The position numbers were made by a program, and so were the translations under genes. Below, piece by piece: positions 1 to 56,508 of a stretch of 56,508 nucleotides of DNA. The DNA is from Candidatus Krumholzibacteriota bacterium (GTDB lineage Bacteria; Krumholzibacteriota; Krumholzibacteriia; LZORAL124-64-63), in assembly GCA_024275485.1 (NCBI GenBank), contig JAJRZA010000014.1:1-56508 (forward strand), in the 5' to 3' direction. The notes beneath the pieces are model-generated. The model saw only the letters and a program-made list of their open reading frames with translations, did not search any database and was not told the DNA's origin. How positions within the stretch are numbered: position 1 is the stretch's first letter; each line of letters begins with the position of its first letter.

Positions 1-1291
1 TCAGTCCCTGGGGCACATCATTGTGCAGTTTGAAGGCCTGGGGCAGCTTCTTGTATTTCATCACGTACAGGATCGGAGCGAAAGTCTCGTCCTGAACAAT
101 CTGGGCCTTGTTCTGGATCTCGATGATGGTCTGCTGCACAAAAGTGGCCGAGCCGAAAGGCTTGAGTACCTTGCCGCCGTACAGTACTTTGCCGCCCTGC
201 TCCTTGGCGGCAATGATGGCATTCTCGTAGTCGCTCACGGCGCCTTCATCGATCAATGGGCCCATCAGGGTTTTGGAATCCAAAGGATCACCAATGGCCA
301 CCTTCTTGTAATTGGCAATGAGCTTCTTGACGAACTTGTCGAACACCGTCTCCTGAATGATCAGGCGACGAGTCGATGTGCAACGCTGACCGGCGGTGCC
401 TACAGCACCAAAGAACGCGCTGGCCAGAGCTCCGGTTAGATCAGCTTTTTCACTGATGATGATGGCGTTGTTGCCACCCAGTTCAAGGATCGTGCGGCCG
501 AGACGGCCACCGACCACCGCGCCGATGCGCTGTCCCATGCGGGTCGAACCGGTGGCGCTGACCATGGGGATATGTTTGTCGTTGATCAGCTTCTCGCCGA
601 TGACGGACCCGCGACCGATGGTCACGCAACTGATGCCTTCAGGCAGGTTGTTGGCCTTGAAAACTTCGTTGACGATGTTCTGGCAGGCGATGGCGCACAA
701 AGGCGTCTTGCTCGATGGCTTCCACAGGGTGCTGTCACCACAGACCCAGGCCAGGGCGGTGTTCCAGGCCCACACGGCAACCGGGAAATTGAAGGCACTG
801 ATCACGCCCACAACACCCAGAGGATGCCACTGTTCCATCATGCGGTGCTTGGGCCGCTCGCTCTGCAGGGTTGGGCCGCTCAGGTTGCGGCTCATGCCCA
901 CGGCGAAGTCGCAGATGTCGATCATCTCCTGCACTTCCCCCAGCCCCTCGGTGTAGATTTTTCCCATTTCCAGGCTCACAAGGGCGCCCAGCATCTCCTT
1001 TTTCTCGCGCAGGGCTTGGCCCACCTGGCGGACAATTTCGCCGCGTAAGGGGGCAGGCATGGTACGGAACTCGAGAAATGCCTTGCGAGCCTGCTTCATG
1101 ACCAGGTCATAGTCACTGGGACTGGCCTGTTCGATTTTGCCCAGCAGCTCACCGGTGGTGGGGCTGAAACTTGAAAGGTAATCCTTGCTGTTGGCGAACC
1201 ATTCGCCGCCACAGCTGGCACCCTTCATCTTCGACTTCAGGCCCAGGGCCCGGAAGATCTGGTTCTTTGTGATTTTTTTTGCCTTGGCCAT
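1..1291 (-). CDS. Alpha-aminoadipate-semialdehyde dehydrogenase (ALDH7 family), C-terminus outside window
   Basis: NAD(P)-dependent aldehyde dehydrogenase. Its probable reaction is oxidation of aminoadipate semialdehyde to 2-aminoadipate, the third step of lysine breakdown by the saccharopine route. About 430 residues are visible of the roughly 500 usual in the family; the rest lies beyond base 1. The catalytic pair is present: Glu270 in ELGGNN and Cys304 in GQRCTSTRR. The segment FNFPVAVWAWN and the later DETFAPILYV are typical of ALDH7 (antiquitin) rather than betaine or succinate-semialdehyde enzymes. The start at 1291 has GGAGG nine bases upstream. It follows the saccharopine dehydrogenase gene by 27 bases on the same strand, which supports the substrate assignment. 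A piperideine-6-carboxylate dehydrogenase label would mean the same enzyme. Confidence 0.9.
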   Translation of the reverse strand, partial: MAKAKKITKNQIFRALGLKSKMKGASCGGEWFANSKDYLSSFSPTTGELLGKIEQASPSDYDLVMKQARKAFLEFRTMPAPLRGEIVRQVGQALREKKEMLGALVSLEMGKIYTEGLGEVQEMIDICDFAVGMSRNLSGPTLQSERPKHRMMEQWHPLGVVGVISAFNFPVAVWAWNTALAWVCGDSTLWKPSSKTPLCAIACQNIVNEVFKANNLPEGISCVTIGRGSVIGEKLINDKHIPMVSATGSTRMGQRIGAVVGGRLGRTILELGGNNAIIISEKADLTGALASAFFGAVGTAGQRCTSTRRLIIQETVFDKFVKKLIANYKKVAIGDPLDSKTLMGPLIDEGAVSDYENAIIAAKEQGGKVLYGGKVLKPFGSATFVQQTIIEIQNKAQIVQDETFAPILYVMKYKKLPQAFKLHNDVPQGL

Positions 1292-1318
1292 TTTCCAATG
1301 CCTCCAAAAGTTCGTGTC

Positions 1319-2644
1319 CTAGTAGGACGTCCTCTCATCCTTGCAAACGATATTCAGGTCCGCCAGTTCGTCGAGAACCGGGTTGTATATTTCAGGGTGA
1401 ACCGGTCGCAGCACACCGCGCTGACTAATTTTTCCATCCAATATCAGGCGGGCGGCGATGGCCGCTGGCAACGATACGGTGCGGCTCATGGAACTGTCTC
1501 CATAACGCTCGCCGTAATCGACCAGGGTAGAAGTCAGGCGTTCGTAATGATCATCCTCCTCGAACCAGGCTTTGAACTCGTGGAAGAGCACCACCATATC
1601 CCGTTCGCCGGGCTTGTAGGACAGCTTTTCCAACATGATTTCACCCAGCAGGTCCAGGGGAGAAATTTCATCCTTACCGATAGGACGACGGCTGAACAGG
1701 CCCAGCCAATGCATATTCCAGGGGGGCAGACAATCCGCGGGTATACCCATGCGTTCGGCCGCGACCACCCGCAGATCCTGGTCCTGATCCGCTTCCAGCA
1801 AGACTCTCATGTAGTCGGCAAAGGTCATCCCCTTGCACTCGCGGGGTTCCATGTCCAACAGGCCCAGTTTGCCGAAATGGTACATGGAGTTGCACCAGCC
1901 GATGTACCTGAGAGTGCCTCGAAACAATCCACGTATTTCCCCACCCAGTCCGTAGATGTCCTTGTATTTCAGGGAATCCCGGTTGGGATAGGCTTCGTAG
2001 GTGCCGGTATTGGGCACATTCAGCAGGCGCATATCCCTGAACAGTTTTTCAGGAGGGACTTTCACCACATGATTGTCCCGCCAGTAACGCGCACCGTTTC
2101 GGCTGGCCAGCAAGACCCCTCGTGGCGCCCAGGAAAACTTGTAACCGAAAGGATTGTCCACCGCTTCGGGAGCCGGCAATCCACCACAATAGGACCGGAA
2201 ATGACGAATTTTACCACCCCGGGCATGCACATCGTCAATGATGCGCATGGCCGACATGTGGTCGACTCCAGGGTCCAGTCCTATTTCATTCAGGAAAATC
2301 AAACCCTTGTCCTTGGCATCCTGATCCATCGCCAACATCTCGTCTGAAACGTAGGAAGCGGTGACCATATTTTTTCCCGCAGCCCAGCAATGCCGAGCCA
2401 CCAGGGGATGGAATGTGAAAGGAACCAGGCTGATCACCAGGTCGTGTTACTGAACCAGGGATGCAAGTGTCGAGTCGTCGGAGAGATCAAGAGCTTTGGC
2501 CACCCCGTTGGGATCGCCTCCCACCAGCTTGACCGCATCTTCGATGCCCAGACTGGTGACGGTCAGTTGATACTCACGATTGAGCAGGTAACGAACGAGG
2601 GGCCCGGCGATCATGCCGGCCCCCAGCACCAGGATTTTTTTCAT
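1319..2644 (-). pseudogene. Saccharopine dehydrogenase (glutamate-forming), interrupted by an in-frame TAA
   Basis: Should split saccharopine into glutamate and aminoadipate semialdehyde. The start at 2644 opens an N-terminal Rossmann nucleotide-binding motif, VLGAGMIAGPLVRYLL. The body carries LYS9-type motifs: ISLVPFTFHPLVA, NEIGLDPGVDHMSAM, SYCGGLPAPE, FSWAPRGVL. It ends normally with TAG. After residue 65 a TAA (2447-2449) interrupts the frame between LVQ and HDLVISLVP, in the middle of a conserved stretch. The frame is otherwise intact (441 codons, about full length for bacterial family members), so a single base change explains the break. It may be a recent nonsense mutation, a base error, or read through. 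A restart at 2437 would lack the NAD(P)-binding fold and is unlikely to be active. Confidence 0.85.
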
Positions 2645-2727
2645 CCCATCCCACCTTAGTACAGATTGGCCACGACCAATGGCTCTGTGGAGTTAAAGAC
2701 CAATTGCGAGAATTCCTGCAAAACATT

Positions 2728-4053
2728 CTATTTGCCGTGCTTGTCCAGGGATTCCTGGAGATATCGGAAGTTGGGAGTCAGTTCACCCCGGTGGGTGACC
2801 ACCGCCTTCTTCAAATAGGACGGCAGATGCAAACTGCCATAGTCGCTGGCAAAGTCGGCCTGGGCCAGGACCGGCACCATTTCCCGTAAAACCCGGCTGA
2901 AATGTTCAGAAGACTCCCTTGGCAATTCGCAGGGTAGATTATCCACCGACATGATCACCGGACCGTGGCCCGCCACACCATCGGTGACGCTGCGCGAAGC
3001 TGGATCATAAACATAACAGGGATTATCCGGCTGGGGTGCTTTGAGAGTCATTTCAATGCTGCCTGCAATGTCACAGCTGATATCACCAATGACCTGCAGG
3101 CGGGGAGACTTGTCCGGGCCATATTGTGATTTGGCCCACTTGTGGGTCACCAGCCGCGGGTACTTCTCTTCCCAGTAAATGGTATTCATGAGCAGGTCCA
3201 AATGGGGCAGGAATTTCTCGAAAACCGCTCGGTAATTTTCCGGACGCTGGTAATAGTCCTGCAGAACGAATTGGGCATCGGCGGATTTGGTCTCGACCAT
3301 ATCCTCTTCGCGGAAAACAACTTGAACCAGGGGTCCCACTACATCCACCGAGGCCTGGGCCGAAGCTTCCAATTGATCCACGGTGATGCTTTTCACCGGC
3401 AAGCATGCCAAAATTTCCTGGCATCCTTTGGAGACGTTTCCATATCCTGCCAAGCCAATGATTACCGGCTGCCGGTGATCCCCCATGCCTTCTGCTTCGA
3501 TCCGGGTTCCGATTTCCCGCAAATGATCCTTGGCCTCTTCAAGATTGGCGTATTGATAAGCATGTTTGACAGCCTGAAGAGGGGTTTTCTTGCCCTGCAA
3601 TTCCAGCCTTTGAGCCAGGCAGACCAGAGATTCGATCATACCCGCATTACCGGCATGAACGCTGAAAAAAATCAGCCGGCGGTTTTGTTCGTCGGCAATT
3701 TTCTCGTAATCGATGAGGGTGGCGCCTTCATTCAGCAGGTGCTGCAACATGGGCATGTTGTTGTCCTGACCCTTGACAGTATGGGAAAAATAGACAAAGA
3801 CCTTGTTTCCCTGCAGCAGACCCAGGGGAATTTCCTTGACGCCAAAAATGATGTCGGCCTCGGTGAGATCGTCGTTCACCGTCAAGCCTGCATTGAGATA
3901 GTCGTCGTCGGTGAAAACCCGGATAGGCGATGGCTGGATGACAAATTCAATGTCGTGCTTCATTTTCAGGTCGGCCAAATCGGCAGGAACCAGGGGCACC
4001 CGCCGTTCCCATTTGTTTTTGTCTTCCCGCCGAATACCGATGACTGCGCCCAT
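2728..4053 (-). CDS. Lysine-ketoglutarate reductase (saccharopine-forming)
   Basis: First enzyme of saccharopine-route lysine degradation, condensing lysine with 2-oxoglutarate to saccharopine using NAD(P)H. The 441-residue protein opens with IGIRREDKNKWERRVPLVP, the signature of the alanine dehydrogenase/PNT-like N-terminal domain of LKR. It continues with VKEIP, KVFVYFSHTVKGQ and LIDYEKIADEQNRRLIFFS. A second nucleotide-binding part follows (VIIGLAGYGNVSKGCQEIL), then DISCDIAGSIE. I chose 4053 as start because GGGGA lies five bases upstream; a longer frame from 4104 lacks a sensible ribosome site. In plants and animals this domain is fused to saccharopine dehydrogenase; here the two are separate genes in the same order. 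The dehydrogenase starts 83 bases downstream. Confidence 0.9.
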   Translation of the reverse strand: MGAVIGIRREDKNKWERRVPLVPADLADLKMKHDIEFVIQPSPIRVFTDDDYLNAGLTVNDDLTEADIIFGVKEIPLGLLQGNKVFVYFSHTVKGQDNNMPMLQHLLNEGATLIDYEKIADEQNRRLIFFSVHAGNAGMIESLVCLAQRLELQGKKTPLQAVKHAYQYANLEEAKDHLREIGTRIEAEGMGDHRQPVIIGLAGYGNVSKGCQEILACLPVKSITVDQLEASAQASVDVVGPLVQVVFREEDMVETKSADAQFVLQDYYQRPENYRAVFEKFLPHLDLLMNTIYWEEKYPRLVTHKWAKSQYGPDKSPRLQVIGDISCDIAGSIEMTLKAPQPDNPCYVYDPASRSVTDGVAGHGPVIMSVDNLPCELPRESSEHFSRVLREMVPVLAQADFASDYGSLHLPSYLKKAVVTHRGELTPNFRYLQESLDKHGK

Positions 4054-4195
4054 GAAATCCCCATATCGAACGTTACAAAAATGATTATTTGGAACAAAAC
4101 CCATGACCGCCGACGAGCCGCGCCGACACCCGGCATAAGCTAGACCCCTCAGGCATGGGAGTCAAGCCTGTACATGGCCCAATCTGAGCCGAAAA

Positions 4196-4207
4196 TCCGG
4201 ATCCGGA
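4196..4207. promoter_or_regulatory. 12-bp palindrome between the lysine operon and the DinB-like gene
   Basis: The perfect palindrome TCCGGATCCGGA lies in the 274-base divergent region between the lysine-degradation operon (minus) and the DinB-like gene (plus). It could be a regulator site. There is no second copy to support this and GC-rich palindromes arise by chance, so it is only a candidate. Confidence 0.2.
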
Positions 4208-4327
4208 CTGGGCTAAGGTTTGGGGTGACAGCTTCATTCCGGGGTTGTACAATGTATTGGAGTATTGAGGTCTCCGAGTCTGATCTATCGGGCTTGCCGT
4301 CACGACCTTTCCCCCAAAGGAGAGACA

Positions 4328-4825
4328 ATGTCCGCCAACAGTCCTAGCGACAACCAAAATACCAATTTTTCCGTACCAGTGAAACAGGCACTGCAATTCT
4401 TAAGTCGCACCTGCAGCGTATTTCATGATGACGATGCCGAATACGCCCCCACCCCAGGGCAGTTCACCGTGGCCCAACATGTAGCCCATGTGGCCCAAAC
4501 CATCGATTGGTTTGTGGATGGAGGCTTTCGGGCCGAGGGCTTCGATCTGGATTTCGCCCAGCACCAGAAGGTTGTGCGGGAGTGCAACTCCTTGCCGGAG
4601 GCCATGGTCTGGCTGGTCAAAAGTGTGGATTCCGCCGCTGTTGTTCTGGACCACAAAACCTCTGCGGAGATGATGGAACCCATTGCACCGGGTCCGGTCA
4701 TGGGTGGAGAACCCCGAGCCGCCATCATTGCGGCCATCGCCGAGCATACGGCTCATCATCGCGGCTCACTTGCTGTGTACGCCCGAATGTTGGGTTATGC
4801 GCCCCCGATGCCCTACTCCGATTGA
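4328..4825 (+). CDS. DinB-family (YfiT/DinB-like four-helix metal-binding) protein
   Basis: Cytoplasmic protein of 165 residues in the DinB/YfiT fold family. The family is a four-helix bundle with a three-histidine metal site, and its members include thiol transferases and stress-induced proteins of unknown reaction. Visible signs are the first helix histidines in TVAQHVAHVAQTIDWF and the C-terminal HTAHHRGSLAVYARML, which supplies the last His pair. The start at 4328 has AAAGGAGAG directly upstream. It is transcribed alone, divergent from the lysine operon and closed by a strong hairpin at 4841. The substrate cannot be read from sequence. Confidence 0.85.
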   Translation: MSANSPSDNQNTNFSVPVKQALQFLSRTCSVFHDDDAEYAPTPGQFTVAQHVAHVAQTIDWFVDGGFRAEGFDLDFAQHQKVVRECNSLPEAMVWLVKSVDSAAVVLDHKTSAEMMEPIAPGPVMGGEPRAAIIAAIAEHTAHHRGSLAVYARMLGYAPPMPYSD

Positions 4826-4840
4826 GTCTGGTGGTCAATA

Positions 4841-4883
4841 AAGTAGGCCGGACGCCCAAAGGGGCCGGCCTACTTCTTTTTTC
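4841..4883. terminator. Bidirectional rho-independent terminator
   Basis: A perfect 11-bp stem, AAGTAGGCCGG paired with CCGGCCTACTT, has a 13-base loop. CTTTTTT follows on the plus strand and TTTATT on the minus strand. It lies between the convergent DinB-like and PepSY-type genes and probably ends both transcripts. Confidence 0.9.
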
Positions 4884-4905
4884 TGAAATCCTGGATTTTC
4901 CCCGG

Positions 4906-5460
4906 TCAATGACGCAACAAAATCGCATACACGATGGGCAACAGAAGCCCCAGGCCCATCAGCACTCCACCACGCCCGGCCAAACCGCTGCGACCTTTGA
5001 CCAGAAAAATCCCCGTGACCGCCAGGATGATCATGATACCGGCATAGGCGTCGGCAATGCCGGTCCAGGGAGCCTTTCCCGAGTTCAGGTGCATGAAGTT
5101 GAGATCAAAAATCAGGGGTCTCTTTTTGAACCCTTTCTTCAAGACCTCGCCGGTGATGAGATTCACATCCAATTCGCCTTTCTCCAGAAAAACCTGGAAC
5201 TCCGACTTGCTGGCCCGCCAGGTGTTTATTACCGGCTCCTGCAAATCGAGGCGAGCAAAAATCAGTTCCTGAATTTCACTGGTAGGGCCGGTGCCCGGTG
5301 GCTCGATCACAAAAGTATCAGTGGTGAGGGCGTAGTTCGCATCCCAGTGGTGGGCGTGGTTCACGGCAAGGCCGCTGATGGCGTACACCAGCGTCAGTCC
5401 CACCGCAAAAAATCCCAACTCCCGATGCAACCAGCGACAGATATTCCGGAACTTGTTCAT
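4906..5460 (-). CDS. PepSY-associated transmembrane protein
   Basis: Inner-membrane protein of 184 residues. It opens with RWLHRELGFFAVGLTLVYAI, the usual first helix of PepSY-associated TM proteins, with His residues at the membrane edge (HRE, then HAHHW). A periplasmic region of about 90 residues follows, containing a PepSY-like stretch (VFLEKGELDVNLITGEVLKKG). Two C-terminal helices end the protein (MIILAVTGIFLVKG and GLLLPIVYAILL). Relatives are often tied to iron uptake or ferric-siderophore reduction. The gene directly upstream is a Fes-like esterase (gap 68 bases, same strand), which fits such a role, but no electron-transfer domain is visible. Confidence 0.75.
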   Translation of the reverse strand: MNKFRNICRWLHRELGFFAVGLTLVYAISGLAVNHAHHWDANYALTTDTFVIEPPGTGPTSEIQELIFARLDLQEPVINTWRASKSEFQVFLEKGELDVNLITGEVLKKGFKKRPLIFDLNFMHLNSGKAPWTGIADAYAGIMIILAVTGIFLVKGRSGLAGRGGVLMGLGLLLPIVYAILLRH

Positions 5461-5528
5461 GCAGTTTGTTTACCGTTCCGTGGTGGCGGTGTCGAGGCCG
5501 GACAATTGATAAGGAGTCAAGCCTTCGA

Positions 5529-6539
5529 TCACCTATGAGGGCTCGTGCCATGGTTCTCACCTGCGACCCAATCCGGGTCCTGAAGAATGAACTCCAACCC
5601 CGAAGCCATTCCGTTACGCCAGTTGATCCAGTTGTGACCGGCGTTTCGTTCCCGCAGCACAGCCTTCATTCCCTTGATTTTCAGAGCCGCCTGCAGGTTC
5701 CGGTTGCTGGCCAAAAGCCACTCCAGGGTTCCACACTCCAAATACCAACTCAACTCTTTTATTTTTTCGGATTGAACTCGACGCAAAAACGACTCGTTGC
5801 CGGCAAAAGGATTCTTCAGATCCATATCTTCGGAAAAAAGAAAAGTACCCGATTGACAGACGACTTTCTGAAAACGATCCGGACTCTCCCAGGCCAGCTG
5901 CGCACTGAACAAACCACCGAGACTGGCGCCCCAGGCGGCCCGCCGTCCATCGCAGGGAACCCGCGATTCCACCATCGGCATCAATTCGTCCAAAACGAAA
6001 CGCAGGTATAGGGGATTGAACGCGTATTCCTCGGTTCGTTGCTTCGGGGGAACAAATATGAGATGTGCAGGGCCCACTCGTTTCGAAACCATCATGCGAT
6101 CCAAGACCTGGGGCACCCGGCCCCAACCGAAGTAGGCCTTGCCATCCTGAAACAAAATGTGGGGCAATGCCACCTGGGCCATGCCGGCAGGAGAATATAC
6201 CAGGAATCTACGATTTTCCTGCAGGATTTCCGAATCCAAACTCAGGCGCAGCACCTGGCCGGCTGGAGCCATGCCGGAAAGCCGCGCCATCGAATCGGGC
6301 CGATAAGCAGGCCCCATCAGGTTGCTGGCAAAGGTCCACCAAGGGTTGAGAATGGGATTGAAATTCTCGGGGTCAGGTCTTTTCCGACCTTGATCGTCGA
6401 TATAGGCGTATTCAAAATAAACATCATCAGGCAAATCGAACGGTGCCATTTCCGCCACCGGCAAAGGAGCCTTGTTCCAATCGGTCCGGTCACTCAGGAA
6501 GTGGGTCGCCCAGGTTGGTGCCTGCAGGTCGATGCGCAT
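5529..6539 (-). CDS. Fes/esterase-D-like alpha/beta hydrolase
   Basis: Hydrolase of 336 residues resembling enterochelin esterase and putative esterase (esterase D fold) proteins. The nucleophile elbow is GASLGG, about two-thirds along the chain (near residue 205). The catalytic His is probably in RNAGHNWINWRNGM near the C-terminus. An N-terminal region of about 100 residues (DDVYFEYAYIDDQG, DPENFNPILNPW) matches the beta-sandwich/CBM48-like lid of Fes-type enzymes. No signal peptide is seen, so it is probably cytoplasmic, as expected for an enzyme cutting an imported ester. The substrate could be a siderophore, but no siderophore biosynthesis or receptor gene lies in the window. It may be co-transcribed with the PepSY-type gene downstream. 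Confidence 0.75.
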   Translation of the reverse strand: MRIDLQAPTWATHFLSDRTDWNKAPLPVAEMAPFDLPDDVYFEYAYIDDQGRKRPDPENFNPILNPWWTFASNLMGPAYRPDSMARLSGMAPAGQVLRLSLDSEILQENRRFLVYSPAGMAQVALPHILFQDGKAYFGWGRVPQVLDRMMVSKRVGPAHLIFVPPKQRTEEYAFNPLYLRFVLDELMPMVESRVPCDGRRAAWGASLGGLFSAQLAWESPDRFQKVVCQSGTFLFSEDMDLKNPFAGNESFLRRVQSEKIKELSWYLECGTLEWLLASNRNLQAALKIKGMKAVLRERNAGHNWINWRNGMASGLEFILQDPDWVAGENHGTSPHR

Positions 6540-6693
6540 GGGATCAGGTGGTGCGTTCGCTGTCGGAACCCTTGTCGGTGAAAAACATGGAAAATTCGAG
6601 CAGGAGCATGTTCAGCCTTTCGAAAAAGAAAGCCCCAGGGAGCAGAATACTATGGCTCGGGCACACAATGTATGGTACTAGCCAAAGGAAAAC

Positions 6694-8517
6694 CTACCCG
6701 GTTTTCCCATCGGATAGGCGAGCCCGCTTGGTGGCCTTTTTCCGTTCGTTCTCATCTAGAATACTTTTTCGCATCCGCAATGATTTAGGAGTCACCACAA
6801 GGTATTCGTCATTGTTCAGATACTCCATGGATTCTTCGAGGCTCATACGCAGGGCCGGAGCCACCTTCATTTTCCTGTCGGTACCGGAGGCCCGCATATT
6901 GCTTAACTGTTTTGCTTTCTGGGCGTTGACCACCAGGTCCTCATCACGCGAATATTCACCTATAATCTGTCCCGTGTACAGGTTGTCACCTGGCGATACG
7001 AAGAACACACCACGATCCTGCAGGGCATCCAGGGCAAACGCCACGGTCTTGCCTGCACCCATGCTGATGATGCTGCCGTTGGTCCGCTCGGGGATGGAGC
7101 CTTTGAAATATTCATACTGGTGGAAAACGTGGTGCATGACGATTTCGCCTGCGGTGGCCCGCAACATTTTGCTTCTAAATCCGATCAGGCCCCGACTGGG
7201 AATATGGAATTCCAGGAAAGTGCGTTCTTCACGTTGCTCCATGGAGATCATCTCGCCTTTGCGGGTGGCTGCAAATTCGATAATCGTGCCGGCCAGGGAG
7301 TTGGGTACATCCACCGAAAGGATCTCCACGGGTTCGGCCTTCTTCCCGTTGACTTCCTTATAGATTACCTGGGGCTGCCCCACCATGAATTCGAAGCCCT
7401 CACGCCGCATGTTTTCCATGAGAATGGAGAGATGCAGAATCCCTCGACCACTGACCTTGAAGGTATCTGAACTGGAAGTGTCCTCCACTCGCAGGGCAAC
7501 GTCGCGCTCTGCTGCCTTGTACAGACGGTCCCGCACCTGACGACTGGTGACGAAATTGCCCTCTTGTCCATAACCAGGGCTGTTGTTGGGCATAAAGCTC
7601 ATGTTCAAAGTAGGATCATCCACATCGATGATATCCAGGGGCTCCGGGTGCAGGGCGTCGGCCAGGGTATCGCCGATGTCCACACCGTCGAGTCCCACCA
7701 CGGGACAGATATCGCCGCACTGGACTTCCGTCACTTCTTTTTTCCCAAGATTGTCAAAGACGAAGAGTTGTCGCACCACGGTGGAGATTTGACTTCCATC
7801 ACGTTTCATCAGCACCACTTGCTGCTTGACCTTCAGGGTACCGCGTACGAGGCGCCCAACGCCGATGCGTCCCACATAATCGCTGTGGTCCATGGCGGCC
7901 ACCAACATCTGGGTTGGACCGTCCAGCACCTGGGGCGCCGGAACGTGATCGATGATCATGTCCAGCAGGGGAAAGAGGTTCTCGCGTTTGTCTTCCAGTT
8001 CTCCCACCGCCCAACCATCACGACCAGCTGCGTACACTCCCCGGAAATCCAGCTGCTCATCGCTGGCACCAAGTTCCACAAATAAATTGAAGATTTCATC
8101 CAGCACTTCATCCGGCCGGGCGCCTTTGCGATCAACCTTGTTGATCACTACCACCGGTTTGAGATTCAACTGCATGGCCTTCTGTAAAACAAAGCGGGTT
8201 TGCGGCATGGGCCCTTCGAAGGCATCCACCAAGAGCAAGACTCCATCGGCCATTTTAAGAACCCGTTCCACCTCTCCACCAAAATCGGCGTGCCCCGGGG
8301 TATCGATCAGATTGATACGTGTATCGTTGTACAGGATGGCAAAATTTTTGGAAGTGATGGTGATGCCGCGCTCTCTTTCAAGATCGTTGGAATCCATCAC
8401 TCTTTCCTGAACCTCCTGACCATCACGAAAAACATTGCATTGCTGGAGGATCTGATCCACCAGGGTTGTCTTTCCATGATCCACATGGGCGATGATCGCC
8501 ACGTTCCTGATCTGCAT
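6694..8517 (-). CDS. typA: Ribosome-associated GTPase TypA/BipA
   Basis: Translational GTPase of the EF-G-like superfamily that binds the 70S ribosome and supports growth under cold and other stress and late 50S assembly. The start at 8517 gives 607 residues, the usual BipA length; the longer frame from 8622 adds an unrelated leader. G motifs are clear: AHVDHGKTT (G1), ERERGITI (G2 region), [12 protein letters not shown] (G3), NKVDR (G4). The C-terminal part carries the BipA signature [18 protein letters not shown] and the late segment [22 protein letters not shown]. The start has only a weak ribosome site. It stands alone, followed 154 bases later by the esterase gene. Confidence 0.97.
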
Positions 8518-8738
8518 TGCCGAACTACTTTCACCAGGGGGATAAAGTTTTACAAGCGATAGAATAGTCAACCAAACGTCCGTAGCCAAATGAGGAAGAG
8601 TAATTCCCCCAATTAACGGCATTATTTACTTGACCGATCATGGACCTTGACTCACCATGAAGATGTTGTATTCAAACAACATTAAACAACACAAATTTCT
8701 GCCCCCTGACGACCCCACCTCAACCCGGGGAGTTATCC

Positions 8739-9701
8739 ATGACGGAACCAGAAAATGTAGTTCAAACTCTACAAGACTTGGGAATCACCCGTACCGAAGC
8801 CGAAGTATACTTGGCTACCTTGCAAGAATCCCACGGCGGACCCGTCAGTGCCTACCGGGTAGCTCAATCGGTGGGGAAAGATCCCGCCAATCTCTCCAAG
8901 ACCCTGGCAAGTCTCGAAGTTCTGGGAGCAGTGCGCACCATTCAGGAAAAGCCGCGGCTGTATGTCCCCATAGCTCCGACTGAGTTCACGAACCAATTGA
9001 TTGCAGATATGGAAAATAATCGTCGCCAGGTTTTGAAACATTTGCCTGACTTGGAAACTACCCAACTGTATGGCATTCCCATGGCCCTGAACAACCAGAA
9101 GCAAGCCCTGGCAAAAGCCACCGAACTCATGTCCCGCTGCCGCAGCGAATTGCTTTTATTTGCTGATGATCACACCCTGAAAATGATGGGCACCAATCTC
9201 GAAGTCCTGGCTGTCAGTTCGGACGTCAGAGTTCGTTTGCTGAGCATTGAAGAATTTGCCATGCAGGGAGTTGAAGAAACTGTCATAGGGGTACCCGTTG
9301 GTTTTGCCGATCCACAGCCGATTCCCTGGCTGCAGATGATTGTCGACCGACAGTCATGGTTAACGGCCAGTTTCACCAGTGCTGGCGCGGATAAAATGCC
9401 TTGCGGATGGTGGAGTGACGATCCGGCCTTGGCCCTTGTTTTTGGCGCCAGCCTATCTGCAGCCGTCGACCGAGCAATCGAAATGGCACCACGGATTTCA
9501 AGGGAGACGTCCCCGGCAGATGCGCCTTCTGCAGCCATTGTTGAAGAACTGAGTATTTCTGAACCTACCGAAGAACCTAGTGCGGGAAAAAATTCAGGGA
9601 AAAATTCAGGGAAAATTGCTCCCCCCCCTCCCCAAGACGATGACGGTGTCGATGACGATGACGGTTTGAAATTCATCATTCGTCATGAAGAAAATGACTA
9701 A
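8739..9701 (+). CDS. TrmB-like winged-helix regulator with acidic C-terminal tail
   Basis: Probable transcription factor of 320 residues. The first about 80 residues form a winged helix typical of TrmB proteins: LGITRTEAEVYLATL, then VSAYRVAQSVGKDPANLSKTL and a wing ending RTIQEKPRLYVP. The middle (about 110-250) matches the TrmB/phospholipase-D-like effector region that follows the helix in this family (SRCRSELLLFADD, WLTASFTSAG). The last about 70 residues are low complexity: a short tandem repeat encoding GKNSGKNSGK (bases 9584-9616), a proline run, then DDDGVDDDDG. The ligand and targets are unknown. The start has GGGGAG upstream. It is divergent from typA. Confidence 0.75.
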   Translation: MTEPENVVQTLQDLGITRTEAEVYLATLQESHGGPVSAYRVAQSVGKDPANLSKTLASLEVLGAVRTIQEKPRLYVPIAPTEFTNQLIADMENNRRQVLKHLPDLETTQLYGIPMALNNQKQALAKATELMSRCRSELLLFADDHTLKMMGTNLEVLAVSSDVRVRLLSIEEFAMQGVEETVIGVPVGFADPQPIPWLQMIVDRQSWLTASFTSAGADKMPCGWWSDDPALALVFGASLSAAVDRAIEMAPRISRETSPADAPSAAIVEELSISEPTEEPSAGKNSGKNSGKIAPPPPQDDDGVDDDDGLKFIIRHEEND

Positions 9702-9766
9702 CAGCACTTTGCTTTTACGAAGGCGGAAGATTTTTCAAGAGATCAAAACCGGAAAGGAACCGGCAA

Positions 9767-9797
9767 TAAAAAAAGGGGAGCCTTTTTCAAGCCCCCC
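9767..9797 (-). terminator. Minus-strand terminator hairpin
   Basis: Read on the minus strand, GGGGGGCT pairs with GGCTCCCC (two wobble pairs, loop TGAAAAA), followed by TTTTTTT. On the plus strand the wobbles become mismatches and no T run follows, so it acts on minus transcripts. The only minus-strand coding trace upstream is the remnant at 9892-10084. Confidence 0.65.
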
Positions 9798-9891
9798 TAG
9801 TGCTATTCCGGTCGTCAATATGCGCTATATTCAAAAGGTCCATTTTTACCAAGATGTTGCACAATTTTTAACTTGAACAGCTACCCATATG

Positions 9892-10084
9892 TTACAGAAT
9901 TTTCTCGATCATGGCAAGGGTTTCATCAATTATTCAGTCCTGTTTCAATGGCCTGAATGCCATCATTTCCTTTCTCATCCAGGTATTCTTTTTTCAGATG
10001 GAAGTTAGAACTCTCTTTTCCAATTCCAAATAGAGTCTTGAGAAAACCAGAAGAACCAATCTCAATTGAGATCTTGACCAGGAA
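9892..10084 (-). pseudogene. Remnant of an unidentified gene (no start, one frameshift)
   Basis: The minus strand here reads like protein for about 50 codons without ATG, GTG or TTG: FLVKISIEIGSS, then TLFGIGKESSNFHLKKEYLD, EKGNDGIQAIETGLNN, and TGA at 9926-9928. One frame over, the reading continues as IDETLAMIEKIL and stops at TAA (9892-9894). Together these look like the C-terminus of a small protein broken by a single frameshift near 9926-9931. The 5' end is missing, as TAA at 10085-10087 closes the frame. A good minus-strand terminator lies 95 bases further on, as expected behind a former gene. I do not recognise the family. Confidence 0.4.
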
Positions 10085-10089
10085 TTAGC

Positions 10090-10109
10090 CTGAATGTACT
10101 TTCATTCAG
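10090..10109. promoter_or_regulatory. Inverted repeat, probable TetR operator
   Basis: CTGAATG and CATTCAG form perfect 7-bp arms around a 6-base spacer, ending 27 bases before the TetR start codon. The half-site TGAATG...CATTCA is common for TetR-family proteins (for example the fatty-acid regulator FadR of Bacillus), so autoregulation is likely. Confidence 0.65.
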
Positions 10110-10136
10110 TGATTGCTTTTTTATTCAGGAGGAAAA

Positions 10137-10739
10137 ATGGACAACCCCACACTCCCAACCAACAACGCCCGTCAAAGAAGTCAGGAAGCCACCAGGAACA
10201 GACTTCTGGAGAGCGCAGCCCAATTGTTTTCAGTTAATGGTAGTAAAAAAACAAGAACAATTGATATTGCGAGGGACGCCCAAGTTGCCGTGGGAACAGT
10301 GTATCTTCACTTCAAAGACAAGGATGCCCTACTCAAAGAGGTCTTAAAGGTGGCATTGGCCAGATTGAAACAGGAAATCGCCAAATATCCCCCAGAGAGC
10401 AGTTTACTGGTGGAGAACAAAATGACTGCCCTGGCATCATTTACGGAGCATTTCCCTCATTTGGCAGGCGTTTTGTTTGATGGTGGTAATTTGGCAACAA
10501 GTCCGGGCAAAGAAGCCTTTGATTTCCTGACGGCCTCCCAGGAACGTGGCCTGCTCGAAGGTGTGGCCCAGGGGTATTACAGAGGTGATCTGCATTCAGG
10601 CCTCGCAGCCAGGGCCATGGTTGGAAGTCTGGTACAGGTCTTGAGTTGGTGGGTGAAAAACCCAGAAGTGGTTACAAAACAAGAAGTCATCAACACCTTA
10701 ACCAGCTTGCGTTTGGAAGGTTTGGGACCAAGAACCTAA
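10137..10739 (+). CDS. TetR/AcrR-family transcriptional regulator
   Basis: Repressor-type protein of 200 residues. The N-terminal helix-turn-helix domain is clear: TRNRLLESAAQLFSVNG, then TIDIARDAQVAVGTVYLHFK and DKDALLKEVL, the standard TetR pattern. The C-terminal ligand domain (about 75-200) is divergent, as usual, and its effector cannot be named. The start at 10137 follows CAGGAGGAAAA, a strong ribosome site. An inverted repeat just upstream (10090-10109) is a likely binding site. It converges with the lipid-kinase gene, ending 14 bases from that gene's stop. No efflux or fatty-acid gene sits next to it to reveal a target. Confidence 0.9.
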   Translation: MDNPTLPTNNARQRSQEATRNRLLESAAQLFSVNGSKKTRTIDIARDAQVAVGTVYLHFKDKDALLKEVLKVALARLKQEIAKYPPESSLLVENKMTALASFTEHFPHLAGVLFDGGNLATSPGKEAFDFLTASQERGLLEGVAQGYYRGDLHSGLAARAMVGSLVQVLSWWVKNPEVVTKQEVINTLTSLRLEGLGPRT

Positions 10740-10753
10740 AAATAAAAAGCAGA

Positions 10754-11677
10754 TCAAGAATCAACCTTGTAGCGTGCTCCAACAAACATAAGCACCCCTT
10801 CGGGTATAATTTTGGCTTCCAATGGAGTGACCCCGATGTTATCACCATCAATTTGAACATCCACGGGGGGGGCGGTTCTGACGGTGACATGGGAGGATTG
10901 GAAGTTCTGCAGGCAAGAAGTACCTCTGCTGCGCCAGGTCAACATGCGAAAAATCACTTTGATCAACCCCCACAGGGAGCGACTGCTGATCACAGTGACA
11001 TCAAACATTCCGTCATGGGCGCTGGTTTGCGGATTAACCTTCAAATTGATTTCCCCGATTTTACCTATATTGGCCAAAAGAATGGTATTGCCGGAGAATT
11101 GATGCACCGTGCCATCCTGCTCCTCAATGAAAATGTCCACTTCATCAAGGTTCAGGGCATTGCGAAATCCTGCCCAAAAATAGGTGAAAAAACCAAACAG
11201 GTTTTTTAGTTTGCGGGGAGAATCCTTGATAATCTTGGCAGGGTATCCGATGGCAGCCATGAGCAGGAAATGATGGTTCGAAGCAGGCGCGAAACCCACA
11301 TCAAAAGCCAGTACACGACTGTCCAAAATATTACTTTTAATCATGGCCGGGAAGAGGGGAAGTGCCAGCGCCAGGGCCACCACATTGGCAGTCCCAACCG
11401 GAACAATGGCCAGTGGAACTTTATTAATTGATCGGGCCTGTCCGGCCACCACTTCGCCGACGGTTCCATCGCCCCCGATAATTATGATCGCATCAAAACC
11501 GGATTCTGCGGCAGTAAGGCTCCAGCGTTCGGCATCACCGGGCCCGTTGGTCACCCTCACCGAGCAGACAATTTCCACCTTCTCAAGGGATTGTCGCAAC
11601 TGCTTACCCAACCGCAAACCGCGGGCCTGGCCGGAAACCGGGTTTACAATTAGAATAACACGCTCAAAATTGCTCAT
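10754..11677 (-). CDS. Diacylglycerol/lipid kinase family protein (YegS/DgkB-like)
   Basis: ATP-dependent lipid kinase of 307 residues, acting at the cytoplasmic face of the membrane. The catalytic DAGK domain shows VILIVNPVSGQARG, IIGGDGTVGEVV (nucleotide-binding GGDGT) and VPVGTANVVA. The C-terminal beta-sandwich domain includes NIGKIGEINLKVNP, AHDGMFDVTVI and DVQIDGDNIG, as in YegS. The substrate may be diacylglycerol, phosphatidylglycerol or another lipid, and sequence does not decide. The start at 11677 has GAGGGAC upstream. It follows an unknown gene on the same strand by 79 bases. Confidence 0.88.
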   Translation of the reverse strand: MSNFERVILIVNPVSGQARGLRLGKQLRQSLEKVEIVCSVRVTNGPGDAERWSLTAAESGFDAIIIIGGDGTVGEVVAGQARSINKVPLAIVPVGTANVVALALALPLFPAMIKSNILDSRVLAFDVGFAPASNHHFLLMAAIGYPAKIIKDSPRKLKNLFGFFTYFWAGFRNALNLDEVDIFIEEQDGTVHQFSGNTILLANIGKIGEINLKVNPQTSAHDGMFDVTVISSRSLWGLIKVIFRMLTWRSRGTSCLQNFQSSHVTVRTAPPVDVQIDGDNIGVTPLEAKIIPEGVLMFVGARYKVDS

Positions 11678-11756
11678 TGTCCCTCAATCCCGCCACTTTG
11701 CACGGAATAAATATTACCAAAAAACATACCGCCAACAATAGTTATTAATACTTTTT

Positions 11757-12221
11757 TCAAATCAGATCCCGATCATAAGTACCCAACCAGGACCGTACGC
11801 TGACTTTTTCTCCAGGTGCAACCTCAATGGATTCGATTTCGCTCTTTCGCAAATCCAGCTTCCACCCACCCAGCCATTCTCCGTTCTCGGAAGCAGTGGC
11901 AATGACAATTCTTTCATCCACGAAATCCATCAGGAATTTCATTGCTTCTTCATTGAAACTTTTCTCTCCGTGCTCTCCACTGGTACCGAAACGAGTATGA
12001 AAAGAGTCGCCAAAACCAATGGAGATTTCCCACTCGCTGGTTGTAATAAAAAGACCGTGCGAGGCCCCATCGGCGGGGCAGGGAATTTCAACCAGAAGGG
12101 CCTCTTTCTCAAAATCTTCATACGGGTCGAATCGTGCGTACTGAAGCCATTGCGGCCACCGCCGAAACAGCAGGTCTGCAAACAACCGAGAGTGGGCGTT
12201 GAGGCGTTCAAGGTCGATCAT
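11757..12221 (-). CDS. Unknown 154-residue protein
   Basis: Not recognised. The start at 12221 is preferred because GGGAG lies six bases upstream. A longer frame from 12422 would run through the terminator hairpin at 12361-12389 and has an unconvincing leader. The protein is acidic, soluble and has no signal peptide. A central ITTSEWEISIGFGDSFHTRFG segment, followed by AMKFLMDFVDERIVIATAS and WLGGWKLDL, recalls small immunity-like or DUF proteins that share a TVxFGxxHxHF-type core. That likeness is an impression, not an assignment. It precedes the lipid-kinase gene on the same strand. Confidence 0.6.
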   Translation of the reverse strand: MIDLERLNAHSRLFADLLFRRWPQWLQYARFDPYEDFEKEALLVEIPCPADGASHGLFITTSEWEISIGFGDSFHTRFGTSGEHGEKSFNEEAMKFLMDFVDERIVIATASENGEWLGGWKLDLRKSEIESIEVAPGEKVSVRSWLGTYDRDLI

Positions 12222-12356
12222 GTCTTGCTCCCAGCTATGGGCTGGTGGTATCAATTGCCCAAGCGTCATTACGTTATACAGCGGAAACCTTTTAGTCAAT
12301 GAAATGCAGCGAAGGGACTGGTACCGAATGAACCAGTTTAAGTTCCTGACCGCATG

Positions 12357-12389
12357 ACAAAATAGCCCCACCCTAAGGGCGAGGCTATT
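12357..12389 (-). terminator. Terminator of the exb/tonB operon
   Basis: On the minus strand AATAGCCTCGCCC pairs with GGGTGGGGCTATT over 13 positions (two wobbles) around TTA, followed by TTTTG. It lies about 100 bases after the stop of the OmpA-like gene, the last gene of the operon. Confidence 0.7.
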
Positions 12390-12485
12390 GAAACCAAAGT
12401 TTCCCAAACGGTCCGCGTTCAAAACCGCCCAGGAAAGCTTTGGTAATTCTCCGCAAATTCACAAGGTGGATATTTGTTGTAGTAA

Positions 12486-13484
12486 TTAGTCCACATGCTC
12501 AATCACCACGGCCACCGAGCCATCCAACTCGGCACGAAGGTCAGGACTAAGAATTGTTTCGGTTGCCACCTGCTCCAAAGGCAGAATCATGCTTTCAGCC
12601 AAGTAGGCCGCGACTTCAGCGGCGCGCTTTTCCGCCAGAATATTGGTTTCAGCGGTCACAATCACTCGCACGGGAGAATATGGATGGCGGCGGATCTCAT
12701 CAGCACTATGAGTCAGCCAGCGCCTGCCTGTGTCCGTCAAATCGCTCTCTTCCCGGACAAATAGCTGGCCGCCGGCCATTTCCAGAATCCGATCACCATC
12801 ACGCTGATAATCCAGGGCCGGGATCCGGAAACTTACACCGGGGTGATTGTAGGTATTGGTCCCTTTGTCCGTTAGACTGAAGACATAACTGTAGGGATAT
12901 CCCACACGCAACATCTCACCATTGTCCCCCAGGCCATTCCAAACCAGAACTTCAGGTGCGTTATCTTTGCCCGCATAGGTCTTGAAGGGACTTCCACGGT
13001 AATCAATCACGGCCAAACTCCAGCTTTTTATTTCATGGCCTTCGGGATCAGTCGGATAAAACTGGGCCACCGGGGTGCGAGCCATCTCCGGAAGCCACAG
13101 ATGTGGAGGTTGATCGCTGATCAAAGTTTCCAGATTGTTCAAGTGGGGCTGCAATCCACTGACGGGACTCACTGTCAGGGCAATTTCATCCATGTCGGTG
13201 AAAAACGAGTCGATGATGGCGGCGTTCAACTCAAGGCCAAAAGTCCCTTTTTCTATTTTTTGCCTCACTTCGTTGGTGGCTTCGACCACCATTTCGGGCA
13301 AAGCAGCACCGGATTCACCATCGGATGTCCACTCTGCACCATCGTCGGCCGTCGATTGGCTCCAGGCGGGGACCACGGGCAAAACCGCCCCCACCATCAG
13401 TACCAAAGCCAGCTCTGGCAGAAAAGCTGCATGCAGAGGATGTTTTGTCTCCTGGATCATTCTTGAGATTGACACTGCTTTCAT
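12486..13484 (-). CDS. Exported OmpA-like C-terminal domain protein of the TonB cluster
   Basis: Protein of 332 residues with an N-terminal export signal (hydrophobic ELALVLMVGAVLPVVPAW, cleavage near AWSQS). The middle region (about 70-220) has no clear family. It contains VWNGLGDNGEMLRVGYPYSY, a turn reminiscent of FlgD-like Ig folds, where WDGxxxxG and Y follow. The last about 100 residues resemble a divergent OmpA/peptidoglycan-binding domain (LTDTGRRWLTHSADEI, then RVIVTAETNILAEKRAAEVAAYL). The start at 13484 has AAAGGAAA upstream, 20 bases after the tonB-like stop. Position and domains suggest a cell-envelope partner of the ExbB/ExbD/TonB machine, perhaps a peptidoglycan anchor. Confidence 0.65.
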   Translation of the reverse strand: MKAVSISRMIQETKHPLHAAFLPELALVLMVGAVLPVVPAWSQSTADDGAEWTSDGESGAALPEMVVEATNEVRQKIEKGTFGLELNAAIIDSFFTDMDEIALTVSPVSGLQPHLNNLETLISDQPPHLWLPEMARTPVAQFYPTDPEGHEIKSWSLAVIDYRGSPFKTYAGKDNAPEVLVWNGLGDNGEMLRVGYPYSYVFSLTDKGTNTYNHPGVSFRIPALDYQRDGDRILEMAGGQLFVREESDLTDTGRRWLTHSADEIRRHPYSPVRVIVTAETNILAEKRAAEVAAYLAESMILPLEQVATETILSPDLRAELDGSVAVVIEHVD

Positions 13485-13504
13485 GGCGTCGTTTCCTTTG
13501 CTGA

Positions 13505-14887
13505 TCACTTCAACTTGAATATGATGGTGATGATGCCCCACTGTTCCACGGCCGCCTGGTCGGTACCTAGAGGTGCAAAACGGAATTTTTTGATGGCAGC
13601 GCGGGCCGCCTGGTTCAGATCTCGATGCACCGAGGTTTGCTCGAAGTACATGTTGTCTTTCACACGGCCGTCCGCCAACACTGTAAAATGGACCGCAACC
13701 ACACCCTCCCAGCCTTTTTTCCGCGCCTGGTCGGTGTAGATTGCAGGTGAACTGTGCAGAATTTTTCTGCCCTGGATTTGTCCCGTGATGGACATGTTCA
13801 CGCCTTTGGCAGCTAATTTGGCTTCGGCCACGGCCTGACGGGGCTTCGAATCACTGTTGGGCTGGGAAACCACATCACCCACGGCAGGTTCGGCAATACG
13901 TTGACGACCGCTCAAGGCACCGCCTCGTCCGCCATTTCCATTGCCATAGTCCAGAAGGGTTTTGCGGCCACTTTTCTTGCTACCGCCACCACTGGGCCCC
14001 GCCACATCAACAACCCCAGCTGATCCGGTATGGCTGCCACTGCCATCAGATGGAGTCAATGCCGACTGGGGAGCCACATAGGCACTGCGACCAGCGGACT
14101 TCAGGGAACCACCAGAGGAAACACCAGCACCTGCTTCAGCAACGGCTGGCCCGCGCCGGGAGGTATTGCCGGCAGCTGCCAATACATCATCACCGGTAGC
14201 AACGGTTCCGGTCCGACTTTTCAGCCCGCCGGCCTGGGGCGTGAAGGCCTCTTTACCCCTGGGAGATGATGCGGCAGGAACACTGGCATCAGCAGTTTGC
14301 AGTGTCTTGACTGGCTGGCCCAGTTTGTTTGCATCAATCACCCGACGGGACTTGGGCCGCGGGGCTTTGGTATCGAGTTGAGCAGCCTGAGCCAATGCCT
14401 TTGGCTGGGAAGTCGGTTGAACAATGGGTGCCGCAACTTCAACCTGGGCGGCAACCGGTTTCTTCACCGGAGCAACCGGTTTAGGAACCTTCATTCGAGA
14501 CTTGACGGGGGCCTGTTGCAGACGAGGTTTCGCTTGGGGCGCAGTCACCGGGACGGGCGTTTCAACAGACTTGGCTGCCAGGCTCAAAGGCTCCGAACTC
14601 GCAGCGTCCTTCGGTTTGAAGGCATTGTCGGTGTTGACGCCACGTCCGGGAGGCTCCGGTTTGGGAACTGGAGCAGTTTTCTGGCGGAGCTTAACCTTGG
14701 CCGCCACGTCTTCACCGTAGGTTGCTTCGATGTAGGCAATTTCAGTCAGCTCCCCACCCGCGTCCATCATGGCCGCCTGGTGCCCCAACATCAGGCCGAG
14801 CATCAGCAACAGCCCGGCGTGAATGGCAAAGCTGATCGCCATGCCCCCTCCGGTGCTGCGCGATCGGTCGATGTGTCGCATGATCAT
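13505..14887 (-). CDS. TonB-family energy transducer
   Basis: Protein of 460 residues with one N-terminal membrane helix (MAISFAIHAGLLLMLGLMLG). A very long low-complexity periplasmic spacer follows, rich in Pro, Lys, Ala, Gly and Ser (about residues 65-360). The C-terminal TonB-like domain shows YTDQARKKGWEGVVAVHFTV, LADGRVKD and LNQAARAAIKKFRFAPLG. The family couples the ion-driven ExbB/ExbD motor to outer-membrane or surface processes. The spacer is far longer than in transport TonB proteins and the domain resembles AgmX/gliding-type TonB proteins. Its start overlaps the exbD stop by four bases (ATGA). No TonB-dependent receptor lies in the window, so the driven process is unknown. Confidence 0.85.
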   Translation of the reverse strand: MIMRHIDRSRSTGGGMAISFAIHAGLLLMLGLMLGHQAAMMDAGGELTEIAYIEATYGEDVAAKVKLRQKTAPVPKPEPPGRGVNTDNAFKPKDAASSEPLSLAAKSVETPVPVTAPQAKPRLQQAPVKSRMKVPKPVAPVKKPVAAQVEVAAPIVQPTSQPKALAQAAQLDTKAPRPKSRRVIDANKLGQPVKTLQTADASVPAASSPRGKEAFTPQAGGLKSRTGTVATGDDVLAAAGNTSRRGPAVAEAGAGVSSGGSLKSAGRSAYVAPQSALTPSDGSGSHTGSAGVVDVAGPSGGGSKKSGRKTLLDYGNGNGGRGGALSGRQRIAEPAVGDVVSQPNSDSKPRQAVAEAKLAAKGVNMSITGQIQGRKILHSSPAIYTDQARKKGWEGVVAVHFTVLADGRVKDNMYFEQTSVHRDLNQAARAAIKKFRFAPLGTDQAAVEQWGIITIIFKLK

Positions 14888-15300
14888 TTGCCAGCCTCCT
14901 GGTCCTTCTTTTCTTTGGTGGCCAGTGCAATGCTGGGGGCATCAGCCGCTTCCACCTGGGCAATCAAGGCTTCCACTTCTCCATAAGGCAAATTGCGATC
15001 AGCCTTGACCACCGCCACGCAATGGGGCGCGGCTTCAAACAGGCTAGCCAAATACTGACTCAAATCCTCCAGTTGCAAATGGTCTTCGCCCACAATGATC
15101 TCGCGATCCAGGGTGAAATGGATTTCAACATTGTCCGTGTCATCCACTTCCGCGGCCCGGGCCATGGGCAATTCCACGTCCACGTCTTCACTGGCCAGGA
15201 AAGGGGAAATCATCATCAGTGTCAGAACCACCACCAGGGAAACGTTGATGATGGGCACCACCGTTGTTCGGCTCTCGGATTGGAATGTGCTCTTCTTCAC
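14884..15300 (-). CDS. ExbD/TolR-family protein with Asn in place of the ion-carrying Asp
   Basis: Small motor subunit of 138 residues: short cytoplasmic N-terminus, one membrane helix, periplasmic ExbD fold (about 50-130). ExbD/TolR proteins normally carry an Asp in the helix that binds the proton. Here the helix begins VVPIINVSLVVVLTLMMISP. Aligned on its two prolines with the paralogue's helix, TPLADVTTTLIVVFLITMP, the Asp (D23 there) is Asn19. The codon AAC is unambiguous. The protein is otherwise intact and translated in an operon (one base after the previous stop, four-base overlap with tonB). It probably forms a mixed dimer with the Asp-bearing paralogue. Confidence 0.85.
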   Translation of the reverse strand: MKKSTFQSESRTTVVPIINVSLVVVLTLMMISPFLASEDVDVELPMARAAEVDDTDNVEIHFTLDREIIVGEDHLQLEDLSQYLASLFEAAPHCVAVVKADRNLPYGEVEALIAQVEAADAPSIALATKEKKDQEAGK

Positions 15301-15301
15301 G

Positions 15302-15730
15302 TTATCTCCCGATTTCGTTCAGCATGGCCAGGGATTCGGCACCGCTGCCTTTGGCAATGTCCAGAATTTCCACTACTTGTCCCAAAAGGACGTCGTCATG
15401 AGGAACTATGACTACCGTTTTATCGTCCCGTTTGGCCAACTCGCGGGTCAGCTGGTCTTCCAGTTGAATTGCATCGACCTGGGTCCCGTTCAACGTAATT
15501 CCAGCCGGTGTAACGGCCACGGTCAAGAGGCCTTCCTCTTTCAATTCCGTGGGAATAACCACCGCAGTCTCACTGCCGGCCTCCGCCTGGTTAACCTGAA
15601 TGCCGTTCCACATCATCGCCGGCATGGTGATCAGGAAAACCACAATCAGGGTCGTCGTGACATCCGCCAGTGGGGTGATGTTGGCCTCATTTTGGCCTTC
15701 CAGTATGCTGCCCTTGTTTTTCAATGCCAT
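15302..15730 (-). CDS. ExbD/TolR-family biopolymer transport protein
   Basis: Motor subunit of 142 residues with the standard plan: N-terminal cytoplasmic tail, membrane helix NITPLADVTTTLIVVFLITM with the conserved Asp at position 23, then a periplasmic domain (about 60-140, ending EILDIAKGSGAESLAMLNE). It should sit with ExbB in the inner membrane and carry the ion that drives the TonB-like protein. The start at 15730 follows GAGGAAAAAC. It is 18 bases after exbB and one base before the Asp-less paralogue, so the subunits are made together. Confidence 0.92.
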   Translation of the reverse strand: MALKNKGSILEGQNEANITPLADVTTTLIVVFLITMPAMMWNGIQVNQAEAGSETAVVIPTELKEEGLLTVAVTPAGITLNGTQVDAIQLEDQLTRELAKRDDKTVVIVPHDDVLLGQVVEILDIAKGSGAESLAMLNEIGR

Positions 15731-15748
15731 TGTTTTTCCTCAATCCGA

Positions 15749-16495
15749 TCAGCTCAGGACCGGAGCCAGTGGTTCTTTCTGATTTTTGTTCCGGGGTTCG
15801 CCAGCAGGCATTCCACTGGGCACCGTGCCGGCCACATTGGTGGTGGCTGCCACGCCGGTGCTCTGACGAGCCCGTTTGTTGTACTGATGCCAGATGGTGA
15901 AGTAGGCTTCGCGTGCGTCTTCGAGCTGGGCCGTCCGGGTGCGGATCTGGCGCACGAAGAAGTTGAAACTGATGGTGGCGATGACAGCGACAACAATACC
16001 GGCAGCAGTTGTCATCAGGGCTTCGGAAACACCCATGGCCACCACGGCCCCACCACCTGAACCGGTGCGCGCGATGGCGGCAAAGGCCCGGATGATACCA
16101 ATCACGGTACCAAACAAACCCAGCAGCGGAGCGATGTTGCTCATGGTGCCCAACACGCCCAGATTGCGTTCCATTTCCACTGTCTCCAGATCAATGGCCG
16201 TATCAAGGCGTTGCTGCAATTCGTCACGGGACCGTCCCATGTGCATGATTCCCTGGGCCATCACCCGGGCCACGGGACTGTTGCTCTGCGAACAAAAATC
16301 CAGGGCGGTTCGGGGATTACCGGTCTTCATGCGGTTGCCCAGTTCATTCATGAACCGGCGGGTATCACTGCGCGAGCTGTGAAAGTAGTGAATGCGCTCA
16401 ACTGCAAAACCAACCGTGATGATGGAGCAAATCGCCAGCACCATCATGGTGGGAGATGCGATCAGAAACTCAATAATGGACATTTCGCCGAACAT
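15749..16495 (-). CDS. ExbB/TolQ/MotA-type proton channel protein
   Basis: Inner-membrane motor subunit of 248 residues. There are three membrane segments: about 8-28 (IASPTMMVLAICSIITVGFA), about 115-140 (IAPLLGLFGTVIGIIRAF, the family hallmark) and about 155-180 (VSEALMTTAAGIVVAVIATI, with the paired threonines lining the ion path). The cytoplasmic loop carries LETVEMERNLGVLGTMSN. The last about 45 residues are a Pro/Ala/Thr-rich tail longer than usual. It is the first gene of the exbB-exbD-exbD-tonB-ompA-like operon and probably sets its transcription, with a 202-base region upstream. Confidence 0.93.
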   Translation of the reverse strand: MFGEMSIIEFLIASPTMMVLAICSIITVGFAVERIHYFHSSRSDTRRFMNELGNRMKTGNPRTALDFCSQSNSPVARVMAQGIMHMGRSRDELQQRLDTAIDLETVEMERNLGVLGTMSNIAPLLGLFGTVIGIIRAFAAIARTGSGGGAVVAMGVSEALMTTAAGIVVAVIATISFNFFVRQIRTRTAQLEDAREAYFTIWHQYNKRARQSTGVAATTNVAGTVPSGMPAGEPRNKNQKEPLAPVLS

Positions 16496-16697
16496 GACGT
16501 CCCTCTCTGTTCGCGGTTTGTTGCCGCGGCATTTCCATTTGCTTGGTGCGTGGGCCCGCAGGTTGCAATGTGCGAGTCCCCCCGGCCTTATTCTGCCTCA
16601 AAGCCCGATTTGAAGCGGACTTGGAAACAATACGGAAGAATAGGCAAGGCTTGTGCCATGGATGCGAGAGGTTTTGTTCAGCAGTTTTAGCGGTGGC

Positions 16698-18041
16698 TCA
16701 GTGTCGGTTGGGCAACCAGCTGGCCGGGACCATCGGCTTGGGCTTTCGGCCATAGAGGAGGTCATCCATCTTCAAGGCAAAGTGGCGAAAGATGGCTGAA
16801 TTTTTGATTCCTCGACGCACCAGATTGTGCATCAGGGTGTTGGGATGGGAATAGGGACAAACTCGCACACACTGACCACAGTCGGTTCCGGTGGCACACC
16901 AGTAGGTGTAGCAGGATTCGGAATCCAGTCGCCACCTTTTGTTGCCCTCGGGACCTTCGCGACCACCTTTGGGAATCGCTCCCGGAGGACAAATCTCTGC
17001 GCATTTCTTGCAAATGGAACAAAAGTGCAGTACTGCGGGATCAAAACCCGCCTTGTCCGTATTGACAGGCAGGTCGGTGGTGATAACACCCAAACGCACC
17101 CGCGGCCCGAGTTCCGCAGTCATCAACAATCCCATGCGTCCGATTTCACCCAGCCCCGCATCCCTGGCCACCAGGGGACAAATTACTTTGTAGTTGGCAT
17201 CGATGTGTGCTTCGGAACCCCAGCCCAAGTTTCGAATAAAAACAGCCACCTGGGTGGCGATGGCTCCGGCCTGCATATACTGCTCCGCCGATTCCATCAT
17301 GGTTGGTCCCTGGGGGGCTGTGCCCATCTGGCGATGATCCATTTCCACGCTGAAAGCAATGGCAAAACGATGGGTGCGTTCGATGGACTGACCCCAGTTC
17401 TCACCCCGTCCCTTCACCGTATACATATGCTCGTCCTTCAAAACAGTGATACCACTGCTGACGGCTCCCAATTTTTTCAACCACCCTTTGATAAAAGCCG
17501 TGGCCACCTCCGGAGATACTTCCAGGGTGGTGGCTGCAGGTTCGCCCTCAATCAGACCAGACAATCCTTCCACTGCTTCAAACGAGGCAGCGGCAGCGGC
17601 AAAACTCAACGGTTCATATTTTCCGGCATCCGGAGATCCCAGTCCGGGCAAGCGGCGAAACTTGTCGTCACATTCGCGATGTTGGGGGTGGTCGCGGTAA
17701 TACCGGTCAAAGTAGTCGGTATCCGGTTTGAGGGCAGCCCGGGAGAACATGACGGTTCGTTCGTCAAAACGCTCTGCCGGAAAACAATTTTCAAAGCCTC
17801 CAGGACGACCGGTGGGTACAACCAAAAGCAAAACAACCATCAAGGTGGTCAGGCCGACCAGAATTGGAATCATTGGTGGCAGGGGCAACCAAGCCAATAG
17901 CCCAAAAAAAACCGGCGCCAGCACCGCACCCCAAACAGAACGCATCTTTGCCGTCTTTTCATTTTCCCGTCGCGATTCCAGATGAAGCCAGAGCATTCCC
18001 ACCAAGGACAAGGCCCCCATGCTCAGCAACAGATAGGTCAT
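16698..18041 (-). CDS. Transmembrane reductive-dehalogenase-like protein (tmRdhA-type)
   Basis: Iron-sulfur protein of 447 residues in the RdhA family (corrinoid-dependent reductive dehalogenases, related to QueG). There is no Tat signal. The N-terminus has two to three membrane helices (TYLLLSMGALSLVGMLWL; AVLAPVFFGLLAWLPL; ILVGLTTLMVVLLLVV). The core carries YKVICPLVARDAGLGEIGR and RVRLGVITTDLPV. The first cluster motif is FCSICKKCAEICP (about 338-350) and the second ends DCGQCVRVCP (about 387-396). Start 18041 follows GGGAAG; the longer frame from 18275 would overlap the divergent kinase gene. No rdhB anchor gene is adjacent, as expected for a self-anchored form. The substrate is unknown and a role in respiration is not shown. 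Confidence 0.8.
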   Translation of the reverse strand: MTYLLLSMGALSLVGMLWLHLESRRENEKTAKMRSVWGAVLAPVFFGLLAWLPLPPMIPILVGLTTLMVVLLLVVPTGRPGGFENCFPAERFDERTVMFSRAALKPDTDYFDRYYRDHPQHRECDDKFRRLPGLGSPDAGKYEPLSFAAAAASFEAVEGLSGLIEGEPAATTLEVSPEVATAFIKGWLKKLGAVSSGITVLKDEHMYTVKGRGENWGQSIERTHRFAIAFSVEMDHRQMGTAPQGPTMMESAEQYMQAGAIATQVAVFIRNLGWGSEAHIDANYKVICPLVARDAGLGEIGRMGLLMTAELGPRVRLGVITTDLPVNTDKAGFDPAVLHFCSICKKCAEICPPGAIPKGGREGPEGNKRWRLDSESCYTYWCATGTDCGQCVRVCPYSHPNTLMHNLVRRGIKNSAIFRHFALKMDDLLYGRKPKPMVPASWLPNRH

Positions 18042-18171
18042 AGGCTTCCCGTTCAGGTTAAAATCCAACAATGGAAGGATACAAAAATACAGAACTTTCA
18101 CGCTAAACCCAAATGATTTGACGCCGATAATAATACCACCAACGCCCTCATTTTCAACAGGTGGAAGATTT

Positions 18172-19860
18172 TTGACGGATCTGAAACAAAAAATCATTGA
18201 TGAGGAACTCTCCCAAAGCAAAGCCAGGGTGGCCATTTCCGAGGTGTCCCTGTTCTTATTCCTGGTCATAGGCAAACTGCGCCATCAGGAACACAGCTAG
18301 ACCCTTTCCGACAGCCTGGTTACCATAGTGGCCTATTTGGCCTTCGCTCTAGCCTGGTATTTTCTGGTCAAAAATTTCCCAAAACGATCACCTTGGCGAC
18401 GTTATCTGAGTCTGTTGGCGGATCTGGCCATCATGACAACCTTTTTTCACATCGGGGGAAAAAATTCATCGGTGGTATATCCTATCTTTCTATGGATCAT
18501 CATCGGCAACGGTATTCGTTTTGGAGAACGCTTTCTCAGCACCGGAATCATTCTGGGCGCCCTTGGCTTCACTTCAATCCTGATGTGGGCCCCATTTTGG
18601 CGCGAGAACATCGAGCTGAGTGCAGGGTTGCTGACCGGAGTCATCGTCCTTCCCATTTTCTTTTTCAGTGTGCTTAGACGTTTGAAGGCCATCACCCAGC
18701 TGGAAATGGAATTGAGCAAATCCCGGTTGGCCGACAAAGCAAAAAACGAATTTCTGGCCACCATGAGCCACGAGTTGCGCACTCCCATGAACGGGGTGCT
18801 GGGCATGGCCGAACTCCTGCGGGAAACTCAGCTCGATTCCCAGCAAAAAGAACAGCTGCACATCATCACCCGGTCGGTGGAATCATTGCTGCACATCATC
18901 AATGACATTCTTGACTACTCGAATATTGCGTCCAGGAGACTGACCCTGGAAAATGACCCCTTCGATTTGAGACAAGTCCTAACCGATGTGCAGGTGCTCA
19001 TGGAATCCGCAGCAGGGGAAAAAGGATTGGCCCTTGACTTCAGCTATCCTGATGATCACCACCGTCATTTCCTGGGCGACGCCATCAGGGTTCGGCAAAT
19101 GGTTTTCAATTTGCTTGGAAATGCCATCAAATTCACCAACAAAGGGCATGTGAAATTCCATTGCAGGGTGGAAGAAGATATACAAGGTTCGCTGATCACC
19201 ATGACCGTGCAGGATACGGGGATCGGAATTCAGGCCAACCGCCAGGCGGCCATATTCACCCATTTCGAACAGGCCGACGGCTCCACTACCCGCAAGTATG
19301 GTGGTGCCGGGTTGGGATTGTCCCTCAGCCGCCAACTGGCGAGGATGATGGGCGGCGATATAGAAGTTGTTTCCGAAGAAGGTCGGGGTTCGGTTTTCAC
19401 GGCCACCATGCGTCTTGAACGGGATGAAACCCCGGATCAGAACCAACACCATCCTGAGTCGGAATTGGCAAACTTCGGCTTCAAAGCTCTGGTTGTGGAA
19501 GACAACAAATTCAATCAGGTTGTAGTTTTGAATATGCTCAAAAAAATCGGCATCACCTGTAAGATTGCCGAAAACGGGCAAGAGGCTCTGGAAATGCTCG
19601 ACCAGGCGGAATTTGATCTGATTTTCATGGATGTGCGTATGCCCGTCATGAACGGTTACGAGGCCACCCAAGCCATCCGCGCCAGAGAGGACCAACTGGC
19701 TGATATTCCAATCCTGGCGCTTACCGGTGAGGCCACCAAAAGTGATGTGGCCAAATGCCTGGCCGCAGGCATGAACCTGCACCTGAGCAAACCTGTTCGA
19801 TTGGCAATGCTGGTGGAGTCGATTCATACCCTCCGCATCGGCAGCACGGTGAGTAACTGA
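18172..19860 (+). pseudogene. RpfC-like hybrid sensor histidine kinase, interrupted by an in-frame TAG
   Basis: DSF-sensor-type kinase. The N-terminus has five to six membrane helices (about 1-175), with WIIIGNGIRFGERFL matching the RpfC sensor region. Next come HisKA (FLATMSHELRTPMNG; His codon 18769-18771), HATPase (DTGIGI, GAGLGLSLSRQLA) and one receiver (IFMDVRMPVMNGYEA; Asp codon 19630-19632; LSKPV). Unlike Xanthomonas RpfC there is no Hpt domain. A TAG at 18298-18300 lies in the first loop, LRHQEHS-stop-TLSDSLV, and the same frame continues on both sides; CAG to TAG would explain it. The start is uncertain (TTG 18172 after GGTGGAAG). GTG 18328 would give a 510-residue protein lacking the first helix. 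The stop touches the stop of the convergent rpfF-like gene. Confidence 0.8.
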
Positions 19861-20757
19861 TCAACCCCGGCCCTGAATCTTCTTCAATTTTGCCTGGGGC
19901 CGTCTGCGATCCTGGGCCCTGATCAGGTTTTCAATCATTCGCAAATCCCGTGGTCTCAGTTGCAACGCAGTGTCGACCCATATTTTGGTAATGTGAATCA
20001 ACTCTTCATAGGTCACCGGATTGATGCACTGGCGCACACGCCCCAATGCGACATGGGCGTTGCTCCTGCGCTGATGACGGGTCAACAGCGTCCGCACGGA
20101 CGAAGCACCCTCACCATCGGCCACCACCTCATCCACAAGCTTGAGTTCGAGCATTTGACGGGCCGTCAATATTTCCCCGCTGGTGATGAGACGCTCGACC
20201 ATATCAGGAGAAATGCGACGAATGAGAAAACTATAGGCGCCCATGCCCGGAATCAGATTGAAGAGGATTTCAGGCAATCCAAAACGGGCTCTCTCTTCGG
20301 CCACCACGATGTTGCTGGAGATGGCGGCTTCGAAACCACCACCTAGGGCATCGCCCTGAACCAAAGTGATGGTGGTCATTGGCTGATTGAAATTCACCGC
20401 GTTGGGGTACAGAACATCGATGCAGGATTTGGCGTAGGCGAACAAACCATCGCGATCTTTGGCGAGGATCAAACCGTTGAACAATTCCAGATCTCCACCC
20501 AGATTGAAGACCCCAGGCACGGCACTGTCCAAAATGGTGTAGCGGACCGGCAGAGAGCGCCCGGAATCGATGGCTTCCTGATTCACACGTGACAGGCACC
20601 CGTGGAAGTGGGCCAATTCGGCCAGCAATTCCAGGTTGAAACAGGGGCGTCCATGGGGCGCCAAGGTGTACCAGATAGCCCGGTGATTCACCTCATAACG
20701 AATACTCAATTGTTCATACTGCCCCCAAAAGGGCAGAAATTTCATTTCCTTACTCAT
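19861..20757 (-). CDS. rpfF: RpfF-like DSF synthase (enoyl-CoA hydratase/thioesterase, crotonase fold)
   Basis: Makes cis-2-unsaturated fatty acid signals (DSF family) from 3-hydroxyacyl-ACP by dehydration and thioester cleavage. The protein has 298 residues against about 289 in Xanthomonas. Family motifs run through it: VFNLGGDLELF, LVQGDALGGGFEAA, GLPEILFNLIPGMGAYSF, ITKIWVDTALQL. The two catalytic glutamates are Glu143 and Glu163, with the same spacing of 20 as Glu141/Glu161 of RpfF. Start 20757 has GGAAGG upstream. It meets the RpfC-like kinase tail to tail with no base between stops, the same relative layout as rpfF and rpfC in Xanthomonas. No rpfB or rpfG is seen. Confidence 0.92.
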   Translation of the reverse strand: MSKEMKFLPFWGQYEQLSIRYEVNHRAIWYTLAPHGRPCFNLELLAELAHFHGCLSRVNQEAIDSGRSLPVRYTILDSAVPGVFNLGGDLELFNGLILAKDRDGLFAYAKSCIDVLYPNAVNFNQPMTTITLVQGDALGGGFEAAISSNIVVAEERARFGLPEILFNLIPGMGAYSFLIRRISPDMVERLITSGEILTARQMLELKLVDEVVADGEGASSVRTLLTRHQRRSNAHVALGRVRQCINPVTYEELIHITKIWVDTALQLRPRDLRMIENLIRAQDRRRPQAKLKKIQGRG

Positions 20758-20910
20758 ACGGACCTTCCCAATTGTACTGGCGAGCACTTGGAATCAGATG
20801 ATTGGAGAACAAACAGGCCAGCCAAAGTAAAACCTGAACCATTTTGTCCTATTCCCTTATCTCACCTCGGCTTAGATTATACAGGACAAGATTATTCTGA
20901 CAAGATATTT

Positions 20911-20951
20911 TTAATAAAAAAAGCCCGCCTCCGTTTTCGGAGACGGGCCTT
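20911..20951 (-). terminator. Terminator of the secretion operon
   Basis: AAGCCCGCCTCCG pairs with CGGAGACGGGCCTT (one mismatch, one bulge) around TTTT. On the minus strand a T run (TTTTTTTATT) follows. It lies 34 bases after the TPR-protein stop and ends the minus-strand operon from 32124. Confidence 0.85.
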
Positions 20952-20984
20952 GCCCAATAAATCATCAAGATGTGTTTGGGCCAA

Positions 20985-23900
20985 TCACCCTCCAACTACC
21001 CCGGAGGCCCTGATGGCGTCGATACGCTCCATTGCCATGGCCGACCACTCGGGCTTTCCACCAGCATCTTGGATTTGCTGCCAGGCTGCCAGTGCTGCCC
21101 CCCAGTCCCCCCGCTCTTCGGCAATTTCCGCCATCCGGGCCAAACTGGCGATGCGGAAGGGATCCACCAGGTCACCCTGATCCGCTGCTACGCCATAACT
21201 GACCAGGGCCTGGTCGATGTTGCCGTCTTTTTCATGGCACTCACCCTGACGATAGCGCGCTTCGGCCACCGGGGCGTCACCACTTTCCAGAGCGTGTTCA
21301 TAAGCCTCGACTGCCTGGCGATAGTCGCCCAGCTCTTCCTGATAGAGCGTGGCGATCTGCACCCACAGACCCTTGGCATTGTCGTCTGTAGGATAATCGG
21401 AAAGGAAGCGCACATATCCACCAATGGCGGCGTGCCAATCTTCAATTTCCTGGTAGCAGATGGCTGCATTGTAGGAAGCCAAAGCCGCGTACTGTCCCTC
21501 GGGGAAAACATCAGTCAGGGTTTCATAACTGAGAGCGGACTCGAGATACTTTTCCTGTTTGAACTGCACGGTGGCAGCCCGCAACTGGGCCAGCTCGGCA
21601 AGATCATGGGAAGGATGAGTGGTGGTAAAGTTGTGGTAACCGGCCAGGGCCTGGTCCATGTTGTCGGCACGGTAATAACTTTCGGCCAGATAGAAAAGGG
21701 CGCCGGGACCGGATTCACTGTCGGGGTAGTCCAAGGTAACCTTTTCGAAAGCCCTGGCCGCGACGGCATAGTCCTGCTCGGCGAAGGCGTCCTGTCCCTT
21801 GTTCCAGTAGATGTCGGCAGCCAATGGGCTGTCGGGGTTGCCTTCGAGGTACTCTTCCATGTCGCGACCGCTGCGATAGTAACAGCTCTGAATACCCAAT
21901 TCGGCGTCTTCAATTCGCGGATCATCGGGATTGGCCTCTATAAAGGCGGCGAAGGTCTCGATGGCCAGATCATCCTGGCCCTGATTGTAGGCGCAGTTGG
22001 CCAATCCGAATCCAGCGTCGGCAGCGTGCTTCCCCGTGGGGAATTGCCTTTGCAGACGGTTGTAGGTGGTCGAGGCGGCAGCGAACTGTCCCAAACCAAA
22101 CTGGGTATCGCCAATGCGGTAGAGAGCTTCCTCTGCTTCGGGATCCGCAGGGAATCGGGCCAGCAAACTCTTCCAGCTTTCGATAGCCTGGTCGTAGTAC
22201 TGTAGACGATAGTAACAATCGCCCTGATTGGACAGTGCCGAAGGCGCATTCGCGCCATCCGGGTGCTTGGCCAGGAATTCACTGAACTGCTTGAGGGCTT
22301 CTTCGTATTTGTGTTGGTTGAAATAGATACTGCCCACGGCCAAACTGTTGGTACCCTTTTCGCTTTCTGCGTTGGCCAGGGCCAACAGGTATTTTTCCTG
22401 CTCTTCGAGAGCCAGTTCGTATTGCCCGGTCTGGCTACGACTGGCCACCAATCCCTGCAACGATGCCGCGGCCACATTGCTGCGCGGATAGCCGGTCAGA
22501 ACCAGACGGTACATGCCTGTGGCGCGTCGATACAAACCCTGCTGATAGTAGGCCTCCCCCAGATAGTAATAGGTGCGGGCCCGCCACTGGCTGGGCGTAG
22601 GAAGCAACCTGCTGGCCAGGTAGTTGTAGTTGGTCAACAACCGATCCAGTTCTCCGGTTTTGAAATAGGCCATGGTCGACAGGAACAACGCCCTTTCGGC
22701 CACATCGGAGTTCACATGCTTGTCCACCACGTTCTGGAATGATCGGATGGCTGCAGGGTATTCTTCCAGGGAAAAATGGCTGTAGCCCTGCAAAACCCGC
22801 ACCCGGGGAGCGAGATCGTCGCCGGGAAAGCGGTCCAGGAATTCATCGGAAAGGACAATGGCCTGTCCATAGTTTTCTTCCGTGGCGTAGGCGTAAATCA
22901 CCTTGTGCAACGCAGAACTGGCAACCTTCGATTCGGCAAAACCGCGCACCACATCGGTCCAGGCGAAAATCGCCTCGGCGGTGCGGTCCAGCTGCATATA
23001 GCAATCGCCAATGAGATATTGGGCGTAGGCACTGATCATTTCGCCGGGAAAGAGGCGAACGATTTCTTCCAGTTGGCGCACCGATTCGTCGAAGCGGCCT
23101 TCAATGAAAGTCACACAGGCCATCTTGTAGCGGGCGTTGGGAACGAACTGGCTTTTGGGATATTTTTCGATGAAGACGCGATAACTTCGCACCGCCACCG
23201 TGTTCTGACCTGAACGGTAAAAGGCTTCGGCTATGGAAAAAGCCACATCGTCGGCCAGTGGACTGTCGGGGTACTGACGCAACACCTGACGATACCGTTG
23301 AATGGCCAAAATGTACTGGCCCGTATCCTCGAGACAACGACCCAGATAGTACAATCCCCGATCGCTGGGCACTTCGGCAAAAAAGGCGATGGCTTCGTCA
23401 TAGCGCTTTTCTTCGTAGGCAAACAAGCCGAGGGCAAACTTGACCTGGGGTTTTTCGGCATAGCCGGGCCGGCGCTCCAGCAACTCGCGGTAAGCCGTGC
23501 GCAGCTTCAGCCAATTTCCTTCGACGATATAACTGAGACCGATTTCATAAAGACCTTCGGCCAACAGGAAGGTGTCGTCGTACTTGTTGATGAGTCGATC
23601 GTACTGGGTGATGGCTTCGCTGAATTGCCCAAGGTTGAAATAGCACTCACCCTGGCGCAATAGAACACTTGCCTTGAGATAATCGTCTTCGCCTTTGTAG
23701 TTGTCCACCTTGTCGTATTCCCGCAAGGCTCCTTCATAGTCTCCGGCGGCGAAGTAGCACTCTGCCAACATGTACTGTGCACCTGATGAACGGGGACTCT
23801 TGCCGTAGGACTGCACATACAAACGGTACTGCTGCATGGCTGCGCTTTTATCCACCCCGTCAGCGAAAGCCTGACCGGCCGCTTCCCACAGCGAGGCTTC

Positions 23901-24053
23901 GGTGGGTACTTTCCGTTCGCTGGAACTGTCAGCAGCCAAGGCCTGACCAACTCCGGCGACCAGCATCCACAGCACTGCCGAAGTACAGATTGCCATGGTT
24001 ATGGTAGTCCGGCGGGACACCATCGGTTTGTTCATTGCTAGTGTCCTGTTCAT
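20985..24053 (-). CDS. Large exported tetratricopeptide-repeat protein
   Basis: Protein of 1022 residues with an N-terminal signal sequence (MAICTSAVLWMLVAGVGQALAA). It is almost entirely TPR-like repeats of about 35 residues, at least 20 by eye (for example RQGECYFNLGQFSEAITQYD, NQGDCYYRLQYYDQAIESW, QGECHEKDGNIDQALVSYG). Such proteins act as periplasmic or outer-membrane-associated scaffolds, like the TPR parts of YbgF/CpoB and BamD. The start codon overlaps the PorV-like stop by one base (TAATG), implying translational coupling. Its job is probably to assist assembly or export of the two upstream products, though it could equally be a general envelope scaffold. Confidence 0.85.
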   Translation of the reverse strand: MNRTLAMNKPMVSRRTTITMAICTSAVLWMLVAGVGQALAADSSSERKVPTEASLWEAAGQAFADGVDKSAAMQQYRLYVQSYGKSPRSSGAQYMLAECYFAAGDYEGALREYDKVDNYKGEDDYLKASVLLRQGECYFNLGQFSEAITQYDRLINKYDDTFLLAEGLYEIGLSYIVEGNWLKLRTAYRELLERRPGYAEKPQVKFALGLFAYEEKRYDEAIAFFAEVPSDRGLYYLGRCLEDTGQYILAIQRYRQVLRQYPDSPLADDVAFSIAEAFYRSGQNTVAVRSYRVFIEKYPKSQFVPNARYKMACVTFIEGRFDESVRQLEEIVRLFPGEMISAYAQYLIGDCYMQLDRTAEAIFAWTDVVRGFAESKVASSALHKVIYAYATEENYGQAIVLSDEFLDRFPGDDLAPRVRVLQGYSHFSLEEYPAAIRSFQNVVDKHVNSDVAERALFLSTMAYFKTGELDRLLTNYNYLASRLLPTPSQWRARTYYYLGEAYYQQGLYRRATGMYRLVLTGYPRSNVAAASLQGLVASRSQTGQYELALEEQEKYLLALANAESEKGTNSLAVGSIYFNQHKYEEALKQFSEFLAKHPDGANAPSALSNQGDCYYRLQYYDQAIESWKSLLARFPADPEAEEALYRIGDTQFGLGQFAAASTTYNRLQRQFPTGKHAADAGFGLANCAYNQGQDDLAIETFAAFIEANPDDPRIEDAELGIQSCYYRSGRDMEEYLEGNPDSPLAADIYWNKGQDAFAEQDYAVAARAFEKVTLDYPDSESGPGALFYLAESYYRADNMDQALAGYHNFTTTHPSHDLAELAQLRAATVQFKQEKYLESALSYETLTDVFPEGQYAALASYNAAICYQEIEDWHAAIGGYVRFLSDYPTDDNAKGLWVQIATLYQEELGDYRQAVEAYEHALESGDAPVAEARYRQGECHEKDGNIDQALVSYGVAADQGDLVDPFRIASLARMAEIAEERGDWGAALAAWQQIQDAGGKPEWSAMAMERIDAIRASGVVGG

Positions 24054-25351
24054 TATTTGGTCCCCCCGGTGAGGTTTTCACTGCCGCTGATTTCAACCCT
24101 GATGGGAGTACGGGTGCGATCCTTGAAGCCCATCACCTCGACCATCGATTGGAAGTCCCATTCCTGTCCCATTGAGTCGACGATGGTGACACGGGCATCG
24201 TACTGCCCATCATCCACCAGGCGACCGTTTTCATCCTGGCCTCCCCAACTGACGCCATCGGGAGGCGTTCCGTTGCCGCTCATGGTTTTGACGGACCTGC
24301 CGTCTTCATCGGTGATCTCCACTCGCCAAGATTCCACCTGACCGCGCACCGCCGTCTCAATGGCAAAACGCACATCGTGATCTTCACCCGAAGGGCTGAA
24401 AATGGCACGGCTGCTGTTCATCTTCACACCAAAAGGCACTCCGAAGCGCAAGGTGGCGCTCAGAACATTCTGGGCTCCGAGATCGGTGCTGACGTAGGCG
24501 TAATCGAACTGCCAGTTTTCAAGACGGAAACCGGCGCCCGCGCTCATGTGTTCGCGTTCGCCATCGTAGCCGCCGCGCAAACTCAGGAAGCGCACCGGCC
24601 ATATTTCGAGACCACTGCGAAAACTGGTATCCATGAATTCGGTTTTCACCAGATCGCTGGTCACCATCATTCGGCCGCGAAAAAACCGTAAGGCAAAACC
24701 GGCGCGCATGCTGCGGGCCAACTTTTCTTCTTCTTCAACCAGGGTGATGGCAGGTTCAACAAGGTTTTGCACCGAAGCACCCAGGCTCAGCAGGCGATGG
24801 GGGCGATAATACAGGCCCAGGTCCATGCCCATGCTGCTGCCCGAAGCCCCGCCAATATCCTGGCTGACGGATTTCAAGTTCACACCGTAAGACAGCCTTC
24901 CAAATCCATTGGCGTAACCCAGGGAGAAGATGCCTTCCTTCTCGCTGAAGGTTTCACCGAGGTCTTCATCCCAGGTTGAGCGTTCAAACTCGCCACTGGT
25001 GGTGAAGGTGCCGTTCAAGGAGAAGGTACCCCAGTTTTCCGTGGGCATCCCCAGGGCGAAGAAGGTGTACTTCGTATCATTGAACATGGTGGCGCCCATG
25101 CCGGTGATCTCCATGGTGCGCAACTGAGCCAGACCCGCCGGGTTCCAGTACGATGTGGCTACGTCGTCACTCAAACCCACCACTGCGTTGCCCAAAGCCA
25201 AACTGCGGGCACTGGCACCGAAGCGAAGGAAGCCTCCGGGCACACCGGCATCGTCCACAGCCAGGGCCGCAGAAGTTGCCAGGGTCAATGTTGCCATGAT
25301 CAGAAAGAGCCTGATCATCAAACTGTTGGTTTTCATGGTTACAGCTTTCAT
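24053..25351 (-). CDS. PorV/UPF0164-like outer-membrane barrel with C-terminal FlgD-like domain
   Basis: Outer-membrane protein of 432 residues with a signal peptide (LFLIMATLTLATSAALA). The first mature segment, FLRFGASARSLALGNAVVGL, then SDDVATSYWNPAGLA, is the signature of the PorV/PorQ/UPF0164 family. Alternating beta-strand residues run to about residue 310. The last about 110 residues look like an Ig-type FlgD module: FAIETAVRGQVESWRVEI, then DGVSWGGQDENGRLVDDG and Y. In T9SS bacteria PorV carries cargo bearing a C-terminal signal domain. Here the neighbouring giant protein ends in such a domain. The gene overlaps the stop of the giant gene by one base (TGATG). Confidence 0.8.
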   Translation of the reverse strand: MKAVTMKTNSLMIRLFLIMATLTLATSAALAVDDAGVPGGFLRFGASARSLALGNAVVGLSDDVATSYWNPAGLAQLRTMEITGMGATMFNDTKYTFFALGMPTENWGTFSLNGTFTTSGEFERSTWDEDLGETFSEKEGIFSLGYANGFGRLSYGVNLKSVSQDIGGASGSSMGMDLGLYYRPHRLLSLGASVQNLVEPAITLVEEEEKLARSMRAGFALRFFRGRMMVTSDLVKTEFMDTSFRSGLEIWPVRFLSLRGGYDGEREHMSAGAGFRLENWQFDYAYVSTDLGAQNVLSATLRFGVPFGVKMNSSRAIFSPSGEDHDVRFAIETAVRGQVESWRVEITDEDGRSVKTMSGNGTPPDGVSWGGQDENGRLVDDGQYDARVTIVDSMGQEWDFQSMVEVMGFKDRTRTPIRVEISGSENLTGGTK

Positions 25352-28300
25352 CACTTCACCACCGCAATCTTGCGACGGAGGTCCATTCCGTTGCCGTATA
25401 CTCGGCAGATATACCCGCCATTGGCCACCACCCGGCCTTTGCCGTTGCGACCGTCCCAGGTGAACTGCTCCACTGACCCGGCAACCACGTTGCGCTGCTC
25501 GCTGTACACCATGCCGCCGTACAAATCGTACATGGTGACGGTGACGATGCCGCTGTTCGTGGGCCGGAACATGATCGTGGTCTCTCCTTCATTGGGATTG
25601 AAGGGGTTGGGTCGGTTGGTGATCTCCTTGTCCATGGCCAGGTCGCGGGCAGTGTACAGGGTCACTGTCTGGACCTCTTCGAGCACGCCGCTGCTCTCTT
25701 CGGCGTAGAATCGCAGGAAGTGTTCGCCCGGTTCCGCAAACTCCGGTCCCAGGTCCTGCAGGGTGAAAGTACCGTCGTACACGGTGACTGGTCGCGGGGG
25801 ATCCATCAAATCCACGTCCACGAAAATTGTCTGGATGCCACGCACGTCCTCCGTCACCGCGTTCAGGTGGATTTCCGTACTCGGGGTGATGTAGAATCCG
25901 TCGCGAAAAGGCGTCACCACCGGATCAAAGTCGACATGGGTCACCGGGGGTCCCGTCACTTCCAGCAGAATCGCTTCGCTCACCAGTTCACCGGCAACGA
26001 TTTGAATCATGACGTCTTCAGTGCCATAATCGCTGATCCCAAGCTCCACATCGGCGCGGCCATCCACGTCGGCGCTCAGGAAATAGGTGTTGGCCCTCGC
26101 GTTGCCCAAAGTGCCGTCGCCCTGGATCACCTGCAGGTTCATCCCCGTCCCGGAGACCGGGTTGCCGGACGCATCGGTGGCCCGGGCCTGAATATCGACC
26201 ACTTCGCCGGGACGCAGGGGGCGATCCAGCTCGTGCCCCGGCAGATCTTCGGCCCAGAGATCTATGATCGCAGCCGGAGCCGGAATCACCGTTACCACAT
26301 CACTGAAGAAACTTTCACCCGTGGCATCGCTGATGCGCAGATAAATGCTCTCGGCCCTGTCGTAGGTCTGGAAAGCAAAGGCCCGCTCACCGGACTGGGT
26401 GGTGCCAACGGTATCGGCCAGAATGCCGGCCGGGTCGTAATTGAAATCCGGACGGGGCGAGTTGCCGCTGAAGGCGTTGATCACAAAATTGCGATCATCG
26501 CTGGTGACCAGCTGCCCAGTGACGATGTCCACCCGACGCACGGTCATTTCGAATCCTTCTCCAGCCACAACGGTGTCCGGAATATCAACCGCATATCGCA
26601 CGCCTTCGGGAACCACGGTCAGAACGTCGCTGAAGAACTCGCGGCCACGGGCATCTCGGATGCGAATCACGATTTGCTCACTGGTGGCGTAGTGCTGGCC
26701 GCTGACCACGGCTTCACCACCCACCAGGGTCGCGCTGGCGATGCCCAGGGTATCGTGGGCGCCGGTGCGGCCGGGCAACAGGGCGGTCATTTCAAATTCG
26801 CCGCCGGCGTCAATTCGATCGCCTGTTTCAGGATTGACCAGGCGCACCGTCAGACTGAAGGTGGCCGGAGGTCCTGCAGTCACGGTGGCCGGTTCCGGCA
26901 GCACCACGCGGTATTCGGCCTCATTGACCGGAATATCCACACGGCCGCTGTTGACCTCGGGGTGACCGGGATCAGTGGCAAACACGGAGACCATGCCCGG
27001 GTTTCCCAGGATGATTTCCAGATCACGGCTGCCATTGACAAATGGGACGAAATCGTCGGCGGGATCCACCAAATCCAACTGGCCGCCACTGCTGCTCAGA
27101 TGGATGGTACCATCCACGATGGAGGTGACCAGATTCCAGTACTGATCCACCGCGCGCACCGAAATGGTGAATGGCGATTCAGCCTGCTGGGTCAGCGGTT
27201 CGCCCTCCTTGCCATCGCCACTGAGTGCGCCGGGAACCGGGCTCTCCCCGGGAGCCACTATCTGGATGCGTTTGAAACCGTCGGCCAGCATGCGGCAGGT
27301 GTTGCTGATACCGGTGATGCCGGTGGTATCGGACACCTGGACGAAGATATCCTCGGAACGGCTGTAGGCCTGGGCGATGGTGCGAATACCACCGCTGAGA
27401 ATACCCTGAACAACTTCCGTGGCACCGCTGCCGGGCAGACCGGTCTGGGCACTCACGATTTGAATGTTGAAGAGACGATCCTGTGTTGTGACCCGTTGAC
27501 CGGTATTGCTGTCCAACAGTTCCACGATCAGGGGGAAGGTTTCAGGCGGGCCAACCACGGCCGAATCAGGCATGCTGACCGAGAAGTACAATCCGCCACT
27601 GTCCATTTCAATGACCGAGCTGAAAGCTTCGCGACCAAAGTCGTCGGTAACTCGAATGATGATGTCTTCCACGGTGCTGTAGTTTTGATCGTTGATCACC
27701 GTCACACCACCAATGAGTTGGGCTTCCACCGTGCCGAGATCACCGTTGGCAGCGCCATGGTTGGGCAACAACGGTGTCAGGTCGAATCGGTTCATGGCCG
27801 TGGGCACCACATTGCCGGTGATCGGATCAATCAGTTTGATGGTGATCAGGAAACCGGGCACTGGACCAGTGGATGCGGTGGCCGGCACGCTGATTTCATA
27901 TTCGTAGGGAGGGTCCACCGGGATATGGCTGGACTGTGATGGTTTGCTCAGATCGTCCTCATCGTAGATGGTGACCGAAACGGTTCCGGCGTCCGTCAGG
28001 AATCCGTTGAAACTGCGCCTGCCATTGACGAATGGAACGTAGTTTTCCTGGGGATTGCCAGAGTTGGCAAAGGAATTGTCACTGGCCACCAGACGCAGGC
28101 TGCCCACGTTGGTGGTATCGGCGAGATTCCAGTACTGGTCCACCGCGCGCACGGTCATGGGGAACAATTCACCCGACCGCTGGGTCAGGGGCGCTCCACT
28201 TTTCCCACTGACGTCAAAGGCCGGAATTCCCGGTTCAACGATTTCACCGGGAGCAAGGATCTGTAATCGTTTGTAACCATCGGCATGAATGGCGAACACG

Positions 28301-31300
28301 GGACTTGAACCGATCAAGCCAGTGCTGTCGGTGACGGTGACGTAAATGTTCTCCGCACGGGTATAGCTCTCCTGGAAATGGATCACTCCATGGTCCAGAC
28401 GCTGGCTGGTGGTGCCAACGGTGCCGAGTCCAACGCCACCGAGAGCGGTCATGACCGCCACATCCAAACGACGATCCTGGTCGATGATGGTGTGAGTGTC
28501 CACGTCTCGCAGAACCACATCCAAAGGGAAGGTTGCCGGTGGTCCAACCAGGGCCGTGAGGTCCTGATCAAGAGTCACGACATACTCCAAGCCATTGGAC
28601 AACATATTGATAGTGGAGCTGTAACTGCTGCGTCCGGCGGAATCGGTGATCCACAGGACGATATCTTCCACCGTATCGTAGGCTTGACCACTGATGGTCA
28701 CAATACCGTTGGCCAGCTGACTGCTGGTGATTTGCAGGTTGCTGCTGGCCGGCTCAAGGTTGCTGCGCAGGGCCTGGATGTTGAACCAGTTGTTTGCTGC
28801 AGGCATGGGAATGCCAAACTCATCGACCAGGCTGACGGTCACTTCAAAAGTCTGCGGGGGTCCCACGTAGGCCGAGTTCGGCACCACTATTTGGTAGTTG
28901 GCACCCTGCTGCACCTGTACGGTGGTCGCCTGCCCCAAAATGTCCAGGTTGTCCATGGCCGAGGCCGTCAGGGTGATGAAACCGGAGCTGGTCAGGAAGA
29001 CCGGCAGCGTCAGCTCACCGGAGACCAAAGACTGACCGTTGTTCAAGGGGTTGGTCGGGCTTATGGAGCCATCGTCGCTGGCCAACCAGACGTGTTCACT
29101 GCTGTTGTTGACCTGATTCCAGAACTGGTCAGCGGCGCGAATCCTGGCGTTGAACTCCAGGCTGGCCGTTTGCGGAATGGGTGACCCGCTTTTACCATCG
29201 GTTTCCGGGCTCCCGGGCTCGGCAACTTCGCCGGGTAGCAACAGCATCAGTCGGTTGAATTCATTCGGCCCAACCAAAACCCGGCTGGTGTCGGTGTACG
29301 CAGGCATTATCAGATCGCTGACAACCAGATTGTGGGTGGTTGCAGTCTTGAAGAACAAATCGAACTGGGCAGTACCCGAGGGGTCCAACTCTGCATCGTT
29401 GGCCGAAATCATCTGGAAGAAATTATCGCTGGCAAAATGGGCCCGGGGCTGCACTGGAACCTGGTTCCAGTAAGCATCGGTGGCGATGACCGTAGCGATG
29501 ATGGGATCACCGGCGACCGTTGGCAAAGCCGAACCGGCTTTACCTGGAGCGATACCCGGAGTATGGGTTTCGCCAGGCAGCAGGATGACCATATCGGCAT
29601 AATCCTGGGCCGTAGCGAAGACGTTGAAGGTGTTGGAACTATCCGTGTGGGCGTAGGTGTCTTCACGCACGTAGAGGCGATAGTCCATTTCCGCCTGGGT
29701 GATCTGGATATTTCCCCGCCAGGCGCCTTGGTAGTTCCCACTGCCGAGACCGAGACTCATGTCGGCCACCGTTGGAGTGAGAATACCAGTTCCGTGGTTC
29801 ACATAGAGAGTCACGTTTTCAGTGAAGTCGGCCACATGGTTGCCAAAGACATCTCGCGCAATAAGGGTGACGTTGGGCAGCAGTGAACCGGCCCGGTGGT
29901 CGGGTAACGGATCCAGCCCATCGGCCGGAGTGGGGTTGGTCCGGCTGTTGATGCCGATGTCGAAGTGATCGATCACTCCGGCTTTCATGGGCACGGTGGT
30001 AAGAGCAAACACGCCACTGCCGTTGTGGTCCACGCGCACCGTCTGGTGATTGGGATCGGCAAGGGTGATCAAGGTAATTTGAAAATCACCGTTGTTGTCG
30101 TTGATGGCCTGGGGGTTGCTCGGCAGAGCGGCTGCTGCATCGGTGCTGGAAAAATCCATGGAAAGGGGCAGCACCGCGTCCACGTCGCTAACCGGGTTCC
30201 AGTAGGAGTCAGTTGCAAATACCCGAACGTCGAAAGGCACACCAGCATCCTGAATGGCTGAATCGCCAATTTTGCCGTCGTCTTGAATGGAATCAAAAAT
30301 CCCCGGATCCAGAGTCTCGCCCGGTGCCTGGACAACCATGCGCGCAAAGGCTGCCGGAGAAACTATAACCGGACTGGAGTCGTTAGCATTGATACCACTG
30401 CTTTCAGCCCGCAGATGCTGAAGTTGATCGGCCGAACGCAGGATTACCTGAAGATCGGTGGGGTTGTTGATGGTCACCACATTGCCCGGGTAGTTGGGAA
30501 GTTCAAAATAGCCGGACGGGCAACTGATGGTCACATTGCGGGTACCGGGCGCCAGGTTGTTGTAACGATCAACCGGGCGAATGGTCATGGGATTGATGAC
30601 CTGGCCGGCGATGACCGGGTTGGCAGTACCCTGGTTGCCGCTGAAGTTTTCATCATTGAGACCGTTGACCCAGGTTTCGCCTGGGAACGACATCAGAATT
30701 TTTTCGCAAGGCCCGGCATTCACCTGGAAAGCCGTCGATTCTCCCACGACACCACTGTCCACAATGAGATACGCACTGAACCCGCGCTTGGTGACCTGGA
30801 TCTGGGCATCCAGCTGACCATTCACGAAAGTGGAATTGTTGGTCAGGATATAGTCGGCACTTTCATCGGAGGCACCGATGCGCACACGCAGACTCACCCC
30901 ACCATTGAGGGGGAAAAGGTTGTCGTTTGAATCGCGGGCATAAATGCGAATGTTGAAAGGAATGGTCGTGACCTGGGAATCATTGGGATTCCACACCCCG
31001 GCATCAAACTCAAAGTGGTCCAAACCCTGGGGATTGATCACTACATCGCTGCGGCTGGTGCCATTGACAGCGCCGCTGGCAGTGGCGGTGATCCGGGTGG
31101 TGCCCGAACGAATCAGGGTCGCACTCAAGCTGGATTCAGGGTTGCCACCCATCAATCCGCCGACGGGCAAAACCACGCCACCATTGGGATCGTCACTGGT
31201 AAACCCAAGGGTAGGCAGGGCCGCCGGTTCAATGGGGTTCCAATGCTGATCAGTGGCATAAACACTGATGCCACCAAAATTCTGGCCACTGGTTTGGTTG

Positions 31301-32124
31301 TTGGGCAAACCACTTTTACCAGGAGAGACACCCGGTGTGAGGCTTTCCCCGGGCAACAGCAGAACGATGCCATCGAGGGGACCAGGACGCAGGGGCGTGA
31401 TGGTGGCCACACCGGTGGCCGCACCGGATTGCCCCGGATACACCACAGAGTTCGTTACAGTCAGTTCGTTTTCACGGGTCACCGGATCGGTTCCCCAAAA
31501 AGTCACAGCCGAGATGATTTGACCGTCGATAAAGCCGACACCATTGACCGTAATGGTCGCTCCGGTCGGGAAATGGCCAACCAGGGCATCAAGAACGACA
31601 TCATCACGGAAATTGAGAACCGCCACTCCTTCATTGTCACGAGCGGTCAGGGTGATATTGACTGGTTGATTCACAAATTTGTCGCCACCAGGCACGGTCA
31701 AGTCAAAGTGATGGACAAAGTTGTAGCAATTGATATCCACATCCGAAGTGGGCACGGACCCGTCATCAGCATCCCCCACCCGTAAACGAACGGGTTGACC
31801 AGCGGCCAGGAAACGAATCCCGTCGAATTGGTATTCACCATTGACGAGGTAGACAGCACTGGGCAAAACAGCAGCAACATCCGGAGAACTCAATTGGGCA
31901 TGAATGAAGTTGGCATTCACATCAGTGCTACCATCACTGTTCACCGCGCGCACATTCACGCTGAAATCGGTCTCCACGGTGACGGACGGATTCCCGGCCA
32001 CCACGTAAGGGTTGACCACGGTGATTTCCAGATGGTCAAAAGCGAAGGAACCGGAGGCGAAGCCCATGATCAAAATAAGGCCCACAACCAGAATCCACGC
32101 GTGTTTTTGATTTTTTCCATTCAT
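25351..32124 (-). CDS. Giant secreted Ig-like repeat protein with C-terminal FlgD-like sorting-type domain
   Basis: Predicted surface or secreted protein of 2257 residues. Start 32124 gives a signal peptide (WILVVGLILIMGFASGSFAF); the longer frame from 32229 has an unlikely leader. The chain is built of beta-rich Ig-like modules. One module type opens with PGExxxPG, a GKxG turn and a DxYWN motif, with seven copies between about 31365 and 27205. A second type opens with GPPxTFxxxVxL, with about six copies between 28890 and 26500. The C-terminus (about the last 95 residues) is a FlgD-like domain: NRPNPFNPNEGETTIMF, then VTMYDLYGG, FTWDGRNGKG and NGGYICRVY. Likely an adhesin or appendage subunit. 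Antisense frames of up to 739 codons here are shadows. Confidence 0.88.
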   Translation of the reverse strand: MNGKNQKHAWILVVGLILIMGFASGSFAFDHLEITVVNPYVVAGNPSVTVETDFSVNVRAVNSDGSTDVNANFIHAQLSSPDVAAVLPSAVYLVNGEYQFDGIRFLAAGQPVRLRVGDADDGSVPTSDVDINCYNFVHHFDLTVPGGDKFVNQPVNITLTARDNEGVAVLNFRDDVVLDALVGHFPTGATITVNGVGFIDGQIISAVTFWGTDPVTRENELTVTNSVVYPGQSGAATGVATITPLRPGPLDGIVLLLPGESLTPGVSPGKSGLPNNQTSGQNFGGISVYATDQHWNPIEPAALPTLGFTSDDPNGGVVLPVGGLMGGNPESSLSATLIRSGTTRITATASGAVNGTSRSDVVINPQGLDHFEFDAGVWNPNDSQVTTIPFNIRIYARDSNDNLFPLNGGVSLRVRIGASDESADYILTNNSTFVNGQLDAQIQVTKRGFSAYLIVDSGVVGESTAFQVNAGPCEKILMSFPGETWVNGLNDENFSGNQGTANPVIAGQVINPMTIRPVDRYNNLAPGTRNVTISCPSGYFELPNYPGNVVTINNPTDLQVILRSADQLQHLRAESSGINANDSSPVIVSPAAFARMVVQAPGETLDPGIFDSIQDDGKIGDSAIQDAGVPFDVRVFATDSYWNPVSDVDAVLPLSMDFSSTDAAAALPSNPQAINDNNGDFQITLITLADPNHQTVRVDHNGSGVFALTTVPMKAGVIDHFDIGINSRTNPTPADGLDPLPDHRAGSLLPNVTLIARDVFGNHVADFTENVTLYVNHGTGILTPTVADMSLGLGSGNYQGAWRGNIQITQAEMDYRLYVREDTYAHTDSSNTFNVFATAQDYADMVILLPGETHTPGIAPGKAGSALPTVAGDPIIATVIATDAYWNQVPVQPRAHFASDNFFQMISANDAELDPSGTAQFDLFFKTATTHNLVVSDLIMPAYTDTSRVLVGPNEFNRLMLLLPGEVAEPGSPETDGKSGSPIPQTASLEFNARIRAADQFWNQVNNSSEHVWLASDDGSISPTNPLNNGQSLVSGELTLPVFLTSSGFITLTASAMDNLDILGQATTVQVQQGANYQIVVPNSAYVGPPQTFEVTVSLVDEFGIPMPAANNWFNIQALRSNLEPASSNLQITSSQLANGIVTISGQAYDTVEDIVLWITDSAGRSSYSSTINMLSNGLEYVVTLDQDLTALVGPPATFPLDVVLRDVDTHTIIDQDRRLDVAVMTALGGVGLGTVGTTSQRLDHGVIHFQESYTRAENIYVTVTDSTGLIGSSPVFAIHADGYKRLQILAPGEIVEPGIPAFDVSGKSGAPLTQRSGELFPMTVRAVDQYWNLADTTNVGSLRLVASDNSFANSGNPQENYVPFVNGRRSFNGFLTDAGTVSVTIYDEDDLSKPSQSSHIPVDPPYEYEISVPATASTGPVPGFLITIKLIDPITGNVVPTAMNRFDLTPLLPNHGAANGDLGTVEAQLIGGVTVINDQNYSTVEDIIIRVTDDFGREAFSSVIEMDSGGLYFSVSMPDSAVVGPPETFPLIVELLDSNTGQRVTTQDRLFNIQIVSAQTGLPGSGATEVVQGILSGGIRTIAQAYSRSEDIFVQVSDTTGITGISNTCRMLADGFKRIQIVAPGESPVPGALSGDGKEGEPLTQQAESPFTISVRAVDQYWNLVTSIVDGTIHLSSSGGQLDLVDPADDFVPFVNGSRDLEIILGNPGMVSVFATDPGHPEVNSGRVDIPVNEAEYRVVLPEPATVTAGPPATFSLTVRLVNPETGDRIDAGGEFEMTALLPGRTGAHDTLGIASATLVGGEAVVSGQHYATSEQIVIRIRDARGREFFSDVLTVVPEGVRYAVDIPDTVVAGEGFEMTVRRVDIVTGQLVTSDDRNFVINAFSGNSPRPDFNYDPAGILADTVGTTQSGERAFAFQTYDRAESIYLRISDATGESFFSDVVTVIPAPAAIIDLWAEDLPGHELDRPLRPGEVVDIQARATDASGNPVSGTGMNLQVIQGDGTLGNARANTYFLSADVDGRADVELGISDYGTEDVMIQIVAGELVSEAILLEVTGPPVTHVDFDPVVTPFRDGFYITPSTEIHLNAVTEDVRGIQTIFVDVDLMDPPRPVTVYDGTFTLQDLGPEFAEPGEHFLRFYAEESSGVLEEVQTVTLYTARDLAMDKEITNRPNPFNPNEGETTIMFRPTNSGIVTVTMYDLYGGMVYSEQRNVVAGSVEQFTWDGRNGKGRVVANGGYICRVYGNGMDLRRKIAVVK

Positions 32125-32454
32125 CAGAATCAGCTGCCTTACTAGGGGTTTTTGCCTTGGCAAAAAAAGCGACCGTTGCAAAATGCCATCCAATTCGGTC
32201 CCAAAATTCCCCATTGGGCTTCTAGGCACCGTCCTGGATCTTCACAACAAGCAAACCGCAATCCATGTGCCATGGATCATTATTTCCAGCTATTCCTTAA
32301 AATTGCGGATTGAGGGTCATTATTTCCGGCGAGATCCCGGGATGGCCCAAGATTTATTGTGCTTGTCAAAATGCCGGGTATGTATGTTTGAAGGAGGCCA
32401 TGGGGTTTTCGAAAAAATCGGTCTCAATAGAATCTAGACCATCTCAAGGGGCAA
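32125..32454. other. 330-base region upstream of the giant-protein operon
   Basis: No gene is seen. The stretch separates the giant-protein start from the stop of the PilZ gene, both on the minus strand. TCATTATTTCC occurs twice exactly 40 bases apart (32277-32287 and 32317-32327) within longer similar 17-base segments, a possible paired regulator site for the operon. No clear promoter or terminator was picked. Confidence 0.35.
32277..32327. repeat. Pair of 11-bp direct repeats, 40-bp period
   Basis: TCATTATTTCC at 32277 and 32317, flanked by similar bases (GGATC.../GGGTC... before, AGC/GGC after). The spacing is close to four helical turns. It lies 153-203 bases before the giant-protein start codon. 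Confidence 0.4.
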
Positions 32455-33831
32455 TCACCACTGCTCTACCCCGGCCACATGAACCCGCTTGGCCAATTCC
32501 AAACGCTGTTGTGACAGGATATATTCGCGGATGTAATGCAGACCCGGTCGATTGCTGTCATCACCCTCAAGGAACTCCAGGCCGAATTCATCCTGTTGGT
32601 TGTCCCCATCAGCCAAACTAATGCTGGCCCAACGAATGATACCCTTGATTCGTTGCAATGACGGCGCACCGGGGAACGACAAGCAACACATGACCTGGCT
32701 GTTGGCCTTTACCCAACCGGTCATCTTGTCCGGCTCGGCAATGATTCTGGCACCGGAAAAACTGAGATCAGCCAACCGTCCTCTTACCGTGTCACCCCTG
32801 ATTTCACCAGCCACTGAGGGGTTCTCATCATTCGCCACTGGGCTTTCATCAATTGTCACCAAGCTTTCCTCGATAGCCTGGGGTGGATTGTCGTCCAGGT
32901 GGTCAAGGTATTCGATTTCCACCCGAATGTGTTCCAGGGAATTGATGCGAAAGGCAAGACGCCGCTGCTCCACATTCAAAACACTCGGAAGCGACAATTC
33001 CACACAATTGATGGCTGCTGAACCCGCAATGGGATATTTCCCCTTACCAAGGTATCTTGAGATGAATGAGAGGGCCCGATTCTGAACTCCCACCTTGATT
33101 CGAACTTCATCACCCTGTTTGAGGGCTTTCACTTCCGGACCGGAAAAGTCCATGACGAGCCGAAACGCCCGGCTCCCGTCCACCTTGGTTGTTTCGAGCA
33201 TCATCCCGGTGTGGATAATGAAGGTTTCATCTTCTGCAGAAACTTCCACCTGCACATCCAACTCCGTCTTGCGCAGGAAAATCAGGAAATCGTCAATATT
33301 ACCCATGGAGACGATTTTCTGGACACCGGCCCAGCCCTTGGGCAAATGGGAAGCGACCATGTCGCTGAAATACCCTGGGCCCCGAACCTCTTGCAACTCC
33401 GAACGGGAAGGGATTTCAGCCATCAAATAAAAATGTCCAATTTCAGTTTCCAGACAAATTCCGTAACTGCGCACTCCACTACAGGGCAAATTGAGTGTTT
33501 CCGCAACATTGCTTTCGATCCAGCCCCGGGGGTACCGCCCCTTCATCCCTTTCAAGACACTGTCAAGGAATCGGTTAGTTAGAATTTCCGATCCTGAGTC
33601 TGAACCTGATTTGTCGAAATTTTCCGCCAAATGGTCAGATAGCTGGGCATCGCAGCCGAGATGAATCCGTTGCAGGGTTCCCCCACTGAATGCGACCTCC
33701 CCAAAAGAGGGAAATTCCAGGTTCCCTTGACCTATCTGGGTGATATCTTCATTAATGACAGGTATTCCACAGGTTGCGCCAAGGGCATCCTTGCCTGCCT
33801 TTATCAGCAATTTAAGGGTGTTGGTCAGCAT
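32455..33831 (-). CDS. PilZ-domain protein, probable c-di-GMP receptor
   Basis: Cytoplasmic protein of 458 residues. The C-terminal PilZ domain (about 295-440) has both binding motifs: RxxxR within QRRLAFRI and D/NxSxxG as DLSFSG (about residue 375). A YcgR-like N domain precedes it (about 190-290; KQGDEVRIKVGVQNRAL). The first about 170 residues recall a CheX/CheC-type domain (EVAFSGGTLQRIHLGC, LSDHLAENF, later GHFYLMAEIPSR), which would link it to chemotaxis or motility; this part is tentative. The start has AGGAAG five bases upstream. It lies upstream of the giant surface protein on the same strand. DSF signalling often works through c-di-GMP, so a link to the RpfF/RpfC pair is possible but not shown. 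Confidence 0.78.
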   Translation of the reverse strand: MLTNTLKLLIKAGKDALGATCGIPVINEDITQIGQGNLEFPSFGEVAFSGGTLQRIHLGCDAQLSDHLAENFDKSGSDSGSEILTNRFLDSVLKGMKGRYPRGWIESNVAETLNLPCSGVRSYGICLETEIGHFYLMAEIPSRSELQEVRGPGYFSDMVASHLPKGWAGVQKIVSMGNIDDFLIFLRKTELDVQVEVSAEDETFIIHTGMMLETTKVDGSRAFRLVMDFSGPEVKALKQGDEVRIKVGVQNRALSFISRYLGKGKYPIAGSAAINCVELSLPSVLNVEQRRLAFRINSLEHIRVEIEYLDHLDDNPPQAIEESLVTIDESPVANDENPSVAGEIRGDTVRGRLADLSFSGARIIAEPDKMTGWVKANSQVMCCLSFPGAPSLQRIKGIIRWASISLADGDNQQDEFGLEFLEGDDSNRPGLHYIREYILSQQRLELAKRVHVAGVEQW

Positions 33832-34029
33832 GAAGACTTCCTGTAGACGATAACACTATCCTATTGGCTTGGCAGATTCCCATCCGCCGAACAATGATTC
33901 TCTTTCTTTGGTTTCGGTAGTTCTGGCGGCAAATTAACCAGGAATTTTTTGCAGGCAGGTTTAGAGTGACCGATGGAGATTTCAAGGTTAGATTCCCGTT
34001 ACCATAAAACTTCAACCAGGTAGGTTATT

Positions 34030-36117
34030 TTGACCCACGAATCGCAGAACAACTCCGAAACAGCTCCCGGTTCTCCAGCGCCACTGGGTGCCACCTGTCT
34101 TCCTGGCGGGGTCAACTTTTCCATTCATGCCCCGGCCGCCCACAGCCTGGACCTTCTGCTCTTTGACCAGGCCGACGCACCATTACCGTCTATCACCATC
34201 ACCCTGGATCCGCTCTCCAACCGCACAGCCACTTACTGGCATATTTTTTTGGCCGATTGTGGCCATGGACAGATTTACGGTTGGCGGGCGAGGGGTTCCC
34301 AAAAAACCGCTCTGGGCCAGGGCTTCGATGGAGACAAGGTCTTGCTCGATCCCTATGGACGGGCCGTCACCGGCACCAACATCTACAATCGTCAGGCGGC
34401 GCGTTCTCGGGGAGACAACTGCGCCCATGCCCTGCGCAGTGTGGTGGTGGACGCTGATCTTTACGACTGGCAAGGCGACCGGCCACTGCCTGCGCCCCGC
34501 GGCCGGGAAGTCATCTACGAAATGCACGTTTCGGGTTTCACCAAATCACCCTCAAGCGGTTTGCCGCAGAACCTGCGCGGCACCTATGCCGGCTTCATTC
34601 AAAAAATTCCCTATCTCCAGGAATTGGGCATCACGGCGGTGGAATTGTTGCCGGTGCATCAATTCGATCCGCAGGATGCTCCCAGTGGGTTGGAAAATTT
34701 TTGGGGTTACAGCAGCCTGGGTTTCTTTGCCCCCCATTCATCCTACAGCAGCGACCAAAGCCCCTGCGGGGCGGTGGATGAATTCCGCGACCTGGTCAAG
34801 GCCCTGCATGGCGCCGGGATCAGGGTGATTCTGGATGTGGTCTACAACCATACTGCCGAAGCCGGCGTGTCGGGACCGGTGATCAGTTGGCGTGGTCTGG
34901 ACCTGGCCAGTTACTATCTGCTCGACCAGAGCAAAACCGTTTTCGCCGATTTCACGGGCTGTGGCAATACCATCAACGCCAACGGCCCGGTGGCTCGCAG
35001 AATGATCCTGGACAGTTTGCGGTATTGGGTTGAGCACATGCATGTCGATGGCTTTCGTTTCGACCTAGCTTCTGCCATGACCAGGGGAACCGACGGCACA
35101 CCGTTGGCCATACCACCGCTGATTCAGGCCATCAACAGCGACCCGGTACTAGCCGGAACCACTCTGATTGCCGAAGCCTGGGACGCGGCCGGACTCTACC
35201 AGGTAGGCTCATTCCCGGGCGATCGTTTTGCTGAATGGAACGGGCCCTTCCGCGACCACGGGCGTGCCTTCTGGCGTGGCGACCAGGACACCATTGAAAA
35301 CATCATGGGCCGCATCGTGGGCAGTCCCGATTTGATGACCGCCTCCGACGAAGTCCCCAGCCACAGCATCAACTACATCACCTGCCATGATGGTTTTTGT
35401 CTCAACGATCTGGTGAGCTACGATAAGAAACACAATCTGGAAAACGGCGAAGACAACCGCGACGGCAGCAACCACAACCTGAGCTGCAATCACGGTCAGG
35501 AAGGTCCCACCTCGGATCAGAACATTGAAGATTTGCGCCTACGGCAGATCCGAAATTTCCTCTGCCTGCTCTTTCTCTCCCACGGCACGCCCATGCTTCT
35601 GATGGGAGACGAAATCCGCCACACCCGCAAGGGCAACAACAACCCCTGGTGCCAGGACAATGAACTGAACTGGTTCAACTGGGATCTGGTCCGGCAGCAG
35701 GACGGATTGCTGCGTTTCACCAGAAACCTGATCGCTCTGGCAAGGGAATTGGACAGTCTTGCCGAAGACCGTTTCTGGTCTGCCACCAGTCCCGAAAAAA
35801 AGGGAGATATCACCTGGCATGGACTGGAACCTGGAAAGCCGAATTGGACTCCCGAGTCCCATTGCATTGCCTACAGCCTTACTCCCGGCCCCGACGGAAA
35901 GGAAATCTTGGTACTTTTCAATGCTTCCAAAAAAGAACAGGAATTCATCCTGCCCAAGAGTTCCGGCACCCATACTTGGTTCCAGATCATCGATACATCC
36001 AAAACCTCACCCCACGACTTCAGATCTCCCGGAAAGGCAAATATAGAAACCGGAAAAAAAGTTTTGCTGGTATCCAAAAGCACCATGGTACTGGTAAAGA
36101 GTCCATCAAATGTTTGA
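34030..36117 (+). CDS. glgX: Glycogen debranching enzyme (GlgX/isoamylase type, GH13)
   Basis: Hydrolyses alpha-1,6 branch points in glycogen-type glucans. Length is 695 residues, usual for the family. The N-terminal CBM48 domain begins PLGATCLPGGVNFSIHAPAA. The GH13 barrel carries VYNHTAEAG (region I), DGFRFDLASAM with the nucleophile Asp345, LIAEAWDAAG with the acid Glu382, and ITCHDGF with Asp454. GYSSLGFFAPHSSY and NLSCNHGQEG are typical of GlgX. The start is probably TTG at 34030 (AGGTAGG upstream), as no ATG lies before the conserved N-terminus. It stands alone; no other glycogen gene is in the window. Confidence 0.93.
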   Translation: MTHESQNNSETAPGSPAPLGATCLPGGVNFSIHAPAAHSLDLLLFDQADAPLPSITITLDPLSNRTATYWHIFLADCGHGQIYGWRARGSQKTALGQGFDGDKVLLDPYGRAVTGTNIYNRQAARSRGDNCAHALRSVVVDADLYDWQGDRPLPAPRGREVIYEMHVSGFTKSPSSGLPQNLRGTYAGFIQKIPYLQELGITAVELLPVHQFDPQDAPSGLENFWGYSSLGFFAPHSSYSSDQSPCGAVDEFRDLVKALHGAGIRVILDVVYNHTAEAGVSGPVISWRGLDLASYYLLDQSKTVFADFTGCGNTINANGPVARRMILDSLRYWVEHMHVDGFRFDLASAMTRGTDGTPLAIPPLIQAINSDPVLAGTTLIAEAWDAAGLYQVGSFPGDRFAEWNGPFRDHGRAFWRGDQDTIENIMGRIVGSPDLMTASDEVPSHSINYITCHDGFCLNDLVSYDKKHNLENGEDNRDGSNHNLSCNHGQEGPTSDQNIEDLRLRQIRNFLCLLFLSHGTPMLLMGDEIRHTRKGNNNPWCQDNELNWFNWDLVRQQDGLLRFTRNLIALARELDSLAEDRFWSATSPEKKGDITWHGLEPGKPNWTPESHCIAYSLTPGPDGKEILVLFNASKKEQEFILPKSSGTHTWFQIIDTSKTSPHDFRSPGKANIETGKKVLLVSKSTMVLVKSPSNV

Positions 36118-36201
36118 TTTTTCAGGTGGATACATGACACTAAGCTATTTCTATTTTGAATCCAGAAATTATCAGCAAGATCCCTCTAAATGAAGATAAA
36201 G

Positions 36202-36230
36202 AGCGCCTCCATCGTCCGGGGCGTTTGTTA
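36202..36230 (+). terminator. Possible terminator after glgX
   Basis: AGCGCC pairs with GGCGTT (one wobble) around a 12-base loop, followed by TGTTAAT. It lies in the 110-base gap between the convergent glgX and tamB-like genes. The T run is weak, so this is a moderate call. Confidence 0.4.
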
Positions 36231-39200
36231 ATACCTGCGCAACCACTTCAATTCCAACCCCGACGCCTCCTCACCTTGTCCATACGTTGAAATAAACTTG
36301 AAATACTTGTTGATGGAATACTCCAAGGTCATGAAATAGGTGCCGGATTTTTCCAGGGATTGGTTGTAGTTCAACAAAATTTTTGGTGTGAGATATTTAC
36401 CCACCCTGAATGTGCTGTCGCCATCGGAACCCGAGCCCATCTCGACCAGGTCCACACCCAGGGTATTGGACATTTGGTTTTGCAAACCCGCCCCTCCGAA
36501 AATCACAGCCAGGGCAGCCAGATTGTCCCTCAGCTGAGCAGCCGGGTCATTTTCATTGTTTGCCTGTCCTCTCTGGTTGTTGTCCAGATCATTGGAAGGT
36601 TGACCAAAGAGAAGAACCGCCATGATATCCGTCTTGACCAGGTCCGGCTCAGAGCTCAATTCCACCTCGGGATCATCGGCAAATCCGGTTATATTCAAAT
36701 AGACGATGTAACCTGAAACATCGGACGAAAGTTGGATATCCAAGTGCGGATTCGGTGGTGCCAAATTGTTGAAATCGATATTCGCCTTCTCCACGGAGAA
36801 AATGTTGTTCATGAATTTAAGGGTCCCCTGCCTGACACCGATCCTGCCATTGACGACGGGCATGTTTATACCTTCATCATCCAGGCCCCGAGTTACCTGC
36901 AGACTACCCTCCAGTTCAATATTCAAACCATATCCGTTGATAATCAGGGGCCCGGACAAATCCAGAGCCAAATCCAGGTTGGGAATAAAAACCGGTTTGG
37001 CTTCATCAAGCAGTGGGCCTTGATTCTCGGGGTTTAGAAAGTCCTCCACCGAGAGGGAATCTCCCCGGACTGAGGCCTGCCTGGCCAAGGCTTGCCAAAG
37101 AAGAGACTCCCCCTCCATTGGCAACAAGGTCGGAGGTATCTCTGGAATCCGGATAAACCCTGATAAAATATCAACCGTACCTTTGATTTCTGGATCGAAA
37201 ACATTACCCGAAAGATCGGTATTCATACGCAAGGCGAGGCGTGAACTGTTGGGCAAGTCCACCTCCAACCTTTCAAATCCCAGATGCCCTTCAATGCTGG
37301 CCCTTGAAAGGTATTCGGCTTCAGGCAGTTGGGTGTTTTCGGTAACCAGTTCAGTTTGATCCAACAACTGGGCAGCAAATTCCAGCACTCCCTTGAATTC
37401 GATATCAGGCGGCACCACCGGATTGAGAAGGGACAGATCCAGTTCCTGGCGGGGAAAGCGAGCCTCCAGCCCACGACCAGTGGCAGGAACCCAGCGACCG
37501 GATTCCACATCGGGATGGCCGGGCCAGAGGAAGATTCCCGTCAGGAGGGAGGTCTCTCCGGCAAACAGCATCAGGTCCGCGCCCAATCCGCTGGAGTCAC
37601 CCCGAACAAGGTGGAAATCCAGTTCCACTCCCACTTCCGTATCATCCCGATGATGCAGCACCCTGGCTGCGGCCTGACCAGTGAAGACTGGCCCTGCGTC
37701 GCCTCCTTCCAGATCCACCGTGGCTGTGAGGGAGAGATCGGACCCGCCGTCCCTGCTCCAGAAATCGGATGGGGCTACGGACATCAGGAAATCCTCCCGG
37801 AGAAGCAAATCCATCACCATATCCAACTGAAGCCCGGTGGTATCAAGTTGGCATTGCAGTGCAACTGTGCCAAGTCCGCCTTCCAGTCGAAAGCTCTCAA
37901 TGCGAAAATCCCGTGGCCCGGGTCCCAGAACGATAGTCGCCGGTTGTTTAGTTCGCATGGTGCTGTCCAGTCCCGCAACCACCAGGGAATCCAGCTTCAA
38001 AGTGCGCACGCTGTCAATCAAGCCGGTCCCGCCAAGGGCAATCCTCCCTTTGGGAGACCAAACACCCAGATCGAACCGGTGAGACAGTGAGTCCGGTCGA
38101 CTCAGATCACTTTCCAAGTTCAATTGCAGGGAATCGAGTTCCACTGCCCCGAGAATCAGTCCTTTGTTCACACGGATTTTAGCTTCCACCATTTTATTTC
38201 GGGTGCGGATTTCAGCGCGCACCGAAGACAATTCCAGGTCGGGAGTTTTCGCAGATGCCGTAAGATCCAAATTGAGATCAGGCAGGGGCCAAAGTCCTTT
38301 CAAATCCGCCTTCAAGTCAAAACCTGCCTCGGCTGTGGCCAGAGTGGGGCCACCCAGCAAGTGCAGCAGAGTTGGTTCATCCAGGCCGGCAGCCAGATTC
38401 ATGTCAACTTCGGTGGAGTCCACCCAACCGGATGCAGCCAACCGGACTCCCATAAAGGCCAGATCAAGAGTATCGACATCAACTTTGCCATTTTCCACAC
38501 CGGCTGTCAGGATCAGGCGCTCCAGCCAAGACGTATCAGAGAAGTCCAGGCGAACCTGGGCGACAGGATCCGGCTGAGTCAGATCGGCCACCGATACTTT
38601 CAAATCAAAATTCCCTGCCAAAGGTCCCAAGACATCCAGAGGAAAATCTTTGGGCAACAGAGGGCGCAAATGATCCGGCCCCGGCAAAACACCATTCCCA
38701 ACCAGGGCAATGGTCAACCCGGTTTCAGTCCATTTCCCTTCGCCGGATATTTTGACTGAAACCATTCCACCTTCTCGCCAGGACTCACGAACAGCCACTG
38801 GGCCAGCTTCCGGCACCCGCACGGACAGATTTTCCAAAATGAATTCATGCCCAGGGCCATTGGCCTTCAGGTCCACCAGGAGGCTATCCGCCACCAGGAC
38901 CACAGGTTCGTCCATGCTCAATTCCACCCGAACCGTTCCTTGATCCACATGCAACGCAGCCTGGTTTTCCGCTCTCAATTCCACGAATCCTTCGAAGCGG
39001 CCCTGGGTCAAGGTCAGGGTCTCGTCCACCTGTACATCCCTGACCTGGACCTTGAACCGTTGCAGTCCAAGGGAAGGAATTGGTGGAAAAGTTCCCTCTC
39101 GTAGGAAAAATGATGGGGACAAGGAATCAGTTTCAGCACTGGCAGTTTCGGAAACAGGGAAAAGTTTGACGATATTGGGGATATCAACCGGGCCTGCTCT

Positions 39201-39617
39201 CAGGACCAATTCCCGGATCCAGAGATCCTTGTCCCGCAGAGCCATCAATTCCAAATCCACCACCAGATCGGCAATCTGGGCCAGAGTATCGCCTACCGCA
39301 GCTCCAGGGAGGGAATCGCTGATTGCCACCCGCCAGACAACTCCTTGAAGTTCCAGCCTTCCAGGCTGAGGCCACGATACCTCCGCCACGGTCAACTCTC
39401 CCGGCAGAAAACGGTGAGCCTGCCCCAGGGCAGCCTTCAACAAACCACTGCGGGTCGGGGGCAACGTCACCACGAGCAGAAGCACCAGCACAAAAACCAG
39501 CAAAGTCAGTAAAAGCTTCCCGAAAAGACGCCATCCACGCCCCAAAAAACGCCGAAACCAGGAAGGTTCTCCCTGCTCTTCCGGAGTCACTTGTTGGCTG
39601 TCTGATGGGTTTACCAT
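36228..39617 (-). CDS. tamB: TamB-like translocation/assembly module protein (DUF490/AsmA-like)
   Basis: Envelope-spanning protein of 1129 residues. An N-terminal membrane anchor (LFGKLLLTLLVFVLVLLLVV, about 30-55) precedes a very long beta-repeat body that forms a hydrophobic groove in the periplasm. The conserved C-terminal TamB domain (about the last 280 residues) is recognisable: IRQGTLKFMNNIF-like start, IDFNNLAPPNPHLDIQLSSD, VYLNITGFADDPEVELSS and DIMAVLLFGQ. It works with TamA in outer-membrane protein insertion or phospholipid transfer. Its start lies inside the tail of the TamA-like gene (ATGGTAA, stop inside the overlap). The stop is TAA, showing that TAA is an ordinary stop here. 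Confidence 0.9.
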   Translation of the reverse strand: MVNPSDSQQVTPEEQGEPSWFRRFLGRGWRLFGKLLLTLLVFVLVLLLVVTLPPTRSGLLKAALGQAHRFLPGELTVAEVSWPQPGRLELQGVVWRVAISDSLPGAAVGDTLAQIADLVVDLELMALRDKDLWIRELVLRAGPVDIPNIVKLFPVSETASAETDSLSPSFFLREGTFPPIPSLGLQRFKVQVRDVQVDETLTLTQGRFEGFVELRAENQAALHVDQGTVRVELSMDEPVVLVADSLLVDLKANGPGHEFILENLSVRVPEAGPVAVRESWREGGMVSVKISGEGKWTETGLTIALVGNGVLPGPDHLRPLLPKDFPLDVLGPLAGNFDLKVSVADLTQPDPVAQVRLDFSDTSWLERLILTAGVENGKVDVDTLDLAFMGVRLAASGWVDSTEVDMNLAAGLDEPTLLHLLGGPTLATAEAGFDLKADLKGLWPLPDLNLDLTASAKTPDLELSSVRAEIRTRNKMVEAKIRVNKGLILGAVELDSLQLNLESDLSRPDSLSHRFDLGVWSPKGRIALGGTGLIDSVRTLKLDSLVVAGLDSTMRTKQPATIVLGPGPRDFRIESFRLEGGLGTVALQCQLDTTGLQLDMVMDLLLREDFLMSVAPSDFWSRDGGSDLSLTATVDLEGGDAGPVFTGQAAARVLHHRDDTEVGVELDFHLVRGDSSGLGADLMLFAGETSLLTGIFLWPGHPDVESGRWVPATGRGLEARFPRQELDLSLLNPVVPPDIEFKGVLEFAAQLLDQTELVTENTQLPEAEYLSRASIEGHLGFERLEVDLPNSSRLALRMNTDLSGNVFDPEIKGTVDILSGFIRIPEIPPTLLPMEGESLLWQALARQASVRGDSLSVEDFLNPENQGPLLDEAKPVFIPNLDLALDLSGPLIINGYGLNIELEGSLQVTRGLDDEGINMPVVNGRIGVRQGTLKFMNNIFSVEKANIDFNNLAPPNPHLDIQLSSDVSGYIVYLNITGFADDPEVELSSEPDLVKTDIMAVLLFGQPSNDLDNNQRGQANNENDPAAQLRDNLAALAVIFGGAGLQNQMSNTLGVDLVEMGSGSDGDSTFRVGKYLTPKILLNYNQSLEKSGTYFMTLEYSINKYFKFISTYGQGEEASGLELKWLRRY

Positions 39618-41455
39618 GGATATCCAATCCCTAAGGTCCACATATCGCGAGACCGACCCTCCTGACGATTAAGAACATTGACCGCATAGTTCAGGCGCAA
39701 AGGGCCAATGGGAGTCATCAAATCCACGGCCAGGCCTGCAGCCCCACTGATGGTACCCGAGGTCACATCAGAGTACTCACGCCAAACCTGTCCAGCATCA
39801 TAGAAAGCAGCCCCTTGGATCAGCCAGAAGAGTGGGAAACGCAATTCCAACCCCGCCAGCCCCACAAACTTGCCTCCTCTTGGATCATTGGCGGAATCAG
39901 TGGGCCCAAGGTGCCGACGGTCATACCCGCGCATGGTGTTGTACCCACCTGCATAGAACCGACGATTGGCCAACAGATCCTGGGAGTCACCCAGGGATTG
40001 GCTCGCACCAAGCCGAAAACGCCCAGCCAGAATCACTTCACGAAAAATCGGTTGGTAACGGACCGCATCGCCATGCAATTGCAGATATGGGGATTCGGAA
40101 ACACCTTCGGGAGGGGAGGCAGTGAACGATATTTTATAGTAATAACCTCGAGTGGGTATGATGGGATTGTCAGTCCGGTCCCATTTCATGTCACTCCATA
40201 TTTCCAGCATGGGCCCCTGGGCATCCGGCGGTTCATCCGGATCCGGTGTAAATATTTCCACCTCAACCAACGACAAGGATATGCCCACTTTCCACATATC
40301 GCGCAGGTTGGGCCGAAAAGCCTGAATAAATTCATTCCGCTTCTCGAAAGATCCGTAGGACAGTTCATTTTCTTTTTCGATCCCAAATCCATAACTGGTT
40401 GTCGACCGTGGAGTAAGCCAACCCTTCCAAAAGACATCCACTCCCAATCCAAGTAAATGAGAACCCACCTCGCCTCTGGTCCGCAACCCATAACCCCTTT
40501 TAAAGAAGTTGTTGTGAGACCACCCCATACGAACCATCCAGGGATTGTCAGACCAGGTTCCCACTGCCGCGTACCAGGATCTCATGCGAGCATTTTCAAG
40601 AGTTGCCCGGGCAAGCAGGCGGCCCGGCTGGAGATTCTCCGTGGTCAGTTCCACCCGACCAAAAAGTTGGGGTCCCCGCAGATCCATAGCCGACTGGCTC
40701 ATTTTGGCAACAGAGTACTCCGCCCCCATTTTCAAATCCATGACTCGCAGGGCCACGCCGACAAGGTCCTCGCTGCACCCCTCCACAATGACCGAGTCGA
40801 CCACGCAATAGAGTCCGGCTTCCACGGCAAAGTGAATCTCAAGCAGACCCGCCTCAATGCCCTCCAAAGTGGGCTGGACCTTCGCCGATTCAAAACCCGA
40901 GTTCAGCAAAATTGTCCGCAAAAAATCAGCTGTCTTTTCAAGACTTTCATCCTGAAAAATCTGGCCCCGGTGAATAATCCCCTGATGACTGGTATCCGGC
41001 AATGCCACCCGCTGCGGCCAGCCATTTATTTCCAGATGCCCAACTCTGACGGCCTGGCCGACATCAATTTCAATACGCAGAGCAAGTTGACGTTTTTCCA
41101 GGTCGGGTTCCACTACAGGGTTGGTTTTGGCCATGGGATAACCAATGCGGGCCAGGTACAAACGAATACGGGCCAGATCTTCGGCCAGGATTTTAGTTTG
41201 GAAATTCGGTCGCTTGGTGCCAAAGAGATTACGTCGGCCGTGAAGTGCCAATTGGTTGTTGAAATCTTTGGCAAGCTCTTTGGGTAATCCCGTCAATTCA
41301 AAAGCGGTGATTTCCCAACCGCGGTAATGATCCCAGTCTTCAGCTCTGGCTTGCCGAGGCATCAGCCCGGTGCAGAGCATGACAAGGCATAGGATCAACA
41401 AAGTTGACCAATTGTGCCATGGAGCAAGAGCAATGCCTGTCAAATGAAATTTCAT
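39611..41455 (-). CDS. tamA: TamA-like Omp85/BamA-family outer-membrane protein
   Basis: Outer-membrane barrel of 614 residues from the start at 41455. A signal peptide (LLILCLVMLCTGLMPRQARA) is followed by POTRA-type domains (about 45-290; VRVGHLEINGW, CVVDSVIVEG). The 16-strand barrel then ends in ...TLGIGYPW, the aromatic C-terminus expected of Omp85 proteins. The lid-lock loop motif is present as FYAGGYNTMRGYD. It partners TamB, whose gene overlaps this one. The frame runs further up to 41545 without a good ribosome site. The gene is divergent from the cysteine desulfurase gene across 108 bases. Confidence 0.9.
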   Translation of the reverse strand: MKFHLTGIALAPWHNWSTLLILCLVMLCTGLMPRQARAEDWDHYRGWEITAFELTGLPKELAKDFNNQLALHGRRNLFGTKRPNFQTKILAEDLARIRLYLARIGYPMAKTNPVVEPDLEKRQLALRIEIDVGQAVRVGHLEINGWPQRVALPDTSHQGIIHRGQIFQDESLEKTADFLRTILLNSGFESAKVQPTLEGIEAGLLEIHFAVEAGLYCVVDSVIVEGCSEDLVGVALRVMDLKMGAEYSVAKMSQSAMDLRGPQLFGRVELTTENLQPGRLLARATLENARMRSWYAAVGTWSDNPWMVRMGWSHNNFFKRGYGLRTRGEVGSHLLGLGVDVFWKGWLTPRSTTSYGFGIEKENELSYGSFEKRNEFIQAFRPNLRDMWKVGISLSLVEVEIFTPDPDEPPDAQGPMLEIWSDMKWDRTDNPIIPTRGYYYKISFTASPPEGVSESPYLQLHGDAVRYQPIFREVILAGRFRLGASQSLGDSQDLLANRRFYAGGYNTMRGYDRRHLGPTDSANDPRGGKFVGLAGLELRFPLFWLIQGAAFYDAGQVWREYSDVTSGTISGAAGLAVDLMTPIGPLRLNYAVNVLNRQEGRSRDMWTLGIGYPW

Positions 41456-41563
41456 TTGGTTGAAAGTAACTCCCGGTGGGCAGTGTGTAAACTTCCACTG
41501 GGAAGACAGTGGCATTTTTTCCACCCTGGCGTATTCTAGGTCCAACCAACGGAAGGACCATCA

Positions 41564-42703
41564 ATGCTGTATCTGGACTTCAACGCTACTACACCGGTAG
41601 ACCCCCGCGTGGCCGATGTCATGCTGCCTTTTCTACGCAACCACTTCGCCAATCCCTCCAGCAACCACACCCTGGGCCGGGCCAGCCGAAGCGCCATCGA
41701 CCGTGCCCGACTGCAGGTGAGTCGATTGCTCGGAGCCCAGCCCGACGAAATAATCTTCACCAGCAGCGGCACCGAGGCCAACAATCACGCCATCATCGGC
41801 GCTGTTTTGGCCAATCGCGAGCGAGGCAACCACATCGTCACCTGCAATGTGGAGCATCCGGCCGTCACCGAAGTCTGTCGGCATCTGGAAACCCTGGGGT
41901 TTTGTTTCACGGAAGTGGCCGTGGACTCTTTGGGCATGGTCAGTGTCGAGGATGTGGCCGCCGCCATCACACGGGAAACCACCCTGGTGACCATCATGCT
42001 GGCCAACAATGAAGTGGGCACCCTGCAACCCATCAGCGAAATCGCAGGCCTGGTTCGGCCGAAAGGCATCCTGATGCACACCGATTGTGCACAGGCCGTG
42101 GGGAAAGTTCCAGTGCAGTTGTCCGAACTTGGTGTGGACATGATCTCGGTCGCGGGCCATAAATTGTATGGACCCAAAGGAGTTGGAGTGTTGTGCATTC
42201 GCCGGGGCCTTGAGCTGCCCAACCTGATGCACGGAGCGGGCCACGAAAACGGGCGACGTCCCGGCACTGAAAACATCCTGGAGATCGTGGGCCTCGGTGA
42301 AGCCTGCCGGTTGGCCGAAGAGGATCTTGCCGAAGAGTTGCCCCGCCTGACGGAATTGCGAAACCATCTGGAAAAATCTCTGCTGACCATGTTTCCTGAA
42401 GCTCGCATCAATGGCCACCCTGAATTGCGCCTGCCCAATACTCTGAGCATCAGCTTTCCCGACCTGAGGGCTGACGAGATCATGGCCGCCATGCCGAATG
42501 TTGCCATATCCGCTGGGGCGGCCTGTCACGGTGGAGGTCCCGTCGCCAGCCGTGTGCTGACCAGCATGGGCGTGCCCGAACGCTGGGCTCTTGGCACTCT
42601 GCGCATTTCGTTGGGCCGGATGACGACCCCAGCAGAAGTTGATCAGGGGATAGAGGAAATTTCCCGCGCCGTCAAGACAATTCAACGAGGCAAACCAAAT
42701 TGA
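41564..42703 (+). CDS. Cysteine desulfurase (NifS/IscS family)
   Basis: PLP enzyme of 379 residues that removes sulfur from cysteine for Fe-S clusters or tRNA thiolation. It opens MLYLDFNATTPVDPRV. The PLP lysine is Lys200 in SVAGHKLYGPKG, the upstream His is in NVEHPAV, and the persulfide Cys is Cys321 in GAACHGGG. The short segment after Cys321 and the C-H-G-G-G form fit the class-I NifS-like branch, though not the canonical IscS loop. No scaffold (iscU/nifU) gene is adjacent. An Rrf2 regulator gene lies convergently 54 bases downstream, fitting Fe-S control. Confidence 0.92.
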   Translation: MLYLDFNATTPVDPRVADVMLPFLRNHFANPSSNHTLGRASRSAIDRARLQVSRLLGAQPDEIIFTSSGTEANNHAIIGAVLANRERGNHIVTCNVEHPAVTEVCRHLETLGFCFTEVAVDSLGMVSVEDVAAAITRETTLVTIMLANNEVGTLQPISEIAGLVRPKGILMHTDCAQAVGKVPVQLSELGVDMISVAGHKLYGPKGVGVLCIRRGLELPNLMHGAGHENGRRPGTENILEIVGLGEACRLAEEDLAEELPRLTELRNHLEKSLLTMFPEARINGHPELRLPNTLSISFPDLRADEIMAAMPNVAISAGAACHGGGPVASRVLTSMGVPERWALGTLRISLGRMTTPAEVDQGIEEISRAVKTIQRGKPN

Positions 42704-42757
42704 TAAAACCAGGTTCCATGGGATAAAAACCTGGCCGGGGTCCGCAAGCCCTGGACC

Positions 42758-43216
42758 CTATTTCTTTTTCTTTTGCAGTATTTCCAGTGTCAGGAGCTGT
42801 TTTTGCATGGTTGGGCAGGGATTCTCCTCGGAAAGGATCTCGGCCAAAGTGGTACCGGAGAAAGCTTTCTCCACCATGGCCATTGCCTGATCCAATCGAC
42901 GGTGCAAGGGGCACAGGTCGGAGCTGTGGGCATCTATATCCAAAGGGCAGCTTTCGATTCGCTGGAGGGGATTGACTGAATTGAGGATCTGCAACAGGGT
43001 AATATTGTCCGCAGTTCGCACCAGGACAAACCCCCCTTTTAATCCCCGAGTTGAATAAACCAATCCACCCCGAACAAGGGCCTGCAGCACTTTTGAAAGA
43101 TAGCTATGGGGCACCTTCATGGTTTCTGCGATTTGACGAGTTGTCATGGATGTGCCGTCGCCGGCGGCCAGGGCCAGAACGGCCCGCATGGCGTATTCTA
43201 CAGTCTGGGAAAACAC
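42758..43216 (-). CDS. Rrf2-family transcriptional regulator (IscR/NsrR-like)
   Basis: Winged-helix regulator of 152 residues. The frame reaches back to 43261, but GTG at 43216 has AGGGG five bases upstream and the family start VFSQTVEYAMRAVLALA. The DNA-binding part is clear: MTTRQIAETMKVPHSYLSKV, LQALVRGGLVYSTRGLKGGF. Cysteines in SCPLD, LCPLH and PCPTM could hold an Fe-S cluster, though the spacing is not the exact IscR triplet. Members sense Fe-S status, NO or redox state. Its convergent neighbour is a cysteine desulfurase, so an IscR-like job is reasonable. The C-terminus ends in a run of lysines. Confidence 0.88.
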   Translation of the reverse strand: MFSQTVEYAMRAVLALAAGDGTSMTTRQIAETMKVPHSYLSKVLQALVRGGLVYSTRGLKGGFVLVRTADNITLLQILNSVNPLQRIESCPLDIDAHSSDLCPLHRRLDQAMAMVEKAFSGTTLAEILSEENPCPTMQKQLLTLEILQKKKK

Positions 43217-43328
43217 AGAAACCCCTAACAAAAAAAGCCGATTCGCGTAATATCTGGACAACGAGGTCGAAATTACTCTGAAAGCGGCTCTGTGTCAATT
43301 CCAAGTACCTTTTCCAGCATCAGTTCAC

Positions 43329-43362
43329 AAAAAAAATTGGCCGCCTCACACCAGCTGAGGCG
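43329..43362 (-). terminator. Minus-strand terminator beyond the kinase operon
   Basis: CGCCTCA and TGAGGCG form perfect 7-bp arms around a 7-base loop. On the minus strand the hairpin is followed by GCCAATTTTTTTTG. It lies about 320 bases after the lone receiver gene, the last gene of the kinase operon. Confidence 0.65.
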
Positions 43363-43683
43363 ACCAGGGCGAGGGGGGGTATCCTCGCTTCTGAACAGGA
43401 ATTGAAAGGTGACCCGGACCGGATAGGGCCGAAGCCCCAACGACAGTTCTGGTTTGCGGTTCCGTCCTATCATATTTCAGAAAGGGTCACTTCCCACACA
43501 TGCACTCAAGGTATTGCAGGGATGGTGCCAACTACCATAGGACAGCAGAAACAATTACTTAGATCTTTGGAAACCAGCGGGTTAATGGAATTTTATTATT
43601 CCCATATCAATTTAAATAAACACTCTCATAACCAGATTTGTCCCCTTGGGGACACATTCGCCTCCTGGAGGACACACCAGGAG
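43363..43683. other. Untranslated region with two tight inverted repeats behind the kinase operon
   Basis: No convincing gene. Just after the receiver stop there are two hairpins in a row: CTCCTGG/CCAGGAG (about 43660-43682) and TGTCCCC-TT-GGGGACA (43637-43652). An AT-rich stretch follows, then the terminator at 43329. The stretch could be a long 3' untranslated region or a small RNA on the minus strand. A 66-codon frame at 43273-43473 overlaps the terminator and is not supported. Confidence 0.4.
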
Positions 43684-44073
43684 TCATGACACCACCAGCC
43701 GCGATTGGTTGATCTGATCCTCCACTGCCGAAAGCAGGATTTCAGAATCAAACGGTTTGGTGATATACTTGCAAACACCGCCTTCACGGGCCTTTCGGAA
43801 ATCCTCATCAGCAGTGCAGGCCGTCAAATAAATCACAGGGATGTGGCTGGTTTCATCAATGTTGCGCAACCTCTCCACAACCGCGTGTCCGTTGCCGGCG
43901 GGCATCCCTATATCCAGGATGATCAACTCAGGTTGTTCTTCGATGGCCTGGCGGGTGGCGCTAAGACCATCAAAAGCAGTGCTCACATCGTACCCCATGG
44001 CTCCGAGGCGAATACTCAAACTTCGGACGATATCAGGTTCGTCGTCCACCACGAGAATTCTGCCCTTGCTCAT
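43684..44073 (-). CDS. Single-domain response regulator (CheY-like)
   Basis: Stand-alone receiver of 129 residues with no output domain. All phosphorylation-site residues are present: VVDDEP (acid pair Asp10/Asp11), LIILDIGMPAGNG (phospho-acceptor Asp54), a Thr in IYLTACT, and the Lys in KYITKPF. It is likely a phosphate shuttle or a partner of the histidine kinase encoded just upstream, whose stop it overlaps by four bases (ATGA). The output may be protein-protein contact, as with CheY or DivK. Confidence 0.93.
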   Translation of the reverse strand: MSKGRILVVDDEPDIVRSLSIRLGAMGYDVSTAFDGLSATRQAIEEQPELIILDIGMPAGNGHAVVERLRNIDETSHIPVIYLTACTADEDFRKAREGGVCKYITKPFDSEILLSAVEDQINQSRLVVS

Positions 44074-45623
44074 TGTTCGCTCCTTACTTCTGCGAGGGAC
44101 CTACCCAACTGATGATAAGTCAGGCCGGAAAAATCCATTGGGAGAGAATCATTGCTTTCCATATCAAGATTTTGCACGGCATACCTGAGGAAGAAACCAT
44201 CGTCCTGCCGATTTTCCAGATGGTTCTCCAGTCGGGCCAGGAAAGAAGCGGTGCCGCGACGGTCAGTTCGCAACAAAACCAACATCCTGGCTTCCCCATC
44301 CACCCGGACTTGGGTACTGCGGTCTTCGCCCAAACGAAACAATCTATCAATTTCCTTTTCCAGATCTTCGGGAAGATCATGACCGGCGAGTCCCGGCCTC
44401 AGGTGAACCAAAGTCCAATGCTCGATGCTGCTGCCTTCTGCGGTTGTCCCGTCGGAAACAAATGCCTGCGCATGCTCCGTTGCATCATAAATGGGCAACC
44501 TGAAATGAAAGGTGCTGCCAACCCCCTCTTCACTTTCCAGTTCCAGACATCCCCCATGCAACCAGATGATTTTCTGGGAAATGGGAAGACCCAGGCCGGT
44601 ACCCTGGGCGCCAGGTCCTGCGCGCCGGTTCAACTGTGAAAACTTTTCAAAGACCCTGGCCTGATCCAGTTGGCTGATTCCCGGACCATTGTCCAAAACA
44701 GCCACTCGAATTGCGGATTCCTGGATCTCGGCCCGAATCGCTATTGTTCCCCCGGCCGGGGTGAACTTGCAGGCATTGCCCACCAGGTTTACCAAAACCT
44801 GGGTCAGCATGCCGGCATCTCCCAATACGGGTGGTAGATCATCGGCCAGATCCACTTGAAAAATCTGTCCGCCATTTTTCAATTGCTTGGCAAAATCCCG
44901 CCTGATATTTTCGACCACACCACCAAGATCCACCAACTCCCGCTTCAAATGGCTGTAACCGGACTCGATGCTGTCCAGATCCAACAGGTCATTGACCAGG
45001 GACGCCAGTCGATTGCAATTGCGCAGGGATGAATTCAAACAGGATTTTTGTTCCTCGTTGAGGGGGCCAACAATTTCTTCCAGCACCAGGCTGGTGTATT
45101 CCTTTATCACGGTCAAGGGAGTGCGCAATTCATGGGAAGCAGCTGAAAGAAAATCGGATTTGCGGTCGCTGATTTCCTGTAATCGGTTGTTGGCATGATT
45201 CAGCTCCGAAACCAACCTCGCGCGCACCAGGTGGTTGCGTTTGATCTCCAAGAAAACATTCACCTTGGATCGAATTATAAATGGATCAACTGGCTTGAAA
45301 ATATAGTCGACGGCGCCCGCTTCATAACCGCTGAAAATATGCCGGCGTTCCTTGTTGATTGCGGTAACAAAAATGATGGGAATTTCTCGGGTGCGCACAT
45401 TCCGACGCATCAACTCCGCCACCTCAAAGCCGTTCATTTCCGGCATCTGCACATCCAGCAACACCAAAGCAAGATCGTGGTCCAACATCATGCCCAGGGC
45501 TTCGTTGCCCGAATCGGCAGTCAGGATCTCCAAATCCGGACGATCCAAAAGCTTTTTTAGAGATTTCAGGTTCTCGGGCCGGTCATCCACCAGCATGATT
45601 CTCAGAACCTCAGGGGAACTCAT
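44070..45623 (-). CDS. Receiver-histidine kinase (REC-HisKA-HATPase)
   Basis: Cytoplasmic kinase of 517 residues with no membrane segment. Order: receiver (about 1-125; IMLVDDRPEN, acceptor Asp57 in LLDVQMPEMNG, IFKPV), a coiled linker, HisKA (about 170-235; FLSAASHELRTPL), HATPase (about 280-395; NLVGNACKFTP, DNGPGIS, GTGLGLPISQKI). A tail of about 120 residues of unknown type follows (LEKEIDRLFRLGEDRSTQ). Start 45623 has GGAGG four bases upstream. It comes 30 bases after the large kinase upstream and overlaps the single receiver downstream, so the three form one relay operon. Confidence 0.92.
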   Translation of the reverse strand: MSSPEVLRIMLVDDRPENLKSLKKLLDRPDLEILTADSGNEALGMMLDHDLALVLLDVQMPEMNGFEVAELMRRNVRTREIPIIFVTAINKERRHIFSGYEAGAVDYIFKPVDPFIIRSKVNVFLEIKRNHLVRARLVSELNHANNRLQEISDRKSDFLSAASHELRTPLTVIKEYTSLVLEEIVGPLNEEQKSCLNSSLRNCNRLASLVNDLLDLDSIESGYSHLKRELVDLGGVVENIRRDFAKQLKNGGQIFQVDLADDLPPVLGDAGMLTQVLVNLVGNACKFTPAGGTIAIRAEIQESAIRVAVLDNGPGISQLDQARVFEKFSQLNRRAGPGAQGTGLGLPISQKIIWLHGGCLELESEEGVGSTFHFRLPIYDATEHAQAFVSDGTTAEGSSIEHWTLVHLRPGLAGHDLPEDLEKEIDRLFRLGEDRSTQVRVDGEARMLVLLRTDRRGTASFLARLENHLENRQDDGFFLRYAVQNLDMESNDSLPMDFSGLTYHQLGRSLAEVRSEQ

Positions 45624-45652
45624 TTTTCCTCCTTCTTCGATCCAGTCGCAGG

Positions 45653-48600
45653 TTACAGATGCATCAGCGTGGTCTTGAGAACCCACCCCGGGTCCAGGAC
45701 CGTTTTCACCAGATCCAGAAACTCTTCCCTTTGCAGGGGTCGGCTGCCCACCAGATCCGCTCCTGCGCTGTCCTGGTCATCACCGTCCTGCACCAGGGTC
45801 AGCACCGGGAACGAGGGTTCGCCAACAGCTGACTTCCATGTCGCAATATCCGCGCCGCCAGGACGATCGGCCAGTCGATGGCTTACTATGGCAAAATCGA
45901 AATCGGCGTCACCTCGGCATTTCTCGACCCCTTGCGGCCAGGAATGGGCCAGCGTCACCTCGGCTCCCAACTCGTCCACAATTTCACTGATCCGGAAAAC
46001 CATGCGCATATCATCGTCACATATGAGAATTTTCCGACCAGTCAAGTCGATGGGGTTATATGTTTCATGTTTTTCCGCCCGAGAATTCTTTTCCTCTTGG
46101 AGCTCATCTTCGTGGAACTCAGGCCCCTGTCTGGATTTCTTTTGCTCGGTCAGTGGCAGAGCCAATTCCGAAAGATCCGGCCTAGGTTCCCCGATCATTC
46201 CCTCCTGGGTTTTCCCACTGGGTTTCACTGGCAGGAACAACCGGAAAGTGGATCCCTTCCCTTCGACGCTTTCAACCTTAATGACCCCACCCAACATATC
46301 GCTCAGCTTTCGGGAAATGCTCAGTCCCAGGCCTGAGCCTCCATAGCGGCGACCAATGCTGCCGTCCCCCTGGTTGAAGGCCTCAAATATGCGTCCCAGG
46401 GTGTTCTTGTTCATGCCGATGCCCGTATCCGCAACCGAGAATACGACCCAGGGTGACGGGGAATCGGCATCCAGCTCGGCCATCTCGCCAGGTGCTGTGC
46501 AACGAACCCGAAAAGTAACAGAACCCTGTTCTGTGAATTTGAAGGCGTTGTTCAGGATATTTTTTAGAATCTGGGTCAGACGCAAAGGATCGGACACCAT
46601 TGTCGCCGGGAGTTCCGGGCCCTGGACGGCACGGAATTCCACCCCTTGTTTTTCGGCCAGGGGGCTGAACAGGTCCTGCATGTCCGTAACCAGGGATTTC
46701 AATTCAACACCTTCGAAACACAGATCCAACTTGCCGGCTTCCACCCGGGAAAGATCCAGAATATCGTCGATCAACAGGAGCAGATCCGACCCGGCCTTGT
46801 TGATGGTCATGGCCGCATCCACCTCGGACCGGGAGAGATTCTGCTCACGGTTTTCCGCCAGAACCTGGGACATGATCAACAGGGAATTCAAGGGAGTGCG
46901 TAGTTCGTGGGACATGTTGGCCAGGAATTCACTTTTGTACTGGTCGGCCAACTCCAGCTGGCGATTGGAATCCCGCAGTTCCTTTTGTTGTTTGGAAAGG
47001 GCCGTGGTCTGACTCCAGGTTTCTTTCAAAAGACGGTTGACCCGTTCACGGGATCGCACCGCGTTGATGGCCACAGCCACATTTTCCCCCACCAAGCGAA
47101 GGAGATCCAAATCCTCCTCCTGCACATCTGCCAAAACACCCAGTTCCAAAACACCCAGAATACGGCCTTCCAAATGGATGGGTACCAGAATCAAGTTGGT
47201 CACCGATGATTTTACCAGCCCGGTTTCAAAGCGATGACGGTCTTCATTGATCCCGTGCAGCACCTGGATTCTTTTGTGTTCCGCCACCTGACCAACCACT
47301 CCATGCCCCAATCTGATCTCGGGAATGGGATCGCTGGCATCTCGGACACCGTGCTTGGCCGCCACCCGCAGAAGATTCTTGCTCTCCAGCAGATAGAAAA
47401 CACCCATCTGGGCGGAGTAATGACTGACAAAATATTCCAGCCCCGCCTGGGCCATATCCTCCAGGGAATTTTTTCCCCGCAGCTTTTCATTCAAATCGAA
47501 CTGGGCCCGTTGCAGGGCAAATTGCCGCTCGTTCACTTCCTGGGCGGTTGTCAGTTTGCTGATCATGAAATGGAACATATCGGTGAGGCGACGAACCTCC
47601 TGGGGCCCGCGTTCAGGCAGGGCCCAGACTTCATGCCCATCGGAAACCCGCTGCATGACCTGGCCCAGTTGATTGATTGGTGCAACCAGAAGCGATGAAA
47701 CCACCATGCCCGCCAATGCAACCAACAGTCCAACGACCAGAATCAGACCCAGCAGGGAATAGTCCATGCGTTTCAAACCAGCCAGGACTACCTCTTGCGA
47801 TATTTCCGAAACCAAGCCCACATGAGCACCCATGATCTCCAGATCCTGGATAACTCCCATGACCTTTTCACCATGCAATCCAACATAATGGTGAACAGAA
47901 AAGCCAGTGACTTCAGCTGCTCGGAATCGTTGTCCCAGGGACCGTGCAGCATCCCTGTTGTTCTTCCAGCCCACGGCAATTTCAGTCAACACCGAATTCA
48001 AATGGGATTGGTTTCCCTTCAACCGGAAAGCATCCGTCAACAAATCCAGTTCTTCATTCAAAGCGTAAAACTGCACTCCTTTGCCCACAAGCTCGTAACG
48101 GCCGAGGCCATTGTGGAAACTATCCTCACCCAATTTGACCAGGATGAACCCACCGACTACTCCCTCGGTGTTCAGAATGGGCTCCACATGGTAGGCGTAG
48201 GAAATTTGTCCATGGATGCGGGCCTTGACGTAGCCGGAAAAAGCCGCTTTTCCCTGGACCAGGGACCATTCAAAAGTTTTTTCCAACTTTGAACCGGCAC
48301 CGTGGATAGCGGCCCAATTGGTCCCGACTTCCACCGTGGGATCGCAGGACAGGACCACCCGGGTTTGGACATCCGTCACCAAAACATTGAGGGCCTTGGT
48401 GTTATCCCGCAGTTCCAACAGTTCCCGGTATGCATCCTCCACCAGGGCACTGGGTCGGGCACCGGCGTGAGGGTTGTTGACAAGAGCACCCAGAAATGGG
48501 GATTTGGCCTTGCTGGCGACCTGATACTGCAAATCCCTGAAATATTTCTCCAGATCAAGCTTCTCCATCAGTGAAACAGCCTGCAGTCGGCCGGAAATGT

Positions 48601-48805
48601 CATGGATTCGGTTTTGAACCGCTTTGCGATGGCCCACCAAACTGACAAAGATCACAGGCACCAAACTGATGACCAGAAACCAGCACATAATAGTGGTGCG
48701 CAAACTGCTCTTCAAAAACCCGCCACCGTGTTGAGCCCCAGGACGACCCTCAGGCAGCACCTGAAGTTTTGGGAAAGTTTTTTGCTGGTCTTGGTTCCGA
48801 CGCAT
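45653..48805 (-). CDS. Membrane hybrid sensor kinase (sensor-HAMP-GAF-HisKA-HATPase-pseudoreceiver)
   Basis: Protein of 1050 residues. Membrane helix near 45-65 (TIMCWFLVISLVPVIFVSLVG), an extracytoplasmic Cache-like domain (about 70-340), a second helix (LLGLILVVGLLVALAGMVVS), HAMP, GAF (about 440-590), HisKA (ANMSHELRTPLNSLLIM), HATPase (NAFKFTEQGSV, DTGIGM, GGSGLGLSISRKL). The last about 120 residues are a receiver fold (KILICDDDMRMVFRISE) in which the acceptor Asp position reads FAIVSHRLAD and the Lys position reads SRPLQ, so it probably cannot be phosphorylated. Start 48805 has AGAGG upstream. It heads a three-gene relay operon. Confidence 0.88.
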   Translation of the reverse strand: MRRNQDQQKTFPKLQVLPEGRPGAQHGGGFLKSSLRTTIMCWFLVISLVPVIFVSLVGHRKAVQNRIHDISGRLQAVSLMEKLDLEKYFRDLQYQVASKAKSPFLGALVNNPHAGARPSALVEDAYRELLELRDNTKALNVLVTDVQTRVVLSCDPTVEVGTNWAAIHGAGSKLEKTFEWSLVQGKAAFSGYVKARIHGQISYAYHVEPILNTEGVVGGFILVKLGEDSFHNGLGRYELVGKGVQFYALNEELDLLTDAFRLKGNQSHLNSVLTEIAVGWKNNRDAARSLGQRFRAAEVTGFSVHHYVGLHGEKVMGVIQDLEIMGAHVGLVSEISQEVVLAGLKRMDYSLLGLILVVGLLVALAGMVVSSLLVAPINQLGQVMQRVSDGHEVWALPERGPQEVRRLTDMFHFMISKLTTAQEVNERQFALQRAQFDLNEKLRGKNSLEDMAQAGLEYFVSHYSAQMGVFYLLESKNLLRVAAKHGVRDASDPIPEIRLGHGVVGQVAEHKRIQVLHGINEDRHRFETGLVKSSVTNLILVPIHLEGRILGVLELGVLADVQEEDLDLLRLVGENVAVAINAVRSRERVNRLLKETWSQTTALSKQQKELRDSNRQLELADQYKSEFLANMSHELRTPLNSLLIMSQVLAENREQNLSRSEVDAAMTINKAGSDLLLLIDDILDLSRVEAGKLDLCFEGVELKSLVTDMQDLFSPLAEKQGVEFRAVQGPELPATMVSDPLRLTQILKNILNNAFKFTEQGSVTFRVRCTAPGEMAELDADSPSPWVVFSVADTGIGMNKNTLGRIFEAFNQGDGSIGRRYGGSGLGLSISRKLSDMLGGVIKVESVEGKGSTFRLFLPVKPSGKTQEGMIGEPRPDLSELALPLTEQKKSRQGPEFHEDELQEEKNSRAEKHETYNPIDLTGRKILICDDDMRMVFRISEIVDELGAEVTLAHSWPQGVEKCRGDADFDFAIVSHRLADRPGGADIATWKSAVGEPSFPVLTLVQDGDDQDSAGADLVGSRPLQREEFLDLVKTVLDPGWVLKTTLMHL

Positions 48806-48943
48806 TTTGACCTCTGGCCATAGACAATTGGTCCCCGATGGGCTACCAGGGATCTTATCTGCCATCATCGGCATCTCTTCTGGCTTACTTGAGGTCTTCC
48901 GGAAAAGCGGATGTCCGGGTTAAAACTGGAAATATATTCGGCC

Positions 48944-48979
48944 AAAAAAAGAGCCGCCCGGAAACATTCCAGGCGACTC
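48944..48979 (-). terminator. Terminator of the sigma-54 activator operon
   Basis: On the minus strand GAGTCGCC pairs with GGCGGCTC (one wobble) around a 13-base loop, followed by TTTTTTT. It starts 21 bases after the activator's stop codon. Confidence 0.85.
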
Positions 48980-48999
48980 ACTTTATTGATATCACTCCA

Positions 49000-51516
49000 T
49001 CAGCCGGCGGTCACCTTGGTGGCAACACCCATCTTGACCAGGTGGCGGTACAGGGTGCTGCGGCTGACGCCCAGCTTCCTGGCAGTTTCGGCCCGGTTGC
49101 CTTTGGCTTCGGACAGGGCCAGCATGATGCGCGATCGGCTAATACCTTCTGGCACCTTCGATCGATCATTGGTAATGATGGCGGATTTTTGGGGACCAGT
49201 GAAGAACAATGATTCGTCATCCAGTCGTCCCACTTCAACGCAAACCTGCCCGGTAGACGCCATCTGCACCCTGGCTTGGCGGGCAACCATGCCGATTTCA
49301 CGCACATTGCCGGGCCAGGCGTAGTTTTGCATCATATCCAGGCTGTCGAGATTGAATAATTCCGTCGGGTCAACCGGGCGACCGGCTGCATCGGACAGGA
49401 AATGCCGCAACAGGGGCAGCACATCTTCACTGCGTTCCTTGATGGCCGGCAATTTCAGGCCGAGAATTTTCAGACGGTAGTAGAGGTCCGCCCGAAATTT
49501 CCCTTCGGCAACCATTTTTTCCAGGTCGGCGTTGGTGGCGGCCACCAGACGCATATCGACCCGACGTTCCTGGGGATCACCGATGGCGTGATAGGTTCCG
49601 TCCTGGAGTAACCGCAACAAGGCCGGCTGTTGTTTCAGGGGAAGTTCGCCGATTTCATCCAGAAAAAGCGTTCCTCCCTCGGCTTGGGCTGCCAGACCAA
49701 TGCCATCACGGTCCGCGCCGGTGAACGATCCCTGGACGTGTCCAAAAAACTCCCTTTCGAGCATGCTCTCCGGAATCGCGGTCACATTGACACAAACCAG
49801 TTTTCCTGAACGTCGTCTGCTTTGTTCGTGCAAACGGCGGGCGAACAGTTCCTTGCCGGTGCCCGTGGCCCCGGTGATCAACACCGGCTCCTCGGAATCG
49901 GCGAAGGCATCGCTGAGTTGGATCAGGTCCCGCATCCTGGCTGAAACATGAATGATGGGTGGCACTTGGGAAAGCATTTTGGCGTTGGTGGAAATCTCTT
50001 TGTTCCAACCGTCTCGTTGCAATTTCTCCCACTGGGACCGACGCCTCGAAATGTCGGTCAAAATGGTGCGCGCCGCGACTACCCAATGATCAACACCCGA
50101 CTTGATGAACGGGTCGATGGTTTTGAGCAAACCCTGCCAGGCATCTTCCAGCATTTCGCCGATATCCTCGACAAATCCGCCATCAATCCTGGCCAGACGA
50201 ATATTGGCCTGCAGCATTCGGGCATGGGCCAATTCAAAATTGGCTCCCACCTTCTCGAACATTTGGACCGAACGATCAATATGCTGTCCAGCCTGAATCA
50301 GATCACCCGTGGCATACAGTGCCGACGCCAATGCCCGCCGGACCATACTTTCTTCATGGTGATCATTGAGACGACGGGCCAGCAATAAAGCCCGACCCAA
50401 AACACTGATTCCCTCACTGTGCCGACCCAACAGAGACAGGCATTGCCCCTGCCTACACATCACTTCCATGACGATGTCTCCATCGGGAGCGAAACTGCTG
50501 CCAATAGCAAGGGCCCTGCTGTAAAACCGTCGAGCTTGCTCAAGCTTGCCTTCATCCCGATATACATCACCAAGGAACTCCAAGGCCAGGGCTTCTTCCC
50601 GGGCCAGGTTCATTTCGATCGCCTGCTTGTAGGCCTGGTTCAAGACCCTGCGCGCACCTTCAAAATCCCTTTGCAGACGCAGGTTGCAACCCCGGGCGAT
50701 GGCCGTTCTGCACAAGGGCACCTGGGCATCCACTTCCGTCAACAAATTGACGGCCGCCTGAAATTCGATTTCGGCTTTGGCCAGCGCACCACGTTTGTAA
50801 TTGACGATGCCCAGGTTCAGGCGATTGCCTCCCATGTTCTTGCGCATACCCAGTTTGCGGTGCAAATCATAGGCCCGACGGAACCAACGATCGGCTCCTG
50901 GGAAATCCGAAGAACGCACCAGAAGCATACCGTGCAGATTAGCCGAACGGGCACATTCGAGCTCCTTGCCCAGGAGCCGGAACAGGCTGTAGGCAAGTTC
51001 AGCGTCTTCTACGGCGCGACCGGGTTCACCCAGATTGCTGAGGCAGTGGCCCCGCAGGAGCAGGAAATCGGCCAGCACCGGAGGCAACACCTCTCGATGA
51101 CTGTCGATGAATGCAGTGGTTTCGTTCACAACATCCAGATACTCACCGCGTTTGAAAGCAAAAGCCAAACCAACCAAATCCAATTCTGGAAGATCAGCCG
51201 CCAGATTCTCCGGCACCATCTGCCAGCGTGCAGCCGAGGCCATCAGTACCTGAAAATCATTGTAACGATCCAGTTGAAACAGATTCTGGGCCCACAAGAC
51301 TACGGCATCACACACTCTGGCCGAATCCGGATCAGGAAGAAGGACCACCGATTCATCCGGCGACATCTCGCCTTCAATCAGATCCAGCCCTTCTCTGACC
51401 ATGGCCAGGGAAGATTCATAATCCTCCCTGCGGTACGCCTGAACCGCCTGACGGAATATCAGACCAGGCAAGGGACGCTGTGCCAGGGGTGGAATATTCC
51501 CGGCTTTAGCGCACAT
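49000..51516 (-). CDS. Sigma-54-dependent activator with long N-terminal TPR region
   Basis: Enhancer-binding protein of 838 residues. The N-terminal half (about 1-480) is TPR-like repeats (ALEFLGDVYRDEGKLEQARRF and others) instead of a receiver. The AAA+ domain (about 520-750) has ITGATGTGKELFARRL (Walker A), GGTLFLDEIGELP (Walker B) and RADLYYRL. The sigma-54-contact loop reads GSFTGA where GAFTGA is usual. The C-terminal Fis-type helix-turn-helix is SRIMLALSEAKGNRAETARK and LGVSRSTLYRHL. Start 51516 has GGAGG upstream. Without a receiver, activity is probably set by a protein bound to the TPR part. It overlaps the small Gly-rich gene by 11 bases. Confidence 0.9.
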   Translation of the reverse strand: MCAKAGNIPPLAQRPLPGLIFRQAVQAYRREDYESSLAMVREGLDLIEGEMSPDESVVLLPDPDSARVCDAVVLWAQNLFQLDRYNDFQVLMASAARWQMVPENLAADLPELDLVGLAFAFKRGEYLDVVNETTAFIDSHREVLPPVLADFLLLRGHCLSNLGEPGRAVEDAELAYSLFRLLGKELECARSANLHGMLLVRSSDFPGADRWFRRAYDLHRKLGMRKNMGGNRLNLGIVNYKRGALAKAEIEFQAAVNLLTEVDAQVPLCRTAIARGCNLRLQRDFEGARRVLNQAYKQAIEMNLAREEALALEFLGDVYRDEGKLEQARRFYSRALAIGSSFAPDGDIVMEVMCRQGQCLSLLGRHSEGISVLGRALLLARRLNDHHEESMVRRALASALYATGDLIQAGQHIDRSVQMFEKVGANFELAHARMLQANIRLARIDGGFVEDIGEMLEDAWQGLLKTIDPFIKSGVDHWVVAARTILTDISRRRSQWEKLQRDGWNKEISTNAKMLSQVPPIIHVSARMRDLIQLSDAFADSEEPVLITGATGTGKELFARRLHEQSRRRSGKLVCVNVTAIPESMLEREFFGHVQGSFTGADRDGIGLAAQAEGGTLFLDEIGELPLKQQPALLRLLQDGTYHAIGDPQERRVDMRLVAATNADLEKMVAEGKFRADLYYRLKILGLKLPAIKERSEDVLPLLRHFLSDAAGRPVDPTELFNLDSLDMMQNYAWPGNVREIGMVARQARVQMASTGQVCVEVGRLDDESLFFTGPQKSAIITNDRSKVPEGISRSRIMLALSEAKGNRAETARKLGVSRSTLYRHLVKMGVATKVTAG

Positions 51517-51871
51517 GGCTTGCCTCCGGGCGGATCTCCTTGACCGAGACAATTTTCACCGTGAAAACAGGAATGCCATCAATGTAATCCACGCGCAGAA
51601 TCAGGATTTGGCCTGAATCCAGGAAGCTGATGATGCCGTCTTCATAGTCCCGGGGAATGATGCTGCGTTCGTGTACATCACCACCACCGCCACCACCGCC
51701 GCTGTCGTTGGAATCGAGAGGATCACCCTCTCCGCCACCCGGGAAACCTGGTCCGCTACCGCCGGACATTTGAGGGTTTCTTGCCAGGGAAGTTTGGGGC
51801 ACAAGGAACAGGGTAAGCAACATGACCAGACTAGTTATGGCACCAATGGGTTTCTGGAGTAATGATTTCAT
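51506..51871 (-). CDS. Small exported Gly-rich protein of unknown function
   Basis: Protein of 121 residues with a signal peptide (MKSLLQKPIGAITSLVMLLT... cleaved near SLARN). The mature part starts with a Gly/Ser/Pro-rich stretch of about 35 residues (GGSGPGFPGGGEGDP, later seven glycines). A short beta-rich segment ends it (ILILRVDYIDGIPVFTVKIV). No family recognised. Its 3' end overlaps the start of the sigma-54 activator, so the two are translated together. It could be an envelope signal or ligand for that system, but this is inference from position only. CCAGGGAGG precedes the start. Confidence 0.7.
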   Translation of the reverse strand: MKSLLQKPIGAITSLVMLLTLFLVPQTSLARNPQMSGGSGPGFPGGGEGDPLDSNDSGGGGGGGDVHERSIIPRDYEDGIISFLDSGQILILRVDYIDGIPVFTVKIVSVKEIRPEASHVR

Positions 51872-51976
51872 GACTCCCTCCAGGGAAATGGGGTGGGTTG
51901 ATTATGGGCATTGATGAATCTACGGAATTGAATGGGGTTTGCAAAGAGGGGAGGAAAAAAGTCGTCAAACGGGGTC

Positions 51977-52004
51977 GACCGGCCGAATTTTCATCCTGCC
52001 GGTC
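51977..52004. terminator. Inverted repeat behind the receiver-kinase gene, possible terminator
   Basis: GACCGGC and GCCGGTC form perfect 7-bp arms around a 14-base loop, 23 bases after the stop of the hybrid kinase at 52027. The nearest T run on the minus strand is about 12-20 bases further on, so termination is only possible, not clear. Confidence 0.4.
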
Positions 52005-52026
52005 CTTTGAAATATTCCATTGGATT

Positions 52027-54051
52027 TCAGGTAGGAATCAAAACCCATCGTTCCACCGCTTCACGGATCTGACTGGTCACAAACGGCTTGGTCAAGAAAT
52101 CATCCATTCCTGCCGTGAGACAATCGCCAAGGCTTGAACCGGTGTTGGCCGTCATGGCCAAAACCGTCACCGGGTTGTCTCGGACTTCGTGATCGTGCGG
52201 CAACTCCGCTTCGAATTTGCGGATTCCCCGGGTTGCCTGCAATCCGTCGAGAACCGGCATTTCCATATCCATCAGGATCAGATCGTACCGTTGTTTTCGA
52301 CAGGAGGTTTTGTACATTTCCAGGGCTTCAGCACCATCGACTGCGGTCTGGACTTCAAAGCCCATCTTGGTCAACAAGGCTTTGCCCACCTTGAGGTTGA
52401 TCGTCGAATCATCCACCAACAGGACAAGAAGTTCACCACTGTCGTCCTCTTTCGGTTCACAGGCAGCCTCCGCACCTGGCAAGGTCAATTCAAGCGTTGG
52501 CTCTTCGACTTCAACCTTTGCCTGACCCGAGGCCGTATCCGCCGCTGCCAGGGTCGGCAAATGGATACGGAAGGTGGTGCCTTCCCCCAAAGTACTCTCC
52601 ACCGCAACGGTGCCTCCATGGTCATCAACCAACTCCTTGGTGATGGACAACCCCAGGCCGGTTCCCTTCTCTCCGGAAGTTCCGGATTTGCTGGTTCTGG
52701 TGTAACGCTTGAAAAGGTCAGGAATGTCATCATTATGGATGCCGATTCCCGAGTCACTCACCGCCAGCACCAATTCCCCCTGCCGGCCATTCCTTACCGA
52801 AACCGTAACGGACCCACCACTGGGTGTGAATTTGATGGCGTTGGACAGCAGGTTGTTGCAAACACGCATGAGTGCGGAACGATCACCAAGCACCCTAGCA
52901 TCGTCAGTGGAGCTGAAAGACTCCAGCTTAACACCCTTGGGGCCTGCGGTATGCACCAGGCTTTTCACCGAATCCTCCAGTACCTCAAAGAGGTTGACTT
53001 CATCCTTGCGAATCTGGCTCCGACCGCTGGCCATCTTGCCGATGTCCAACAATTCATTGATCAAAGACAACAGATAATCGCCGGAACGATGGATCCCCTC
53101 CACCATTTCCCTGTGCTGCGGCGAAAGCGATTCCTCATCTTCCAGGAGTTGGGAATAGCCCAGAATACCGATCAGGGGAGAACGCAGATCATGGGAACAG
53201 GCCGCCAGGAATTGATCCTTGACCAAATCCATGTCCCGCAGCCGGGCCACGGAATCAATTAGATTTTTTTGCGCCTGAACCCTGGTCAAATAGGCCTGCA
53301 TCCTGGATACGAGCTCTTCCTGGAGAAACGGTTTCTTCAGGAAATCGGTGGCGCCCATTTTGAATAACGACAGGATTTTTTCCTGGTCGTCACTGCTGGA
53401 AAGAAAAATGATGGGCAAATCAGGATACCCCAGCTCACCCCTGATTTTCACCGTCAAGGCGTCCCCATCCATGCGCACCATGTTCAGGTCGGTGATGACA
53501 AGATCCACCTCGTTGGTGGGGTCGCTCAAGAATTCCACGGCCGTATCGCCATCATCAGCTTCGTGGATCTGGACTCCCAATCGCACCAAACTGTTTTTGA
53601 TGAATTTGCGTGCGGTTTGACTATCATCCACGACCAGCACGGACATGCCGGCCAGCTCGGTACTGCAACCAAGAGCCCGATTGACATGACTCAGAAGTTC
53701 ACCGGGAGGCCATGGCTTCTGGATAAAATCTGCGGCCCCAACCTGGAAGCCCCGCAATCGATCCATGTCGGTATCATTGGAGGTCACAAAAATGGCCGGG
53801 ACCTTGTGGTTACTATATTTCTTCAATTTTTGGATGATCTCGGGAGTTTGCAAGTACTCCAGGAATTCGAAACCATCCATGCCCTTCATGACAACCCGCA
53901 AAGTGATCAGATCAATACCCGGAACGGTGGTCAAAATACCAAGAGCTTCTTCGGGGGTACCCGCTTCATGGATTTGGTATCCGGCCGGAAGAAGTTCATC
54001 CTTGATAAAACGTCTTGCCAGGGCACTTTCTTCAAGAATCAGGAGCTTCAT
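52027..54051 (-). CDS. Hybrid histidine kinase REC-REC-HisKA-HATPase-REC with degenerate first receiver
   Basis: Cytoplasmic kinase of 674 residues. Receiver 1 (about 1-125) has LILEES where an acid pair is usual and LITLRVVMKGMDG with Arg (about residue 52) at the acceptor site, so it is probably not phosphorylated. Receiver 2 (about 135-255) is normal (LVVDDSQTARK, VITDLNMVRMDG, LKKPF). HisKA follows (FLAACSHDLRSPLIG), then HATPase (NAIKFTPSGGS, DSGIGI, KGTGLGLSITKEL) and receiver 3 (LLVDDSTINL, LILMDMEMPVLDG, LTKPF). Start 54051 has GAGG five bases upstream. It is a single-gene unit, divergent from the M3 peptidase gene. Confidence 0.92.
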   Translation of the reverse strand: MKLLILEESALARRFIKDELLPAGYQIHEAGTPEEALGILTTVPGIDLITLRVVMKGMDGFEFLEYLQTPEIIQKLKKYSNHKVPAIFVTSNDTDMDRLRGFQVGAADFIQKPWPPGELLSHVNRALGCSTELAGMSVLVVDDSQTARKFIKNSLVRLGVQIHEADDGDTAVEFLSDPTNEVDLVITDLNMVRMDGDALTVKIRGELGYPDLPIIFLSSSDDQEKILSLFKMGATDFLKKPFLQEELVSRMQAYLTRVQAQKNLIDSVARLRDMDLVKDQFLAACSHDLRSPLIGILGYSQLLEDEESLSPQHREMVEGIHRSGDYLLSLINELLDIGKMASGRSQIRKDEVNLFEVLEDSVKSLVHTAGPKGVKLESFSSTDDARVLGDRSALMRVCNNLLSNAIKFTPSGGSVTVSVRNGRQGELVLAVSDSGIGIHNDDIPDLFKRYTRTSKSGTSGEKGTGLGLSITKELVDDHGGTVAVESTLGEGTTFRIHLPTLAAADTASGQAKVEVEEPTLELTLPGAEAACEPKEDDSGELLVLLVDDSTINLKVGKALLTKMGFEVQTAVDGAEALEMYKTSCRKQRYDLILMDMEMPVLDGLQATRGIRKFEAELPHDHEVRDNPVTVLAMTANTGSSLGDCLTAGMDDFLTKPFVTSQIREAVERWVLIPT

Positions 54052-54186
54052 CACAACCTCACCTGTTCAGATTCTCAGCACATATCCCCTTGAATAATGG
54101 GATTTTTCTTTACTTCTGACTGTATCGGCACCTTCATCGTACTATTGAAGGCAAATCAGAAATCTTTGCAATGAGGAGATTGATCA

Positions 54187-56334
54187 ATGAGAAAGGTCCT
54201 GAAAATGATGGCATTGAGTGGATTGATGGCTTTGGGGTGTTTCTGGGCTGCTTGTGATGATGGAGGTTCCGGTTCCGCCAATGCCTTCGATCAACAATGG
54301 TCCACTCCCTACGGTTTGCCTGATTTCAGCGCCATCACCGTTGACTCCTACGTCCCAGCTTTTGCAACGGCCATCGGTCGGCAACAGCAGGAAATCGACT
54401 TGATCACCGCATCCCAGGATCCAGCCACTTTCGCCAACACTATCGAGGCATTGGAGAATTCCGGTTCCATGCTGCGGCGAGTCAGCAATGTTTTTTATCC
54501 CCTGAACGGCACCATGACCAACCCGGATATGCAGGCGGTGGCCAAGGAGATGGCGCCGGTGCTGTCCGCCCATCGCGACGGCATTCAACTGAATGACGCA
54601 CTTTTCCGCCGCATCGACACTGTTTTTCAGCAGCGCAACGACTTGGATCTAAACCCGGTTCAGCTGCGGTTGCTCACCGAAACCCACAAGAGATTTGTCC
54701 GTTCAGGGGCCCTGCTCGCTGAAACTGATAAAGAGAAACTGAAGGGACTGAATCAGGACCTGGCTTTGCTGACACTGCAGTTCGGGCAAAATATTCTGGA
54801 CGAGACCAACCGTTTTGCCATGGTGCTGAAAGACCCTGACGACCTGGCCGGGCTCCCCAATGGGATGATCATTGCGGCTGCCGAAAAAGCTGCCGACATG
54901 GACAATGCTCCCGCCAACAGCTGGGCCTTCACCCTGCACAAACCCAGCCTCATCCCTTTCCTGCAATATTCCGAAAATCGCGCTCTTCGCGAGCGCATGT
55001 TCAAAGGTTACGCCTGGATGGGAAACAACGGCGACGACCTCGACAACAAAGGCATCCTGGAAAAAATTGCGGCCCTTCGCCTGGAAAAAGCCAAAATGCT
55101 GGGCTATGAAACCCACGCCCATTACATCCTTGACGACAACATGGCCAAGCACCCGGATCAGGTTTACGGCCTGCTCAAAAAAGTCTGGACACCCGCCATC
55201 AAACGCGCCGGCGAAGAAGTCGTCCTGATGCAAAAATTGATTGATGAGGACATGGCTGCCGCCGGCAAACCATCTTTTAAACTGGCCCCCTGGGATTGGT
55301 GGTTCTACGCCGAAAAAGTCAAAAAGCAACAATATGACCTGGACGAAGAAATGCTACGCCCCTACTTCCAGCTGGAGAATGTGCGTAGCGGCATGTTCGA
55401 AGTGGCTCACCGTCTTTTCGGTTTGAATTTCAAGTAACTGCCCGATGCTCCGCGGTACCACGATGAAGTCAGCGTCTGGTTGGTGACCGAAGACGATGGC
55501 ACGGAAGTGGCCGTGCTCAGCCTCGATTATTTCCCCCGTGAAAGCAAACGCGGCGGAGCCTGGATGAGCACCTTCCGCAAACAGGGTTATAAAAACAACC
55601 AGCGCATCAATCCGCTGATTTTCAACGTGGGAAACTTCAGCTCACCGGTTGGCGACGCCCCCGCCCTGCTCAGCGTCGACGAAGTCGGCACCGCCTGGCA
55701 TGAATTCGGTCACGCCCTGCACGGCATGCTATCGGATGTTCAATACCGCAGTCTGAGCGGCACCTCCGTGGCGCAGGATTTTGTCGAGCTGCCCAGCCAG
55801 GTCATGGAGAACTGGGCCTTCGAACCGGAGGTTCTGAAGCTCTATGCCCGACACTATCAAACCGGTCAGCTCATCCCCGCTGAGTTGGTGACCAAGCTGG
55901 AAAAGACGAAACACTTCAACCAGGGCTTTACCAGCACCGAATATCTGGCCGCCTGTTTTCTGGACATGGACTGGCACACCCTTACCAGCCTGGACGGCAT
56001 TGAAGCCACCGCCTTTGAAGACCAGTCCATGGCCAATCTGGGTCTCATCGACGAAATCATCAGCCGCTACCGGAGTCCATACTTCCGGCACATCTTCGCC
56101 GGCGGATATTCTGCAGGGTATTATTCCTATCTCTGGGCCGAGGTTCTGGACGCCGATGCCTTCGCTGCCTTCAAGGAAACCGGGGATATTTTTGATCCTG
56201 CCACGGCCCAGGCTTTCAAGGAGAATATTCTGGAGCGGGGCGGCAGTGTGGACGCCATGCAGCTGTATCGAAACTTTCGCGGCAAGGAGCCTGGTCCTGG
56301 AGCTTTGTTAAAGCGTCGCGGCCTGGCTGGTTAG
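54187..56334 (+). pseudogene. M3-family metallopeptidase (Dcp/oligopeptidase A type) lipoprotein, interrupted by an in-frame TAA
   Basis: Zinc dipeptidyl or oligopeptidase of about 715 codons. The N-terminal signal ends in FWAAC then DDGGSGS, suggesting a lipoprotein, unlike the cytoplasmic E. coli Dcp and OpdA. The first part (to 55434) reads normally to RLFGLNFK; TAA at 55435-55437 follows; the same frame then continues LPDAPRYHDEVSVW, LDYFPRESKRGGAWMS and the active-site helix AWHEFGHALHG (zinc His505, Glu506, His509), then QDFVELPSQVMENWAFEP. It ends with KRRGLAG and TAG, the usual family end. Relatives have Glu or a similar residue at the stop position. The first part alone lacks the zinc site. 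GAGGAG precedes the start. Confidence 0.87.
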
Positions 56335-56398
56335 TTGTGCCCCCGAAAATGTTCCTCCCTTCCATCTTTGGCCGGTTCCCCAACCATCCATTAACCCC

Positions 56399-56508
56399 CT
56401 ACCGTGCGTAACTCAACTCATGTTCACAGTTCCTCTCCAATGCCCGGGTCTTGACCTTGCCATCGTAGTATTCCGACCAACGTTCCGGTAACTCAATGTG
56501 ATCACGAA
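56399..56508 (-). CDS. C-terminal end of an unidentified gene (cut by window edge)
   Basis: The minus strand is open from the window edge to TAG at 56399-56401. It reads like real protein: RDHIELPERWSEYYD, GKVKTRALERN, CEHELSYAR. About 35 residues are visible, too few to name a family. The stop lies 64 bases from the stop of the convergent M3 peptidase gene. Confidence 0.5.
   Translation of the reverse strand, partial: RDHIELPERWSEYYDGKVKTRALERNCEHELSYAR

What the first reader, a model, noticed from the sequence alone, without database searches (positions are those of the whole stretch)
20985..32124. Operon pairing a giant FlgD-domain cargo with a PorV-like carrier and a TPR scaffold
The three genes overlap by one base at each junction (TGATG, TAATG), so they are made together. 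The first product ends in a FlgD-like domain similar in layout to sorting domains of type 9 secretion cargo. The second belongs to the PorV/UPF0164 group, which in T9SS bacteria receives cargo signals, and itself carries a C-terminal FlgD-like module. This may be a self-contained export and anchoring unit in a lineage without typical T9SS genes.
Basis: partly seen in the sequence, partly recalled or inferred. Interest (0 to 1): 0.6.

Follow-up and report, generated by a model that had tools for sequence, protein, structure and literature searches.

The report
Surface-protein carrier coupled to Ton motor
In a poorly known bacterial phylum, a giant surface protein, the outer-membrane carrier that probably holds it and a periplasmic scaffold are inherited together with a proton-powered Ton-type motor, which suggests a force-driven surface machine that uses, and does not replace, the type 9 secretion system.

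Summary
In detail: three minus-strand genes (32124-20985) overlap by one base at each junction and encode a 2257-aa Ig-type protein with a T9SS-type FlgD tail, a PorV/PorQ-family barrel with an extra FlgD-like module, and a TPR protein. The lineage (Krumholzibacteriota) does have a T9SS: SprA in 19/19 relatives, PorU, a canonical PorV and about 127 FlgD-type domains in this genome. The unit is therefore not self-contained. It is also larger: the triad (37 of 40 loci; the other 3 sit at contig ends) is followed by ExbB, ExbD, ExbD, TonB and a FlgD+OmpA-like protein wherever sequence continues. Two paralogous versions occupy 57 of 80 genomes of the phylum. The barrel's FlgD module is not a sorting tail and should lie in the periplasm. 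Most likely the barrel is a dedicated carrier and anchor for the giant, coupled to a proton-driven motor; it works like SprB-SprF or Agl-Glt but was not shown to belong to either. A role as essential T9SS energiser is disfavoured because SprA-positive genomes lack it. Motor coupling and function are inferred.

The parts
25351..32124 (-). Gene A: giant secreted Ig-type protein (2257 aa), signal peptide, PGE...WN repeats, C-terminal FlgD_ig / T9SS type-A-like tail (NRPNPFNP...WDGRNGKG...GGYICRV...RRKIAVVK)
   Evidence: PNP motif in 37/37 orthologues
24053..25351 (-). Gene B: PorV/PorQ-family 14-stranded outer-membrane barrel (model residues 81-302) with periplasmic FlgD-like module (309-406)
20985..24053 (-). 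Gene C: exported TPR protein, 1022 aa, signal peptide, no lipobox seen
20920..20951 (-). Intrinsic-terminator-like hairpin (14 pairs, T tract) ending the three-gene unit in this genome
   Evidence: strongest of 18 found (12.8 expected by chance), judged on its 14-pair stem
15749..16495 (-). ExbB/TolQ-type proton channel
   Evidence: PF01618 107 bits; follows TPR directly in most relatives
15302..15730 (-). ExbD/TolR no. 1, keeps the membrane Asp (TPLADV)
   Evidence: Asp in 17/17 type I loci
14884..15300 (-). ExbD/TolR no. 2, Asp replaced by Asn (PIINV) in the type I version
   Evidence: Asn in 16/17 type I loci; the one other row is an over-extended ORF, probably an artefact
13505..14887 (-). 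TonB-type force transducer (TonB_C 49.5 bits, N-terminal membrane helix with His)
12486..13484 (-). Exported protein with FlgD-like module and C-terminal OmpA-like domain (peptidoglycan-binding loop degenerate)
   Evidence: follows TonB in 22/22 loci fetched downstream

Best explanation
This is the outer part of an eight-gene trans-envelope machine. The giant is made with a signal peptide and exported through the cell's ordinary SprA (T9SS) translocon. Its C-terminal tail is taken up by the co-produced PorV-family barrel, a dedicated carrier that keeps it on the surface. The barrel's FlgD-like module hangs in the periplasm and, with the TPR protein and the FlgD-OmpA protein, links the barrel to TonB, which is driven by an ExbB-ExbD-ExbD proton motor. 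The motor then pulls on, moves or re-arranges the surface protein (adhesion or surface motility most likely). Shown by sequence: gene order, families, barrel and module layout, co-inheritance, presence of SprA/PorU, intact motor residues. Inferred: carrier-cargo binding, periplasmic contacts, force transmission, biological role.
For: Triad order in 37/40 loci. ExbB-ExbD-ExbD-TonB follows wherever sequence continues; FlgD-OmpA follows in 22/22. Across 80 genomes barrel and FlgD-OmpA co-occur (51 both, 1 and 5 single, 23 neither; Fisher 3e-14; the five FlgD-OmpA-only cases run off contigs). Barrel model: 14 strands, pLDDT 79; best PDB match is PorV from the substrate-bound T9SS complex 8gl6 (TM 0.61 by target), ahead of FadL. 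Giant tails match the genome's cargo tails; the modules of the barrel and of the OmpA protein do not, but these two are related to each other. SprA, PorU and canonical PorV present. Motor channel motif and ExbD1 Asp conserved. Precedent: SprF carries and anchors SprB and couples through its periplasmic C-tail to the motor-driven track (PMC12635249); PorE-PorP-PG1035 (PMC9143113).
Against: In this genome the motor genes lie 4.5 kb away behind a terminator and three inserted genes. No interaction was modelled. Type A cargo elsewhere uses one general PorV and is released or sortase-attached, not held by a private carrier (PMC12618676, PMC12635249). TonB-dependent receptors exist in the genome, so this TonB could serve them. 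The OmpA-like domain lacks the usual Asp loop. The barrel's C-tail has no conserved cysteines, so the SprF disulfide link cannot apply.
Confidence: 0.5

Rival explanations
1. Static anchor: the barrel is a dedicated carrier for the giant and TPR/FlgD-OmpA tie it to the cell wall, as in PorE-PorP-PG1035; the Ton genes are neighbours that serve TonB-dependent receptors.
For: Carrier-cargo pairing is general in this genome, mostly without motor genes; TonB-dependent receptors are present; in genus g1 the two halves are split by three genes and a terminator.
Against: Motor genes are contiguous with the triad in nearly all other genera and both halves are gained or lost together. FlgD-OmpA, whose module resembles the barrel's, sits on the far side of the motor genes.
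Confidence: 0.25
2. The cluster is the energy chain of the T9SS itself, replacing the GldL/GldM motor, with TonB pushing carrier-cargo complexes out of SprA.
For: GldL, GldM and GldN not detected in 19 genomes that all have SprA; a second ExbB-ExbD-ExbD-TonB set lies beside another PorV paralogue at C95.
Against: Well-assembled SprA-positive genomes lack the cluster (G011, G013, each 95% complete); none of the four genomes of genus g7 has it. The Gld searches had no positive control, so absence is not proved.
Confidence: 0.08
3. Nutrient uptake: the FadL-fold barrel imports a compound caught by the giant, energised by TonB.
For: FadL proteins are the next structural matches; a Fibrobacter OmpA-TPR-ExbB-ExbD-ExbD-TonB set rises on cellulose and was proposed for uptake (PMC6851124).
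Against: PorV matches better than FadL; no TonB-receptor plug was reported in gene B; the giant has an export tail.
Confidence: 0.1
4. A Tol-Pal-like envelope-constriction system with PorV and giant in place of TolB.
For: ExbB/ExbD score best with TolQ/TolR models; a TPR and an OmpA-like protein are present.
Against: A separate canonical locus with motor genes, TolB, Pal and CpoB-like TPR is at C50; the cluster is missing from 23 of 80 genomes.
Confidence: 0.04

Closest known systems
SprF-SprB carrier/adhesin pair of Flavobacterium gliding (PMC12618676, PMC12635249)
   Same: giant T9SS-exported surface protein next to its own FadL-fold carrier; carrier has a periplasmic C-terminal coupling part; proton motor behind
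   Different: here the carrier is PorV-type, the tail is type-A/FlgD-like, the C-terminal part is an Ig-like module without conserved cysteines, and the linked motor is ExbB/ExbD/TonB instead of GldL/GldM
PorE-PorP-PG1035 anchoring complex (PMC9143113)
   Same: surface cargo, outer-membrane barrel, TPR and OmpA-like wall-binding parts
   Different: type B cargo; TPR and OmpA parts are on one protein there and two here; no motor genes linked
Agl-Glt core complex (AglRQS, GltC/D/E/G) of Myxococcus and others, one copy in Fibrobacter (PMC3169522)
   Same: one TolQ-like and two TolR-like proteins, a TonB-like transducer and TPR proteins; an operon in many bacteria; used for gliding and sporulation in Myxococcus
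   Different: no PorV, giant or FlgD parts there; TonB here has no FHA domain; TPR protein does not reach the GltE cut-off
Fibrobacter succinogenes FSU_2396-2403 (PMC6851124)
   Same: OmpA, TPR, TPR, ExbB, ExbD, ExbD, TonB in one numbered neighbourhood, raised on cellulose; organism thought to use T9SS
   Different: no PorV or giant is reported in that stretch; sequence homology could not be tested here

Membership tests
PorV/PorQ family | NCBIfam NF033709 score over curated cut-off | tested here: met
   134.2 vs 90 bits
PorV/PorQ family | 14-stranded FadL-type barrel like PorV | tested here: met
   14 strands in model; PorV 8gl6/6h3i top Foldseek hits; profile hit to 6h3i_F E 3e-13
PorV (T9SS equivalog) | NF033710 over cut-off 250 | tested here: not met
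   57 bits; a better-scoring family member lies beside PorU at C28
PorV/PorQ family | extracellular loops bind cargo tail | not testable with these tools
   no complex prediction available
T9SS type A cargo | FlgD-like tail with PNP motif at the very C-terminus | tested here: met
   37/37 giants; FlgD_ig 27.8 vs 27
T9SS type A cargo | TIGR04183 over cut-off 23 | tested here: not met
   18.0 bits
T9SS (genome) | SprA and PorU present | tested here: met
   SprA 19/19 genomes; PorU 456 vs 420 bits
T9SS (genome) | GldL/GldM motor and GldN present | tested here: inconclusive
   0/19 each but no positive control rang
Agl-Glt core complex | TolQ-like plus two TolR-like plus TonB-like transducer | tested here: met
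Agl-Glt core complex | GltG FHA domain; GltE over cut-off 225 | tested here: not met
   no FHA hit; GltE 24.9 bits
Tol-Pal | TolB and Pal in the cluster | tested here: not met
   canonical set at C50 instead
SprF/PorP carriers | PorP/SprF model TIGR03519 over 90.55; twin cysteines in C-tail | tested here: not met
   19.4 bits; no cysteine in the window protein, none conserved

The most novel reading that the evidence does not exclude
A surface-motility or force-generating adhesion machine that joins a T9SS-exported giant protein and its private PorV-type carrier to an asymmetric ExbB-ExbD-ExbD/TonB motor (one ExbD without the membrane Asp), independent of GldL/M/N, in an uncultured phylum.
Probability: 0.3. 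Interest if true: 0.85.

Novelty: new variant of a known kind. Interest (0 to 1): 0.6.

Why it matters
In Bacteroidota, type A cargo is described as using one general PorV and only type B cargo as having private carriers (PMC12618676). Here type-A-like cargo is paired with many PorV paralogues, and one such pair is inherited with a Ton-type motor. If true, it widens what T9SS carriers do, shows a surface protein driven by a Ton/Tol-class motor, and gives a concrete system for asking how SprA-bearing bacteria outside Bacteroidota energise their surface machinery.

Tried and rejected
Lineage lacking T9SS: rejected. FlgD module of the barrel as a second sorting signal: rejected. A second PorV after TonB, suggested by an iterated HMM, proved to be a FlgD+OmpA-like protein; the hit came from the shared module. 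Cluster as Tol-Pal: rejected. Cluster as essential T9SS motor: disfavoured by SprA-positive genomes without it. Sequence-profile search of the FlgD-OmpA protein against PDB gave only a designed protein; the OmpA call rests on structure and a sub-threshold Pfam hit. GldL/M/N absence could not be proved. The UPF0164/FlgD literature search returned nothing useful. First tail-HMM attempts used wrong-strand tails or crashed and were redone. The eight loci are the same contigs as some genome-search loci and were not counted twice.
Full report
What is there. The window is contig C101 of a 3.98 Mb, 96% complete genome. Its nearest public relatives for gene B are Candidatus Krumholzibacteriia/Krumholzibacteriota MAGs. 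On the minus strand, gene A (32124-25351), gene B (25351-24053) and gene C (24053-20985) overlap by one base at each junction and end at a strong terminator-like hairpin at 20951-20920. All three begin with signal-peptide-like sequences (read directly).

Gene A. 2257 aa, mostly Ig-like, with seven copies of a PGE...WN-type repeat (count by motif). The last 90 residues pass FlgD_ig. A tail HMM built from 27 FlgD-tailed proteins of the same genome scores a median of 53 bits (39-62) on 37 giants, and all 37 carry the PNP motif. Between this genome and G001 the giant is the most conserved of the eleven neighbouring proteins compared (86% identity against 47-85%). That is unusual for a surface adhesin and suggests a structural role.

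Gene B. It passes the PorV/PorQ family model, not the PorV equivalog. AlphaFold2 (29 sequences, pLDDT 79) gives 14 barrel strands (81-302) and then an Ig-like module (309-406). The best PDB matches are PorV in the substrate-bound T9SS complex 8gl6 and in 6h3i, then FadL; a profile search agrees and also finds FlgD for the module. With an even strand number and both ends periplasmic, as in known FadL/PorV proteins (established knowledge), the module faces the periplasm. It lacks the PNP motif (0/32) and scores low with the tail HMM (median 25 bits), so it is not a sorting tail.

T9SS context. SprA is present in 19/19 genomes including this one. PorU is over its cut-off at C28, directly followed by a canonical PorV-family gene. 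About 127 FlgD_ig hits occur genome-wide; of 30 inspected, 27 lie within 25 aa of a C-terminus. Eight PorV-family genes are found, and roughly six have a tail-bearing gene immediately upstream (one only marginally, 12.8 bits; one is PorU itself). Expected by chance for five or more of eight: about 3e-6, using 127 tails in an assumed 3500 genes. GldL, GldM and GldN gave nothing in 19 genomes, without a positive control.

The larger unit. In relatives the TPR gene is followed by ExbB, ExbD, ExbD and TonB, and TonB by a protein with a FlgD-like module related to that of the barrel and an OmpA-like C-terminal domain (22/22; best structure matches are OmpA/MotB/Pal domains). The usual Asp-bearing loop of that domain is shortened, so wall binding is uncertain (reading against the known OmpA motif). 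In the window the five genes are at 16495-12486, split from the triad by an enoyl-CoA hydratase, a histidine kinase on the other strand and an Fe-S protein; G001 and G003 of the same genus share this split. Two paralogous versions exist: type I (giant about 2250-2300 aa) and type II (giant about 1000 aa); several genomes carry both. Barrel hits with E < 1e-35 reaching the FlgD module occur in 52 of 80 genomes, FlgD-OmpA hits with E < 1e-50 in 56, both in 51. The five FlgD-OmpA-only genomes have contigs that end inside or beside the TPR, motor or TonB genes. So 57 of 80 genomes have the cluster and 23 lack both markers, among them well-assembled SprA-positive ones. ExbD1 keeps the membrane Asp (17/17 type I, 10/10 type II); ExbD2 has Asn in 16/17 type I but Asp in 9/10 type II.

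Mechanism. The parts list runs from cell surface to inner membrane: surface protein, outer-membrane barrel, periplasmic module, TPR scaffold, wall-type domain, transducer, proton motor. The closest working analogies are SprF-SprB, where the carrier is linked by its periplasmic tail to the motor-driven track (PMC12635249); PorE-PorP-PG1035, where a TPR/OmpA protein backs a barrel holding its cargo (PMC9143113); and the Agl-Glt core, where one TolQ-like and two TolR-like proteins drive a TonB-like protein with TPR partners (PMC3169522). I therefore favour a dedicated carrier-anchor for the giant with Ton-type force coupling (0.5). Carrier pairing is the firmer half (about 0.8); coupling to the motor is moderate (about 0.55); adhesion or motility as the end use is a guess (about 0.35).

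Novelty. Each part is known; the combination (type-A-like giant, private PorV-family carrier fused to a periplasmic FlgD module, ExbB-ExbD-ExbD-TonB, FlgD-OmpA) was not found in the papers searched. Occurrence outside the phylum was not tested. Hence a new variant of a known kind.

Noticed in passing
L141 (G000:C60:46000-62000), 6253-16001 minus strand: A third motor-linked set in this genome: TPR, 1364-aa protein with type B/CHU_C tail (TIGR04131 32 bits, CHU_C 51 bits), 654-aa barrel-like protein with FlgD module, ExbB, ExbD-like, a 366-aa transducer-like protein, then a 904-aa lipoprotein.
   Followed up: partly
L069 (G000:C95:66236-86235), 3843-15665: TonB-receptor-like protein, FlgD-tailed protein, PorV paralogue, GWxTD-like protein (weak hit), ExbB, ExbD, ExbD, TonB in one run: another PorV gene beside a Ton motor.
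   Followed up: partly
L073 (G000:C26:6300-20914), 2984-11925: 2293-aa DUF11 protein with FlgD-type tail followed by a PorV-family barrel in a 727-aa ORF with a long extra C-terminal part.
   Followed up: partly
window 32455-33831 (-) and L078, L080, L086, L087, L089: A PilZ-domain (c-di-GMP-binding type) gene lies directly upstream of the giant in the window and five other type I loci, suggesting c-di-GMP-linked control.
   Followed up: partly
window 14884-15300 and type I loci: The second ExbD has Asn in place of the membrane Asp in type I clusters only; type II keeps Asp in both.
   Followed up: partly
L140 (G000:C50:1-16000), 4586-9123 minus strand: Canonical Tol-Pal locus (motor genes, TolB, Pal, CpoB-like TPR) separate from this cluster.
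   Followed up: yes
window 36228-41545 (-): Adjacent TamB-like and BamA/TamA-like outer-membrane assembly genes.
   Followed up: no
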